The position numbers were made by a program, and so were the translations under genes. Of a stretch of 64,000 nucleotides of DNA, positions 1 through 64,000 are shown piece by piece (the first letter of the stretch is position 1; every line of letters starts with the position of its first letter). The stretch covers positions 95,531,001-95,595,000 of the forward strand of contig CM027379.1 in the NCBI GenBank assembly GCA_015680905.1, in the 5' to 3' direction. Under the pieces are notes generated by a model, which saw only the letters and a list, made by a program, of their open reading frames with translations, was not told the DNA's origin and did no database searches. The stretch is from Coptis chinensis. Lineage: Eukaryota; Streptophyta; Magnoliopsida; Ranunculales; Ranunculaceae.

Positions 1-1960
1 GTCATAAGTGTAGACATGCATTATTATCTAATAATAGCATCATGGGTCTTGTATTTCAAATGGCATGGCAAGTCCAAGAACAAATGCTAGCAAGAACCAT
101 AAGCGGTTCCCGACTACGGTGTGATCACCTCGCAAAACCAAGCACCATAAGTAGTGCTTTGAAACAAATCTTTGAAAGATCGTTCGGTATTATTATAGGA
201 GATGTCATCTCGAACTACGCCTGAACAAATGAATGAACCGAACAACCCGCTGAAAACCGGAATTTTTCTGGTCGGCGAAGTCGGGCGCCGAAAGGCTTCA
301 CTAGGCGCCGAAATCGCGCTCTGTATTTTGGAATTCCAGTGTTTGAGCGCCGAGTCGCTGACCTTTGCCGCCAAGCGCCAACAAAATTTCGACAAAGTGT
401 AGCAGCGCACGCTTAATCCGGGGCATGGCCCGAGGTGTTGATTCGTGAAAAATGCACGAATAAACGTGGGAAACGTGGGAGTGAAAGGTGAAAATGGAAG
501 TTAGGTGTAGTGTGGGTTGTGAGTGTAGAATGAATGAAGTTTTTATAGGTTTTGAATTGTTAAAAACGAATCCAGTAGGTTGCCAAAAAGCTTTAAGGCA
601 ATTTTCGGAAACAATAAAATTTCCGAACCCGAAAACGAAAACAGCTCATATTCTTGATTCTATAACAACCCTAATATCTTTTATACTGGATTTAGAATAG
701 TAACTTCTAAACTCTCTTAGATTTCATCCTACCACCACATCTAATCATAGGTATGTCAATTACGACAATATTCTCAACCTTCACTCCAAAACAAACTCTA
801 AAATGGAGGATCTTCTACAAATCATGATAGAATAAATAATACCACCCCCAAACAATTCGGGAATGTGGGATTAACAATAAAAACCATGCACAATTTGAAA
901 AAGAACAACATTATATTAAAATTGAAATTCAAACAACATTTAACTACCAAATTCAAAGTTAACTACGGAATTTAACAACGTAACATCCTATCTACTAAAA
1001 ATAATAAAAGACAACATAAAACAACAAACAAAGAGAAATCTAGCTACTCTAAAGGGAGCTTAGGGGGATAAGAATAGGAAGTTTAGTGATCAAGCATGGA
1101 AAAAACCAAACACTTATTCCCCAAAACAAATTTTTGAAAACAGGTTTGTAAAAATTTGTTTTAAAACGGGTCTTTTAAAGTCGATTCCCTAGACTTAAAG
1201 TGATATATATGTATTTACATGTAGTTTCCCATATATCAATAATCTAAACAATTGTGGATCTTTCCATAAATAGTTAACATGGAATGCACCACCAAACGTA
1301 ATCAAGCTCCAAAACTTTCTACGACGCGAACTTCAATGAATAAGAAGGAGTCCAAGAATGATCGGGAGTAAAATGAATGGTTTTGGAAAATACTTGGAAT
1401 GTGGATAAGTGTTAGAAGAAAAGGGTGGGAAGAATGATTGATTTTATGAGGGATTAACTCGTGGATGGATGGTGGTGGTGGTGCTCTAGGTAGTGCTTGA
1501 GAAGCGGGATCATCACAGTGCTCTTAGAAACTCGTCCGAATTCCTCATCTAGGTTGTTCACATCCATATAATTATGGTATTCATCTCCATCTTTGAGGAA
1601 TTCATCTATCTCGCCTATTGTGAGGTTTAGTCCATCTCTTTTGTATGGTCGAAGGCAGGGTTGAAAATTCTTTCTCTAGTTCAGTTATGTTCAAAGAGTC
1701 AAAATCGTGATCTTTGTCTTCTTCCATAAGAGGGTATCTACTAGTGTGGGGACTAAAGCCACCGCACTAATGTGAGGTACAAAACTCTCAATGGACTTCA
1801 CTTCTCCTTCTATAGGCAAACCTAGTTGTCCCTCGCTTTTGTCTAAACATGTTAACTTCTACGTAAAGATTTCCAAAAGAAAGAGTCATCGAGCCATCCC
1901 ATAATTGATTTGAGCATTTGGCATTGCCAAGAAAGGACGCCCTAAGATGATGGGAATGGA
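1..1960. other. Decayed gypsy-derived DNA, no gene recognised
   Basis: No open frame of convincing coding content is present. On the minus strand, 1490-1960 continues directly from the protease-like frame and reads in short pieces like the linker that follows protease in plant Ty3/gypsy polyproteins, but no reverse transcriptase motif follows it. Positions 240-420 are GC-richer and resemble the LTR segments near 4320 and 8440 in composition only. The far 3' LTR of the minus-strand element, which should contain the terminal motif seen at 10091, is not in this stretch. Confidence 0.4.
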
Positions 1961-1961
1961 A

Positions 1962-2330
1962 TCATGAGCAACTTCGTGGTCGAGAATAACAAAGTCGGCC
2001 GGATAGTAAAAAATCCCGAACTTTAACGAGAATATTTTCAACTACACCCTCGATACTTAATAGAAACGATCGGGCTAACCGCAAAGTCATTTTGGTTGGT
2101 TTAAGTTTTGTTAGACCCAGTTGTTTATATAAATAAAAAGGGAGTAAGTTAACACTCGCCCCGTGTCTAATAAAGCAGCTTGTTATAAAGGTATCACCTA
2201 AGGTACATTGTATCGTAGATCTAATCGTGGTCCTTGTACTTAACAATTCCATTATGTTCGGATAAAGAGGATATTGTCTCGGGCCAAGGCTTAGCTTCGG
2301 GTATGTTGGTTTTTCCTCTTCTTGGTGCAC
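1962..2330 (-). pseudogene. Retrotransposon aspartic protease domain (decayed)
   Basis: The translation contains GASVNLLPFYLYKQLGL followed by LKPTKMTLRLA, the typical flap-side pattern of plant Ty3/gypsy retropepsins that process the Gag-Pol polyprotein. The catalytic D-T/L-G is replaced by R-H-G, so the active-site aspartate is lost. The frame overlaps the end of the gag frame at 2291-2330 and lies in the order expected for gag-pro. The reading frame is broken on both sides. Family assignment is firm; loss of activity is inferred from the missing Asp. Confidence 0.75.
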
Positions 2331-4080
2331 AACTCTTTTAGAAACTTAGCGTGTCCGGGTAGACTTTTTATAGCATCTAGAAAAGGTAGGTTGATAGTTA
2401 GATTTTTAAACACTTCCCTAATCTCATCAAAATTCTCGCCCTTTTTAGACACAATTAGTCTCTGATATACGTGGTTTATCTTTATGCCTAATATGAGGGG
2501 AACATATTTGTTAACCGCTGCTTTATCTTTTATCACTTTCAAACTAGGTTTCCATATTGAACCTCTACAGTGTGGTCTTCACTTTCTATTATTGGGTCTT
2601 GTAATGTTTTCCTTTGGTTTGTGGTGTAACCGGTACTTCTACAAATTGGGGTCTTCAGCCTATTATAGTATTTGGTATGGTATCATTTTTTAGTTTGTGG
2701 GTAATCTTTAGGTATAGTCACTTGGTTATCAACTACTCTACCGAACGGGTGGTAGTGATCACCAGGGTCCCTTTGGTTTATATTACCATTACATCAATAC
2801 TTTTTATTTCGGGCGGTGTTTGTCGACTTAGGATTGTGCATTGCTCGACTTGGAAACACACCGCTTGGTTATTATTTTGCTTAGAAGACATGTCAATAAC
2901 CTTTTTGGCACAAAGATCGCATCATTTGCATCGCTTGTTTCATCATATTAGAGTTTTGATCATGCCGATCTTTCATCAAGTTGAGTTTTGTTGCATAATT
3001 TGATTTTGTTTCTCCAACAAGGTCACTACTACTTTGTCCTGTAGATGGTCAGATTGAATTAAAGCTTGTTGAGCCGCTCATGTCTTGATGTTTATAGTTC
3101 GGGTTACGGGTACTAAACCTCTATTCTGGTCACCTAAGTTCCCTTGTCCTTGATGTTGAGTTAACCGGTTAAAGTGTGGTGGTTGTGGTGGTGTTTGTGC
3201 ATAGACAAGAGGACAATAAAGTCGGAATGCTCAAGACTACAAATGCATATTACAACGAAGTAGAAGTTAATGTTCATGACGGAGGGTCATTTGTTGAACG
3301 TAGATGGCATCTACCTTTTAGTGAGGGCATCGAGCAAGAGTTTTAAGCTCGATCATGTTTAACCTCAAGAGAAGAAGAAGAGGAGCCGGAGGAATCGCTA
3401 CCTCCCAATTGTTGCTCCTCTTAGATTGATCTTCTAAGAATGTATAAGCCTCCAAGGCTCCTTTACTAAGAAAACTACCCCAGCATGATATCTAGAACCT
3501 CCTTATGATAATGTTAAAGCCCCTTGAAGAAAGCACGAACAAATGCTTGTCTTCGCAAGATTATGATGCGGGCATTCAACGAGAAGATCGCTGAACGATT
3601 CCGTGCCTCCGAAAAGGATTCATGAGGATTATGGTGGAAGAAATGAATCTTGTGAAGCATTTTATCTGTCTTCAGTGGCGGTAAAATTGTTCCATGAACA
3701 ATTGAACAAGTTGAGCCCATGAGTCCACAGAGTTTGGCGCTTGGGCAGTTAACCAAGACGCCGCTTTGTCGGCTAGGGTGAAAGGAAACACCCTAAGTTT
3801 AACTTGATCCGACTTACGCTAGGATGATGGAATGTAGTGAGAACTTGGTCTATCCTACGATGTTGCGCTGGTAAAGCTTCTCATGGTCTAAAACCATGAA
3901 AACCGGTAACAAGTTAAATATATTAGGGGATTCGAAATCCCCCATTAGGTCCTCCGAAGAACGATGCACCCACTTAGGCCATCGCTTAGTATTTTATAAA
4001 AAAATCGTAGAAGAGGAGTCTCTTGTTCTTTAGCCATCGATGCAAGTGTAGTGTGTGAAATTCTAGATAGGCGTGTTGTA
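2291..4080 (-). pseudogene. Ty3/gypsy gag, copy A (broken)
   Basis: Two recognisable pieces survive. At 3514-3756 the minus frame carries the ESFSEA...NRS and RQAFVRAFFKGL pattern of the retrotransposon gag core domain. At 2291-2542 it carries NFDEIREVFKNLTINLPFLDAI, the linker just before protease in this family. Between them the frame is broken repeatedly, and the nucleocapsid zinc knuckle is not readable. The protein would form the virus-like particle of the retroelement. Copy B at 6250-8180 aligns with this copy in the same orientation. Confidence 0.65.
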
Positions 4081-4189
4081 TTTATTTCTAGGAAAAACAA
4101 GCCTGATTATACTAGGAATTAAAACTCCTCCGACAAAGAGGCGAGGAGTGGAAGAAGGAGTACCACTAATGTCTCCTTTGCTACGCCAG

Positions 4190-6250
4190 TTTTGAATAGC
4201 GCCTTGTATACGCTGATTTCGATGTATTTAACAAGTTAGAAACACTTTATAACTTTAAGGAATAGAAATTTGAACTTTCCCTGTGAAAAATCGGGCTGTT
4301 CACGATGAATTTTCCCTTGTAGGGCGGTTTTGGGCGCGAAGTGCCCTCCGCTTTTTGTCGAATGTCCAAAGGGGCGGGTCGCGCTTTTGGGGTGGGTCGC
4401 GCTCCAGGGTTTTCAAGTTTTAGGCCTTTATTGTTCTCCAAAATATCTGAAATTTTACAGTAATTTTCTAAGACGTCTATCAAGTAGCCTGTAAAATTTC
4501 AGATCAATCGGAGCAGTGAAAGTCCCTCTACAGCCCTTCAAAGTTTGCGAAACGGTTTTCGGACACAATACAAACAACCGAATGGTTAACCCATCAAAAC
4601 AAATCTAAAAATTTCCAAATTTTACTGGAGACTCCTGACAGATCCTAATTGTTTCTGTAAAAATTTAGAGCAATTGGAGTCCTACAACCTCCCTTATTGG
4701 CTGGTGTTCCAGATATTAAGTGTTTGCAACACTGCAGAAACACACTGGAAACACTCTACTATTTAGGAGGTCAAAACAAATCAAAAACTTGTCAAATTTT
4801 TACTACAAACTTCTGACTTAGGATAGATACTCCTGTAAAAATTATAGAATTTTTATAACTCCCTAAGTAACCTTATTCGTCTGTTTTTCAAGAACATACG
4901 TGTGAAAACTGAAATGCAGCACTGTAAAGATCGTATTTGTTTTACAAGGTAAACCAACTTTGAAAAATCTGAAAAATATTCCAGTAAATCAACAACACAT
5001 TAAATATTATGTATGAAAATTTTCAGAATTTTCGAAAATTTAGAAATACCTTCACCGCAGTGTTTTTCTCAGTGAATCCGCAGTCCCCTATGCCCAAAAA
5101 AGGAACAAAAGCTCCGAAAATTCAAGAAACAAGAATGAAAAATTAAAAAGGGTGGGTGGGTAGAGAATGGGGATTGCCCCTTGATTCAAGAAATTGAATC
5201 TGAAAATTGAAAGGGATTAAGATGGCAGAGAATTTGATTGCCGTGAAAATAGAATCCTAAATATTAATGCTACAAGAACACTAATAATGCAATCCCACCG
5301 CTCTTTAATTTGAAAACCGAAAACAATAATCCTTATTAATCAAAACACTAATCATGCATCCTACCGTTTACGTAAAAATTGATTTCGCTCAAAAACATAA
5401 GGAACAATATAATGAAACCCCAATCAAAACTTAAATAGAATTCAATTATTCAAACACAATTTAACAGGAGAGGATTTGGTTTGCGTTTAAACTAAAACTA
5501 ATTATAAATTTAAGACAACTAAATCTAAAGATTCTAACTTTATGAAATTTAACAAACAATAATTAAAATCTAACATCAATAACTACTTAAAACGACTAAC
5601 AACCAAGAAATGAAATTAGATCTAAGCAATAGATAAATGACAAAATCAATTTGATCAATAAATAAACTACTTTATTTATCTAATGAAGAATAACAATATT
5701 TTAATACTTTAAATTAAAAACAAAGGGAAATGAAAACTAATAAAAATGGAGATTCAAAACTAGATCTAGATCTAAAAAACTAATCTAGATCTATCTTTTC
5801 TAACCCTAAACTCCATTAACATTAGCTTCCTAACCTAACTGCCATTAACAAAGAGTCAAGCTTTGTTTTATACTTCCAGATCCAAAAATCGTGCATTGCT
5901 TCGAGCTGATGTTTCAAATGGAAACAGCCCAAAACCCAATTCTTTTCAAATTCAAAAGGGCCTCTTCAACAAGAGTTGGCTTCCACAGACTTTTCGTCCA
6001 CTTCTACTCCTCTGATTGACCAAGGTCGACCATTGCAAAGCCTCTTTCCTATCGGGTCGTTTTGAGCATAAGGTAGGCCTCAATCCAAGGTCCGAGTCCA
6101 AAGATATGGCATTCGAAAGCTCCGACTTTTGCCCTTTATCCGCTAAAGCCGCACATTTCTCGCACATAATGGACTTTCAAGAATAAATGCATAAAACACG
6201 TAATCGTGATTAACTCTTTACTTATTATTCACATAATTGGTCTAACAAAG
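4190..6250 (-). repeat. LTR A of the minus-strand gypsy element
   Basis: This lies between the gag start region (primer-site-like sequence near 4190-4220, minus strand ACTGGCGTAGC, a decayed form of the TGGCGCCGTTG tRNA-Asp type site) and the junction at about 6250. Its upper part from 5840 to 6240 is clearly repeated at 9630-10050 and more weakly at 16230-16760. The last 40 bp or so of the LTR, including the TGATAAGAGCCC terminus, are missing. Positions 4480-5060 hold three degenerate copies, roughly 180 bp apart, of a block starting with a GTAAAAATT-T-AGAGCAATTGGAG-like sentence. The inner boundary is approximate. Confidence 0.5.
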
Positions 6251-8180
6251 ATGAAAGCGGAAGCGTTTATAGCTAGATTCTTGAAAACGCCCCTAATCTC
6301 CTCGTAATTTGTATCCCTAGTTAACATGGCTAATTTTTGTGGAAACGCGTTTCGCCTATATTTAAAGAACGGTATCACCCTGATGTTTAACCGCTGCCAC
6401 AGTCAGGTTGCAACTGCACCTCTACAAGCAGTAGGTTTCTTCAGCTTATTTCGTATCTAGTAAAACTAGTAGGTGTGGGTTATCGGGTGGGGTAACTATA
6501 TGCATAGTTACCTTGTTATCAACCACTTCTACCGTAATCCAGAGTGGTGATGGCATTTATCTCACCTACATTTTCATATTCATTACTAATATTACATCGG
6601 TTACCTCAAAGCGCCGGTTTGTTGTTTTAGGATTAGGTATTGGCGACCGCAACACACCTTTGGTTCGGGCTTTATCTTGAGCCAATCACGTTGGGTTAAA
6701 TTATTAACGGATTGAAGGTCGCCGGTTAGATTTCGCCATGGTTTGAAAAAGTTTTGGCTCACTTTGTATGAAGGTGTCAAGACGATCCGTCCAGTTGTGG
6801 TGAGTAGTCACGAGTGTGGTGGACCGAACTATTTCACGGAATTATTTATCAGCGGATTCTGATAATTATTATTGACCGAACGATACCTCTATTAGCATTA
6901 TAATTATTATAATTACCTCGACCTTGTGCTTGACCTTGTCGAGGTTGCACTTGGTTGTTATAATTATTAAAATTACCCCGACTCGCCCTTGTCGTAGTGG
7001 AGCTTGGTTAAAAGCCGTGGCGTCCCCTAACATATTGATTATTGTACCCTCGAGGTGGGACTTGTTAGTTATTTCTCCAAACTGCAGTCGATTTTGTATC
7101 CAAGGGGCTTAGGTTCACTATTAATGGAACAAGCCCTGCTCATAAAGAGCATAGATGCTGGGAGTCCGGGATGCTCGGGACTCCAAATGTAAACTACATG
7201 GGTTTGAATTTACATTCATGACGGGATAGGCTTTTGTTGTACGTAAATGGCCTCTACCTTTTTAGTGAGTGATTCGATTAGAGTTTTAAGCTCGAATCGT
7301 GTTTAATTTCAAACATACCGGCGTGACTTTAACTGTTGAAGAAGAACTAGCGGAGGCGGAGTAATCGCCACTACCCCCAATTATTATTTCAGCTTTAGTT
7401 TGGTCTTCTAAAAATTTATAAGCCTCCGAGGCTCCTTTGTTAAGAAACTACCCCATTCATTATGTCAAGGACTTTTTATGGTGATGTTGAAGTCCTTTTG
7501 AAAAAGGCACGAACTAACATGTCTTTTGCTAGGTTATGGTGACACTCTATAAGCAGATCGGTGAAACGATTCCAAGCCTCCTGAAAATGATTCATGAGGA
7601 TTTTGTCGAAAAGAAATGAATCTTGGAAAGATCTCATCCGGCCTTAGGGGTGGGTAAAAATATTCCATAAACAAATTTGGGAACAAGTTTAGCCCACGAA
7701 GTCCACGAATTAGGCGCTTTTAGGCAGTTAACCAAAGACGCCAGCCTTATCGCTAAGGTGAAAGGGAATACCCTTAATTTAATTTGTTCCGCACTCAACC
7801 GTAGGATGGTGGAATGTTGTTAGGACTTGTTCAATCCTACACGATAGCCGATAAGGTTTTTCATGGTCTAAAACCATGAAAACGGGTAACAAATTAAAAA
7901 TATTTGGAGGGATTCTCAAATCCCCACTGGTCTCAAGAACGATGCAAGATTTGGGGCTATCGCCAAGGCTTTGTAGAAGTCCGAGAGAGTCTCTCTTTCT
8001 TCCCCCATTATATCGTGGTGTGTGTGAAATAGTAGTTAGAGGTGTAGTGGGTGGTATACTAGATAGATTTGATTGTTGATGTTGTTGTGTATTTACGCTT
8101 AGGTTTTTGTTCGGCCGACCTTAATCTCATGCAAAGACTAAGTCGAACTTAACTAAACATGCAACACTCCAAACAATTCG
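6250..8180 (-). pseudogene. Ty3/gypsy gag, copy B (broken, no protease)
   Basis: This stretch repeats 2390-4080 in the same order and orientation: the FLKT/IREE-type linker near 6260-6320, the repeated glycine/proline-rich spacer around 6480-7000, the gag core pattern near 7490-7640 and the 5' portion ending near 8160. It begins abruptly at the LTR A junction, and the protease part is absent. No open frame of useful length remains. It is evidence of tandem duplication or recombination, not of a functional protein. Confidence 0.55.
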
Positions 8181-8229
8181 ATATACTAGTATAAACCTCT
8201 AACAGAGATCTGAGGTGTGGAAGAAAGGA

Positions 8230-10091
8230 ATACCGATAAAAATCCTTGCTTCGCTTATGAATAGCGTCTTAGGTATGCAGTGTTCAAATATAAGAGATTA
8301 GAACACCGAAAATATGGAAGATCAAAGTTTGAATCAAAACCGTGGAAACGGAAATTTTAACATTGGCTTCGCTTTCAGGCCAGATAGAATGCCTTCGTCG
8401 CCTCGAATTTAATTGTCAAATTACAATGTTTTTAGGGCGGTCGCTATCCAAATGGGGCGTGGTCGCTCAGTGTAAATTAATTCTGATGTTTGAGCGCTGG
8501 TCATTATCGCTGGTATGCTGGCAGCTTCTTTTGGTAAACGCAAAATTCCGAAGAACTTAGCGGTCGCTTACTTCTCCTTACGCGAAGTATTTTCTCGAAT
8601 TTGTCAACGCTGAACCAAGCAAACCACAAGATGGAAACAAACAAGGGTGGAGGGGGTTTAATGGGACTTAAAATGACTACTTCTACAAGAAAAACAATGC
8701 TAAAGTGTAACTAAGATGGTAGCCATTTGATAACCGAAAATGAATAGTTTACCCACGCAATGAACGATGAATTCACAACGTAAAGTAAACTAAAACTTTA
8801 GCTTTACTAGATATTTATCAAAGCTTCTACTCGATCTTGAATTGCACTATGTGGAGTAAAAGTTCGTTCCACTCCTAGTTCCCTAGCATGGATTGTTTTC
8901 TAAGTCTAAGAAATCAGTCTTAAGTCAATGAGAGCTTTATGAAGGGGAATTAGACTACGATGCAACTACCCACCTAAATGCAACTAGTCGACTATCCGAC
9001 AACTAAGGGAATGCTACGCCGATTCGATGTTAAGGAGTTAGAGGGATTGATTCCACCTTAACTCAACTTAATCCACTAGCTTAACGAAGTCGTAAATCCG
9101 AATTGAATCGCCACGCAGAACAATCGGTTCTTCCTAATCCCCAATTACACATGGCATTTCTACCAATTAATAATTAGCATGTGAACGATTAAACCCATTC
9201 TCATGGTGAACTAAACGCTTCTAGAGTGGAAAGGAAATTACGACAATCTCCGATAATTGGAATCAAGCTTTCATCAAGGTTTCTCAACCCCTCTAATGGA
9301 GGTTTAGCCTTGAATCATTCCAAGAATCATTTCCATTTAAATTAAATCTAAACATAATATAAAGCATTGAAATTTACTAATTTAAATAATAATGAAATCT
9401 AAATTAATGACTAAAATGAAATAAGAACAAGAATTGAAATTAGATCTAGAAATGGAAATGACAAAATCGAAATTGATAAAAAATACTACTTTATTGATCT
9501 AATCAAATGAAGAACAAGATTCAAAGGTTTAATCTACTACAAATGAATTGAAACTAATTAAACTAAGTTCTAAAACTAATTAATGGAGGCTAACTAATCT
9601 AGGTCTAACTATCTACCTAACCTAACTCCCTTGACTGCCATTAACACTGAGTCAAGCTTTTGTTTTTATACATCCAGATCCAAAAATCGTCGTGCATGGG
9701 CTTGAGCCATGTTTTGGGCCGAGAATCGGCCCAAAACCCAATTTTTCAGTCCAAAAAGGCCTCTTCAGCTGCAGTTGGCTTCCACAGACTTTTCGTCCAC
9801 TTCTGCTCCTCTGACTGGGTCAAGACTTGGACCATTGCGAAGCTCTTTCCGAGCCGGTCGTTTTGACATAAGGTAGGTCTCAATCCAAGGTCTGAGTCCA
9901 AAGATATGGCATTCGGAAGTTCTACTGACTTTTGCTCCTTTATCTCGCTAAAGTGGCACATTTCTCGCACATAATGGACTTTGAAGCTGAAATGCATAAA
10001 ACACGTGTCGATAACTCTTACTTATTATTCACATAATTGGTCTAACAAGATGATTATTAAGGGTTAAAACTACAGTTTTGGGCTCTTATCA
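8230..10091 (-). repeat. LTR B of the minus-strand gypsy element
   Basis: The minus-strand 5' terminus TGATAAGAGCCCAAAACTG is exactly at 10091. The same terminus closes the solo LTR at 16819. Shared LTR sentences include TTAACACTGAGTCAAGCTTT near 9640 and CATTCTCATGGTGAA near 9200, the latter also near 15805. The inner end near 8230-8290 is inferred from the position of a decayed primer-site-like segment and is uncertain; alignment with the 1460-bp solo LTR would place the LTR end nearer 8750. The 5 bases outside the terminus are TCGCC; the partner duplication was not found in the window. Confidence 0.6.
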
Positions 10092-10379
10092 TCGCCCTAT
10101 ATCGCCATTCTAGGACTCCGTTGGATCCACAAAAATCCAAGCTATTCCATCAACCCTACACCAGTCCTACAATATCCTAGTCCCAGAGGCATCATGGAGC
10201 TCGAAGCAACCAACTAGAAGCCACCGATGCAATCAGTCAAAGACTACGACCTCACCCAAGCCTCCAGTCGCCGAAACCAAGGGCGTTCCAAAGAGGCAAG
10301 ATCCTCAAACATCCATATCTCCAAAGAAGAACATCGAAAAAGCTCAAATAAAAATAAGCTCAAAAGCGGAACCGGAGAG
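10092..10379 (+). other. Decayed gag-pro/linker part of the Tat-like element
   Basis: Short charged reading frames such as 10227-10481 occur here and lead directly into the RT domain. The composition (Lys, Ser, Gln rich) fits a gag-pol linker, but no protease motif is visible. The boundary at 10092 is the edge of the inserted minus-strand LTR. Confidence 0.35.
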
Positions 10380-11720
10380 AAAATCAATTTGGGTACAACC
10401 GATGACCCAAAATTTGTATATGTAGGGCGACTTAGACCCCAAGCTCAAGGAGCAGCTTGTCAAATTTCTATCTCTCAATAAATATGTTTTGCTTGGTCGA
10501 TATCGATATGTTAGGAATCGACCCTCAAGTCGCTTTGCCACAAGTTAAATGTAGATCCAACCATCAAGCCTATCAAACAACGACCTAGGAAGCTAGCACT
10601 CAAGTTTCAAAGAGCCATCAATGAAGAGATAGAAAAGCTAAAAAACGGGATTCATCGGAGAAGTCAAGTACGACCGCTTGCTAACACAAGAGCCATTTCA
10701 AAGAAGAACGATTCGACTGCGACTAGATTTTTCCAACGTCGACAAGCACGCCCAAAGGATAGCTTCTCCCTACCAAGAATCGACATATTGGTAGATCAAA
10801 CTTGTGGCCATGAGCTTTTGTCATTCGTGGACGCAGACAGTGGGTACAACCAAATACCACTAGCAGAGGAAGATCAGGAAAAGACGTCCTTCATAACGGA
10901 GCAAGACTTGTTAGGAGATATTATGGAAGTCTACATAGACGACATGATGGTCAAAAGCGAAAAGGCAGGTGATCACATCTCCCACCTATAAGAGGCTTTT
11001 GAACGACTTCGCCAAAACAAGATGAAGCTCAACCCACCAAATAATGTATTTGGAGTAGCCTCGTGGAAATTCTTAGGTTACCTCGTCTCATAAAGACGCA
11101 TTGTTGAAGCAAATCCGCATCGATCTGAGCTCTCCTTGAAATGCGGAACCAACCATAAAGCAACAAATCTACAAGTTATCTGGCATGGTTTCAGCCTTCA
11201 ATAGGTTCATTTGAAGAGCATCTGACAAATGCAGACCATTCCTGCAAATACTAAAAAAGGGAGCAACTTTCACTTGGACAGACGAGTGCCACAAAGCCTT
11301 CACCGACCTGAAAGCCTATTTATCAACTCCACCCGTCCTGTCCAAACCAGAAGAAGGAGAAACACTAGGGTTGTACCTTGCAACGACCGACTTCGCAATC
11401 GGCTCAGTTCTCTTTCGAGAGCATGATGGAGTCGAGAAGCCGGTCTAGTTCACCAGCAAGACGTTGGTAGATGCAGAAAAACACTATTCCCCGATGGAGA
11501 AAGCAATGCTTTCTTTACTCTACTCAGCTCGGAAGTTTCGACCTTACTTCCAATCTCATAGCATTAAGGTCATCGCTGATGTACCCATTAAACAGGTATT
11601 GAGTTCTAGCAACAAAACAACCCGCATGGCCAAATGGGCTGAAGAACTAGGAGAACATCACATCGAAGTTCGCTTCCCGAGCGTCGCGAAGGCCAGCCAA
11701 GTCGTTCTTTGAAGTTCTTG
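10380..11720 (+). pseudogene. Gypsy reverse transcriptase and RNase H (broken)
   Basis: The RT reads in pieces. DPKFVYVG at about 10408 starts the pre-RT linker, then PRIDILVDQTCGHELLSFVDA at 10774-10839 carries the first catalytic Asp, and MEVYIDDMMVKS at 10923-10958 carries the YIDD box. Between SFITEQ and DLLGDIMEV about 30 residues of the RT palm/fingers are missing, an internal deletion that would inactivate the enzyme. RNase H follows from about 11270 (FTWTDECHKAF, then a thumb/connection and EKHYSPMEKAMLSLLYSARK at 11476-11535). Several frameshifts and stops separate the parts. The enzyme would have copied element RNA into DNA. Confidence 0.8.
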
Positions 11721-11745
11721 GCAGATTTCCACTCGAAGATATCAA

Positions 11746-13480
11746 TTGGGAACCCGAGCCAATCACATCACTCCACCAACAAGCCACCCCCGCACATGGC
11801 ACCTCCACGTAGATGGCACATGCAATATCGATTGGCGCAGGATCGGGGTCAGTATTAACTTCACCGGAGGAGCCCAAATTACGAAATCAATAAAAATCGA
11901 TTTTGCAACGTCCCAACAACGAAGCAAAATCACGGTGTTGATCCGCGGGCTCAATGGCACAACAACTACAAGTATCAAAGCTTAAAGCTTACAAATGATT
12001 CCAGCTAATAGTCAAGCGGATCACAAAGAATATGTCACAAACGGAGCAAACTTGGCAAAGTAGGCTCAAGTCGTTTATGACATAATCAATTCGTTCAAAA
12101 CATTCTCCTTAGATCATATTCCTTGAGAGGACAACAAACTTGCAGACAGCTTGGCTTTCCTAGCCTCCAAAACACAAGAGGCATGTCCAACCACAGTCTA
12201 CATTGATATTCTGGAACGACCTGCATACCACAAAGAAAGTATCAACAGCCTCACAGATATCCAACCCTCATCTGAAGAAGAAACCATCCAATCTTGGATG
12301 GGCCTATTCCTCAAGTTCATCTTACATGGTGAGATCCCATCGAAAGCAAAGCATGCTCATGCAATCCAACTCCGAGCCCCAAGGTACATAGTGATCAATG
12401 GAAGACTATTCTGCAAATCTGCTGGAGGATCCCTCCTACGGTGCATAACTCTAAGGGAGGGACAACTCATTTTTGACGAAATCCACAAAGCTGAATGTGG
12501 CAACCACGCAGGAGCAAGATCACTGGCACACAAAACAATCGCCCAAGGATATTATTGGCCAGGCATGCATATCGAGGCAAAAAGGTACGTTCTTAAATGC
12601 CTCTAATGTCAAACTTTTGGCCACAATCACCTAAGTCTAGCAAGAGAATTGATCAACATAGCCAGCCCATGGCCGTTCCACATGTGGGGGCTAGACATCA
12701 TGGGACCATTCATCCCGCAAAAGAAATCAGGGCTAAAATATGTCCTAGCAGCCACAGATTATTTCACCAAGTGGGTTGAAGCAATCTTACTAGTCCACGT
12801 CAAGGAAGTCAACATAATCAACTTCATCTGGACTAATATCATCACTAGATTTGGTCTAACCCACACCCTAGTCATGGACAACGAAACGCAATTTGCTGGC
12901 ACTTAAGTCAAGAATTTTTTACAAAAATGGTGCATCACTCAAGCATTTTCTACACCTAGATATGCACAAAGCAATGGCCAAGCAGAGACCACCAACAAGG
13001 CCATCAAAGAAAACCTCCAAAAAGAAGCTAGAGAGCAAGAAAACCAATGGCGGAGCAACTAGAAAACATTCTATGGGCATACGAGCAACAACACTAGATC
13101 CGATTACAAATGAATCTCCCTTCACACTTTGCTTTGAAACGGGCGGTGATACCATCGAAACTCACAATCACAACTACACGCGTTCGACCTTGTTGAATCG
13201 AGTCAATGACAACATCTTGGCAAAAGAAGTGGATCTCTTTAGAAGAACGTGAGAAGAAGCGCAATATCCCTAGCTCGATACCACCAAACAATCCAACGTT
13301 CTTACAATAAGATGGTCATCCCAAGATCTTTCCAAACTGGCGAGCTAGTCCTCAAAAAGACTTTAGCACCGGTAACTCGACCCAACAAGGGAGGGCCCCT
13401 ACATTATTGACAAAGTCGTTGGAAATGGCGATTGGATCAAAACCCACTTCGGTGATAGGCTTCCCGACCTTGGAATCTGA
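11746..13480 (+). pseudogene. Second RNase H-like segment and integrase (broken)
   Basis: WHLHVDGTCNIDW at about 11800 resembles the start of the extra, archaeal-type RNase H of Tat elements. The integrase follows: a His-His-Cys-Cys zinc finger from HKAECGNHAG (12487) to KCL-CQ (12595-12612), the first catalytic Asp in WGLDIMGP (about 12688), the second in VMDNETQF (about 12875) and the Glu in NGQAETTNKA (about 12978). At least four stops or frameshifts interrupt it. The integration function is therefore lost although all three catalytic residues can be located. Confidence 0.8.
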
Positions 13481-14405
13481 CTCTCCTTAAAGCTTTTTAT
13501 CAATAATTTTTCTAAGTACATAAGTCAATATAAATGAAATCTCATCACATTGTTGAGTGCAACTATCATTTTTGCATTACATGAGCACCTTGCATTTCAC
13601 ACTACGCGGCTCGACCTAAGACATCACAATGTCGGTTAGGATATCAAAGATGGAGTTAAGAATCGACTCAACAACAACGACCACTTGCGATGGTTAAGTT
13701 CATTCAATTCAAATCAAGGTCCCCAAAAGGACCTAAACCAACCTAACACCAACACCGTGGTTAGGTATGGTTCAACTATAATTGTCACTCGAGGCCATTA
13801 TCGGACAAATTCAATCTAGGGGACCCCAAAACGCGACCCCAAGTCAACTTACGACCTCACAAAGGGTTTAAGTCATACTCAAATATAATGGTCACTCAAA
13901 GGCTAATTATATCAATAAGGAGTTCCCCCAAAAGGAACGAATCAGGGCATATATCTGACACAAGACGAAGCCTAGGTGCCAACTACGCAAAGACATCAGG
14001 TCGTACTCAAACGCTCTACACTTTAAAGACGACCTAGCAAAATCAAGCAGTACATCAGGGACTAACACTATGCAGCACAGGTCGTCAAACAACAAATCAG
14101 TAGCAACAAAAGCAACAACATGCATACTTCAAACCAACTTCCACAAGTAAGTAATTTAGATATTTCTACTTCAATGCAAAATCGGTTAGATACCAAGCCC
14201 CCAGGTTATCCTAGGAAAACGACCTGAGTATCCCTATCAAAAAAATAATATTGTATGCGTATCAAGAACAAAAGGCGCTTTTAAGTATTACTCAAAGACC
14301 CCCAACCCAAGAACAAGACAAGAACAAGACATTCAAAGACCTCCCAACCCAAAGACAAACACAAGACGCGTTCATAATCAATTCACACAAAGAGAGTATC
14401 CACAT
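13481..14405. other. Spacer between integrase and antisense ORF
   Basis: No gene seen. The stretch contains loosely repeated sentences such as ATAATGGTCACTC and TATAATTGTCACTCG (13770-13900), and GACCTAAG/GGTTAGG motifs. It corresponds to the non-coding spacer typical of Tat elements after pol. Confidence 0.4.
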
Positions 14406-17400
14406 TCAAAGGGTCGGATCAACGCTTTGTAACACGGAGGAACTGGTAGCCTGATCAACAACAACTTCAGAAACAACAGAAGGAACAACTTGAGCAACCG
14501 GTGGCACAACGACTTGGTCAGATGGCAGATCAGATGGTCTATTAGCATCTACACTAGCATATGCAGCAGACACTGTTACAGCCCCACTTTCAATAGGCAT
14601 CTTAAGGCAATCATACTTATCCAATGCCTCAAGATAATTATCCAACAACACGTACTCATCGCCACTCTCCACCTTATCCACCAAGTCGTTGTATGCAGTC
14701 TCAACTCGTTCAGCAATGGAGCCCAGCCTCTTACACTCATCAACCCATTGCTGAACCTCCAACTTTGCGGAATCCAGAGCAGGTTGCAACAAAGCCACTT
14801 TACCACCAAGCTGTTGCACCTGGTCCCTCAGCCCTGCAACCTCCGTTCTCTCCACCTGCTGTTCAGCCACCAGTCTGCTACAAGTCTGCTTGTTGTCATT
14901 CAGCTCCTTCTTATAATGGTCGGAGATAGACGCCATATCATTCAGCTTCCGATACATCGCCAGAACCTAACAAACAAGACAACAAATGTAGACATTAGAA
15001 GGGATCAAAATCAACAAGACCAAAAGGAGCAAGCTCGAACGGAAGAATACTGCATAAAACCACAACGACCGTTCCATCTCCACAAAGTTCACATCCAAAC
15101 CCTTACCATCCAGCTTTTGCTTTATCCCCAAAGCCTTGATACTCCAACAACGCCCCACCAACCAAAAGAGACTTGAAGCTACAGTCACCATTCACAACAA
15201 ACTTCAGCAGCAGACTGTAGGGGTCCTCATACGTAACCAGTCTATCAAGGACATCACTATCACTCTTACGGGGGTCCGTACTTCCTGACCCCTTGCCTTG
15301 CTCAGTAACAGTCTCAGCATCACCAACTTTCTCCTTACCTCGGGCCTCAACCGCCCCAATGATATACCGTAAAATTACGACTAGATTACTCTAACTTTAT
15401 TCTTACGGTATCAATTATTTATTTCCTACTCTCACATATAGATTTATGCAATATATAGAGTACGAAATCGTTCCACTCCTAAACTATCAAGACATAAAGA
15501 AATCAATTAATCAACACAATGGAACAATGGTGAGAGCAATATTTATAGAGATGAATTTACACTATGAAACTAATTATATGAATTTACTTATAATACTTTA
15601 ACTAAGAAATTGAATATGAATTGAATAAATATAGAGAAAAATATGGAGAAGAGATTAGGGGGACTTGATTTCACTTAAATAAATTCTTAATATGCTAGTG
15701 TAGATTATTGCAATCATAACCAATTAAGATTAATTGTGATCCCTAATTATTTATGGCAATCTCTGCCAACTAATAATTAACATGTGAGGAAGTTCAATGC
15801 ATTCTCATGGTGAATCAACTAACCTACTAGAGTGAACTCTTAATGCAATAATTCTAACTAACACATCTAGTCTTCATCCAAGCTTCATCAAACCCCTCTA
15901 ATGGAGGTTTAGCTAGAATTCATTAGACTATCATTAACATGTGAATAATAAGAAAATATAATGAAGAACAATAACTTGACTTTTATTAATCTAATGAAGA
16001 ATATTAATGATTCAATAACTAAATTAAAACAATGTAATAAAACTAATTAATAGAGTCTAAGCTAATTTATTTTCTAATCTAGGTCTAGCTAATAAATAAT
16101 ATTCATTTTTGTTCTAACAACTAATAAAATTGACAACTAACTAGATTAATCTATATAAACTAATTTAATGAATTAAAACTAATTCTATATTATAAAAACT
16201 AAATTTGATGAACTAGAACTAGGTTTAGATCTAGATAGCTTAAGAGTTAAGCTTTTATCTCTTGATATAGAAGAGCTAGATCTCCAAATTCGTGCATGGG
16301 CTGAGAAGTTATGTTTTGGGTTGAAAAATTGAGCCCAATACCCAATTTGTTGAATCCAAGACTTCCCATTCTGGTCATATTACTGTAGCACGAGTTTTCA
16401 CAAACGTATACTACTCTGATCGAGTCAAGGTCTAGACCATTGGAAAGAGCTTTCTAAGCCGGTCATTTTGATATAAAATGGGCCCAAATCCGAGGTCTGA
16501 GTCCAAAGATATGGCCTTTTGAAATTCTGTTGACTTTTTTTCAGCTTTCTAATCTAGTTTGACTTCCACTTAACAGCTTTGACTTGGACTTTTTAAGGGC
16601 TTTTTCTCCATGAAACTTGGGATTTCTTCATAGAACTTTCATAGCAATCTCTTTAACTCCTTTTAGCGGCTAATTAGTAACGAATTTACATTTATTCAAC
16701 TCCAAAGCCTGAAATACTCAAAAGCACGTAATTAGTGATAAACTTATATTATTAATCACATAATTAGTCTAACAGCAATATTGTTAAAGGGTTAAAACTA
16801 CAGTTTTGGGCTCTTATCACCCAACATCAGCAGCCATATCAATCAGGCTCATCTTCTGCAGAGGATCCCAACCTGAAGACGAACGACCTACAATTGCACT
16901 AGGTGGGTCTCCCGGACTCAACTTCGGGCCTTCTTAGCCCGCTTCCAGACTCAACCACCTCGGAATGCCTTTTCAAATTAGGCTTTCGGAACGAAGTGGG
17001 AGCATCACCCTCCCTACCAGCACTGCCACCTGCAGCACTACCAGCACCCGCATCTCCAGAGGAGAAGCAGTTGGATGTAGAGTGATCTACATCACCAAAG
17101 GAGAAGCGGTTGGACGCAGACCGCCTTCCACCCCCCAGCTCAGAATGTTGGGGTGTCAAACAATTTGCATCACCCAACTCAGAACGTTGAGATAGCAAAC
17201 GATTTGCGTCACCCAACTCAGGACGTCTGGAAGGTGTCACCCTTCCAGCTGCCCTCACCGCTCCAAAACGATGTTCAGCCCCCACCAGACGTCCTAGCTC
17301 CACCAGAACGGCTGTCACTAGCACCTCCACTCCGTTTCACTTCAGAAATAGGTGCTTTCTTGTGACTCTCCCTCTTTATGGCTGATTCCGAGCTAGAATC

Positions 17401-18270
17401 AGAAAGTTCAACCACCACTTTGCGTGCCCTAGCCTTCTGCTCCAGCCTCTTACAGTTGATTTTCTTCCCTCCACGCCTCTTAAAGTAATATGCAACCTCA
17501 CCCAGCAAAGCCTGCTTATCTTCCAAACTCAAAAAAGCAAACCTTTCAATCACACCGTTCTTCGTACGAGAAGGGATAGAAACCTCTACAAAAACAAACC
17601 CAACAATAAATCAGAACGTCCAAATTATAATATAAAACACACACATTACGACCTACCACGAGATTGTACAACACGTATATCAATCTCCAATCCAGGAGGA
17701 CAATATCTACCCGCAGCCAACAACGGCCTACGACTCCGGTCCTCCTTGCTCACTCCCACATGAAAACTAAAGTTCATAACACCCGATCTCCTAAAAACAA
17801 AGTGCTCAATCACATTGTTTAAACAGATGTTGTAGCCCCTGTCATTCAACAAGTCCAACACATGGAGAACCCTCCAACTATTCTCCACGAGTTGACAAGG
17901 GGCTTTCCCCAAAAAGTTCAACACCTCCACAGTAAGACGGGAAAAGGGCAGCCTCATCCCAGCCTTCTTCCAACCAGCCGTAACAAACAACTACTCCTCC
18001 ACCCCAAGGAACGTAGTCGTTAGTATACAAATTCTTCTCCCCAGCCAGATCATGCATGACCAGGTCGGATTTCACCCAACCAAACTCCCTCCTCAAATCG
18101 GCATAACAATTCACCGACTTAGGCTTCCTCTCATCCACCGTCTCCAACGAGGAAAATGACGAAGTCTCATCACCACTACAAACCCTCTCCTCACTTTCTT
18201 CACTTACAGTTCTCTCTCTCCATTTACCAACTTCAACCTCACCACTTACACTATCACTAGTCATAGACAT
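14406..18270 (-). pseudogene. Antisense ORF of Tat-like element, spliced, coiled-coil
   Basis: Read from 18270 downward. The N-terminal acidic Ser-rich part (18270-17990) leads, via a frameshift near 17985, into GWKKAGMRLPFSRLTVEVLN (17970-17910), a pattern I associate with the plant 'putative gypsy type transposon' domain. A 71-bp intron is visible at 17586-17656 (minus strand donor GTAGGTCG, acceptor TTTTTGTAG). A basic KRRGGKKINCKRLEQKARARK segment follows at 17490-17428, then a low-complexity GD/SELGDAN repeat (17260-17110). After the solo LTR insertion, an acceptor TTTGTTAG at 14967 opens a last exon (14966-14406) encoding heptad-like coiled coil and a Val/Pro/Ser-rich tail. Antisense ORFs of this kind are known in Tat elements, with unknown function. 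The LTR and frameshifts make this copy non-functional. Confidence 0.65.
15360..16819 (-). mobile_element. Solo LTR (gypsy) with CCCAA target duplication
   Basis: The element starts with TG (TGATATACCG at 15360) and ends with CA (CTCTTATCA at 16819). The five bases before it (15355-15359) and after it (16820-16824) are both CCCAA, so the borders are exact. The minus-strand 5' end TGATAAGAGCCCAAAACTG is identical to the LTR ending at 10091, and internal segments match it, so it belongs to the same or a sister family. No internal retrotransposon region remains; the solo form indicates LTR-LTR recombination after insertion into the antisense ORF. Confidence 0.9.
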
Positions 18271-18510
18271 GACACGATCAAAGAAAGAAAGAAAGCTTAA
18301 AATTTTAAAGTGGAAAGACGAACCTGATTCAAGAAGTACGAAAAGTTTTTTTTTTCTTTCTCTTTCACTCCAGACTATTTTTTTTTTCCTTTGGTTGAAA
18401 AGTGAACAAACAAAAATCTTCTACAAGTCAAAAACCCCTCAACTGCCAAACACTTCGAGACAATCAAAACATTTCGTGTTCCCAAAACTTAAATCATTAC
18501 TCGCCCACAA

Positions 18511-18830
18511 ATCGCCGTAAATCTGGGCCCACGAATCTAGCCCAACAATTCCCGCACATTCCTCAGAACCTAAATTCAAAACAAAACAGCTATCAGACAC
18601 GTGCCTTCAAACTTTACTTTTTAAACCGTTCTTATCCCACGCAACCGCTGTCCACATAACAGATAAACAAATCACCGTAAATTCGGGCCCACGAATCTAG
18701 CCCAACAGTTCCCGCACATTCCCTAAAATCTAAATTCAAAACAAAACAGCTATCAGACACGTGCCTTCAAACTTTACTTTTTAAACCGTTCTTATCCCAC
18801 GCAACTGCTGTCCACAAAACGGATAAAAAA
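18511..18830. repeat. Two tandem copies of a 160-bp repeat
   Basis: Copy 1 is 18511-18670 and copy 2 is 18671-18830. They share ATCRCCGTAAAT, GGGCCCACGAATCTAGCCCA and ACGTGCCTTCAAACTTTACT with only a few differences. The repeat sits directly upstream of the polypurine tract of the Tat-like element. Confidence 0.9.
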
Positions 18831-18836
18831 AGGGGA
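18824..18836 (+). other. Polypurine tract of the Tat-like element
   Basis: The run TAAAAAAAGGGGA is immediately followed by TGTGTAAGTACC, the expected PPT to 3' LTR arrangement where plus-strand DNA synthesis is primed. Confidence 0.65.
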
Positions 18837-19513
18837 TGTGTAAGTACCCTCCGCTTCTACACTACGAGCACGCGTGTCCACAAAGGCGGGGCGCCTTACC
18901 TCGGCCCATAACGCGTCCAACATACCAACGACCCAACACCCGTGTCATCACCAATAGCGATTACAACCATACATGGAAAGATATCAACTAAGCGCTTAAC
19001 ACGAGCTCGGTCCAACGAATAATCAAGGAGTCATTTACTTTGTAACATCAAAGTAATGGCAAATCATCAAGATAGCATATAAGATGGATCTGCAATCCAT
19101 AACGGTTCAGACACACATCAATAAATAGAGAGAGATGAACTACGTAAGGCTTGATTCAAGTTTACCCGGAGAAACTTGATACATAGATACGTAGGCAACT
19201 CTTATCCCAAGAAGAGTGTAGTCATTTCCTATCCAACAAATCATCAGGTCGTAGTCCTAAAATAACCAACATCTACAGATAGTAACTTAATTTGGGCTTG
19301 AAATTGGTAGATTTGGGCTTAGAAAATTCTCTGGCCCAATCTAAGGTTTATCGAACGGATAAACAAAAACCCATCTCGACCCTTGTTTGGGCTTTGTATT
19401 GTAATACTTGTTTGAAACCCCACCCCTTCTCTACTTTCAACATCCAAAATTCCAAACCACACATCATTTTAGCCCTCATCACTACGGTTAGCTGAATCTT
19501 TACGCGAGCGTGC
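18837..19513 (+). repeat. Start of 3' LTR, cut by the CACTA element
   Basis: It begins TGTGTAAGTACC after the PPT. A pyrimidine-rich leader and TTTGTATTGTAA near 19395 could be promoter-like. No LTR end with CA is seen before 19513; the CACTA element starts at 19514. The short stretch after the CACTA element up to TTGTACTACA at about 34437 is a candidate for the missing end, but there is no second LTR in the window to test it. Confidence 0.5.
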
Positions 19514-19530
19514 CACTATACCAAAACAGG

Positions 19531-19970
19531 GATATTCTTAACGGCACAAAATCGTTACTAAAAATATTTGTAACGGTTTATTTCCGTAACTGTTTGGGCG
19601 TTATTAATATGTTAAGTTATTTACTTACGGTTTTTAACCGTTACAAATTCTTTTTAGTAGCGGTTATTTAGCATTAGTAAAATTAATTACTAACGGTTTT
19701 CTAACCTCAATCGCATTAAAAATAGTAACGGTTTCCTTCAATTTCTAACAGTTTGTACACATAGCTTAATGAAGATATTAGTAACGATTATGAGAAATTA
19801 GTAACGCTTTTTCGTGTAATATGTGCTGCTAATTGAATAATTTACTAACGGTTTTTGCACCCATTTCTAACGTTTTTCCTACTTTATAAGTGTTACTTAA
19901 TGAAAAGTTTAGTAACGCTTTTTTGCCGTTATAAAACAATTTCATATTTAAAAAAAATTAATTTTCTCGT
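19531..19970. repeat. CACTA left subterminal repeat array
   Basis: Roughly a dozen copies of AACGGTTT and variants (AACGCTTT, AACGATTA, AACGTTTT) occur in both orientations within 430 bp. In characterised CACTA elements such subterminal repeats bind the TNPA-type protein and are needed for excision; that role is inferred here from position and repetition. Confidence 0.8.
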
Positions 19971-21490
19971 GCCACACGTTTACCACCTTCACCAATCACC
20001 TACATAAAATGTCCCCATTTTTTTTGAAAATTCCACAAAAATTACCAATAAACAAAAAACCTCACAAATACATCCAATCAAGTACGTACTCTTTTATATT
20101 ACTACAAATCACAACCAAAAAGTCATACACATAAAGAACATGCAATTCGTAAATTTGATGCACAAGGAAATAAACATTTTAGATTTGTCAAGGAACTCAT
20201 CCTCTTTTTCTTCGACTATCTAGGCCTCGACACTCCATAAATCTTGAGTCTTGAGAATAAGATAAATTAAAATACGTAAGACAGGCAAAATGAAAGAAAC
20301 ATCCATACCTGAATTCAGTGAATGCTAATTTCAAGTCTAATTCCAAATATTACCCAACTACCTCAAAAACTTTCCAGCCAAATGATTTTTTTTAAGACAA
20401 AACCTATATGACTACATTTTCCAAACAATAATTCTAGAATGGTACAAAATACCCAAGCTTCACACTTCATACAATTTCAAGTCCTAGGCTGCTATAGGCC
20501 ACTGTTGGGCTTTCTTGCCGCTACCCTAGGCCAGTTCTAAGCTCTGACAGGTCACTGCAGACCATATTTCTAGCTACTACAAACCATCCCTTGTTCCGCT
20601 CTCAAGTCCCTAAAACTTATGCATAATTGTTTATGTATAGACCAATATGCATGTTGACATACCACTAAGCCATGCACTTTGTTATTAACACATTTACATC
20701 AAGCCCTTAATGCGGCCAATGCTACTAAATCAGCTGCTTTATTTTATTTTTTTCTATTAATTATTAAGAATTATTTTCCCCTACTTGCGGCATCAAAAAC
20801 TAAGTCAAAAGTTTCTAATAAAAAATAGCAATTCTAGTGAGCTTTGTCCCCTTACATATAATCTAAGGAAAAACCAAAAAACTAATCAAGAGAAGACTTC
20901 TTCCATTCTTTTTCATATAAAATACTAGAAAGTTGCACTTTCTCACCTTTCCAAACCGACCGCACCTTCCTCAAGACATTTCCAAATTTGCATCACCGGT
21001 CTGCGCATGAGCACTACAAAGTAGAGGGAGAAATAACACCAAAGTTCATTACAAGGAAACCAGATTAAGTCTAAAAGAGGTTTTAAGTCTAAAGAGATTT
21101 TCAATGCATTACTCTGTAGCTATAGGATCAAGTCCCAAAGACTCTCGAATCGAATGAATGCTTATATAATCTATATCTTGTCCCCTCAGATGTCTGCTGC
21201 CATAGTTCCCTTTATAATCTTGTTTATTTCCTCCATCTTCATTGAGTGAAAACACATTAACTGGCCGAGTACTTCAACTCTTAAAATGCACTCATGCACA
21301 TAACACTCCCTCTTCTCGACAAAATTGTAATCATTGGACAGTTAGCATCTCTCGCCTCTTCGACATTATTACACAAATAAATTTGCTAACAAAGGAACCA
21401 AGAAGAGGGTCCAAATTCAGAAAACATTTAGACACAATCACACAAATTTACAACTTGTGTTGAAATCATACTACTCACATTCTTCCACCC
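19971..21490. other. CACTA interior without recognised gene
   Basis: AT-rich sequence. The one gene-like item is a minus-strand open stretch of about 54 codons at 21109-21274 ending in a stop, with mixed charged and hydrophobic composition (ends SIRESLGLDPIATE). I do not recognise it; because neighbouring intervals hold host gene fragments it may be another captured exon. Confidence 0.3.
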
Positions 21491-21499
21491 TTCTAAAAC

Positions 21500-21790
21500 A
21501 AACTTAAAAAAAAAAAAAAAAAGGAGAGGCGAACTGGAGAAGAGAGAGTGGAGAGAGGCAGAGAAGAATAGAGTGGAGAGAGGCAGAATTGAAGAAGAGA
21601 GTGGAGAGAAGGAAGAGAAGTAAAAAAAAAGGAGGAGAGGAGAAGTGAAGTGAAGAACATAAGAAGAGAGTAGAGAGACGTTGGTGAAGAAAAAAAAAAA
21701 AAAAGTAGGAGAGGACTAGAGGAGAAGAAGTGAAGAAGAGAGTGGAGAGAGGCCGAGAAGAAAAAAAAAAAAAAGGAGTGTAGGAACGCA
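21500..21790. repeat. Polypurine tract, GAGAGTGGAGAGAGG-type repeats
   Basis: Nearly 290 bp with almost only A and G on the plus strand, including several A runs of 12 to 17 and repeats of GAAGAGAGTGGAGAGA. The long minus-strand frame through it (Phe/Ser/Leu rich) is a by-product of this composition. Confidence 0.9.
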
Positions 21791-23012
21791 TTCTTGAGAG
21801 TGGAGAGAAGACACGGAGCACTGGAGTGGAGCGTGAGATAGTTGAAAGTGAGGAACGATCATCGGTAGAGTTCCCTTAGACATTACAACCCAATGAACTG
21901 CTCCCATTCCTATTGAGAATGAACCAATATATAGAGCTGCCGAGTTCAAAGAAAAGGTTTTCATGTACTATTAAGTTGAATTTTTGACTTGTGGAAATGA
22001 ACTTATCTAGACATAGTATAGTTCAATTACGATGCTAGTCACGGCAAGTGCAGGGACTACTTCAAGTGATAACTCATGGCTCTGTTCCACATAATTATGA
22101 TGCATTATATTAGGGATCTCAAAGGCAAAAAAAATTAGAACATAAATAATTTTAGCACCAAAGACCTTCAAATAGAAGGAAAGAGCAGACTATCAAATAG
22201 CGAGGACCACCCCTGTTCTAGAAGTCTACAAGTGCAAATCATCGCCTTATATTCATCAAAGAGTGATACTTTAAAATTCTGAGCTAGAGGCTATTACTAC
22301 CACGCACCACAAGAACGGATCGTTTTCCAAATATATCGACTAAACTTGCACCAATTGCGTTACTACGACACATAAATCAAGATTAGACACACATCAACTT
22401 TGAAGATAAAGAATGGTATGGGTATGGGTATTACAATGAAGGGATCTACTTATAACAAAGTTTAGGAGGTATATATTTACCCTGCAGTAGCAAAAATTCG
22501 GCTCATATAGAAACATACTCCATTTATTCCTCCAAATTGTAGGCAAACCATCAATGTTCCAACTCGGATAGAGTGTTACTGCACCTTATATGCTTAAGTC
22601 CTATACAATATCCAACTCTTTCACATCCATCAAACAAAAAAGTCAAGGTCACAGGGCCACAAACAACTCTTTCACAAAAAAGTCATAATAGTAGAGTGTG
22701 ATTGACCAGAGAGCTTACATGCCTGCACACTTTTCGTACATATTACATCTAAATCCCCACAAATAACAATTTTACATACCTTACTAATTTATATATTAAA
22801 AGTGAATAATAAGATCCTAATCTCCACAAGTCATGCTCTAAGCAACCCAATAAAATAGCCAGGAGCAAATACAGTACATATATTGAGGCAATATAGACAT
22901 CCATCATGATTATAAAGGATGAAACAATAATTTTCACTGTGATTAAAACCTAACCTCAACTCTAAAAAGCTAGTAATCTCCGGTTTTGAATTCTTACCTT
23001 GTTTTAGGTTAT
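21791..23012. other. CACTA interior, nothing recognised
   Basis: AT-rich non-coding sequence between the polypurine tract and the dehydratase fragment. No convincing coding frame or repeat was found. Confidence 0.4.
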
Positions 23013-23247
23013 TTAAGGCTGACTATTATCTGCAGGGTAGCTTCCAAGAACTCTCAAGAATGTAGCAAATTCCTGTCAAAGAACTAGCATTTTAATAGCT
23101 TTTACTTGTATCACTCACATGAACAAAGGACGAATTGGAAGAAACCATACCTCTAAATGCCTAAGTGCATTTTGAGAATTGGGATCAGCCATTGAGGCTA
23201 CAACCATTGAGGCTTCAAAGTCCACGTAAAATAGATAGTCGAAGTAC
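23013..23247 (-). pseudogene. Arogenate/prephenate dehydratase C-terminal fragment (captured)
   Basis: Two exons can be read on the minus strand. The first, 23247-23151, gives YFDYLFYVDFEAS, then a short duplicated VVASM insertion, then ADPNSQNALRHLE. It ends at a GT donor (GTATGG). The second, 23072-23013, follows an acceptor CTTTGACAG and gives EFATFLRVLGSYP to a stop. This is the C-terminal ACT regulatory domain end of plant arogenate/prephenate dehydratases, plastid enzymes of phenylalanine synthesis. The intron is retained, so the fragment was captured as genomic DNA. Only about 50 residues are present, without catalytic domain. It lies inside the CACTA element, same strand as the transposase. 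Confidence 0.85.
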
Positions 23248-24443
23248 CTGGATAGTCAGAATAAAGACTTTGAATCAGAGTAGTGTCTCGTGCAAAGCAT
23301 TGTTCTAATAGGGATTCTACACACAATTGGGTGTACAATGTTCTGTAGAACATAAAATAGTGCAAAATTTAGAGTCTTGCAGCACAAGACAATGTTTAGA
23401 GTCTTGCAGTACAAGACAAGAAAATTTAGAGTCTTGCATAGTACAATGTTCTGTACTATGCCACCAAAATCCCAGATCGCAGCACAAGCAGCTGACTATG
23501 CAGATCGCGCTATGACATTGCCAGATTGCAAAGACAACAATATTCAAAATCATCCATCCTGCAAATAAAACCGAAATCCTCATTTCTCCATACAAATGAA
23601 GAGTCCAGCCAACAGCCAATAGCTGAAAGAAGTACATTGCATACAAGGGTATGGCACGAGCGTCTGCAAGATCGCGGCAAAGCAAGTGAGTATGCGATCG
23701 CGGACCTGGCGGTTTAGAAAACCGAAATCCTCATTTCTCCATAATATGAAGTTTCCAACACCGTCACGCAAGGAAGGGGAAAAGTTGGGTCGGAAAAGTT
23801 TGTTGAGATTGGAGGCTGTGAAAATAATCGAGGTCCTACATGCAACTCCACTCTTCCAACTTTTCTCGATCCAAGCCCAACTTGTTGAGTCGGCCGAATC
23901 GCCTATCTACCAAATAAATGCAGTTGCTTTTGGTGCAATCGGGTAATCTTTGGTCATGTACATTACTTGTTCAATTTCAAAGTAGCTCCTACATCCATGA
24001 TGTAGACCAACCAACTCCACATCATATTATCTCAAACACAATAATCGAAAGAGCAGAACAAAATCTCATTTGTATGTTTAAGCTACTAAGCATATCAAAA
24101 TGGTCTTTAAAAAGCACATTTCCAGTGGATTTAGTAAGCAAACAAGCATGCCTCATGGCAGAAGCTAGAAGGAATTCAGTTCAGTAATAACAAATGTCAT
24201 TACTATTTACTAGTCTAGAATATGTTGTTTTAGCAAAGAGATCATTCTAATACCATTCCATACCCCTAACCAGAATTTCAACCAATCAGAAGTTCATAGA
24301 CTAGTTGGCACTGAAGGATTTAGCTGGTAACTTATGTTTTAAATGTCACCGCAATTTCCAAATTTTACAGACAAGATGATTTAAATATACGATAATGGAG
24401 TGTTAATAACTTAAAAAAGAAAGCAAGGAAAAGCACCAATTAC
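23248..24443. other. CACTA interior with short local repeats
   Basis: Contains a local repeat TTTAGAGTCTTGCA (three times, 23369-23440) and a repeated CCGAAATCCTCATTTCTCCATA at about 23569 and 23722. No protein recognised in the short frames here; they could be more captured pieces, but I cannot support any. Confidence 0.45.
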
Positions 24444-24886
24444 CTCCTTCCATTGGCCACATCCAGAATTTCAGCTCTAGTAGGCGGACTGACTTGACAA
24501 GTGACTCCAAAACTGTGTTGCCCGGATGACTGGAATGTGAGCAGCTCCACATATAGATATAATTTCTTCTTGAATGTCGCTAGCCTTACCCATCCACATT
24601 CTACAGCAAGATCACCTCGGCAATCATAATCCCCAAGGGATTAGGAGACCGCATTGCCCGCGCAACAACAAAAGGGGCAATTTCTCAAATGCACTCACGG
24701 GTCTCAATCTTCAATACAACCCCAAGTTCCTAAACTTCCACTTCTCCAATTCTTTCTGTAGAACAACAATATCATGAACATCTCGCACAAATGATACCCC
24801 CAACCATATGCAGCTTGAAAGCGTGAACAAATTCAAGATCCATAAGATCCTTTGACGTGAGGCCTTCAAACCGAATTTCATAAATA
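24444..24886 (-). pseudogene. Pyruvate kinase fragment (captured, frameshifted)
   Basis: On the minus strand the pieces read FEGLTSKDLMDLEFV, then VSFVRDVHDIVVLQKELEKW, FEKLPLLLLR, DLAVECGW-like RCGDLA.. and finally PPTRAEILDVANGRR, ending at a GTAATT donor at 24443. The order matches the barrel domain of the plant pyruvate kinase-like family (phosphoenolpyruvate to pyruvate). At least three frameshifts break it. The retained splice donor implies capture from genomic DNA. It is 1.2 kb from the dehydratase fragment and in the same orientation, inside the CACTA element, so the two host loci were brought together by the transposon. Confidence 0.85.
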
Positions 24887-26299
24887 CAAATTATCTCATA
24901 TAAATGCAAGAACGCACCAAGTCAATTTTGGGCTCACCGAAAGAATATACAAGCCAACTTCATTTCGTGTATAAATTCATTTAAAAGTTGACTAAATTTG
25001 CCATTTTACATGGTACCAATGGAATTAATAGAGCATTCTCCGATAATGTTAATAGTGAAAATGAAAAGAAGAAAAATAATATACAGAAAAGATGAAGGTG
25101 CTACACTTACATGGTTGGAAACCGAGCATTTATCCAAGAATTGAGATGAAGCCGCATGCAAAGATCATCTAAGAAATGATATTCAGAAAACGACAATATA
25201 TGACTCAATAATTCATAAGTTTAAACTATAGAGATACGAGAAATAATACTACCCAACTATAGAGATACGACAAAATCAAGTAATGCTAACGCAATCTATA
25301 TACTAGTGAAACAAGAAGAGTGTAAGTGAGAACCGTCTTAACTAATCTAGGCACAGGCAGCTTTTACATTATTCGACAGGCTACAGAAACACCAACAAGA
25401 GAAACTAAACTAAGTTACAACATGTTAAGCAAAGACTAGTACACACCTTTAGTTCGAGAATCCCAACGTTTAATGGAAAAACAGTCCAAGGCTCCACCAT
25501 CCTCCCTCCTCTTTATCCGGGCTTGGGACCGCAATGCAAACCAATTATATTAATTTGCACAAAGGAGTTAAAATGGGTTAGGGCTTTCTTCAACCTACTA
25601 AGCAAACAAGCATACATACACTGCAATCAAATTTAATAAATAGATATAGTACTTAACATATTAAAGTTAATACTCATCCATACCAAAAAGACCATAAGTT
25701 TGTCAAGTCACTATGACATCCATATTAAACAAAAACAAATGGCATTCAAAACATAAAGAAGCCAAACCATACTAAAAATCCCAAGTTCAGAAAAGTTTGC
25801 ATATCCCAAACAACTTATTAAGAAAAATCGTGATCCTTGACTCGAGCCAAATTAAAGGACCTCCAAAGACTAAAGCCATCCAAAAATCTAACTCCATCTT
25901 GGGGCCCATCGTAAACAAGAGCATCACCAACCAAGACTTCCTCTATGTAGACCTTTTTTTTCACTCAAGAGAACTTTTTCGCCATTGCAATCTCCAACCG
26001 CTCTCTGTCATGACATACCCCTTAGCAACCACTACACCATCCCTATCTAATAAGGATACATTTGGTGAAGAACCAAGCGTCCCGAATGAGGATTCAAATT
26101 TGCAAACATATTCATCAAGTTTTGTTGAGTCGAGTGACGAATTTAACGAATCGAACCGACTTCAGTTTCGGTGTTAGGCCGCATACGGTTGTTGTTGAGT
26201 AGTTGATGTTCCATTGTTTTAAACAAATTTTAAGTACATCCCGACACAATTTATAGTAACAATTGGTCATACATAATGAAATTGTATGCAAGAAAGCAC
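24887..26299. other. CACTA interior, no gene recognised
   Basis: AT-rich. A minus-strand exon-like stretch near 25440-25510 (MVEPWTVFPLNVG..., followed by a GTGTGT donor) and a plus-strand frame 25797-26177 of unknown nature are present; neither is recognised. Confidence 0.3.
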
Positions 26300-27650
26300 A
26301 AGTGCAAACTGCAAACTCACCTTTAACACGCCTATGACATTAGATAAGGAAGACTTCATCTCATTCATTTCCCCGCTTCAACTTCGAGTGGATGAAGAGC
26401 TTGCTTGCTTGCAATAATGCCTTGGCAATACCATGACGTTGCAATTGCTTCTTAGACTTGTTGGAGCTGATTCCACGTGTTCTACTCCCTTTGTCGGGCC
26501 CAAAGACTTGGACAACTCATCATTATCGAAGTCTACTTCCATTACACTCGCCCTCACCACCCAAGACTTGCTTCTTTTCTTCTTTTATTAGAAGCCTCCA
26601 CTTGTTCCTATATGAGTAATACATGCATAAATTATGAGAATGGTATGCAAGTATGCAACATAGCCTATATACAATACCAACACACAGTAAGTTCAAGCTT
26701 CAATGTTATTAGAACTTACATAATGGGTTTGAACGGCTTCAATATAGTTCCATCCAATGACACTCATGTCCTTTTTCCAACTATCTACCCGTCCATGTTT
26801 TCTACTAGGATCTTCTTTATCCTACAAAAATAATCCTTAATAGTTGTTAGCATAAGGTGATAAGAAAACGTTAGTACAAGAATAGACACCTACCATTTTA
26901 TCCAATTTATGGGCATATGTGCCCGCCCATTAGTATGTCGATATATGTTCTTTTTGGCATTCTCGGCATTCTTTTCACGTTTCTAGCTCTCACTTCAGTA
27001 CTTACTCTCATTTCTCGACAAACGCAGCCCAATGATTTGGATCCTTGCCATCCGGGCATGCTGCAATAGCTTCTTCCACGCTCCACGCTTACTTACGCAA
27101 AATCTCTTTCCGAAAGGCATACTTTGATGATCCGAACTTTTGAGGAAAGTCCTTTTCAACTTCTCGGTGTCGCTGTTTTGGGAACATTAGGCTCAAATTC
27201 TTCCTACATGAACAAAGTGATGTTTGTTCATTTCATATTAAGTAAATTTCCACACATAGGGCTGGACAACATGTAGATATAGGATTGGAAAAACATACTA
27301 ATTATCAAGAATAATGGATGCTATCATTGAAATTAAAGTACATGTAAACCATACCATTAATTTGTTCCAGACATTATCCTTGAAGTTTCCATCTATTTTT
27401 CTCTCAATCTTTGTAATGAATTGGAATACGAGCTCGAACATAAACTCCAACCTGGGTATTCCATTTGGCATGGTTAGGACCTACAATGACGCCATCCTCA
27501 TTGAACTCTATAGGTAACTTGGTAATCGTTGGTAAAGCTTCCGAAAAGTTGAGATGTATGTGAGTCGGAAGTTAAATTATGAGATGGAAGTGGGACTGAA
27601 CTCGAAAGTGGAAGCGGTATGTTGTGATTGACGATGACATTATTAAATAG
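26300..27650 (-). pseudogene. TNPA-like transposon protein (plant transposase 24 type)
   Basis: Minus-strand pieces in order: LPIEFNEDGVIVGPNHAKW, VGVYVRARIPIHYKD (27520-27400), a lysine/arginine-rich segment around 27200-27000, and KNAENAKKNIYRHTNGRAHM (about 26980-26920). The pattern of a conserved F-E-x-G-x-x-x-G-x-x-x-x-x-W start, a mid-region and a NRxxxxxxHT-G-like segment matches the second protein of plant EnSpm/CACTA elements, which binds subterminal repeats. It lies downstream of the transposase in the same orientation, the usual CACTA order. Frames are split by introns and probable frameshifts; exact exon borders are not resolved. Confidence 0.6.
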
Positions 27651-27894
27651 CCTAATATGACAAAAAATTGTTAGAACAGAGAGGTAAAACTAGGATACCA
27701 CAAAAAAAAAAATGACAAAGTTCAAAAGTATACATTTATAAAGACCACTCTTGATAATAAAAAAACATAACTCTCACCTAATTGCACAAACAAACTTCAA
27801 AATAGAAAAAAGTAGAAAATGAGAAGTTCGCATGCAACTAAGAATCTTAAAAATATCTAAGAATCTTAAAAATGTGATAATGCAACTATTACAA

Positions 27895-30800
27895 TCATGT
27901 TAGACTTTGCATCAAAGGCTGCAAATTAGGTTGGTCCTCAAGAATAGATTGGAAGTCGGTTGGTGCATCTAGTTCATCAACTCGACTTGTCAATCGCCTA
28001 GGTGAATTTATCACTACCCACCAATTAGGATTTCTCAAATCCTTTGAGTAAAATACTTGACTAGCCTCGGAAGCAAGAATTGCCTGCTCATCAATATACT
28101 GATCAACACTCTTTAGCCTATTGAGATTAACCATCACCAAATTAGAATCTGGACAAAGTTTACAACCATTGGTCTTGTCCTCCACCTTCAGCCAATTGCA
28201 GTAAAAGACAACATGCTGGAAGGTCGTATAGTCCAGCTCTATTATCTGTTCGATAACCCCATACCACTTAGTCGATGCATCAATGAGATTTTTGTCCTTC
28301 CTACTTGACGAAAATGTAGTGATTGCATTCATGCAAACACCACTGTCTTGTGTAGCAATTGTTTCATCATGCGACCTAGTAGAGAACACAAAACAATTAA
28401 CACGATACTTTTTATACGTTTTAGCTTTGAACAATGGTCCTTGGACAAATCGCCATAAGTCACAATTTGTGTCTTTTTCAGCCAACAACTGTGAAGTGAA
28501 AAAAAAAACGACAATTAGAAAGTTAAAAGTACAAATTGTAATATCCTAGTAAACTAAATACATGAATAGAAGAAAACAATACCTTGTCATATAACCACAC
28601 AATGAACTCAGTTTGTATCTCCACTTCTATCTTTGCTATCCCTTTTCTTCTACCACGTGCACTTGCTTGCAAGGCACGATACTCACTGCAATTTGTTTAT
28701 GCAGTTTGACATGACTATTTATTATGACTTTCCTAGACTAGTAATTTCAAGTCAAATGTGTCAAAAAAGAAATCAAACCTATAATGTTCATCAAGCTTTT
28801 CGACGTCTAGTCGAAAAAGAACCCATCTACGGATTCAGATCCATTGTTCCTTGCCCTAGGTCACAGTTTACCCTCAAGTATAAGCCCCTCATCACAATAC
28901 TCTCCATCTTCATCTAGTCCCGTGAATTTGGCATGTACTCCATAGCATACCTAACAGATTCAGAAACAATATAGGACTCCGCAATAGAGCCTTCAACATA
29001 GCATTTATTGCTCGGAATATTTTTACACTCCTTCATTGCCCTATTAAAATAAACAAATCCAAAATTGTACTTAGTAGTTTCGATGATAATTGCCATTAAA
29101 TATGAAATAAAGGTAAAATTGTACATACCGTTCAAATGGGTACATCCACCTAGGATACACGGGTCCACAAATCAGCCTTTCATCAGCCAAATGCACCAAA
29201 AGGTGGATGCTGATATCAAAAAAAGCGGTTGGAAAATACTTTTCCAGCACACACAATGCCTCTGCTACCATGTATTTGGCAACTTGGATTTCCTTTCGGA
29301 TTAAGACTTTCGAACATAGGAGATTAAAGAATAAGCTAATCTGGTGAATAGCTCTACGGAAATCACGATGTTTTGGAAAAGCGTGTTGAAGCAAAACTGA
29401 AAGCAAGTAACATATAATCACGTGATAGTCGTGTGATTTCATTGTAAGCAAACCAGGAGGACTCAAAGTGACAACATTTTTTAAATTCGACGAAAAACCT
29501 AAAGGAAGCTTTAAGTTCTTCAAAATTGTGCAAAACTCAAGTTTCTCATCTTTATTCAAGACAAATGGGGCCATTGGTTTAACAGATCTCCCTGTGATTG
29601 GGTCTGTTTGCATCCACTGACCACTCTTAATCCCCATTTTCTTCAAATCCTTTCGCGCCTGTACTGTATCCTTTGTTTTCTCTTTCTTGTCAAGAATCGC
29701 ATTTATTATGTGTTCTGCCACATTCTTCTCATCGTGCATCACATCAATAACATGTCGAATCTTATGTTTCGGCCAATATTCCAGTTCAAAGAGAATAGAC
29801 CTCTTATACCATGCTTCAGTAACTTCATAATCTTCATCATCTTCATCATCTCCAATAGCAACCACATCTATATCATCTACACTCCGTTTGGCACCTTTTA
29901 ATACTTTACCAGGTACATAATGAACACGACTTAGCATTTTCTCAATTACTTCTCCCTTTAACCTTGGTGGAGGGGGGTTTAACTCTTTTGTCTTAAGTCC
30001 TAAGTATTTGCCCTGCCTAAATGGGTGATCAGATTTAAGAAACATCCAGTAATTTGTATAAACGGTCTTCCTTGCATTCCCAAGATGCATAGACGGAGTT
30101 TCATCACCACAAATAGGACAAGCTTTGTAACCATGTTATACACGACCGATAAGTTACCATACGCGAGGTAAATCATGAATCCCCCACATCAACATAGCCC
30201 TCAAAGTAAAGTGCTCTCTTTTGTACATGTCATAAGTCGCCACCCTTCTTTCCATAACTGTTGTAACTCATCAACTAGTGGTTGAAGAAATACATCAATG
30301 TTTTGACTCGGTGCCTTTGGCCCTGGTATTAATAATGACATCATATGGAACTCAGATTTCATGCACAAAGACGGAGGGAGATTATAAGGAACTATGTAAA
30401 CAGGCTAACAACTGTAACCAGTGGATTGAACTCCACGTGGATTGAATCCATCAATTGCAATCCCAAGCCAAACATTATGCCCTTCCTTAGCAAAGTCTGG
30501 CCAATCATCTTTACATGTCTTCCACTGAAGTGAATCGATTGGGTGTCGCATATAATTCCAAGAAGGTGTCGCTCTATCGTGCCATGTCATTTCACGCGCT
30601 ATCCATGCTATTGTGTACAACCTCTTGAGTCTTGGAATCAAAGGAAAATGTCTCAATACTTTTCTCACCTCTTTTGTTTCTTTCTTCCCCGTTTTCCCCT
30701 CCTTCACTTTGTATCTAGGTGTTTCACATTGAGGACATACCGTTAAGTCAGCTTCAGTCTTCCAATATAACATACAGTTGTTTTCGCATGCATCTATACA

Positions 30801-31471
30801 CTTGGCTTTCATTCCCAAATCTTTTAACATTGCCTTCATTACAGGATACTTTAAAGGCAACGTGTTTCCTTCCGACAACCATTTTCTTAACATGGACAAG
30901 AGCGCGGTCACACTGTTTCCTGACCAATTATATTGCTTCTTCAAGTTTTGTAGGTCCACCACTGCCGAGAGAGTTGTTATAGGAGCCTCGCATGAAGGGT
31001 ATAATTTTTCTTCCGCTTTTTGTTTATATTCATTATACCTTTTACCCAAATCTGGTTCAAGAACATATGGTGGTTCCAAATCTCCACCCTCACTTTCATC
31101 GCCTCCATTCAAATCACCGCTAGCCCTTCATGTATGCCATAAGCAACGCGTCAACAAGATTCCCCATTCGAGTCCTTGACCTCATCGTTTTCTTCTGCAT
31201 CTCGGTCTACCATTCGATCCTTATATGGGTTCTCACCATGTAAAACCCATACACGGTATGTTGATTCTATACCATGCAAAATCAAATGTTTTCTCACTAT
31301 ATCAAACGGAAACCTTTTCCTATTTCGGCACTTATTACAAGGGCAAGGACACGTGGTCGATGTAGGGTCCTTGTCACTAGCAAATTGAATAAAATCCGAC
31401 ACCCCTTGCTTGTATACAATCCCAAATCTGTCAATTTCATTCATCCAATCCTTTGGAATTGGTTGAGACAT
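27895..31471 (-). pseudogene. CACTA transposase (TNPD/Tnp2-like), frameshifted
   Basis: Read from 31471 downward. MSQPIPKDWMNEIDRFG starts a transposase-associated domain with CPCNKCRNRK (31355-31325). The Tnp2 domain follows from about 31020, with VCPQCETPRYK and WHDRATPSWNYMRHP (30580-30540) and, after breaks, HVIDVMHDEKNVAEHIINAI with the conserved Asp-Val-Met-His (about 29760-29700). A region like DUF4218 (LTMKSHDYHVI...AFPKHRDF, 29450-29340) precedes a DUF4216 region (QVFYSKDLRNPNWWVV, about 28060-28000) and a stop at 27895. It would cut the element at its termini. Breaks near 31150, 30405-30090 and 29070 are introns or frameshifts; at least some are frameshifts. An acceptor TTATTTTGCAG lies directly before the start Met. 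Confidence 0.9.
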
Positions 31472-32746
31472 ACTGCAAAATAACTCCTTACACTACACCG
31501 TTTAGAATAAAATAAAATCTACGCAAAATAGTTTAGAGGCAAAAGGATGAAAGTGACTTCGAGCTTGCAATATGACATATCTGAGACACAACTATTTACT
31601 TAACTTCATTATACCAAATCAGGGAGTTCCTTCAATATGCAAGTCTAGTATAGGTAATAGCAGAGTATCATTTTTTTTTTCGTAGAAATATCGGCAAAGT
31701 ATCAAATCACTAAGGTAAGTATACTCAATATTTTAATCCAGTCACCATAACAAATTTGACAAGGAAACACTAAAGAAAAATACAAACACTCGAGTTCACT
31801 CATGACAATGACGACAAGATATTTGTCCAAATAATGACATATAAGAAAAGATCTCTCAAAGTCAGTTTTAACACCATCGATTAGTTTACTTACCACAATC
31901 ATTTTACTTGAAAAAAAACCATAGGATAAAACAACGATAATAACATGTAAACAGATAATAACCACAAAGATGCATTTCCACAAACAATCTAGAGACTCAA
32001 AAGAAGAGTTCAAACAGCATAGTATTCATATATTGAATAGTACTAATAGAGCATACCCATTACATGCCTGATTAAACCAACAAACTGAAACAGAGAACTA
32101 ACAACTCCCAAAAACAATTGTTTTTTTATGCCTGGTTGTTATGTAATTTGCGTTTTTCTTGGTTACAAAATTATTTGCGTGAGTTTCTAATGGGCTTTGA
32201 ATTTTATATTGTATATTTCCAATCGTTTTTGGATGTGTTTTAAGGGGTTGCATTTTTATGGCAAGTATGATGTGGTCTTTGGCCTCATGGCATGTTAGGG
32301 ATTTCTTACGTTTTAATATGATAGTTCTGTTTTTTGATACGTAAACAAGTTTGAACAATCTTATATAGTTAAAACAGATAAGTGTCCTTTTCATTGCACA
32401 TCATGATATGGTTCCTATTTCGAAATAGAGATTAACATTCCTTTGCATAATTGTATCTAATCATTCTTTCATGGGTTAATTAGACTAAACCCCCCATTTT
32501 ATGATTCCTTAGACATAAACCCCCATTCTATTTTCTCCCCATCACACCAACGTCAATCTAGGACTTACGTTGAATACAGAGTACGCCACTTTCGGTGGCG
32601 TGTTATCCGAATCAATTTGACAACCGATTTTTAGGAAGAGTTTTAATGTTTGATTGAACGGCTGTTTTTCAAACAGAAATCTGGTCCAATACAACTTTTA
32701 GAAAACATACAAAAAGAAAAACCTGAAGAAGAGAGATAGAGGCATA

Positions 32747-32968
32747 ATAACCAAGAAAGCAAACATAGCGATCAATGGAATTAATGTAGAGGTATACAAG
32801 GAATGTCAAAAGAATCATGCTGCTGGATTAGGTAAGCAGGCGACAGATGGATGTTACGAGTACATTCGCGATGATTCAAAACCTAATGGAATGTACTATG
32901 AAGCTTGCGCTTTTCACTGAAATTTCCACCATAAAGTTTTGGTACAGGAAAAACGTCAAAGTTATCAG
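32747..32968 (+). pseudogene. ZF-HD / mini zinc finger domain fragment (captured)
   Basis: The plus frame reads VEVYKECQKNHAAGLGKQ, ATDGCYEYI, then YYEACAFH, a TGA at 32918-32920, and NFHHK. This is the C3H3 zinc finger that mediates dimerisation in plant zinc-finger homeodomain and mini zinc finger proteins. The Cys and His ligands (EC, NHA, DGC, C, H, NFHHK) are all present; the usual C-A-C-x-C-H-R-N-F-H has one Cys changed to Phe region (ACAFH) and the Arg codon replaced by stop. No homeodomain follows. A GTAAAT donor-like site follows at 32969. It is unrelated to CACTA proteins and lies antisense in the inferred transposase intron. Confidence 0.85.
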
Positions 32969-33199
32969 GTAAATGTGAAACCAAGTAGTAGCAGCAATGT
33001 TAAACTAGAATCCCAAGATGTCGTCATTGACCTTTATAAAACTTTATAGATCCTATGAAAAACCCTTTATGATAAAAGAAGTAAAAAGTGAAGCTAGTAC
33101 GGATAATAAGTGTGATGATGGAGATCTTTCTGCACAAAGGGAAGCGTATGGACTAGGGAGTGACGGCGAAAAGCCAGATGGAAAGGCAGCAGAGGATTC

Positions 33200-33727
33200 A
33201 ACACAACTAGGAGCCCGTTAGTACCTTCTTTGCAAATGAGAAAAAAGCCTGGCTTGATAACGTGAGAAACGACTCAAACAAAAGCGTAAAGGAGCCTGCT
33301 AGTACCTTCTTTGCAAATGACAAAAAGTCTGCTGAGAATGAATCAAACAAGCCTAAGAGGCCTGCTAGTGTCTTCTCCTCTTTACCCAACAAAAAGCCTG
33401 CTGGAATGACAGGGAGAGATCCTAACAAACCTAAGACGCCTACCAGTGCTCATTTCATTTTTTTCTTGGAAGAGTTCAGAAAATATTTATTGAAAACAAT
33501 CCTCACAACAAATTAATTGTGTCCATGGTAAAGGCGAGTGGAGTTAAATGGAAGTCAATGTCAGATGCTGAGAAAGCTGTGTATGTAGCCAAGTCAGATA
33601 AGAAGAAAACTGAATACAACAATTCAAACACTTGCAGACTTACTACCAGAAACTGGCTGAACAAAACTATGATCAAGATGAAGAGGACTCTGTAGTAAGC
33701 GACGAGGACAATGAAGAAAGTTGTTAA
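33200..33727 (+). pseudogene. HMGB protein fragment (captured, processed-like)
   Basis: The plus strand has DPNKPKTPTSAHFIFFLEEF (33418-33477), a frameshift, VKASGVKWKSMSDAEKAVYV and AKSDKKKTEYN (to about 33628), a second frameshift, YYQKLAEQNYDQDEEDSVVS and an acidic tail ending at TAA 33725-33727. This is the plant HMGB pattern: one HMG box that bends DNA plus an acidic C-terminus. Upstream, the box-start phrase PASTFFAN or PASVF recurs three times (33215, 33297, 33360), an odd local expansion. No introns interrupt the HMG box, although plant HMGB genes normally have several, so a cDNA-derived copy is likely. It sits 230 bp after the ZF-HD fragment. Confidence 0.85.
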
Positions 33728-33835
33728 TTAGATTTTGGACTTGGTGGCTTACTAAATCAAGCTTAGTTGTAGTTTACTCTTCTTTCGTTTGATAACATGC
33801 AGAATTTACAGCAAACACAAATGAAAATAAAAAAT

Positions 33836-34170
33836 CGTACCTTTTGCAGCAACTCAAATCGAACTTGGATTGAACCGAGCAAATCCCTCACTAATCCAAC
33901 TGAAGAAAGAGAGAGAGAGAGAAGTTAATTACCAAACCCTACGTAATTGAAAGGAAGAGGAAGGGGAAGGCATACTTACAAGCGGCGGCAGCAAACAACT
34001 TAAGAACGAAACAAATTTGAGAGAGATTGAAAGAAATTTGAGAGATATAAAGATAGTTTGTTTCCATAGTTAAGAGTTGTGATACGGGGGAAACGCAAAG
34101 AGAGCGCAAGTTTTTAGCAGTTTCCCTCTATTTCCCAAATTTCTAAAAAAAATTTGTGTGTTTTTTTAAT
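33836..34170 (-). promoter_or_regulatory. Candidate transposase leader exons and promoter side
   Basis: Minus strand: a CT-rich leader (TTTCAATCTCTCTCAAATTT), a CCGCCGCTT/GTAAGTATG donor near 33990, an acceptor TTTCTTCAG near 33900 and a second short exon ending AAAAG/GTACGA near 33838. This looks like the 5' untranslated region of the transposase gene. Inferred from splice-site consensus only. Confidence 0.45.
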
Positions 34171-34405
34171 TTCACGGTTTTGGCAGCGCATAATTTCTAA
34201 TATTATCTTCGCATAATTTCTAATATTATCTTAACCTTTACGGTTTCCTGTCAAAACAAAAAATTTAAAATGCGTTACAAATTAATTCTCAAATCTGAAA
34301 AAATAATGTAACACTTTATATATAATTGTAACGTCAAATAAACGTTAGAAATGAAGTTAGGCTTAAAAAACGTTAGGAATAAAAAAAAGTGTGCGTTACT
34401 AATAT
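34171..34405. repeat. CACTA right subterminal region
   Basis: Contains TTACGGTTTCC, GCGTTACAAATT, AACGTCAAATAAACGTTA, AACGTTAGG and GCGTTACTAA, variants of the motif array seen at the left end, and a direct repeat of GCATAATTTCTAATATTATCTT (34190-34231). Confidence 0.65.
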
Positions 34406-34422
34406 CCTGTTTTGGTGTAGTG

Positions 34423-35895
34423 TACGGTTGTACTACATCAATTCAGGTGTCCTTGATTGGTGTATAAGAACAATCAAGGAGTTAGCAACGAAGAAAGCCG
34501 AGGAGATACAGATTCAACAAATGAAGAATGATCATGGAATTATATTATTGCTTTCTTATTTGTTAGTTGGCTTGAAGAATAAAGAGTGTTTTTACTTTTA
34601 ACTCTCTAGCGTGCTATCTTTGTTTTTTGTTGGTTGTATGTATTAAAAATTTACAATAAAATAAAAATAATCTTATTCTTGCTTTGTTTGGAAAAATCTG
34701 AGAATTCAGAATTGGCACATTATTCAGACTTTGTTTGGAAAAATAAAATATAGTTTTGGTGGACGCTTTTTAAAGATAAAGCCTCAAACTAAAAGCCCAA
34801 ATTGGTCAATTGGGTGTTGGAATCTGTCTGGCCATGGGCCCAAAACCAACTCAAAACCTCTGAAATATTTTTCTTTAACAAATTCGCACGCAAAACAAGT
34901 CAATTGGATTGTAAATGCAATTAATAGACTTAATCGAGGACCATTGTTCCAATTTTTTATTTATTTTTATTTTTTGACAAGCCCGCTTTTAAATGAGATC
35001 GAATAATTCCTTGATGTTGGCGGTTTGAGCCCCGACTTCCAGTATTATCACCCAAAAATTTTACCGACTTTGCTAGTCGGCACTTTTTGATTCCAATTAT
35101 CAATGTCAAACACATTCAAATCATCTAGCATTAGTTGCTTGGGAGCTCGAGTCCAGAAATATGATAAACAAAATACTATTTTACGAGTTTTTGACCGAGA
35201 TTATTTTCCTATAACTCTATGACTTTTCCAAGTGCTACACTATTACTTTAATGAGATTGTGAATGGTGCTACACACGTGAAAATTTGTTATCTATTACTA
35301 TACAGAAGAAACGTGGGAGCTACGCACCAAATTCTAAATGGGAGTAACTAATGCTTCATCATTTAAGTATACAATAACAATGCTCAAAAACCTAAATTCT
35401 AGATCTTATCTATCAAAACCAATCAATAAAAATAAAAATAATAAATAAATAAATAATTCTAGATTTTATCTAAAAAAAAATAGTGAAGGTTTTTTAAGAT
35501 TTGGTAGTCTAATACTCTAATACGATTTTTTTAGTTTGAGCGAAATAGTGATTGAGGCCTTTCTAATTTAATTGGTTTTTTTTAGTGCAAAAAAAAACAA
35601 ACAAAAGGTTGGGGGGGGGTCCCAGCGGTTGATTCTTATGCCACTCTTAAGCTTGCATGTAAAATGCCTTTGGTTGGAAGTTGGAACGACTCGGCATAAA
35701 CTCGTCGGATACCTTATAGGGTTGAGACGGGCTTTTTTCCGTATGTTTTAGGACTGAATACCCAATATCCCAAATCTTTGTGTTGCATGGGTCTTTGGGA
35801 TTCCATAATGACTGCCCCCACTAGACCAGAATACATTGTGTGTTAAGGACATTTTGTATCTCGTAGGACAACAAAATTACGTGAGAGGTCGCAGA
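34423..35895. other. AT-rich interval between CACTA and copia elements
   Basis: No gene recognised. A perfect 9-bp inverted repeat, TCCTTGATT / AATCAAGGA (34450-34458 and 34472-34480), a G run at about 35613 and a tandem TAAATAAATAAA near 35440 are the only structures seen. The first part could be the remainder of the LTR interrupted by the CACTA element. Confidence 0.4.
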
Positions 35896-36783
35896 TGTTG
35901 GAGTTATCCCTCACATGAGGAGAGAAAACAGAGCTGGAGAGAAACGGGCGAATTCGGCGTTAAAAATGTCGAAGCGCCAAGGGCGGATGAAGCGACTTCG
36001 GCTGGTTCCGATAGAATAGAGGCGACCAGCCATAGAGGGGGACCAGCAACCCTCGATCTCCAAGACATTGAAGGCCTTCAATAAAAGAGGGGCGCTTCAG
36101 GCCAAGTCTAATTTTCGTGGGCCTTGCTAGAAGATGCATGAGAAATTTGGTTTTGGAGATAAAAACCAAAATCAAGGTTTTAGAAAACCTAACCTAACAA
36201 GTCGGAAGGATTGGAATCCGGGACTAAAACAAAGAGAGAGAACTTTTACGAGAGATACAACCCCTCAGAAAGAGATAAGAGTGATCTAGTAAGGTGAGAG
36301 ACCGAAAGGAGAGATTGTAATCTTGTCACACCCGAATTTCGGCGCAATTCTGAAAAACATTATTTTGTCCCGACTCTTCGATCTCCGAAGTGGACGACTC
36401 TCCACTCCCAAAAGCCCATAAAACAGTTTAAAAATATCGCGGATAATTAAAACCAATAAAATTTTTAACTTAAACAAAGTCCTCTTTCATTATAAAACAA
36501 TTTACAAATGAAAATGCAAATAATATTATCTCAACTGAAAATCTATATCACCTCGAGGAAAACAAAACACAACCTCGAGATGCAATGCTAACGCAAAACC
36601 ACAAGCAAAGAACCAATCTTCTTCATCACTAAACTCATCCAAAACTTATCAACTATGTTCATTGAATGAACACACCCGATAAGCAAACATGCAAATCGGG
36701 TCAGCATTATAAAATGCTGGTGTGAGTAGCCCTAAAATACAACATATAATTATACATATACATACACAATCCATATGGCAGTT

Positions 36784-36960
36784 AGTTCCTCCATCGAGGC
36801 GCCTTAACTTTCAACGACTAATACAACATCCTTAAGTTCAATAACTAAGGCAGGTAGTTCCTCCACTGAGGCGCCTTAACTTCCCACTAACCACACAACA
36901 ACCTATACTCATAATAAATAAGGCATGTAGTTCCTCCATCGAGGCGCCTTAGGTTCTAAC
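36784..36960. repeat. Three copies of GTAGTTCCTCC-GAGGCGCCTTA repeat
   Basis: Copies start near 36784, 36854 and 36927, spaced 70-73 bp, each with TTCCTCCAYYGAGGCGCCTTA. Confidence 0.85.
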
Positions 36961-37113
36961 TAAACTATAACCAGCCAAGCATATACAATCATCTATCTAA
37001 AGATACATCATTAACTAACATATTACCATAATTAGATTATTTCAGGCTTTCTTTGTGTGTCCCTAAAATCACGTCGTATCTATGTCTTACCTAGTTTCCC
37101 TGGCTACCACAAT

Positions 37114-37400
37114 CCACTATTCGGCTACGATTGCCCAACACATGGGTCAGTCAACATCTCATATATATACAACATCTTATATATCAACATCTTATATAGC
37201 AACATCTTATATCTCAAGCCACTATTCGGCTATGATTGCCCAACACATGGGTCAATCAACATCTCATATATATCAACATCTTATATATCAACATCTTATA
37301 TCTCAAGCCACTATTCGGCTACGATTGCCCAACACATGGGTCAATCAACATCTCATATATATCAACATCTTATATATCAACATCTTATATATCAAATACG
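37114..37400. repeat. Tandem repeat, 90-105 bp units with 15-bp subunits
   Basis: CCACTATTCGGCTAYGATTG recurs at 37114, 37219 and 37309, each followed by GCCCAACACATGGGTC and a variable number of ATATCAACATCTT subunits. Long plus-strand frames across it are translations of the repeat, not genes. Confidence 0.9.
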
Positions 37401-37854
37401 CCCACACAGGGCAAATCACATGAGTTGTGGTAGTCAGGTTCTAGGATTTTCGTTACGTAATTTATTCAGGTGTCATACATTTATGACTCATAAACATTCC
37501 ACTATATCACGTGCAGGTCCATTACCTTATTGCACTAAGCCATAATATTTAGAAACATCTCAATATCGTCACGTGTCAAAATACACAACATCAATGTCAA
37601 ATCTTTCTTAGATAATGACAACCAAATATATATACTAGCTTCCACAGCATTTTATTACTATATGTGTCCATATAATATACACATAAAACGTAGCACAATT
37701 AGACGGTCAAAAGTCCACAATCAAAGTCCAATATATATATACTTTACACACTACTCACGTCAAATCTAAATTAGATAATGACAAACCAAGTTATATAATG
37801 TCCGACAATACATTATTACTATATTTGTCCATATAAACAAATATGTGAAAAACT

Positions 37855-38040
37855 GGAAAAAGTCAACATTCACAGTCAACGGTCAAAGTCAACGGTCAAA
37901 GGTCAACACATCAAGGTGAAGGTCAAACTCAACATGTCATGGTCAAAGGTCAAAGTCAACCGTCAAAGTCAACGGTCGATGGTCAAAGTCAAACTGTCAT
38001 AGTCAAAGTCAAACCGTCAAAGTCAAACTGTCGTTTTCGT
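37855..38040. repeat. GTCAA-rich repeat array
   Basis: About 20 copies of GTCAAAGTCAAC, GGTCAAAGGTCAAC and related phrases in under 200 bp. On the minus strand each is TTGACC or TTGACT, the W-box core bound by WRKY factors. Confidence 0.8.
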
Positions 38041-39124
38041 GTTCGACAGGTTCATGGTCATAGCCATGGTTCATGGCTAAGGTCAAAGTGCATGGCGCAT
38101 GGGCTCATGGCCAAGGTCATAGTTCGAACCCAACTGGCCAAGCCCAACCTTAGAACCCGAAAGTCTACACGTTTAAAGACCCAAGTAGATCTATTTTAAG
38201 TCCAATGGACTGGTCCATGCAATATTAGAAAAAAGGCCCAAAAACAGTTAAGAGGTTCGGTCCAAAAATACAAATGAAACGGGCCATAGATTAATATTAG
38301 AACTGGTCCTAAAACTTAAGTTAAACTGGTCCAAAAATTACAAAACAAATAGAAAAGGGCCCAACCACTTAAATTAGATTTCGGCCCACACAAACTAAAA
38401 CTGAAATTTCGGCCAACCACCATCGAAATTTCGGCCAAACAACTTAAACTCAATCGGGCCCAACCAAACAATCTAAGCCCAACCGATTTGGCCCAAGCCC
38501 AAAATCGGTGAACAGTGTCATCTCCTTCCTCAAGTTTCTCTCCTCCACCACCAGCACCAAACCGACCACCACTAACCTCCACACAACCACCCCCTTAAAC
38601 TAGGCGGTTTTACTCCAAAGGAAAAACCCACCAACATTAACAAAGGCAACAATCTCCAAAGATAAAAAACCCAAACTTCACCAATCTAGATCTACAAATT
38701 TCGGACTGCCATTAAAGCTTGCTCCAAGCTCCAATCGACAGCCCCCTCAACCGCCATTCATCAAACCCCAAACAACAATAACCAAAAACGTTCAAAACAA
38801 TGAAAAATCAAGACAAAAACGCATCGTTCAGTAACACAGTAAACGCGATCGGCGCCATTAAAGCTTCCCTCAAAGCTTTGGCAGCACCTCCGTCACCAAC
38901 AACCAACCTTATCCAACCCCAATCCATCTGCCTCCAGCCAACAACCAATCCACCCAACAAAAACAGCCCACGCACAACAGAAAAAAACGTTTAAAGAAAC
39001 AATAAGGCAGACCGCAGGACCATTCCCTTATCTTGGGCTCGTGACGACGCCCTCCCGAGTTTGGAACCGTTCCCACAGTTCACTAAAACCAATATCCACA
39101 CCACTTCATTATCCCATTTCGACA

Positions 39125-39190
39125 GTCTAACAGCTCAACAGTTCAACATTTTAACAGTTCAACAGTTCAATAGTTTAACAGTTCAATACT
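39125..39190. repeat. AACAGTTCAACAGTT minisatellite
   Basis: Short tandem array of CAGTTCAACAGTTCAAYAGT-like 9-10 bp units. Confidence 0.8.
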
Positions 39191-39849
39191 AACCAAAACA
39201 ATATACTAATAATTAACCCATTTAATAAATGACGCGACATGACGAAGAATGATGAACAGTAAAAACAGTTATTGTATACCGGTGAAGTAGAAAACTAACT
39301 ACTCACTTGTATGAACAGCTCGACGAATCCTCCTAGCCCGATTCGTCGCGCTCCAACGCTCCAGCAAACCAGTTTCTCTCTGCCTCCATTTTTAATATAT
39401 TATTATTTTTATGAACCCTATTTTCTAGAAAAAGTGTTTATATACTTGGGTCCGAAACCCAAGCCCAACACAGACTCGGGCCCAAAAACCAGGCCCACGT
39501 ATCCCGAGTCCGATCCGACGAATTTTGAAAATAAAATAATTTAATTAATTAATAAATATAAAAAATACGTATTTAAAAATACGGGCGTTACATCTTCCTT
39601 CCCACTTTATTAAGAACTGGCTCTTGTGGAAGTAGGCATCATTGGCCGAACCACGGTAAAAATCTTTGTGTTGTGGTTTGCTTTTACCGCTTTTACATTA
39701 TTATCCGCTGTTAATAGTTGTTTAATGAGTTGGGCATGTTAGTATAGGTTGTAGTTGATATTTAGATTTTGTCCGAGTTGAATTGTGTTCAAATACAAGT
39801 TATCTCGTGTAGTGGGGAATCGATTGGTATTGATATAATCCCCAACAAG

Positions 39850-39861
39850 TGGTATCGAGCC
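39850..39861 (+). other. Primer-binding site of the copia element
   Basis: TGGTATCGAGCC, three bases after the LTR end, is close to TGGTATCAGAGC, complementary to the 3' end of initiator tRNA-Met used by most plant copia elements. Confidence 0.75.
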
Positions 39862-39954
39862 TTGGTTAGAATAGCCTAGGGTGTTATCCAATCTTGGTCG
39901 GGGTGTTTGACGAAATTCCCCGAGAAAGATTTGAGGTTAAATAACTTGTAGAGA

Positions 39955-40855
39955 TGGACCATTCCGCGAACACTGTTATGATGAGTCCGAATAGGAAGAA
40001 CTACACCATCCGGAAAGCCAAGATGGAAGACTTGCTATATCGCAAGGACTTGGCACTTCCCATTGAGAATGAGGGAGTAAAACCAGAAAAGACCGATGAG
40101 GCCGAAGTGGAAAAAGCTTGACGTAAAAGCTTGGATACATTCGATTGGATTGACGACGTTGTCTTTCACCATGTGTCCCAAGAGACTACGACCTTCCCGC
40201 CTATGGAAGAAACTCGAAGACCTTTATGAAAGGAAGCGGGTGGAAACAAAGTACTAGTTGTTAAGAAGTTTGCGCATTACCGAAGTATCAAGAAGGTTCT
40301 TCAATGTCCGAAAGCATCTTAATGAAGTACTGAGAATATCATCAATCGATGCATTTGATGAAGATCAATTTGGGAGACGGTTGAGGCTTTGTTTCTATTA
40401 GGCTCTCTACCCGAAAGTTGGGAGACATTAGCAGTTTCTTCTACATGGAGCAGCCAAGGATGGAATTGTTACCATGGAGATGGCTACCACGCCTTTGTTG
40501 AATGAAGAGACTAGAAGGAGTGCAAGAAGCGGCTCCTCTCACTCGAGGTCCTTTTACGAGAAACGGGAGAGGTCAAAACAGAAAACCATCTCGCTCTAGA
40601 GGTGATGACGTATGTAAATCTAGGGGTGAAGCTAGAACTCCTAAGGCGCAGAGGCAATGTTACTATTGTGCCACCAAAGGCCACTTCAGATATGAGTCGC
40701 GTAATCGAAGAGGGATGAGAAGAATAACCGTACATGAAGACATGGTGCGGAGGAAACGAAAACACGGGCGAGATACTACCGCACTAGTCGAAGACCTAGT
40801 GGGAATTGTGTCGATTGTGGTGTGTGCTTGCCTTAGTACCTCATGTCGATACTGA
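39955..40855 (+). pseudogene. Copia gag (broken)
   Basis: The plus strand reads in pieces KMEDLLYRKDLALPIE (about 40020), DDVVFHHVSQE-like text near 40155, a YERK segment, then a zinc knuckle QCYYCATKGHFRYES at 40650-40694 (CCHC pattern C-x2-C-x4-H-x4, with the last Cys changed to Ser). Frameshifts and stops separate the parts. Gag would package element RNA. Confidence 0.7.
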
Positions 40856-42060
40856 GTGGGTGATAGATACAGGGAGCATCCTATCACGCCACAATCGCCA
40901 TTGGGGGATTCTTCACTACCTACACCGTGGTGAATATGGTGAAGTGAGGATGGGTAACGATGGCGTCTCAAGATTATAGGCATTGGAGATGTTCATGTAG
41001 AAACCAATGTCGGCTACACCTTGACACTCAAGGATGTAAGACATGTCCCCGACATACGGTTAAGCCTAATTTCGGCCGGGAAATTAGATGACGATGGCTT
41101 TGTAAACTCGTTTGGTAACGGGTATGGAAACCGAAAGCGAGGTTCCATTGTAGCAGCCGAAAGAAAAAAAATTTCTCTTTTACAAAACACGCTAGGTTTT
41201 TGTAAAAGCGAATCGCGCGCTTGAAGAAGCTTCATCTGAGTGGGCACAAGAGATCGTGGTCACATGGGCATAAAAGGGATGGAAGTTCTTGCCAAGCAAA
41301 AGGCCATGCCGCATATTAAAGGTACACATTTAAATACATGTACTCATCGTTTGGTAGGAAACAACACAGGGTGTCTTTCCAAAGATTCCCGTCTCACGTA
41401 AAAGGACAATCGCCCTTGAACTAGTGCAATACGAGACTTATGTGGTCCTATGAGAGTAAAGTCCCACCGGGAGCTTCGTACTTCTTGACATTCATTGATG
41501 ATCGTCAAGAAAGATATGGGCCTATAGTCCGAAGACCAAGGATGAAGTACTTGGCGTGTTTGAGAAATTCCACAAAGATGGTGGAAAGAGAGACCGGAAG
41601 TTGTTGAAGTGTATTCGCCGGATAATGGGGGTGAGTACATTAGGCCATTTGAAGAGTATTGCCGAGTCATGGGATTCGGCCATGAGCGCACCGCTCCCAA
41701 GACACCGCAAATGTAATGGAATAGCGGAGAGAATGAACCATACCATTGTAGAGAGGATGAGATGCATGCTATCTCACTCTGCCTACCTAGAAGCTACCTT
41801 GGGTAGAAGCAATGCGTCTACCGTGCATGTGATCAACCCGTCGGCCGCAAAGCCTCCGAATAGTGATTATCCGCAGAGAGTATGGTCAGCAGAGATGTTG
41901 ATTATGGATACTGGGGTATTTGGGTGCGGGGCATTTGTACATATTCCGGCGGATGAGAGATCCAAGCTTGATGACAAAGCCAAGCGGTGCATTTTTCGGG
42001 TTATGGAGAGGAAAAGTTTGGTTACAAACTCTATGATCCGATTAACAAGAAGGTAATCCG
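40855..42060 (+). pseudogene. Copia protease and integrase (broken)
   Basis: The protease motif reads EWVIDTGS at 40855-40878, followed by LKDVRHVPDIRLSLISAGKL (41024-41083). Integrase remnants are the pre-integrase LHLSGHK (41230), SYFLTFIDD (41480) and NGIAERMNHTIVERMRCML (41718-41774), which contains the catalytic Glu region. The catalytic order is right but at least six breaks are present. Confidence 0.75.
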
Positions 42061-42489
42061 GTCGAGATGTTGTGTTCTTAGAAGACCAAACCATAGCAGA
42101 CTTTGAGGAGGGTGAGAAGTTACGGCCTTCACCAATGATCTTGTTGATTCGTAACCGTAAGTTCCTACCGTGGAACGCGTGCGTAAGGCATTGAGAATGC
42201 TTTGAGAACCATGAGTTTGAAGCTCATGATGAGAATCCTATTGCTCATGATGGGATAGAACCTATTGGTATAGAAGATGCGGATGAGATGCATGAACCAC
42301 CACCGAGCAAGCGAAGTGCAACCTCCCGAGGCACCCGGTAGATGGGGCAAGGAGGTCCGACAGAGGAGACTAGCTTCAACCAGGTATCCACCACATAATG
42401 CACGCGCTACTATCGGATGGTGGAGAACCCATGTACTATCAAGAGGCACTTGAAGGTACGCATAAAGAAAAAGTGGTTGAAGGCCATGC
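42061..42489 (+). other. Copia integrase-RT linker (decayed)
   Basis: Non-conserved part of the polyprotein; short acidic frames only (EDADEMHEP-like near 42268). The RT starts near 42490. Confidence 0.5.
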
Positions 42490-44020
42490 ATGACGAGATG
42501 GATTCTTTGCATAAGAATCACACTTATGAAGTTAGTTGAGAAACCCACGTGGAGAAACGTTCTCAAGAATAAGTGGATATACAAAGTCAAGCATGATGAG
42601 AACAATCCTCACCCAAGGCACAAAGCTCGCCTTGTTGTGAAGGGATTCGGTCAAAGGAAAGGGATTGACTTTGATGAGATTTTCTCTCCTGTAGTGAAGA
42701 TGACTTCTATCCGGGTGGTATTGGGTATGACCGCAAGTATGAACCTAGAGGTTGAGCAGCTAGATGTTAAGACAGCTTTTCTTCATGGAGACCTTGAAGA
42801 AGATGTCTACATGGACCAGCCAGAGGGGTTTGAGGTCAAAGGCAAGGAGCACCTAGTATGCAAGCTGATAAAGAGCTTGTATGGGTTGAAGCAAGCACCG
42901 AGACAGTGGTACATAAAGTTTGATTCCTTTATGGCGAAGCAAGGATACAAGAAGTCTGCTTCCGATCATTGTGTGTTTGTTCAGAGATTTCCAGATGGGG
43001 ATTTCATTGTGCTATTGCTGTATGTGGATGATATGTTGATAGTTGGCCCAAACATCAACAAGATATCCAAGCTAAAGAAAGACTTGAGTAAGTCCTTTGA
43101 GATGAAGGATTTGGGTTAAGCAAAGTAGATACTTGGGATGCGGATCACTCGTGACAGAAAGAGTGGGAAGTTGTGGCTTTCTCAAGAAAGTTACATTGAG
43201 AAGGTGTTGAAGAGATTCAACATGGATCAAGCGAAGCCAGTCAGTTGTCCGCTTGGTGGCCAGTTCCGCATGACCAAAGAGATGTGTCCTAAGGGTGAGC
43301 ATGAGCAGAGTCAGATGGAAAAGATTCCTTATGCATCCGCAGTGGGCAGTTTGATGTATGCCATGGTGTGTACTAGACCGGATATTGCTTTTCGCCGTTG
43401 GGGTTGTAAGCGATTTCATCAAATCGGATAAAGAACATTGGGAAGGTGTTAAGTGGATATTGAGATATCTCAAAGGCACTTCCAAATCATGTTTGTGCTT
43501 TGATGGAAGTAAGCCCTTACTTGAAGGCTACACTGATGCAGACATGGCAAGTGATGTTGACTCGATGAAGTCCACCTCCGGTTATCCGTTACTTTTGCGG
43601 GGGGAGCGTTTCTTGGCAATCTAAGTTGCAAAAGTGTGTTGCCCTCTCCACTACGGCCGGTATATTGCGGCCACCGAGTGTTGCAAAGAGTTGCTATGGA
43701 TGAAGAGGTTCTTCCCGGCGAACTAGGGCTAAAGCGGTAAAAGTTTGTAGTTCTATGTGATGATCAGGCGCCATCCACTTGAGCAAGAATCCGAAGTTTT
43801 CATTCTAGATCCAAGCACATACACGCGTTATCATTGATTAGAGAAGTACTTTCGAAGACAAGCATTTGTGTATCGAGAAGATCCATACCGACAAGAACGG
43901 GTCGGATATGATGACCAAAGTCTTACCGAAAGGTAAGTTTGATGTTTGTTGTGCTATTGCGGAATGGCGGCCTACACTCCTCCCGCTGATTTGGCAATTG
44001 CATGGAGGTATCCCCCTCAC
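42490..44020 (+). pseudogene. Copia reverse transcriptase and RNase H
   Basis: The best preserved retroelement protein here. A 209-codon open frame (42490-43119) contains NKWIYKVKHDENN, KARLVVKGFGQRKGIDF, VKTAFLHGDLEEDVYM and LYVDDMLIVG, with the three catalytic Asp of copia RT. After a stop at 43117 it continues as LGMRITRDR (43135) to PDIAF (43378). RNase H follows as LKGTSKSCLCFDGS, GYTDADMASDVDS and STSGY (43469-43590), broken at 43622. It lacks only small repairs in RT but the RNase H end is decayed, so it is not functional. Confidence 0.9.
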
Positions 44021-44037
44021 CGCTCGGGAGGGGAGAT

Positions 44038-44693
44038 TGTTGAGTTATCCCTCACATGAGGAGAGAGAAAACGAGGCGAGAGAAAACGGCTGGAAATGTC
44101 GGGCGGCCAATGCCGAGATCCGGATGAAGGCGCGACTTCGCCGTGGTTCCAATAGAATAGGGCGACCAGCCATAGAGGGCGACCAGCCAGATCTCGATAG
44201 ATTGGCCAAGGCCAAAGAGGGCCAGGGCCAGTTCCAGTCTAATTTTCGTGGGCCTTGCTACAAGATTCATGAAATTTGGTTTTGGAGATAAAACCAAAAT
44301 CAAGGTTTTGGAAAACCTAACCTAACAAGTCGGAAGGATTGGAATCCGGACTAAAACAAAGAGAGAACCTTTACAGAGATACAACCCTGTAAAGAGATAA
44401 GAGTGATCTAGTAAGGTGAGAGACCGAAAGGAGAGATTTTAATCTTCCTTCCCACTTTATTAAGAACCGCTCTTGTGGAAGTAGGCATCATTGGCGAACC
44501 ACGGTAAAATCTTTGTGTTGTGGTTTGCTTTTACTGCTTTACATTATTATCTGTTGTTAATAGTTGTTTAGCGAGTTGGGCATGTTAGTATAGGTTGTAG
44601 TTGATATTTAGATTTTGTCCGGAGTTGAATTGTGTTCAAATACAAGTTATCCAGGTGGTGGGGAATCGATTGGTATTGATATAATCCCCAACA
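44038..44693 (+). repeat. Right copia LTR
   Basis: Preceded by the purine-rich GGGAGGGGAGAT, starts TGTTGAGTTATCCC and ends CCCCAACA. Uninterrupted, and therefore the reference for the empty site of the insertion in the left LTR. Confidence 0.9.
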
Positions 44694-45537
44694 AAGAGGA
44701 CTCATAGTCGATATTTCATAAGAAGCATTTCATAATTCCTGTAAGTTGTTATTTGTTAATATCTTGAGTTGAAGGTGAGATTGAGTATTGTTGAAGTATT
44801 TGAAGTATGAAGGTGTGCGCCCTTTATTTGCTCCTTACATGAGGGCGGGCGCCCCCTACATATTGTTGACGTAAGTCAAATCCCACATTTCTATAAGTGA
44901 GGACTATTAGTTTGGTATGTCAAACTGAATCGTATTTAGTCTTTTAATTTCTATTCTCATGTATTGAGTACTTTAACACTCAAGATAGGTTAAGTATATA
45001 TATGAAACTCTGGGTAGAGTATGCTAACTCTCTAACCCTATTATTCTAGTCTCTATTCTTCTTCTTACTGATTTTCCTATTACAACAATGTCACAACTCT
45101 TCTAATATCACCACTAATATGGTATCAGAGCATCATGTTCAAATCTAAGTTTAATAGTATGTTAGGAGAGATATCCCCAAAATCAGTATACAAGGCAAAA
45201 AAATCAATTCTTTTTCAGTTTTCAGTATTCAAGTTTCAATCTTTCTCATAAAAAGAAACGAACAAAGTTTGAAGTTCTTCTGTCTCAATTCATAGGCATG
45301 CACCCATACTTTTGTCCTCAATCATAGGCGCTCGCCCATCTGTATTAAATAGTACGTTTTTGTTGGTGTTTGCTAATATATTCTTCTCTTTCTTTGGATG
45401 AACTCTTTTTGGAAGCTCTTTGGTTAACAAAGCTCAAGCTTATTTGTCTTTTATTATTTTTGGTGGTATTGTTTATTTGAGTTGGAGATTTTCTTTTCCG
45501 ACGAGCAGATCTGATTCTATTCTTTTTATGCTATTGG

Positions 45538-45662
45538 GTTCACTGTTCACAACACTATTCACCGTACTGTTTGCGGCACTATTCACAATACTGTTCACTA
45601 TAACTATTCACATGCACTATTCACTACCACTGTTTGCAACACTATTCACGATTCTTTATTCG
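45538..45662. repeat. CTATTCAC/CTGTTCAC short tandem repeats
   Basis: More than ten copies of ACTRTTCACNNNACTATTC-like 12-bp units inside the small LTR element. Confidence 0.75.
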
Positions 45663-46299
45663 CTTCATCTTGCTTCACCGGCTGGTTTGCTAATATGTAC
45701 TGTATTGTTCACTGATACACTCTATTTGAAAGCTCTTTGGCTAAAAAGCTCATGTTTTTCACGACTTGTTCATGTATGTCTCCATTCGAGTGTTTGTTAA
45801 AAATTCCCAACTATGCTTTAATTTATGGTAGTTTTCCACTTCCTCCTCGAAAGTATCTCTTGCTTTGTTTTTCGGTGTTTGTTAATTCTTATAAGTTATG
45901 AGAATATGGCTATTGGTGAATACAATATTGTTCTTTGACGTGGGCATTGCATTGGTTGATCTTTAGTTGTATAAATTCATATTTGCCTCATTTTTTATAA
46001 AGTGGGTATTGGTTGGTTGTATCACTTTAGTGATGGTCAGTCTGTTTATTGCGTTGGTATTTGGTTTTCTATTTTCAAGTTCAAGTCGGAATAGACAAGC
46101 TTTTGTATGTTCCAACTCCGCCTTGTATATTCCAACTTGAGGGGGAGAATATGGAGATATGAGGACATTGAGTAATATATGAGGCAAGGAGAATATGGAG
46201 ACGTATGTGTACTCATGTCTTCATATTCCATCATGTCTTGGAGTACTCATGCACTTCTTGAGGGTGTGCACCCCTTTTACATCTCAACAATATGAGCAA

Positions 46300-46520
46300 T
46301 GACATCCCCACTATTCAGCACTCATCAGTATCCATGTAGTAGTCATGCCTACACTGCACTCATATTTCCAGGTAGCAGCCAAGCCTAAACTGTACTCATT
46401 AGTATTCAGATAGCAGTCAAGCCTAAATTGCACTTTTTAGTATTCAGTAGTCAAGCTTAAACTGCACTATTCAGTATTCAAGTAGCAGTCACGCTTAAAC
46501 TGCACTCATGTTTCAGTATT
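46300..46520. repeat. Repeats of TATTCAGATAGCAGTCAAGC type
   Basis: Four to five diverged copies, about 40 bp each, of CAGTATTCAGGTAGCAGTCAAGCCTAAACTGCACTCA-like text (listed by its parts: TATTCAG, GCAGTCA, GCCTAAACTGCACT). Confidence 0.7.
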
Positions 46521-47246
46521 CAGGAGTACCCAGAACAGTATTTTGTTGACTTCAACAGTGATATTGATAGTCGCAGCCAAGAAGCACACATCAAATCAAT
46601 GTTATTGTTTGCAATTTGTATTGTGACATGCCATAACAACAAATGGAATGATCGAAAGTAACAATCAATCAAAGGCGCCACTAAACATGTGTTATGGTTA
46701 CCGTTTGTGACCGTGGTACAACTTCAAGATTCAAAGTTAGGCCATTGCCTAAATCTAATTTCACTTTCCGTAACGTCCTCAACAATTGTTCAAGTTCTTC
46801 AACTACAGACAGTTCTATGCGAAATGGGGAGCAATATTTTTATCTTTATTTATGGCATCCAAGTTGTAATATGCATAGTTTGCATAATTACAGCTTGAGA
46901 GGGAGTGTTGAAGTATTTGAAGTATGAGGGCGTGCACCCCTTATTTGCTCCTTAGATAAGGGCGGACACCCCTTATATATTGTTGACACATGTAAAGTCC
47001 CACGTTTTTATAAGTATGGACTATCAGTTTGGCATACCAAACTGAACCGTATTTAGTCTTTTCTATTATCATGTATTGGGTACCTTAACACCCAATGTAT
47101 GGTTAAGTATATATATGAAACTCTGGGTAGAGTATGATAACTTTCTAACCCTATTATTCTAGTCGGCTTCCACTTTTCTCCATTTTTCTTCTTACTGTTT
47201 TTCCTATTAAAACAATGTCACAACTCTCCTAGTATCATCACTAACA

Positions 47247-48482
47247 AATATCATCGTAGAAAGAATTGCTGACTTGTTGCACATAACAAATTTTATCTTC
47301 ATTTGTGGATATCTACATTTTTGCTAACTTAACTGTATTTATACTCTTTTACATGGTGTTTACCAAGTTGCATCACTAGAAATTGAGTGGAACTTTTTGT
47401 TTTTACCAGTCTTAGACTAATTCTCAGTTAATTGTAACGGCTAGCGTGGTCCTTCGCACAAGGATGACATGCACAAATCAAGAAATGGTCATTTTTCTTC
47501 TTGTTAAGATAATTCCACAACAAATGCGTGTCTTCTCTTTTTGGGACACTGCACTATTGTTCTGAATATCAAATCTTATGCCATTTTTCTGTATTACCTC
47601 ATGATTAGGTGCTGATGGACCAGTTCATTGAGAAATATTGCCATGACTTATGTCAGGGTCTCTGGCTAAGCCTTGAAAATTTACCAGGCTATATCCAGAC
47701 CAGCGCATCAACGCGCTTACTCAACATGACAATAGATTACTTCTTACAGCAAAAATTGAACCAAAGTATGTAGTAATTACTGTTGTATGCTCAAAATCTA
47801 AATTGCATTGAGTAATATAGAATATCAAAGTTGTTACCATACACCTGAGTACAAAATGCGCCGACGCCATTACCCACTCACTAATTAAAAAGAGACTACG
47901 ATGTATTAGCTACGCGTCTGTTATAATCTTTAGAGACAAATTCATTCAGTAAAAGAGAATGCGATGTATGAGGCTACGAGCAGCGTGTTTCTAATAATCT
48001 ATAGGCAAAAAATCATATTATAAAACTCACCATCCTATCAATTTGACTCTTGTTTGTCTTGACAATATCAAATACTAAACTTCTCCACATCGTTAACTTA
48101 ATGGTTAAAAAAACTGAACAAAATTCAATTAAGGTGACATCCCCATGAGTTTTTTAATGCCGCCAAGGCTAGTAGCAGCCCTTATACTAGGTTAGATTAT
48201 TTTCGAAGAACTACAGGGACAAACTCTTTTTTCTTGTTAATAACTTAATTTCATAGAAAACGTTGACTGAGTAGTCTGGCTTCACCAATAGGGAAAAATA
48301 AAGGTTATACGTACATGTAAGACTAGTCAGAGTTGCTCTCGTCTTTAAAACTACAAAAAAGGCCCATTTAGTTCTAAAGTACTTCAGTTCACTTTAGCTC
48401 TAAAGTCTAAAAAGCTGAATTTATTTTCTTTTGGTTTTTGGAGTTTTGAGGTGTGTTTTTTACTTTTTTGTGTGTGTTTGAG
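47247..48482. other. Upstream region of the MYB gene
   Basis: Mostly AT-rich non-coding. It contains an exon-like open stretch at 47609-47765 (listed separately) and two diverged copies of a block beginning AAGAGAMTRCGATGTAT at about 47887 and 47954. No TATA box can be assigned with confidence. Confidence 0.4.
47609..47765 (+). other. Unidentified exon-like ORF
   Basis: An open frame of 52 codons, bounded by an acceptor (ATGATTAG) and a donor (CAAA/GTATGT), reads VLMDQFIEKYCHDLCQGLWL and ends DYFLQQKLNQ. Composition and splice sites look like a real internal exon, but I do not recognise the protein. It may be a captured fragment or a remnant of a host gene; no neighbouring exons were found. 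Confidence 0.35.
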
Positions 48483-50279
48483 ATGGGAAGAGCACCTTGT
48501 TGTGACAAAGCTAATGTCAAAAGAGGACCATGGTCTCCTGAAGAAGATTTTGCACTCAAGAACTATGTTGAAAGACATGGAACTGGTGGAAATTGGATTT
48601 CCTTACCACAAAAAGCAGGTGAGTTTTCCAAGTTTCTTAGACAGTTAATTATTTGGTGGAAACCCATTTCAGTACTCTCTTCATTTCTCACTTTTTGAAC
48701 AATAAAATGCTAGTTTTTCTTCTCTTCTGTGGTTTTTTACTTGAAGAAAAATGGAAGTAGAGTTTCTGTTAATCAGGCAAGGAATTTGTCCAAAGCCCGA
48801 ACAAATGTGTATGAAACTTCTTGAGCTAGAAAGTATGGAAGTAGATTTCTGGTATATGAAACTTCATGAGCAAGAAATTGTTATGGAAGGTGATTTCTAA
48901 AATGAAACTTCATGACCAAGAAATTTTTATTAGTCCATTTCTGCTCTATCCATTTTCCATACGATTGGTTTATACTCTATAATCTATACCCCCGAACTCT
49001 TTGTTGTACACTCCTTTTCTCTGCACACAAGCGTTGTGCGGTTTTAAATTCTAGATTTTTAGGAGGAGGACTAGTTCAGTTTTTCAGTCAACAACTGTTT
49101 CTTGTTTTCCCTATTTGGTAGCTGTAACAATGCACACAGAGAAAAGCTGATTTTTCTTTCACTATGTTTATTTATCTTTTCTTCAATGCCCAATGTCTTG
49201 GTTTCACGTTTGTCATTCAGTTAACAGTGAATTGGGACTTTCGTATTTTTCATCCAATTATATTAGCAACTTGATCTTCTTCAAGTTAATTATGGTGCTT
49301 ATATCTTTCGGTTCAAAATTCTCTCAAGTACATATATGTTGTTTCCTATAATACAAATTTAGCTAATCAAAGTTCTCCATTTATCAGGCCTGAAGCGGTG
49401 CGGTAAGAGCTGTCGTTTAAGATGGCTTAATTACCTTAGACCAGACATCAAACATGGAGGTTTTACTGAGGAAGAAGATAATGTTATTTGTAGTCTTTAC
49501 AAAACATAGGGAGCAGGCAAGTTCATTTCAATTTTCCTGTTTTTTTTTTAGTACTATCGATCTTTACTCTTGGCATTGAAAATGTATAATTTTGCTGATT
49601 TTATTCTGTATTGTTGTTTATTTTGATCAGATGGTCAGTCATAGCATCTCAGTTGCAAGGAAGAACAGATAATGATGTAAAGAACTATTGGAACACCAAA
49701 CTAAAGAAAAAGATCTTGGCTGGAAAAATCACCCTCAATGGCGAAAAAATGCTTACTAGTAACAACCATTTGCAGCCTAGTTCTTCATCATCTCTAGCCA
49801 TGCACAATGCATCTCAAAATGATAACAAATGCTTCTCCAGTTACCTCATTCAGAATTCCACTACAGTGCCAATGTCCATGAATGTTAATGTGGGCTCTTC
49901 TAGACTACTTCCTAACTCAGTTAAATTAACTTTTCCTGGACTAGTTGATTCACCCGAATTCAGCGTAGCTTCAGCTAACAATCCCAATGTTTCATCATCA
50001 TCATCATCAGATGTTCCTAGCCTTCCAATTCCATTAGCAGTTCCTTTGGACAACAATTATAGCTCGTGGTGGTCCGGTAATGGAAGCGATGAAGATGACA
50101 GATTTTTTATGGAGTTTGGATTTGGTTCTTCCTATGATCTTTTCAATGGCTTTTGTTTTCAAGAAAGAACCAGTGGTGCAGCTGCTCCAAGCCTTGCTAA
50201 TTATCCTATTTTTGAGAATTTCTTAGCTAATAGTTCTGATACTAAGCCACAAGGATTGTACCAAAGCATTACAAACTAA
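48483..50279 (+). CDS. R2R3-MYB transcription factor, RAX/MYB36-like (frameshifted copy)
   Basis: Three exons: 48483-48618, 49388-49516 and 49631-50279. Exon 1 starts [20 protein letters not shown] and gives repeat R2 with its spaced Trp residues; exon 2 gives [20 protein letters not shown] and the start of R3; exon 3 gives [20 protein letters not shown], then KLKKKILAG and a Ser-rich, late acidic ([13 protein letters not shown]) activation-like tail of about 180 residues. The N-terminus and the GTGGNWI and QKAG phrases match subgroup 14 (RAX1-3, MYB36, MYB87) regulators of axillary meristems and Casparian strip genes. Exon 2 is 129 bp instead of the family-standard 130: one base is missing around 49500-49507, putting a TAG at 49507-49509. 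Intron 2 has a GC donor (CAG/GCAAGT). Either a true frameshift (truncation to about 85 residues, inside the DNA-binding domain) or an assembly indel; the rest is intact and uninterrupted. Confidence 0.85.
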
Positions 50280-51124
50280 AAGTTAGACATTAAGCAGAAA
50301 GGAATGAAAAGTGGCATTATTTCATAAAGGTGTATGTTTTAGTATATCTTGGTTTATAACTACGTAATTAGAAGTTTAGAACTGTGTAAAAAATCAGTAA
50401 AAAGAAATATAATAGTGTTCAGATTTTACAGGCTTCAATTTGAGTATTATTAATCGTATTATGGACTTGTCGACTTGTCGTCAATGAGGTCTTATGATAT
50501 GGCCAAGTTTCCAATAGGGTGAAATGTTCGATCATGAATGTGGCGAAGTGTGTGAGATCAGCAAGTTTACTTGTTTCTGGCTGGTCAGTCACAGAATTTG
50601 CATGTGGTGGCCAATTCAAAGCTGAGGAAAACATCCCTGTCAGACTCATAACCATAAAAGATTCTCCTATTATTATACATTCTACGTATTTTTTCTTACA
50701 TCTGCATGTTTGAAACTTTCAATATACTTGCTCTGGTTTTCTTTGAACCTTCACTCTAACGGTCTTCTTCAGTCTCGTGAAAATCTTTTCACGACTTCAA
50801 CTATAAACATATCATTACTCCCTGACTCCCTGAGTAATTGGGTAAATCCAGTGTATAGCTGCATACCGTGTCGCAATTGGCTTCAAATTATTTATGTAAA
50901 TTACCTGGAGTGCACCTTGTTGCCCACATGTAACTCGAGATATTCCAAATAATTTGGATGCCAAATCCACAATTATTTTAATTGATCCCCTGATTTAGGT
51001 AACATGTTTGCAATAAGATATAAGTATAAACATTTTTTGCTGCAGGAATGATGCATACAGTATTACGTACAGTAGTAATATATATATATTTATATAAACG
51101 ATAATAGGTATAATTGTAACTTTG
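50280..51124. other. MYB 3' region
   Basis: AT-rich, no gene. A polyadenylation-type stretch with AATAAT/AATATA occurs 100-150 bp after the stop (around 50400). A short TA run lies at 51078-51096. Confidence 0.4.
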
Positions 51125-51507
51125 TAAGAGCATCATCAATGCGTTGTTATAATTGCTTGTGACACGTCAGCATTTTTCAGTGATACAAATTGCCAAATCA
51201 AAGTTAAGTACATTGCAAAATTGTTAAATTTGATTTCGTTTTTCTGAACAACAAAACTTATCCCATGCCACAAGGTCAACGGACCTAAATATATCCGTTC
51301 ATAAAAAGTTATGGACCGCAAAATTTTGGGACGGGCAACTTGTCCATGCGGCTCATTTATATTTTTCTCACAAATTTGGTTTGGAATTTGACAATTGTTA
51401 GAATATAAATCGTGTTTTGACAGCGCACGTTGGGGGTAAAAATTGCCAAAATCATTTCCATCTGTCACATTATAAATGGATATCTCAACGCGTTGATGAT
51501 GCTCTAA
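51125..51507. mobile_element. Tourist-like MITE, 377 bp, TAA duplication
   Basis: Element 51128-51504. Left end GAGCATCATCAATGCGTTG, right end on the opposite strand GAGCATCATCAACGCGTTG: 19-bp inverted repeats with one mismatch. Both flanks are TAA (51125-51127 and 51505-51507), the 3-bp duplication of PIF/Harbinger-derived Tourist MITEs. No coding capacity. Its termini differ from those of the large Harbinger element at 53552, so that element is not the obvious source of its transposase. Confidence 0.9.
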
Positions 51508-53548
51508 GTACATAGATTATGATTGAAACTGAAATTGCATTTCTAGACCCTATTTGATACATACTCCAAAATTTACTGGTAATTATTCTGTTGTTTTTCG
51601 GATAATAATTAGTACCGCTAGAAGAAAGATTAAAGAATAACTACTGGTAGTAATCGTTTTCCTTCTTTCTTTTTGGATAAAAATCTCTTTTTTCATATTA
51701 ATGAATTCAAATAAACTCTGTTGGCTGATATTTTAATGATGATCAACGTCCTTCTCTTCGAATTAAATTTACTATGCTGCGCTAATGTTTTCTAATATCC
51801 TGGCTACAAGATTCAATTTATTGCCTAACCAGGTGTTAAACCCCCTCTGAACATAGTGTGCCTATGTAATTGATTTGTGATAAATATATTGTCTATTTTA
51901 AATTATAGGGACTCTTTCAAAGGTACGGTTACCATCTCTGACTAAGATTATTGAAGTTAATTGGGAGAAGAACATTAGTAGTAACTAATAGAAGCATTCT
52001 TAGTAATAGCAAAACCAGTTCTGTGTTAAATCAACTACATACTATGTCGTTCAAGTCTAGTGCGCATTTTTCTCTAAAAGACATAATTATGCAATGTTTT
52101 AACTTTCAACATATAAAATTCTACATAGAATAATAAGAATTATATAAATGAGATGTAACAATGTACAGTAGTGTTGTAGACTTCTTTATAGTTAGTGAGA
52201 CCTTCATTTCACGCATTTAAATATTTCTGTGGCATGAACTCTCGTCAAGTTTGGTAACCTGGCCTATAATTATCAAGCATTAACATGGTGTAGTTAATTT
52301 TGTATTCTTCCGGCCATCTTGTTTTGGTTATATGTGTTGCCTACCATTATGATTTCGGCCGGGTTAGGATTAGACTTGCTCTAAATGAAGAAGCTCCTAA
52401 TTAAGGGACCCTTCAAAGCCGGCCTACTTATGTTCGCTTTAATGTCTACATATTGGTTATTGGTGGCTTTACTTGCAAATGAATATTCCTTTGTCATGTG
52501 TGTATGAAGAAGAATATAGCGTGTTGAACTAAGAACTTTGCATATGGTTTAGCAGTTTAATAGTTAGCTTGATTAGATATAGATATCTGTATGAATGACA
52601 ATCTATAAAGCCCAAGTATTGAATATGTGGGATATATATTTTTTTCGATAAACACCACTCCATATATATAAATTGCAGCATAAAAAGATTGTTTACAACA
52701 AGGCAGCAGACAGACTACTAGGAGCTTGGCTCCATGCTCTTCTCTTGAGAATACGTGGAATATACTCACTTGGCGACTTGGCTTGGTCACGTTGATTTAA
52801 ATAAATCATTTACTGTAGAACTGCACATGTATACTCTAATGAATTGAAGCCTAGCTAGAAATAAACACTGTACATAAGACTATGATTCAATGAAGAAAAT
52901 AACAGTGTTGTTGTAGTAGTCAACTAATTGTTTGGGCAAATTAGTCTAACACTCTAACTAATTAAGCCAACGACATCGAGTTAAATATTCTCATTAGACT
53001 TGACTGTTTCGATTAGTCTAGTAAATAGTAATACGGTACGTGTGCGGTGTGCCATGCAAAAATCCATATTTTACAAGCTAAGTTTTCCACCAGATGATCG
53101 ATGGACGACCACGTCCCACTTAAGTCGTATATGAACACATCAAAGATTAAGTTAAAGAACATCCTTACATAAACGCCAAGATATAGCCACAACTGAATAA
53201 GCATCCAGCTAATTAACAACACATGTTTACTACTTAGTTTACTGATTTATAGTAGAATATATACTTAAGTTTAATTAACTAATTTCAAAGTCAAGATGTG
53301 AAAGGCTTCCATAGCATATTATCGCCCTTGTAAGAAGCTAACTAACTACTTAAAATGTCACTTATTTCCCTTATATCTTTGCTAGAAACCAAAGCTAGTT
53401 ACAAGTCAACATCGGATTAAAGATATTTTAATGCGACCAATGCGATGGCTCAACGTCCAAAACTTAGTCCTTATCCATCTGAAAAAACAATCAACTTGTC
53501 AAATTTCATTCGTAAGTCATAGTGACAAGAAATATCAATTCATATATC
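51508..53548. other. Intergenic, no gene recognised
   Basis: AT-rich sequence between the MITE and the Harbinger element. Short open frames on both strands have no recognisable domains. Confidence 0.4.
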
Positions 53549-53701
53549 TTAGGGTAAGTCTAATGGTGCGGCAAAACACCAAATTTCACGTAAAATGTGA
53601 TCTAATAGTACGTTAAACGTTATACCCCCAACGCTATCTTTATAAATTTCTCTATTTATGCAGTCACTTTTAACGCGATAGCGTATGCTCTCATCGCCAT
53701 A

Positions 53702-53860
53702 GCCGCCAGTGGCGGCCAGCCAAAAAAAAACCAAATAACTCTACACGGCATAGCCACTGGCGGTTAGAAATTTATTTTCATTTTGAAATAACTCTACATG
53801 CCACTCCCACTGGCGGTTAGAATTCAATCAATATTTCCACCCGCCACTCCCACTGGCGGT
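53702..53860. repeat. Left subterminal CACTGGCGG repeats
   Basis: GCCGCCAGTGGCGGC is a perfect palindrome at 53702-53716. Three more copies of CCACTGGCGGTTAG or CCCACTGGCGGTTAG follow near 53754, 53807 and 53852. The same motif recurs at the other end of the element (62155-62310), so it may be a transposase/ORF1 binding site. Inference from position only. Confidence 0.75.
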
Positions 53861-54196
53861 TAGCATTGAATTCTCTATTTTTTTGTTTTTTTAATAACTT
53901 AATTTATGCAATTACCATTCTATCCTACCCTTTTAAATTTTTTTGATTTAGTTCTATTTCTTTGTTATAATTTCAATTTTAAGATTAAATTTATTCCGAT
54001 TTGCAGCAACTTAATTAATTATTTAAATAAAATATTTATTGAAAATAAAAAAACAACAAATTAAAAGGAAATGCATTAAAAATGAATGTACGAAACATTT
54101 AAAATTCTTAATCAAATTAATCAATCGCTTTCTTCGTATTTTTCAAAGTGCAAATTTCTTGAAGGAGTCCGTGCATTCATTGAAGAATTTGATCTT

Positions 54197-54769
54197 TCAA
54201 AATTTGTTTCTTTGCGTTTTTGTACCATTTTTTCCTTGAGGTATCATAATCGATGTATTTGTGCTCATGATCTCCTTTTCCCATGCCAATGTCTCACGGA
54301 ATTCTTTTTTTTCTGCAAGTTTAATCCTTGAAGGATTAGACGCTTCACTTTCATAGAATTTTTTCCCACGGTCAGTTGCTGCTTCAATGGCCTCCATTGC
54401 CCGTTGAGATTGTCGCGTTAATTCTTTGAGAAAAGTTTCGTTTTCACCGCAAACTCTTTTTTTTTTTTGATTTGTCTCTTCCACAATCCGGTCTTTTGAT
54501 GAACCGTGTCTTTGCATTTCGAATCGGTGTTCCCCATGCCATCTTGTTTGTTTAATGGAGCCGAGACCCATTATGAAAATTAGTTTGAGAGAAACCAAGT
54601 GTAGTTGGAATTGAATGGCGCCCATTTTTGTAGTCTTTCAAAATAAACCACGATGATCAAATTTGAAGGGTTTATTATCTGAAGACCTGGTGACATATAA
54701 CTTCCTTGCTTGCTCCATCTGTAAAAGAAAAAAAAAATATTAGTTTGAGTTTAATCAATTATATTCTAG

Positions 54770-54849
<80 letters not shown>

Positions 54850-55142
54850 CAATGTCCATTTCGTTAGTTCCCGATCTGTTCATATCTTCGACGATTCAAA
54901 CATCCACGAAATAAAGTAACTGCTTTATTTATAAGTTGCCAGCTACTTGTAACACTTCTCATAGTTCGTGCCTCTGTAAAACCCCGTATCATCCTCTGAT
55001 TCTCAAATTGTTCTTTAATTTTATCCCACAATATGTTGCCTGATTGATTTGTTTCGGTAATTGGATCAATTGAATTATCCAACCATGTTTGGCATAATAT
55101 TGTGTCTTCATCAACGCTAAATGATGATCCCCTGCTTGACAT
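54197..55142 (-). pseudogene. Harbinger ORF1, Myb/SANT-like with NAM-associated end
   Basis: Exon 1 (55142-54870) reads MSSRGSSFSVDEDTILCQTW, a Trp-containing Myb/SANT-like DNA-binding start, then KIKEQFENQRM and SVTSSWQLI. An intron holding a long TA array follows. Exon 2 (about 54720-54197) starts MEQARKLYV and NKPFKFDHRG, then FEMQRHGSSKDRIVEE and a Lys/Glu-rich coiled-coil RGKKFYESEA..LAEKKEFRETLAWEKEIM, the NAM-associated C-terminal pattern. ORF1 of Harbinger elements assists transposase in DNA binding and nuclear import. Frameshift near 54650 splits exon 2. Confidence 0.75.
54771..54848. repeat. (TA)39 microsatellite
   Basis: Seventy-eight bases of uninterrupted TA, inside the ORF1 intron. 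Exact copy number is likely to vary and be hard to assemble. Confidence 0.95.
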
Positions 55143-55606
55143 TGTTACTGAAAGAGAGAGAGAGATGAAGACAGTATTATTGATAAGACAAAAATAAAAT
55201 ATTACTGATGTTTGCGGGAATGTGCATTTTAGAGAGGAAAAGACAGTCTTTTTATAGGGTCAGATTGAATTATTGAATTTTATTTTCTTGTGGTGTGTAC
55301 ACTATTGATTAGGGTCATTGGGTTGTGGGCAAGATTGTAATGAATTATGTAAGAAATTATTGGGGTGTGTGCAAGATTGAAATGAATCATGCATGCATGG
55401 AATCTATTTATTGGGGTGTGTGCAAGATAAAGAATTGTGTTAAGAAATGCATAGAATCTATCTAGAGTACGCATGTTGCATGTGTACTCTCCTGGCCCTC
55501 CACCAGCATATATAACATAACTCTCCGTAAGAAATTAAACCAATTTGCTATCACACACAACTTTTAATATTTGCAATTTTTATTCCATAATTTATTTACT
55601 AGAAAA
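55143..55606. promoter_or_regulatory. Divergent promoter interval of the Harbinger genes
   Basis: 464 bp between the ORF1 start (minus) and transposase start (plus). It contains four phrases of TTGGGGTGTGTGCAAGAT type (55319-55430), which may be regulatory repeats. A shared bidirectional promoter is inferred from gene order. Confidence 0.5.
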
Positions 55607-56974
55607 ATGAATTCTGATAGTGATAATGATTATGATTCTGATTCCCAGAGAAGACGACGTATTGAAAGACACTTCATGCATGAACAAGAAGTGTTGACAA
55701 AAAATTCACTCTCGCATTCAAATGAATCTTGTTACAACAGCTCATATCATTGAAAACTCTAATCAACCAACTCTCCATATTGGGTCTGTCCCAGGACGCG
55801 CTTATAGGAACCGTAATAGGGCAACGGGAAATGCTCTCTTAAAGGCCAATTATTTCGGTGTCAATCCCACATATGATGAAGTTTTATTTCGGAAGCGCAA
55901 CAGAATGAGCAGTCACCTATTCTCGAGGATTAGGATTGGTCTTAAGGAACATAGTGATTTTTGGATGAAGAAATATGATGCAGCCAATAAACCCGGTTTG
56001 TCGTCACGCGGCAAAATAATGTGTGCGTTCCAAATGCTAGCAAACGGAAGCCCAGCTGATTCAATGGATCAGTATTTTCGTATTGCGCAGTCAACAACAC
56101 TCTCTTTTGTTAAAATGTTTTGCAAACATGTGGTGGAGAGATTTGGTGCACAATATCTAAGATCCCCAAATGAAGAAGACATTGTCAGATTACTCCGTAT
56201 TGCTGAGTTAAGAGGTTTTCCTGGCATGCTTGGCAGTCTAGACTGTATGCATTGGACGTGGCAAGCATGTCCAATGGAATGGGCAGGACAGTATACTAGA
56301 CGACATGGATCAGCAACTCTTGTACTCGAGGCAGTTGCTTCTTTCGACATGTGGATATGGCATGCTTACTTCGGTTTACCAGGTACTAATAATGATGTTA
56401 ATGTTTTGTGGCGCTCTAATCTTTTTCACGAGACTAGCATTAGGTTTAACCCTCCGGAAAACTATTCTCTCATGGGTAAGGACTATCTTGTCGGTTATTA
56501 CTTACCGACGGTATACATCCTCAGTTGTCTACACTAGTGAAGGCGAAAAGGAATCCTAAATCAAGAAGAGATAAATTGTTTACGCTGATGCAAGAATCTT
56601 ATAGAAAAGACGTTGAACGAGCATTTGGGGTTCTTCAATCTCGTTTTGCAATTGTTAGAGGCAAAGTTCGCTTGTGGGACAAAGATGTGCTCCATGATAT
56701 TATGTCGGCATGCATTATTTTGCATAACATGATTGTTGAGGAAGAACGACATAACTATTTGAACGCTTACGTTTATGGAGACTCTGAACCTATTATTAAC
56801 CATGATTACTTTGAAAATCCTAATATAGTAGAAATTGTTCCCGACTGAAACCCCAATTCAGCTGAATTCCGCAGAGTCTTGCAACGCGTGGCATATGTGC
56901 ATAATAGGCACGAGCATGTGGAATTAGAGCAGCGTCTGATTAACCATTTATGGGAATGGCGTGATCAGAATTAA
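55607..56974 (+). pseudogene. PIF/Harbinger DDE transposase (ORF2), frameshifted
   Basis: Starts MNSDSDNDYDSDSQRRRRIE, a frameshift near 55730, then the main body VPGRAYRNRNRATGNALL to VGYYL (55770-56510). It contains the DDE_Tnp_4 motifs GSLDCMHWTW (first Asp, about 56237), GTNNDVNVLW (second Asp, about 56390) and, after a 1-bp deletion near 56507, VERAFGVLQSRFAIV with the catalytic Glu (56610). A TGA at 56846-56848 interrupts the C-terminus, which otherwise continues to TAA at 56972. The catalytic triad is intact; three local lesions (two frameshifts, one stop) inactivate it if they are real. Confidence 0.9.
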
Positions 56975-57219
56975 GATGTTTTTATGTCGTGCATTTCTTA
57001 TATGTTTCCAGTGTACGTTTACTCGTGCATTTATGGGAATGGTAGTCTTTTTATGTCGTGCATTTCAAGTGCCTGCTCCATTCAATTGCTTGGAGTAGGC
57101 ACTTGAATTCGGCTTCTTCTGCACTACATGCTTCATTGCTTTATGTTCGTGCAGCCAAGTAGAGACCATTAGAATCTCGTAACACATAACAGTAGGCAAA
57201 ATTGTGTCCAAATTTCCCT
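56975..57219. other. Repeated TTTATGTCGTGCATTTC region
   Basis: 3' region of the transposase gene; TTTATGTCGTGCATTTC occurs at about 56980 and 57050, and a related CAAGTGCCTGCTCCA..GGAGTAGGCACTTG inverted repeat at 57067-57110 (hairpin, terminator-like). No gene. Confidence 0.5.
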
Positions 57220-57384
57220 CTAAATAGGCCAGCTTTGTGGTGGATAATGATCAAGCCTCAGTTGCCAAGGATGTGCAGCTACAGATCTCCTTGACAAAGA
57301 TGACAGTATTCTCTCATTCAGATGTGGAACTTGACTTTTCTTCTGAGCAACTTCTTTTGCATATTCGATTACTTTGTCACTCAT
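57220..57384 (-). pseudogene. Soluble inorganic pyrophosphatase N-terminal fragment (captured)
   Basis: The minus frame reads MSDKVIEYAKEVAQKKSQVP then HLNERILSSLSRRSVAAHPW, after which it diverges (QLRLDHYPP...) and stops at 57220. NERILSSLSRRSVAAHPW is the conserved segment before the active-site region of plant soluble (PPA) pyrophosphatases, which hydrolyse PPi in the cytosol. The usual H-D-L-E-I-G-P-G continuation is missing, consistent with an exon end or a break. A TTTGATAG acceptor-like site precedes the ATG, so it may be one genomic exon. It lies inside the Harbinger element, minus strand. Confidence 0.85.
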
Positions 57385-57700
57385 TTTCTATCAAAGATAA
57401 CAAAAATGTATCATTTAAAGTCATAGTCAAGGGGGAAGTTCTTCAGATCTGTAATAAAATGTGAAATCTGGCCAAAATATATTTGATGGCATCCAATCCT
57501 TTATGTACCTAAATATGTAAATATATTAATGAAAGTTTATACATGGAAGCAAATAATATTGCTACGTTTATGTTGTTACACGTCTCAAAACAGAACTAAC
57601 AATCTGAATCTCATCCATTTGTCGTGAGATAATTAAAGCATGAAAGTAGTCAAAACAACATGCCGAACAGCAAGCACATATATACATACATAGATGAACT

Positions 57701-57912
57701 CTAAATGCCCCTGGAACCTAGAACATCAACCCACATAAGCTGAAGCTCTACTTCACCACATTCTACATCAACCCACATAAGCTGACAATTGTACCGCTTA
57801 GAAGGTCTACCAGATGCATTTTGACGGCCTCGAGAAAAGGCTTAATGTCGAACTCTACATCCCCCATTTTGTCATCCATGCTGAAAGTGTCTTTGTCGTC
57901 TGCAAGCATACC
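57701..57912 (-). pseudogene. CAR-type C2-domain protein C-terminal fragment (captured)
   Basis: Minus frame: DDKDTFSMDDKMGDVEFDIK, PFLEAVKMHL, a jump to another frame, then VECGEVELQLMWVDVLGSRG and a stop. This is the C2-domain end of plant CAR (C2-domain ABA-related) proteins, calcium-dependent membrane-binding helpers of ABA receptors. The segment between the two pieces (normally about 40 residues with a CLAEES-like motif) is missing. The phrase CATAAGCTGA is repeated across the junction, suggesting deletion between short repeats. Inside the Harbinger element. Confidence 0.8.
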
Positions 57913-58507
57913 AAAGTCATTAAACTAACCATCTTCACAATACGAACAATATACTGGTGTTTAAACTACAACAATATACTGGTGTTTAAACTACAAAAAT
58001 CAAAGGCTATGCAAATTTAAAACTTTTATGAATTCTACCGAAACACTTCAGATAGCCAAATGAGTTGGGCCATTTCATGAGTAACAAGACGAAGTATGGC
58101 AATGATGGTGATAGTGGTGTTTGTGCAAAGGGTCTTCACATGTGGGACCTAAACCCCCAGGGATCCCCACTTAGATACTTATCCCATAAGCAAATATCTT
58201 TGACTCTCAGTGATCAAATTTTTCAGTGATCAAATTCATTCTATTATATCAAAGTGATCAAAGGTTCTATCTCAGACTCTCAGTGATCAAATTTTTCTGA
58301 CACCATTATAGAACTAACAGTAATGTTTCTTAGCAAACCAACTTATATAAAAGGATGGGAAAATTTTTCTTTAGTTGTTGTATCGGAATCAAAGACAATA
58401 AATACCAAGTAGATAGGATGGCTTACAAGCTTGACTGGAATACTAATAGAAACCATAGCTGCTACTTCCTTCTCCATGTGAGCTCGAGTAACGCATGGAT
58501 GGATCAG
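57913..58507. other. Harbinger interior with GTGATCAAA repeats
   Basis: AT-rich. GACTCTCAGTGATCAAATTTTT occurs at about 58213 and 58276, with further GTGATCAAA copies between. No gene recognised. Confidence 0.5.
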
Positions 58508-60570
58508 TTAATTCACCCGCAAAATGAGGGACATATACATCCTCCCTTGAGATAGATGGCCGAGTTTGAACTTGTGGGGGGGGGTCATCTGAGGCGCAAC
58601 TACTTCAGGATATTCAGAATATGAAATGTCATGACTATTCAATTCTTGACGAGCGTATTCCAATATATCATCCTTATTAGCATGCAACCCACTATTCATT
58701 TTGCAAATAAAACTAGCCATAGAAGTCGTGGCATGCATATAGTCCTCTAACATCGTCTTCAACTGTGCCTAAATTGATACCATAATTAAATAAATTAAAA
58801 ATTGATACAAAAAATAAAATAAAATAAACTATTTAATTTACTTACTGGTGTCAAGTTGGCATCAATAGGGAGATGTGGCACCAAATCTTTGTCAATTGAT
58901 GGAACACGTAAATTAAAGATTTCACCATTACGACAAATAATAGGGATAACCCAATTGGCTTCAGGAGTAACAACTGCCTCAACTTGTGATAATGGGGGAT
59001 ATGATGAGTGATTAAGGGTTGCCCCCATCGGCTGTGAGATACCTACATCCTCATTAAGACCAGATGCACCAACAAAGTCCACATTCACACCTCTATAAGT
59101 TGGGGGTAGAAGCATCCTCACTGAGACACGAGCCCAATACTCAGTGTATTGCTACTCACTAACCTGTCTAATCAAGGCATCAACAAAAATGTCGCCATTG
59201 TTGTACCATTGGAGCAATATATCAGTCTGGCATCCGTTAAGATTCATATGCGAAGGGGGATCACAAGGAACTAAAGGAACGCTAGTGACTTGGCGACGAC
59301 AACGCTCTCCTAAATACCAAACATTTACTAACGGTCCAAACAAGATGCATCGCCGACTAGTCAACTCTAATGCTTTCCTAACATATGGATGATTTATGCG
59401 TATGCATGTGGAATCTGCCCATGGTAGCCATACAATAGAACTCCGAAGTAGTACTTCTACTCTACTTGCTGTCGCTAGACTTATATTACAATGGGCTTCA
59501 CCTTACCTTATGATACCTTGAATCGGTAAGTTGGACCCCAATTATTTATAGCGTGAAATTGGTCGGGATCTTCAAGTATCCAAATGTGCATGCCATTTTT
59601 AAAATGAAAATATGAATAATACCAATAATTTTAGTGAACAAAACAAATATATTAGCACATAACTAACTAATCAAATCCATTTAAAAATAAAATAACTTTT
59701 AACTACCTCAATGACTTGCCACATCCCCACCAATCCCGCGGCTTTTACTACCATTGTCAATGCCAAAACGACATACCAAGTCCAAAGACATAATTAGATG
59801 TGTATATGCAGCTCCTCCCCAGCATAACTACCGATCTCATCTATCTGAATAAGACTAGCTAGGTATCCCAAACGAACCTTCCTGTGAGAATTTGCTAACA
59901 ATACATTTCCAATAACATACAACATGAAAGCACGAAACCCTATTTCTCTTTCATTAACACCATCTTGCACTACATAAGTTGTATACATCTCTAAATGACT
60001 CAGTTTGATGCTGCCACTATGAATCTCATCCTCCGTTAAAAAAGATAAATATTTGACAGCCTCATCAAATAACTCATATTTTGAATCAAAAGCTACAATC
60101 TTTCCTTCTCCAACACGCAACCCCGGAAGCATTGAGAAATCAAAGGGCGTAAAGCCTATCTCGCCACATGGAAAATGAAATGTGTGGGTAGAGTCCCACC
60201 ATCTCTCTACAATTGCTTCAACTAACTGTCTATCGGACTTTTCAATATCAATTTGAGCAAAGACGTCAAAACCAACATTCTGAAGCATCAATTGAAATTC
60301 TCCAAAGTTCACTTGGCTCAACCATTCCATAACAGGGGCCAAAGTCCCTTTCTTACCGACTTTTCCCTTCGTTCCACCACCTTCACGAAGAGTAAAGGAT
60401 ATGTGTGTACTTTCCTCTACAACAACACGGTGATAAGAACTAGAATCAAACTCAGAATAAGAAGTCCCTACACGTACATCTTCTGGATTTGGGGCATTTG
60501 GTGTCCCTGACTTTTTCGACTTTGTACCCTTACCTCTGAATTTGTGTAAAATGCCAGACATTGTAACTTG
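58508..60570 (-). pseudogene. Plant mobile domain (PMD) gene, broken
   Basis: Read from the Met near 60560 (MSGILHKFRGKGTKSKK) downward. The PMD core is ERWWDSTHTFHFPCGEIGFT then PFDFSMLPGLRVG (60225-60100), the W-x-x-E/D-T-H-T-F-x-x-x-x-G-E-x-T-x-x pattern of the aminotransferase-like plant mobile domain. AYTHLIMSLDLVCRFG-like text around 59810 and IWILEDPDQFHAINNWG near 59580 follow, then KALELTSRRCILFGPLVNVW (59380-59320), WADS..INHPYVRKA and a C-terminal helical part (58762-58508). The domain occurs in host MAIN/MAIL1 genes, which keep genome integrity and silence repeats, and in transposons. Several frameshifts break it; introns (GTAG...-type borders near 59710-59650) remain. Whether it is captured host DNA or an element-own protein cannot be told. 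Confidence 0.75.
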
Positions 60571-61117
60571 TGAGAAATAAATTAACACCAAAATCAAACA
60601 TAATTTATAATATGAAACTAAATAAATTGGTCTTGCATTACGACAAATAAAATTAAGTGCAAGTTATGATATAACACAAAACTAGATGATATGGCATTAC
60701 GACAAATAAAATTAAGTGTGGCATTTTCTTTCTACTGATGGTATGACACAAAACTAGACCACACTATAGTATTCTACGTATATCAACACACAATCGTAGT
60801 CTCCTTAACCTATAAAAACTCCAGTTATCCTTCAAAAGGATACTAACGTACACATCATTTACCAAATCAAGTGGACGTATTGCTGGGACTTAGACAATGG
60901 TTTCAATTGATGTATTGAGAATCCAAGTCAAAGTGCTTGAAGAACTTGCTTGCAGGGAAGTTATTAGTGACTAAATTGTCCCACAAAAACTTGTAGCACA
61001 TCAATTGAAACCTACAATGGTTTTATAACACATCATTATAAATTAACGAAAATCTCGATGCCCACAGTATCAGATACTTATTAATTGAAACCTGCCAGAA
61101 ACTTATTAGAATAAGAA
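60571..61117. other. Harbinger interior, mostly non-coding
   Basis: AT-rich. GACAAATAAAATTAAGTG is repeated at about 60645 and 60703. The text TCTCGATGCCCACAGTATCA at 61050 is a partial copy of the next ORF's coding segment (about 61173). Confidence 0.5.
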
Positions 61118-61423
61118 ATGGTGAAGAGCATAAACAAAAAGAAAGATAAGAAAAATGGTGCAGCTTCGATGGATATCTCGATGCCCACAGTATTAGATAC
61201 TCGCCAAGCAATGGACACAATAGAAGTTACAGCTAAAGATTCTATTCACGGTGTTCTCAACAAAAATATCAAGAAGGGAGTGCCCATGAAGAGATCAAAG
61301 AATGTTAGAAAGATGAAAGCCATCAAGAAGGCTATATCCAAAAATGAGAAGTCAGAAGAGAAAATTACAAAGAGTGAAAAAAAAGTGTCGAGAACTAAAT
61401 CTGCAAAAATGCTGTACGAATAG
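61118..61423 (+). CDS. Small basic protein, C11orf98-like, intact ORF
   Basis: A 101-codon frame, intact from MVKSINKKKDKKNG to a stop at 61421. It contains GVPMKRSKNVRKMKAIKKAI and ends KSAKMLYE, the Lys/Arg-rich pattern I recognise in a small conserved plant protein related to animal C11orf98, of unknown nuclear/nucleolar role. No intron, unlike most captured pieces here, so a processed copy (retrogene) is possible; its 3' flank runs as untranslated-like text to an A run at 61783. It lies in the Harbinger element on the same strand as the transposase. It is the only captured item with an unbroken frame, so it might be expressed. Confidence 0.65.
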   Translation: MVKSINKKKDKKNGAASMDISMPTVLDTRQAMDTIEVTAKDSIHGVLNKNIKKGVPMKRSKNVRKMKAIKKAISKNEKSEEKITKSEKKVSRTKSAKMLYE

Positions 61424-61961
61424 AGTTTAAACACCCTTGTTGAGAGCAGTAAAATGCTACAAAGGAGATGATCTGTCGCAATGCCCTTGGCAATCTGAAC
61501 AGGTCCATATCTAGATAAAGTGTTATTACCTCTTTTCTGTCTGTGTCTTTGAGATATAATTCATTTACCCTGTACTAAGTTTTACAGAACAAATTTTGGA
61601 ATTGTTTGACCTATGGAACAGGTTAAGGTAACCACCCTATATGTGAAAAATGCACACTACTTCACACCAGTTCTGTTTGACGCAATTTCCATTTGATGGA
61701 AAGTGATTTATACATTTCCACAGCCATGTAACAAATATAGTGTGAATGTCGCACTACTCTTGGTTGTATTTGTACCATCTTTCAAAAAAAAAAAAAGTTT
61801 CACGCATTTATATGTACCATAAAAACATGCTTTGAAGGAAATTGAACAAATAATTGGTGTGCAATCACAAAAACAACTATAAATCAAAACAAAGGGATTT
61901 CTTGATTCACATTTAACAATTAAAAAGTACAAGAGTACTATAAGCAAGCTTGTAGAATTAC
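61424..61961. other. 3' flank of the small ORF, candidate poly(A) relic
   Basis: Reads like a 3' untranslated region (TGTCTTTGAGATATAATTC, then GTACTAAGTTTTACAG), with a run of 13 A at about 61783-61795 that could be a remnant of a poly(A) tail. No other gene. Confidence 0.4.
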
Positions 61962-62001
61962 CTGTTGCAGTTTTTTTGCTTCCCTCTTTCTTTCTAGCCA
62001 T
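61962..62001 (-). other. Possible first exon MARKKEGSKKTAT
   Basis: On the minus strand ATG at 62001 starts MARKKEGSKKTAT and runs to a perfect donor (ACAG/GTAATT). A basic start and a clean splice site suggest a real first exon, either of a captured gene or of the PMD gene transcript. No continuing exon identified. Confidence 0.35.
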
Positions 62002-62154
62002 TTTTGTGGGAAGTGGCAATGAAAAATCCAAAATTTGGCGCCAATTTCTTGATTCTATTTTTCTCGCGTGGTGGTGTTGAACAATGAGAGTGATTTTTTT
62101 TTTTTGGTGTTATGGGTGTTTTTTGTTTGAAAGGGTAATATTGTAAATAACTAC

Positions 62155-62310
62155 ACGCCTGTGGGAGTGGCGTATAAAAAAATTGTTTTTTTTTTTTTTT
62201 TATTTCTTGTCTGCCACTGTTGATGGCGGATAACAAAAGTCAATATTATTGTTGGAAACAAATAACCGATATTTAATATTTTGTGCTGCATGCCATTGTC
62301 ACTGGCGGCT
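62155..62310. repeat. Right subterminal CACTGGCGG repeats
   Basis: CCTGTGGGAGTGGCG (62159), CCACTGTTGATGGCGG (62214) and CCATTGTCACTGGCGGCTAG (62292) match, in both orientations, the array at the left end of the Harbinger element. Confidence 0.7.
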
Positions 62311-62414
62311 AGAAAAATAAACCATTGGATTTGATTTCGCTATCTCACTAACTGTATTCGCTGTGCTATTGTGGTTTGGTGTTTTGGTACACCAAACCAT
62401 TCGACTTAGCCTTA

Positions 62415-62572
62415 AGGATATCTTTTGTGCATTTAATTTGTTGATGAATTTTGGTGACAAATATTTTGCATGTTTCTATTTCCCACTAGAAAATGAAGCC
62501 ATTTCAAAGGTCTTACCTACTGTATATAATGTCTAATGAGAAGGAATTTGTGGACATACATAAAGCATGTGC
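62415..62572. other. Flank between Harbinger and next element
   Basis: AT-rich, nothing recognised. Confidence 0.4.
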
Positions 62573-63305
62573 CCTAGGACAACAGAATGTGATTGGCCCA
62601 GCGTTAGATTAGTGGCCCCATTTTTATTGAAAACCCAAAAAGAAAAAAGAAAAAGGAATTAATGAAAAAAGAAATAGGAAATGACCAAATGACCAAATGA
62701 CCAAATGACCTTCTTCTCCATCTTTTCTAGTGTGAAGCACGATCTCCGGCGTTCTACACCTTATACAACAAAAATCAGCTTTAAATTCTATGGTAACTTT
62801 TGCTTTACTAAAAGGCTAAAATTGTACGTTAGTGACCAAAAATCCACAAACTTTGACTTCTTCATCCCGCTTCAGTGATATAACACAATTTTCGGTTTTC
62901 AGTTTTCCAAATTTTCATTAAGGATTTCGATTTGCGGTAAACCCAACAAAATTTTCAACAACTTATGATTTTAATGGTGAAATCACATAATCAGATTTGT
63001 TCACTTAAATTAAATAATGATGGGGATCAAAACAAAGATGAGCAAGGACAAAGGTTATCTTTTTTTGCCTGTTCTACCTGATCAATTTCATACCTGAATT
63101 CGTGTTGTGAGTCCAAGATGAAGAAGAAGATGGGTTGGGTGTTGGCGAAGAGTAAGGTCTTTTGGTCTTTTGACTCTTTTCAGATTTTGTTTTTTATTTT
63201 CCTTGTATTTATTTTTTAATTTCGGTTTTCAATCAAAATAGGGCCACACTAATTTGACATGGACTAATTTGCTTAGCTGGGCCAATCACATTCTGTTGTC
63301 CTGGG
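62573..63305. mobile_element. Non-autonomous TIR element, superfamily unclear
   Basis: Left CCTAGGACAACAGAATGTGA, right (opposite strand) CCCAGGACAACAGAATGTGA, both continuing TTGGCCCAGC: about 30-bp inverted repeats with one mismatch, 733 bp apart end to end. No target duplication is clear beside them, so the exact ends and superfamily stay open. The interior has a 10-bp tandem repeat ATGACCAAAT (62676-62714, four copies) and an Asn/Lys-poor gene-like stretch near 63118-63150 that I cannot name. Confidence 0.7.
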
Positions 63306-64000
63306 TCTCTCTCTAATTTTTAATTGGTTCCATAACTGTTGCCATTGAAACTTCAACTGTCTATGATTTTATGTGCTAACGAAAGGTAATATCTGGACGT
63401 GAGAACCTTCTAATTTTCGACCAATAGAATGAATGTTTTCATTAATTAATTGATAAACAATGACATTTCGTGTTTTCATTGGAAAATAATAATAATTTGT
63501 CTTCGTTTCATTTAAGTTAGTTAGGCATATAAGACCTTTGTAGGCTAAACATCAACATTAATGTTGACAAATCTTTTTTTCAAATGTTAGGCCGTTGGGT
63601 AAAGAATCGTTTTCCCTACCCATTCAATTTATAATAAAAGCCAGAGCCATGCTAGATTTAAAATGGCTGCCAATCTATGCAGATTTTCAACTGGATGCAT
63701 GTAGGCTCATTCTTGATTGGTTTAATATTGTGCAGTCTAATTGGATAAAAAAGGCACACATGGGGTAATTGAAGATTAGAAGGAACAATTAATGTCACTA
63801 AAAATAAGGCAGAGAAAATGAAATTATATTTTATTTCTTTTGAAAATAAATGCAGGATTAGGGCATGTAGATTGTGGAGGCTACCAAATTGAAAGTAGCC
63901 AATACAATGATACGTACATTTGCAAATCTAGTTAAAAACAACGATTATTTGCCCCAGTCAAACACGATATCTTGTAGTGGTTTTCAAGTACTTTTTTACT
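63306..64000. other. Intergenic, nothing recognised
   Basis: AT-rich sequence without open frames, repeats or motifs I can support. Confidence 0.4.

Follow-up and report, generated by a model that had tools for sequence, protein, structure and literature searches.

The window, a 64-kb stretch of the genome of the medicinal plant Coptis chinensis (goldthread), contains a single PIF/Harbinger element at positions 53552-62411. The element is bordered by TTA target site duplications at 53549-53551 (5′) and 62412-62414 (3′), recognized in the sequence and by comparison with sister copies carrying TTA or TAA pairs. Terminal alignments and matching places in the genome delimit a left end (53552-53900, plus strand) composed of a terminal inverted repeat and subterminal repeats with the motif CACTGGCGG; alignments and sister copies similarly define the right end (61821-62411, plus strand), with its subterminal region and terminal inverted repeat. 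The motif occurs exactly five times in the 64 kb, always no farther than about 310 bp from an element end. The terminal inverted repeats are short and have the G-rich outer end expected of PIF/Harbinger elements. Their outer 16 bp agree at 14 positions, and local alignment of the outer 60 bp matched 28 of 32 aligned positions with one 5-nt gap. The score of this alignment (31) exceeded the maxima of 1000 shuffles (28) and of 2000 other places in the window (26). For the outer 350 bp, shuffles can surpass the score of 32 (maximum 36, mean 20.7), which was reached at none of 2000 other window places (maximum 31).

Two open pieces on the minus strand (54867-55142 and 54200-54637, spanning 54200-55142) flank an AT-repeat stretch with stops, which may be either an intron or damage, and sit where the second protein of a PIF/Harbinger element is expected. 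We take them to be ORF1 from this location and from general features of the ORF1 family; a search for the Myb/SANT domain typical of the second protein retrieved no Pfam match above cut-off for either piece. The transposase (55595-56974, plus strand) belongs to the Plant_tran/DDE_4 family (PF04827; E 2.6e-46 and 1.2e-36 for its two halves) and keeps the catalytic D, D and E residues, each 98% conserved among 120 listed relatives. Two frame breaks and one in-frame stop interrupt it. A plant mobile domain (PMD) gene (PF10536; 63.6 bits, cut-off 34.9) occupies the minus strand at about 58450-60561, with a frame break near 59830 and an in-frame stop at 59152-59154. Comparisons among copies defined a variable slot on either side of the PMD gene: slot A (57034-58436), between transposase and PMD, and slot B (61055-61821), between PMD and the right end. 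With both its transposase and PMD frames broken, the element is a defective member of its family.

Three-base TWA duplications often match by chance. Therefore, the unity of the element had to be decided by its sister copies. We compared the window with the best-scoring 20 of 39 other scored left-end places (482 candidates), a set of 21 copies that leaves older or more divergent copies outside because only these 20 were fetched. The 40 scored left-end places derived from 72 rows after leaving out 32 short pieces, and 41 right-end places were scored after leaving out 11 of 52 rows. Both ends were in hand for 16 of the 21 copies, with identical 3-bp duplications (TTA or TAA) in 13 and duplications one base off in the other 3. 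Thus, the two ends of the window element recur at distances of 4.6-12.5 kb in 15 further copies, of which 12 show identical duplications. None of the flanks of two-ended copies match each other except those of copy L009 (at C3:96.57 Mb, the window element being at C3:95.58 Mb), which are identical to the window's across 297 and 288 bp, although the two bodies diverge patchily (0-21 mismatches per 300 bp). L009 is a duplicate of the window insertion, which leaves 12 independent insertions with perfect duplications (11 spanning 8.9-12.5 kb and one 4.6 kb). The PIF/Harbinger unit moves as a whole. These results agree with the sequence-only reading in placing one Harbinger element, loaded with unrelated host-gene pieces, between the TTA duplications. 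Its description of the element as autonomous in type holds only by descent: beyond the broken frames in the window, a motif-limited scan of the 21 copies turned up no transposase ORF as long as 400 amino acids (7 copies gave no motif).

Slot A holds fragments of two host genes, both on the minus strand. The first, from a soluble pyrophosphatase gene, extends from 57263 to at least 57513 (the end of the fetched donor stretch) and consists of upstream non-coding sequence with an acceptor-like site and an N-terminal coding exon. Among the 21 copies, it is present only in the window insertion and its duplicate L009. A candidate donor on C8 is 96.8% identical over 251 nt that were read, and a second one on C6 is 97% identical in the match listing. 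The junction shows an 8-nt overlap. The other fragment (57527-58199), from a CAR/C2 gene, includes intron, exon parts and 3′ UTR matching host gene DNA, with about 100 nt of coding sequence gone and a 21-nt copied stretch (57765-57785) at the joint. The candidate CAR donor gene maps to C7:6171515-6171887. Leaving out 2 of 14 rows (additional pieces of the genes on C7 and C1), the CAR sequence was found at 12 places: 10 inside Harbinger elements, the C7 gene and a 77-83% match on C1. Both fragments match the bare genomic DNA of host genes and, judged from these matches, are pieces of unspliced genomic DNA with candidate donors in the same genome. The intervals proposed for them from the letters alone (57220-57384 and 57701-57912) were rightly called captured, and they are parts of these longer pieces.

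The content of slot B has a different origin. The small basic ORF at 61118-61423 is open, as had been read, and it is not a genomic capture: it belongs to a processed retrocopy (61095-61796, plus strand) with a short 5′ UTR, the ORF, a 3′ UTR and a terminal A13 tail (to 61796). In the parent gene (C3:40633000-40635100), each of the two exon junctions holds an intron with GT-AG borders; the window copy runs through both without interruption. The parent also lacks an A-tract at the point of the A13 tail. The earlier reading had proposed a search for donor loci; the candidates are on C7 (CAR), C8 and C6 (pyrophosphatase) and C3 (retrocopy parent). The retrocopy was inside Harbinger elements at 9 of 17 places, a count that leaves out 5 of 22 rows (3 pieces of counted places and 2 short 3′ terminal pieces close to the right ends of Harbinger elements). 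The small basic ORF is therefore a processed copy of a three-exon gene that has spread with the element. A flanking duplication matching at 12 of 13 positions was found in 2 of 7 tested copies (score 10; the null distribution had its 99% level at 9 and its maximum at 20); the other 5 had no clear one and none was seen in the window. Protein alignments gave no significant sign of purifying selection on the retrocopy (variation in 12 of 53 columns classed as conserved and in 16 of 45 classed as variable, p 0.18), and its pairwise omega was 0.57 (bootstrap 0.38-1.26; 4 copies).

The PMD gene, which the sequence-only reading had listed at 58508-60570 as captured cargo, proved to be a family resident. 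It is in the same position in 17 of the 21 copies (window and best 20 of 39): coverage of 58450-60561 reaches 98% or more in 16 and is 43% in the 17th; in copy L015 the gene is covered but split by other DNA. It is missing from its place in L014, L017 and L020 and reduced to 23% in L027, and L014 carries an inverted part of it farther on. Copy L020 has both ends and a perfect duplication but no PMD gene, so the gene is dispensable for some mobile copies. Genome-wide, we scored 40 PMD places (500 candidates; 2 of 42 rows left out) and paired them with the 40 left-end and 41 right-end scored places. A Harbinger end adjoined 28 of the 40 in the expected orientation (19 left, 20 right, 11 both), against an expectation of about 0.008 chance pairings with left ends; for the other 12, neither end was in the scored lists. 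Hence, the PMD gene is a resident third gene of this Harbinger family rather than cargo specific to the window copy. We also considered 61963-62003, in the right end, as a first PMD coding exon and rejected it: among 15 aligned copies, 7 stop at the third codon, 3 have no ATG and 5 are open. The stretch may instead contribute to the 5′ UTR of the gene. The Coptis PMD gene model P0004 has a tail of proteasome RPN8 sequence, which recurs in slot A of copies L011 and L013. PDB searches identified neither the tail of model P0002 nor that of P0005, and Pfam identified neither the former nor the initial 50 residues of the latter; P0005 has an NFD4_C match below cut-off only.

Variants in the family copies suggest that the PMD gene is maintained. 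Leaving out the duplicate L009 and copies with under half the codons, we counted nonsynonymous (N) and synonymous (S) variants by a simple method that involves no likelihood model. In 15 of the 21 copies, shared PMD variants (42 N/37 S) had an N/S per site of 0.32 (bootstrap 0.21-0.51) and private variants (179 N/54 S) one of 0.94 (0.69-1.28), a significant contrast (Fisher p 0.0001). The 13 end-verified copies gave 0.30 shared and 0.97 private, and the shared ratio stayed at 0.28-0.33 whichever single copy was removed. Out of frame, the ratios were 0.74 and 0.78 for shared and 0.77 and 0.50 for private variants. The block 58589-58768 showed no depletion of N variants (10 N/4 S shared), and mean pairwise dN/dS for the gene was 0.64 (0.50-0.76). 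Transposase variants behaved similarly in 18 of the 21 copies (shared 41 N/28 S, 0.39; private 132 N/40 S, 0.88; Fisher p 0.011) and in the 13 end-verified copies (0.47 shared, 0.72 private). The ORF1 ratios in the end-verified set were 0.46 shared and 0.82 private, whereas shared and private ratios did not contrast in the full set of 20 copies (0.74 and 0.55, p 0.57). Stop alleles are present among the shared variants (7 in PMD, 5 in the transposase), so multiplication went on in some lineages whose genes were broken. The split between private and shared variants could be blurred by gene conversion, or if repeats were polished with reads from other copies. These counts suggest that purifying selection preserved the PMD gene in the multiplying lineages, about as strongly as the transposase.

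Could the PMD gene instead be a passive passenger that an ancestor picked up a single time and that has hitch-hiked since then, as the other pieces do? Its neighbors on both sides are slots holding passive cargo, 13 of the 15 counted copies carry stops in it and L020 has two ends without it. On the other hand, the low shared N/S is stable to copy removal and absent out of frame, and 17 of 21 copies retain the gene, whereas the contents of the slots turn over. We consider passive carriage unlikely, the least so among the alternatives. It is quite unlikely that the mosaic is partly an artefact of assembling a repeat-rich genome, for example by wrong polishing. The patchy differences between the bodies of L009 and the window, despite identical flanks, are what such an error might leave; yet the architecture recurs at many sites with differing flanks, and wrong polishing alters bases rather than kilobase order. 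It could explain some of the frame breaks.

The cargo might also have been brought by other transposons nested in the Harbinger element, one of the outcomes that the sequence-only reading had named as fatal to its claim. In a sense this is true of the small basic ORF, because it is a poly(A) retrocopy whose maker would be a foreign reverse transcriptase. The pyrophosphatase and CAR pieces, however, match bare host DNA. Furthermore, a scan of 56975-62150 found no internal terminal repeat (at least 11 matches) with a duplication, and eight window ORFs tested around the cargo contained no retroelement or MULE domain, their only matches being below family cut-offs. As an account of the whole cargo, nesting is distinctly unlikely. 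The other outcome so named, in which the two termini come from different elements and enclose host DNA and further transposons, could draw on the frequent chance matching of TWA duplications. PMD genes are, moreover, known in other transposons (PMC5418596). The sister copies rule it out, with the same pair of ends at 15 other places, 12 identical duplications and flanks unmatched except in L009, and the same scan for internal repeats also argues against it; we regard it as highly improbable.

The whole explanation that we favor, and consider probable, is a three-gene Harbinger with a selected PMD gene, two cargo slots and two routes of entry. The usual form of this large family would comprise a divergently transcribed pair, ORF1 and the DDE transposase, and a PMD gene running from the right towards the transposase, with slot A between these convergent genes. 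The transposase would cut and paste the whole unit at TWA sites. Being apparently under purifying selection, the PMD gene probably serves the element. As host PMD proteins act in silencing and chromatin control, we may guess that it blunts or redirects these processes. Foreign DNA would be tolerated at slots A and B. Unspliced genomic pieces (pyrophosphatase, CAR) were most likely patched in by template switching during break repair, a proposal based on the junction overlap and copied filler, and for the spliced, polyadenylated mRNA copy a LINE-type reverse transcriptase is the most likely agent. Once loaded, cargo multiplies with the element, as shown by CAR and the retrocopy; shared termini with cargo that differs between copies in both slots are also what the earlier reading had suggested looking for.

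Gene capture by PIF elements that bear a transposase is not new, and its supposed rarity in autonomous-type Harbingers was overstated. Full-length Pifvine-3 elements of grapevine, reported in 2008, captured exons and introns (PMC2528002), and Pack-PIF elements were described in maize and rice in 2022 (PMC8903248). Like the Coptis element, Pifvine-3 combines ORF1 and transposase with host exon/intron DNA in a long extra region, sometimes common to several copies; there, however, the extra region lies on the 5′ side and measures 3.5 kb at most, and the portions of the report available to us describe no PMD, retrocopy or selected third gene (PMC2528002). Pack-PIFs likewise have PIF termini around captured coding DNA, and their families gain DNA stepwise (PMC8903248). 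In contrast, the available text defines them as non-autonomous and transposase-less, and the one example considered is short (the Pack group of cluster 18 averages 535 bp) (PMC8903248). The Coptis element has captured coding DNA (pyrophosphatase, CAR) between transposon ends, as Pack-TYPE elements do, but retains transposase sequence, though broken. PMD genes are carried by Ty3/Gypsy elements (PMD-A) and by MULEs, which captured PMD-C twice (PMC5418596), whereas the carrier in Coptis is a PIF/Harbinger. Chromatin-related extra genes also occur in HarbingerS of oomycetes, with a SET methyltransferase, and in TET/JBP-bearing Harbingers of rust fungi, which are from other kingdoms, have other domains and, in the TET/JBP case, make TA duplications (HarbingerS as cited in, and TET/JBP as described in, the sections seen of PMC12730594). 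Our literature search for a PMD gene in a Harbinger found no paper.

The interest of the element thus lies in its apparently selected third gene and its stepwise loading. Slots with candidate donors, and several loading stages in one genome, make the order and chemistry of capture readable. The retrocopy inside a DNA transposon, multiplied by its carrier, represents a route of capture not usually counted. Host PMD proteins help silence transposons, and an anti-silencing use of PMD by MULEs has been offered as speculation in the part of the literature consulted (PMC5418596); an apparently constrained PMD gene beside a transposase, in a multi-copy Harbinger family, would open this guess of a counter-measure to testing in another DNA transposon superfamily. 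It is conceivable, and we advance it tentatively as somewhat less than an even chance, that a plant PIF/Harbinger lineage made PMD, a domain of the host machinery that silences transposons, its own third gene, which selection retains for its help in escaping or exploiting silencing, while its slots let it shuttle and multiply host exons and retrogenes.

The termini at 53552 and 62411 are flanked by a TTA duplication (53549-53551 on the left, 62412-62414 on the right) and share 14 of their outer 16 bases. Alignment of the outer 60 bp matched 28 of 32 positions with one 5-nt gap, a score of 31 that exceeded the maxima of 1000 shuffles (28) and of 2000 window places (26). Over 350 bp the score (32) fell inside the shuffle range (maximum 36) and above the 2000 window places (maximum 31). 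The window contains exactly five occurrences of CACTGGCGG, each of them close to one of the element's two ends. We searched the 935.6-Mb genome, in which the window lies at G000:C3:95531001-95595000, with the left 1449 bp of the element (482 candidates, 40 scored places) and compared the window with the 20 best-scoring of the 39 other places, adding extensions for 12 of those. Both ends were in hand in 16 of these 21 copies, separated by 4.6-12.5 kb and bordered by identical TTA or TAA duplications in 13 and by duplications with a one-base difference in 3, supporting the sequence-only reading that the termini belong to one element. Among the flanks compared, none matched between copies except those of the window and L009, a sister copy about 1 Mb away whose flanks are identical to the window's and which is a duplicate of the window's own insertion. 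Because the two ends and their duplications recur at differing flanks, elements bearing them have transposed many times as a unit. Window 53252-64000 and L009 (G000:C3:96567420-96577419) have identical near flanks and patchily differing bodies (0-21 mismatches per 300 bp), a pattern that could reflect gene conversion, mis-polishing or repair from other copies.

Alignment of the copies to the window resolved a constant core in three parts: the left end with ORF1 and the transposase, up to about 57034-57085; the plant mobile domain (PMD) gene (58436-60904) with its upstream sequence (60910-61055); and the right end, from 61821. ORF1 (minus strand) had no Pfam match. The transposase (plus strand; Plant_tran) retains its catalytic residues in a frame with two breaks and one stop; it most resembles plant HARBI1-like proteins, with identities of no more than 53%, and none of the matches listed (best 120 of 3192, many unnamed) was labelled Coptis. 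Directly 3' of it lies a 44-bp imperfect palindrome (57064-57107; 86% self-complementary, folding energy -32 kcal/mol in RNA terms).

The PMD gene (58450-60561, minus strand) is broken in the window. Sixteen of the 21 copies cover at least 98% of it, L015 among them with other DNA in between; L013 covers 43% and L027 23%, and the gene is not in place in L014, L017 and L020, L014 having an inverted part further on. A genome-wide search for PMD (500 candidates) scored 40 places, 28 of which had a left or right Harbinger end at the expected position and orientation, and 12 had neither among the scored end places. When the first PMD exon was searched against proteins, 286 candidates yielded 5 matches, every one a Coptis protein. 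Three partial PMD copies stand in tandem at G000:C6:82239324-82246399 (spacing about 2.7 kb), with a fourth at C6:82223046 and no adjoining Harbinger end among the scored places. At the right end, an exon-like stretch (61963-62050) is followed by a GT retained in 12 of 15 aligned copies; it carries a TTGGCGCC box in 8 of the 15 and a frequently stopped ATG frame, and may provide the PMD gene's promoter and 5' UTR exon.

The codon comparison used the window's reading frames and excluded broken codons and L009; variants private to one copy were read as mostly post-insertion, and those shared by several as older and transmitted by elements that multiplied. In 15 of the 21 copies, private PMD variants (179 nonsynonymous, 54 synonymous) gave a ratio of 0.94 per site and shared variants (42 and 37) 0.32 (p 0.0001 for the contrast). 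The transposase showed 0.88 private versus 0.39 shared (p 0.011; 18 copies), and ORF1 no contrast (0.55 versus 0.74, p 0.57; 20 copies). Restricting the count to the 13 end-verified copies gave 0.97 private and 0.30 shared for PMD, 0.72 and 0.47 for the transposase, and 0.82 and 0.46 for ORF1. The shared PMD value stayed at 0.28-0.33 whichever copy was omitted; out of frame, shared values were 0.74 and 0.78 and private values 0.77 and 0.50. Mean pairwise dN/dS was 0.64 (0.50-0.76), and the PMD block 58589-58768 showed no depletion among shared variants (10 nonsynonymous, 4 synonymous). Seven stop alleles are shared, indicating that some broken lineages multiplied too. Given the contrast between shared and private variants, the PMD gene behaves like a component of the element's machinery that decays afterwards in single copies. 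It had been taken for captured cargo; it does lie inside the element, but it is resident in most copies and its shared variants are depleted of nonsynonymous changes.

The core parts are separated by two slots, A and B, whose contents fall into groups combined differently among copies. Slot B holds a small-ORF retrocopy (window, L009, L010, L012, L025), a second content (L018, L021, L022, L024, L026), a third (L011, L016, L023) or, in L019, something different from all three. Slot A holds CAR material (window, L009, L012, L018, L026; part in L015), a proteasome RPN8 fragment (L011, L013) or, in the remaining groups, further contents. L012 is mixed, sharing much of slot A with L018 and the slot B retrocopy with L010. 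Of the cargo proposed earlier, the retrocopy and CAR material recur in some sister copies, and the pyrophosphatase piece is confined to the window and L009 among the 21.

Both host pieces in the window's slot A have candidate donors. The pyrophosphatase piece (57263-57513), an N-terminal exon plus preceding non-coding sequence with an acceptor-like site, is 96.8% identical over 251 nt to a gene on C8; a locus on C6 also matched (97%, search match only), so either of the two could be the donor. The CAR piece (57527-58199) is collinear with the intron, exon and 3' UTR of a C7 gene; 10 of 12 CAR places lie within Harbinger elements, the others being the C7 gene itself and a C1 match at 77-83%. 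The pyrophosphatase piece joins an L019-shared piece through an 8-nt overlap, and the CAR piece lacks about 100 nt of coding sequence at a joint holding a 21-nt copy of nearby sequence. From these junctions, which fit template-switching repair, we infer that the host pieces were patched in by that route.

The protein encoded by the small basic ORF is about 100 aa long and has relatives across many eudicots and Asparagus (45 hits), including 6 Coptis clusters (Coptis clade support 85/93). It had been read as a captured gene, and the element does carry it, but as a spliced retrocopy ending in A13; the parent gene, on C3, is split into three coding exons and has no A-tract there. Of its 17 places, nine fall within Harbinger elements, seven are shorter copies outside them, and the remaining one is the host gene itself; the retroposition duplication was visible in just 2 of 7 copies tested. 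The spliced, A13-tailed structure and the nine Harbinger places show that the transposon multiplied a retrocopy. The seven outside copies (e.g., C5:42969402-42969894) stop near query position 491, have no adjoining Harbinger end among the scored places and are perhaps other retrocopies with a different 3' end.

Elsewhere in the window, CACTA-type transposase remains (27898-31127; Transposase_21, DUF4218, DUF4216) are probably the CACTA element noted previously. Also present are a Copia-type reverse transcriptase (42481-43116), an integrase zinc-binding fragment (12127-12603) and a reading frame (49599-50276) that encodes the terminal part of a Myb DNA-binding domain and may be the final exon of a host MYB gene adjoining the element.

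Gene capture by PIF/Harbinger, thought rare in the sequence-only reading, is seen here but was already known: passages of a 2008 grapevine study (PMC2528002) describe full-length PIF elements capturing exons and introns, as the Coptis element does, and parts of PMC8903248 describe Pack-PIF elements. According to sections of PMC5418596, PMD is present in Gypsy and was captured twice by MULEs, whereas the carrier here is PIF/Harbinger; excerpts of PMC12730594 report Harbinger carrying other epigenetic accessory genes, and a review (PMC8616336), in the portion consulted, treats PMD and Harbinger in separate sections. Among the open-access titles listed for PMD with Harbinger or PIF and for third genes in Harbinger, none concerned a PMD-bearing Harbinger. 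The element is ordinary in kind, a gene-capturing PIF/Harbinger; what is unusual is a PMD gene that is resident and apparently under selection, together with two slots whose history can be read.
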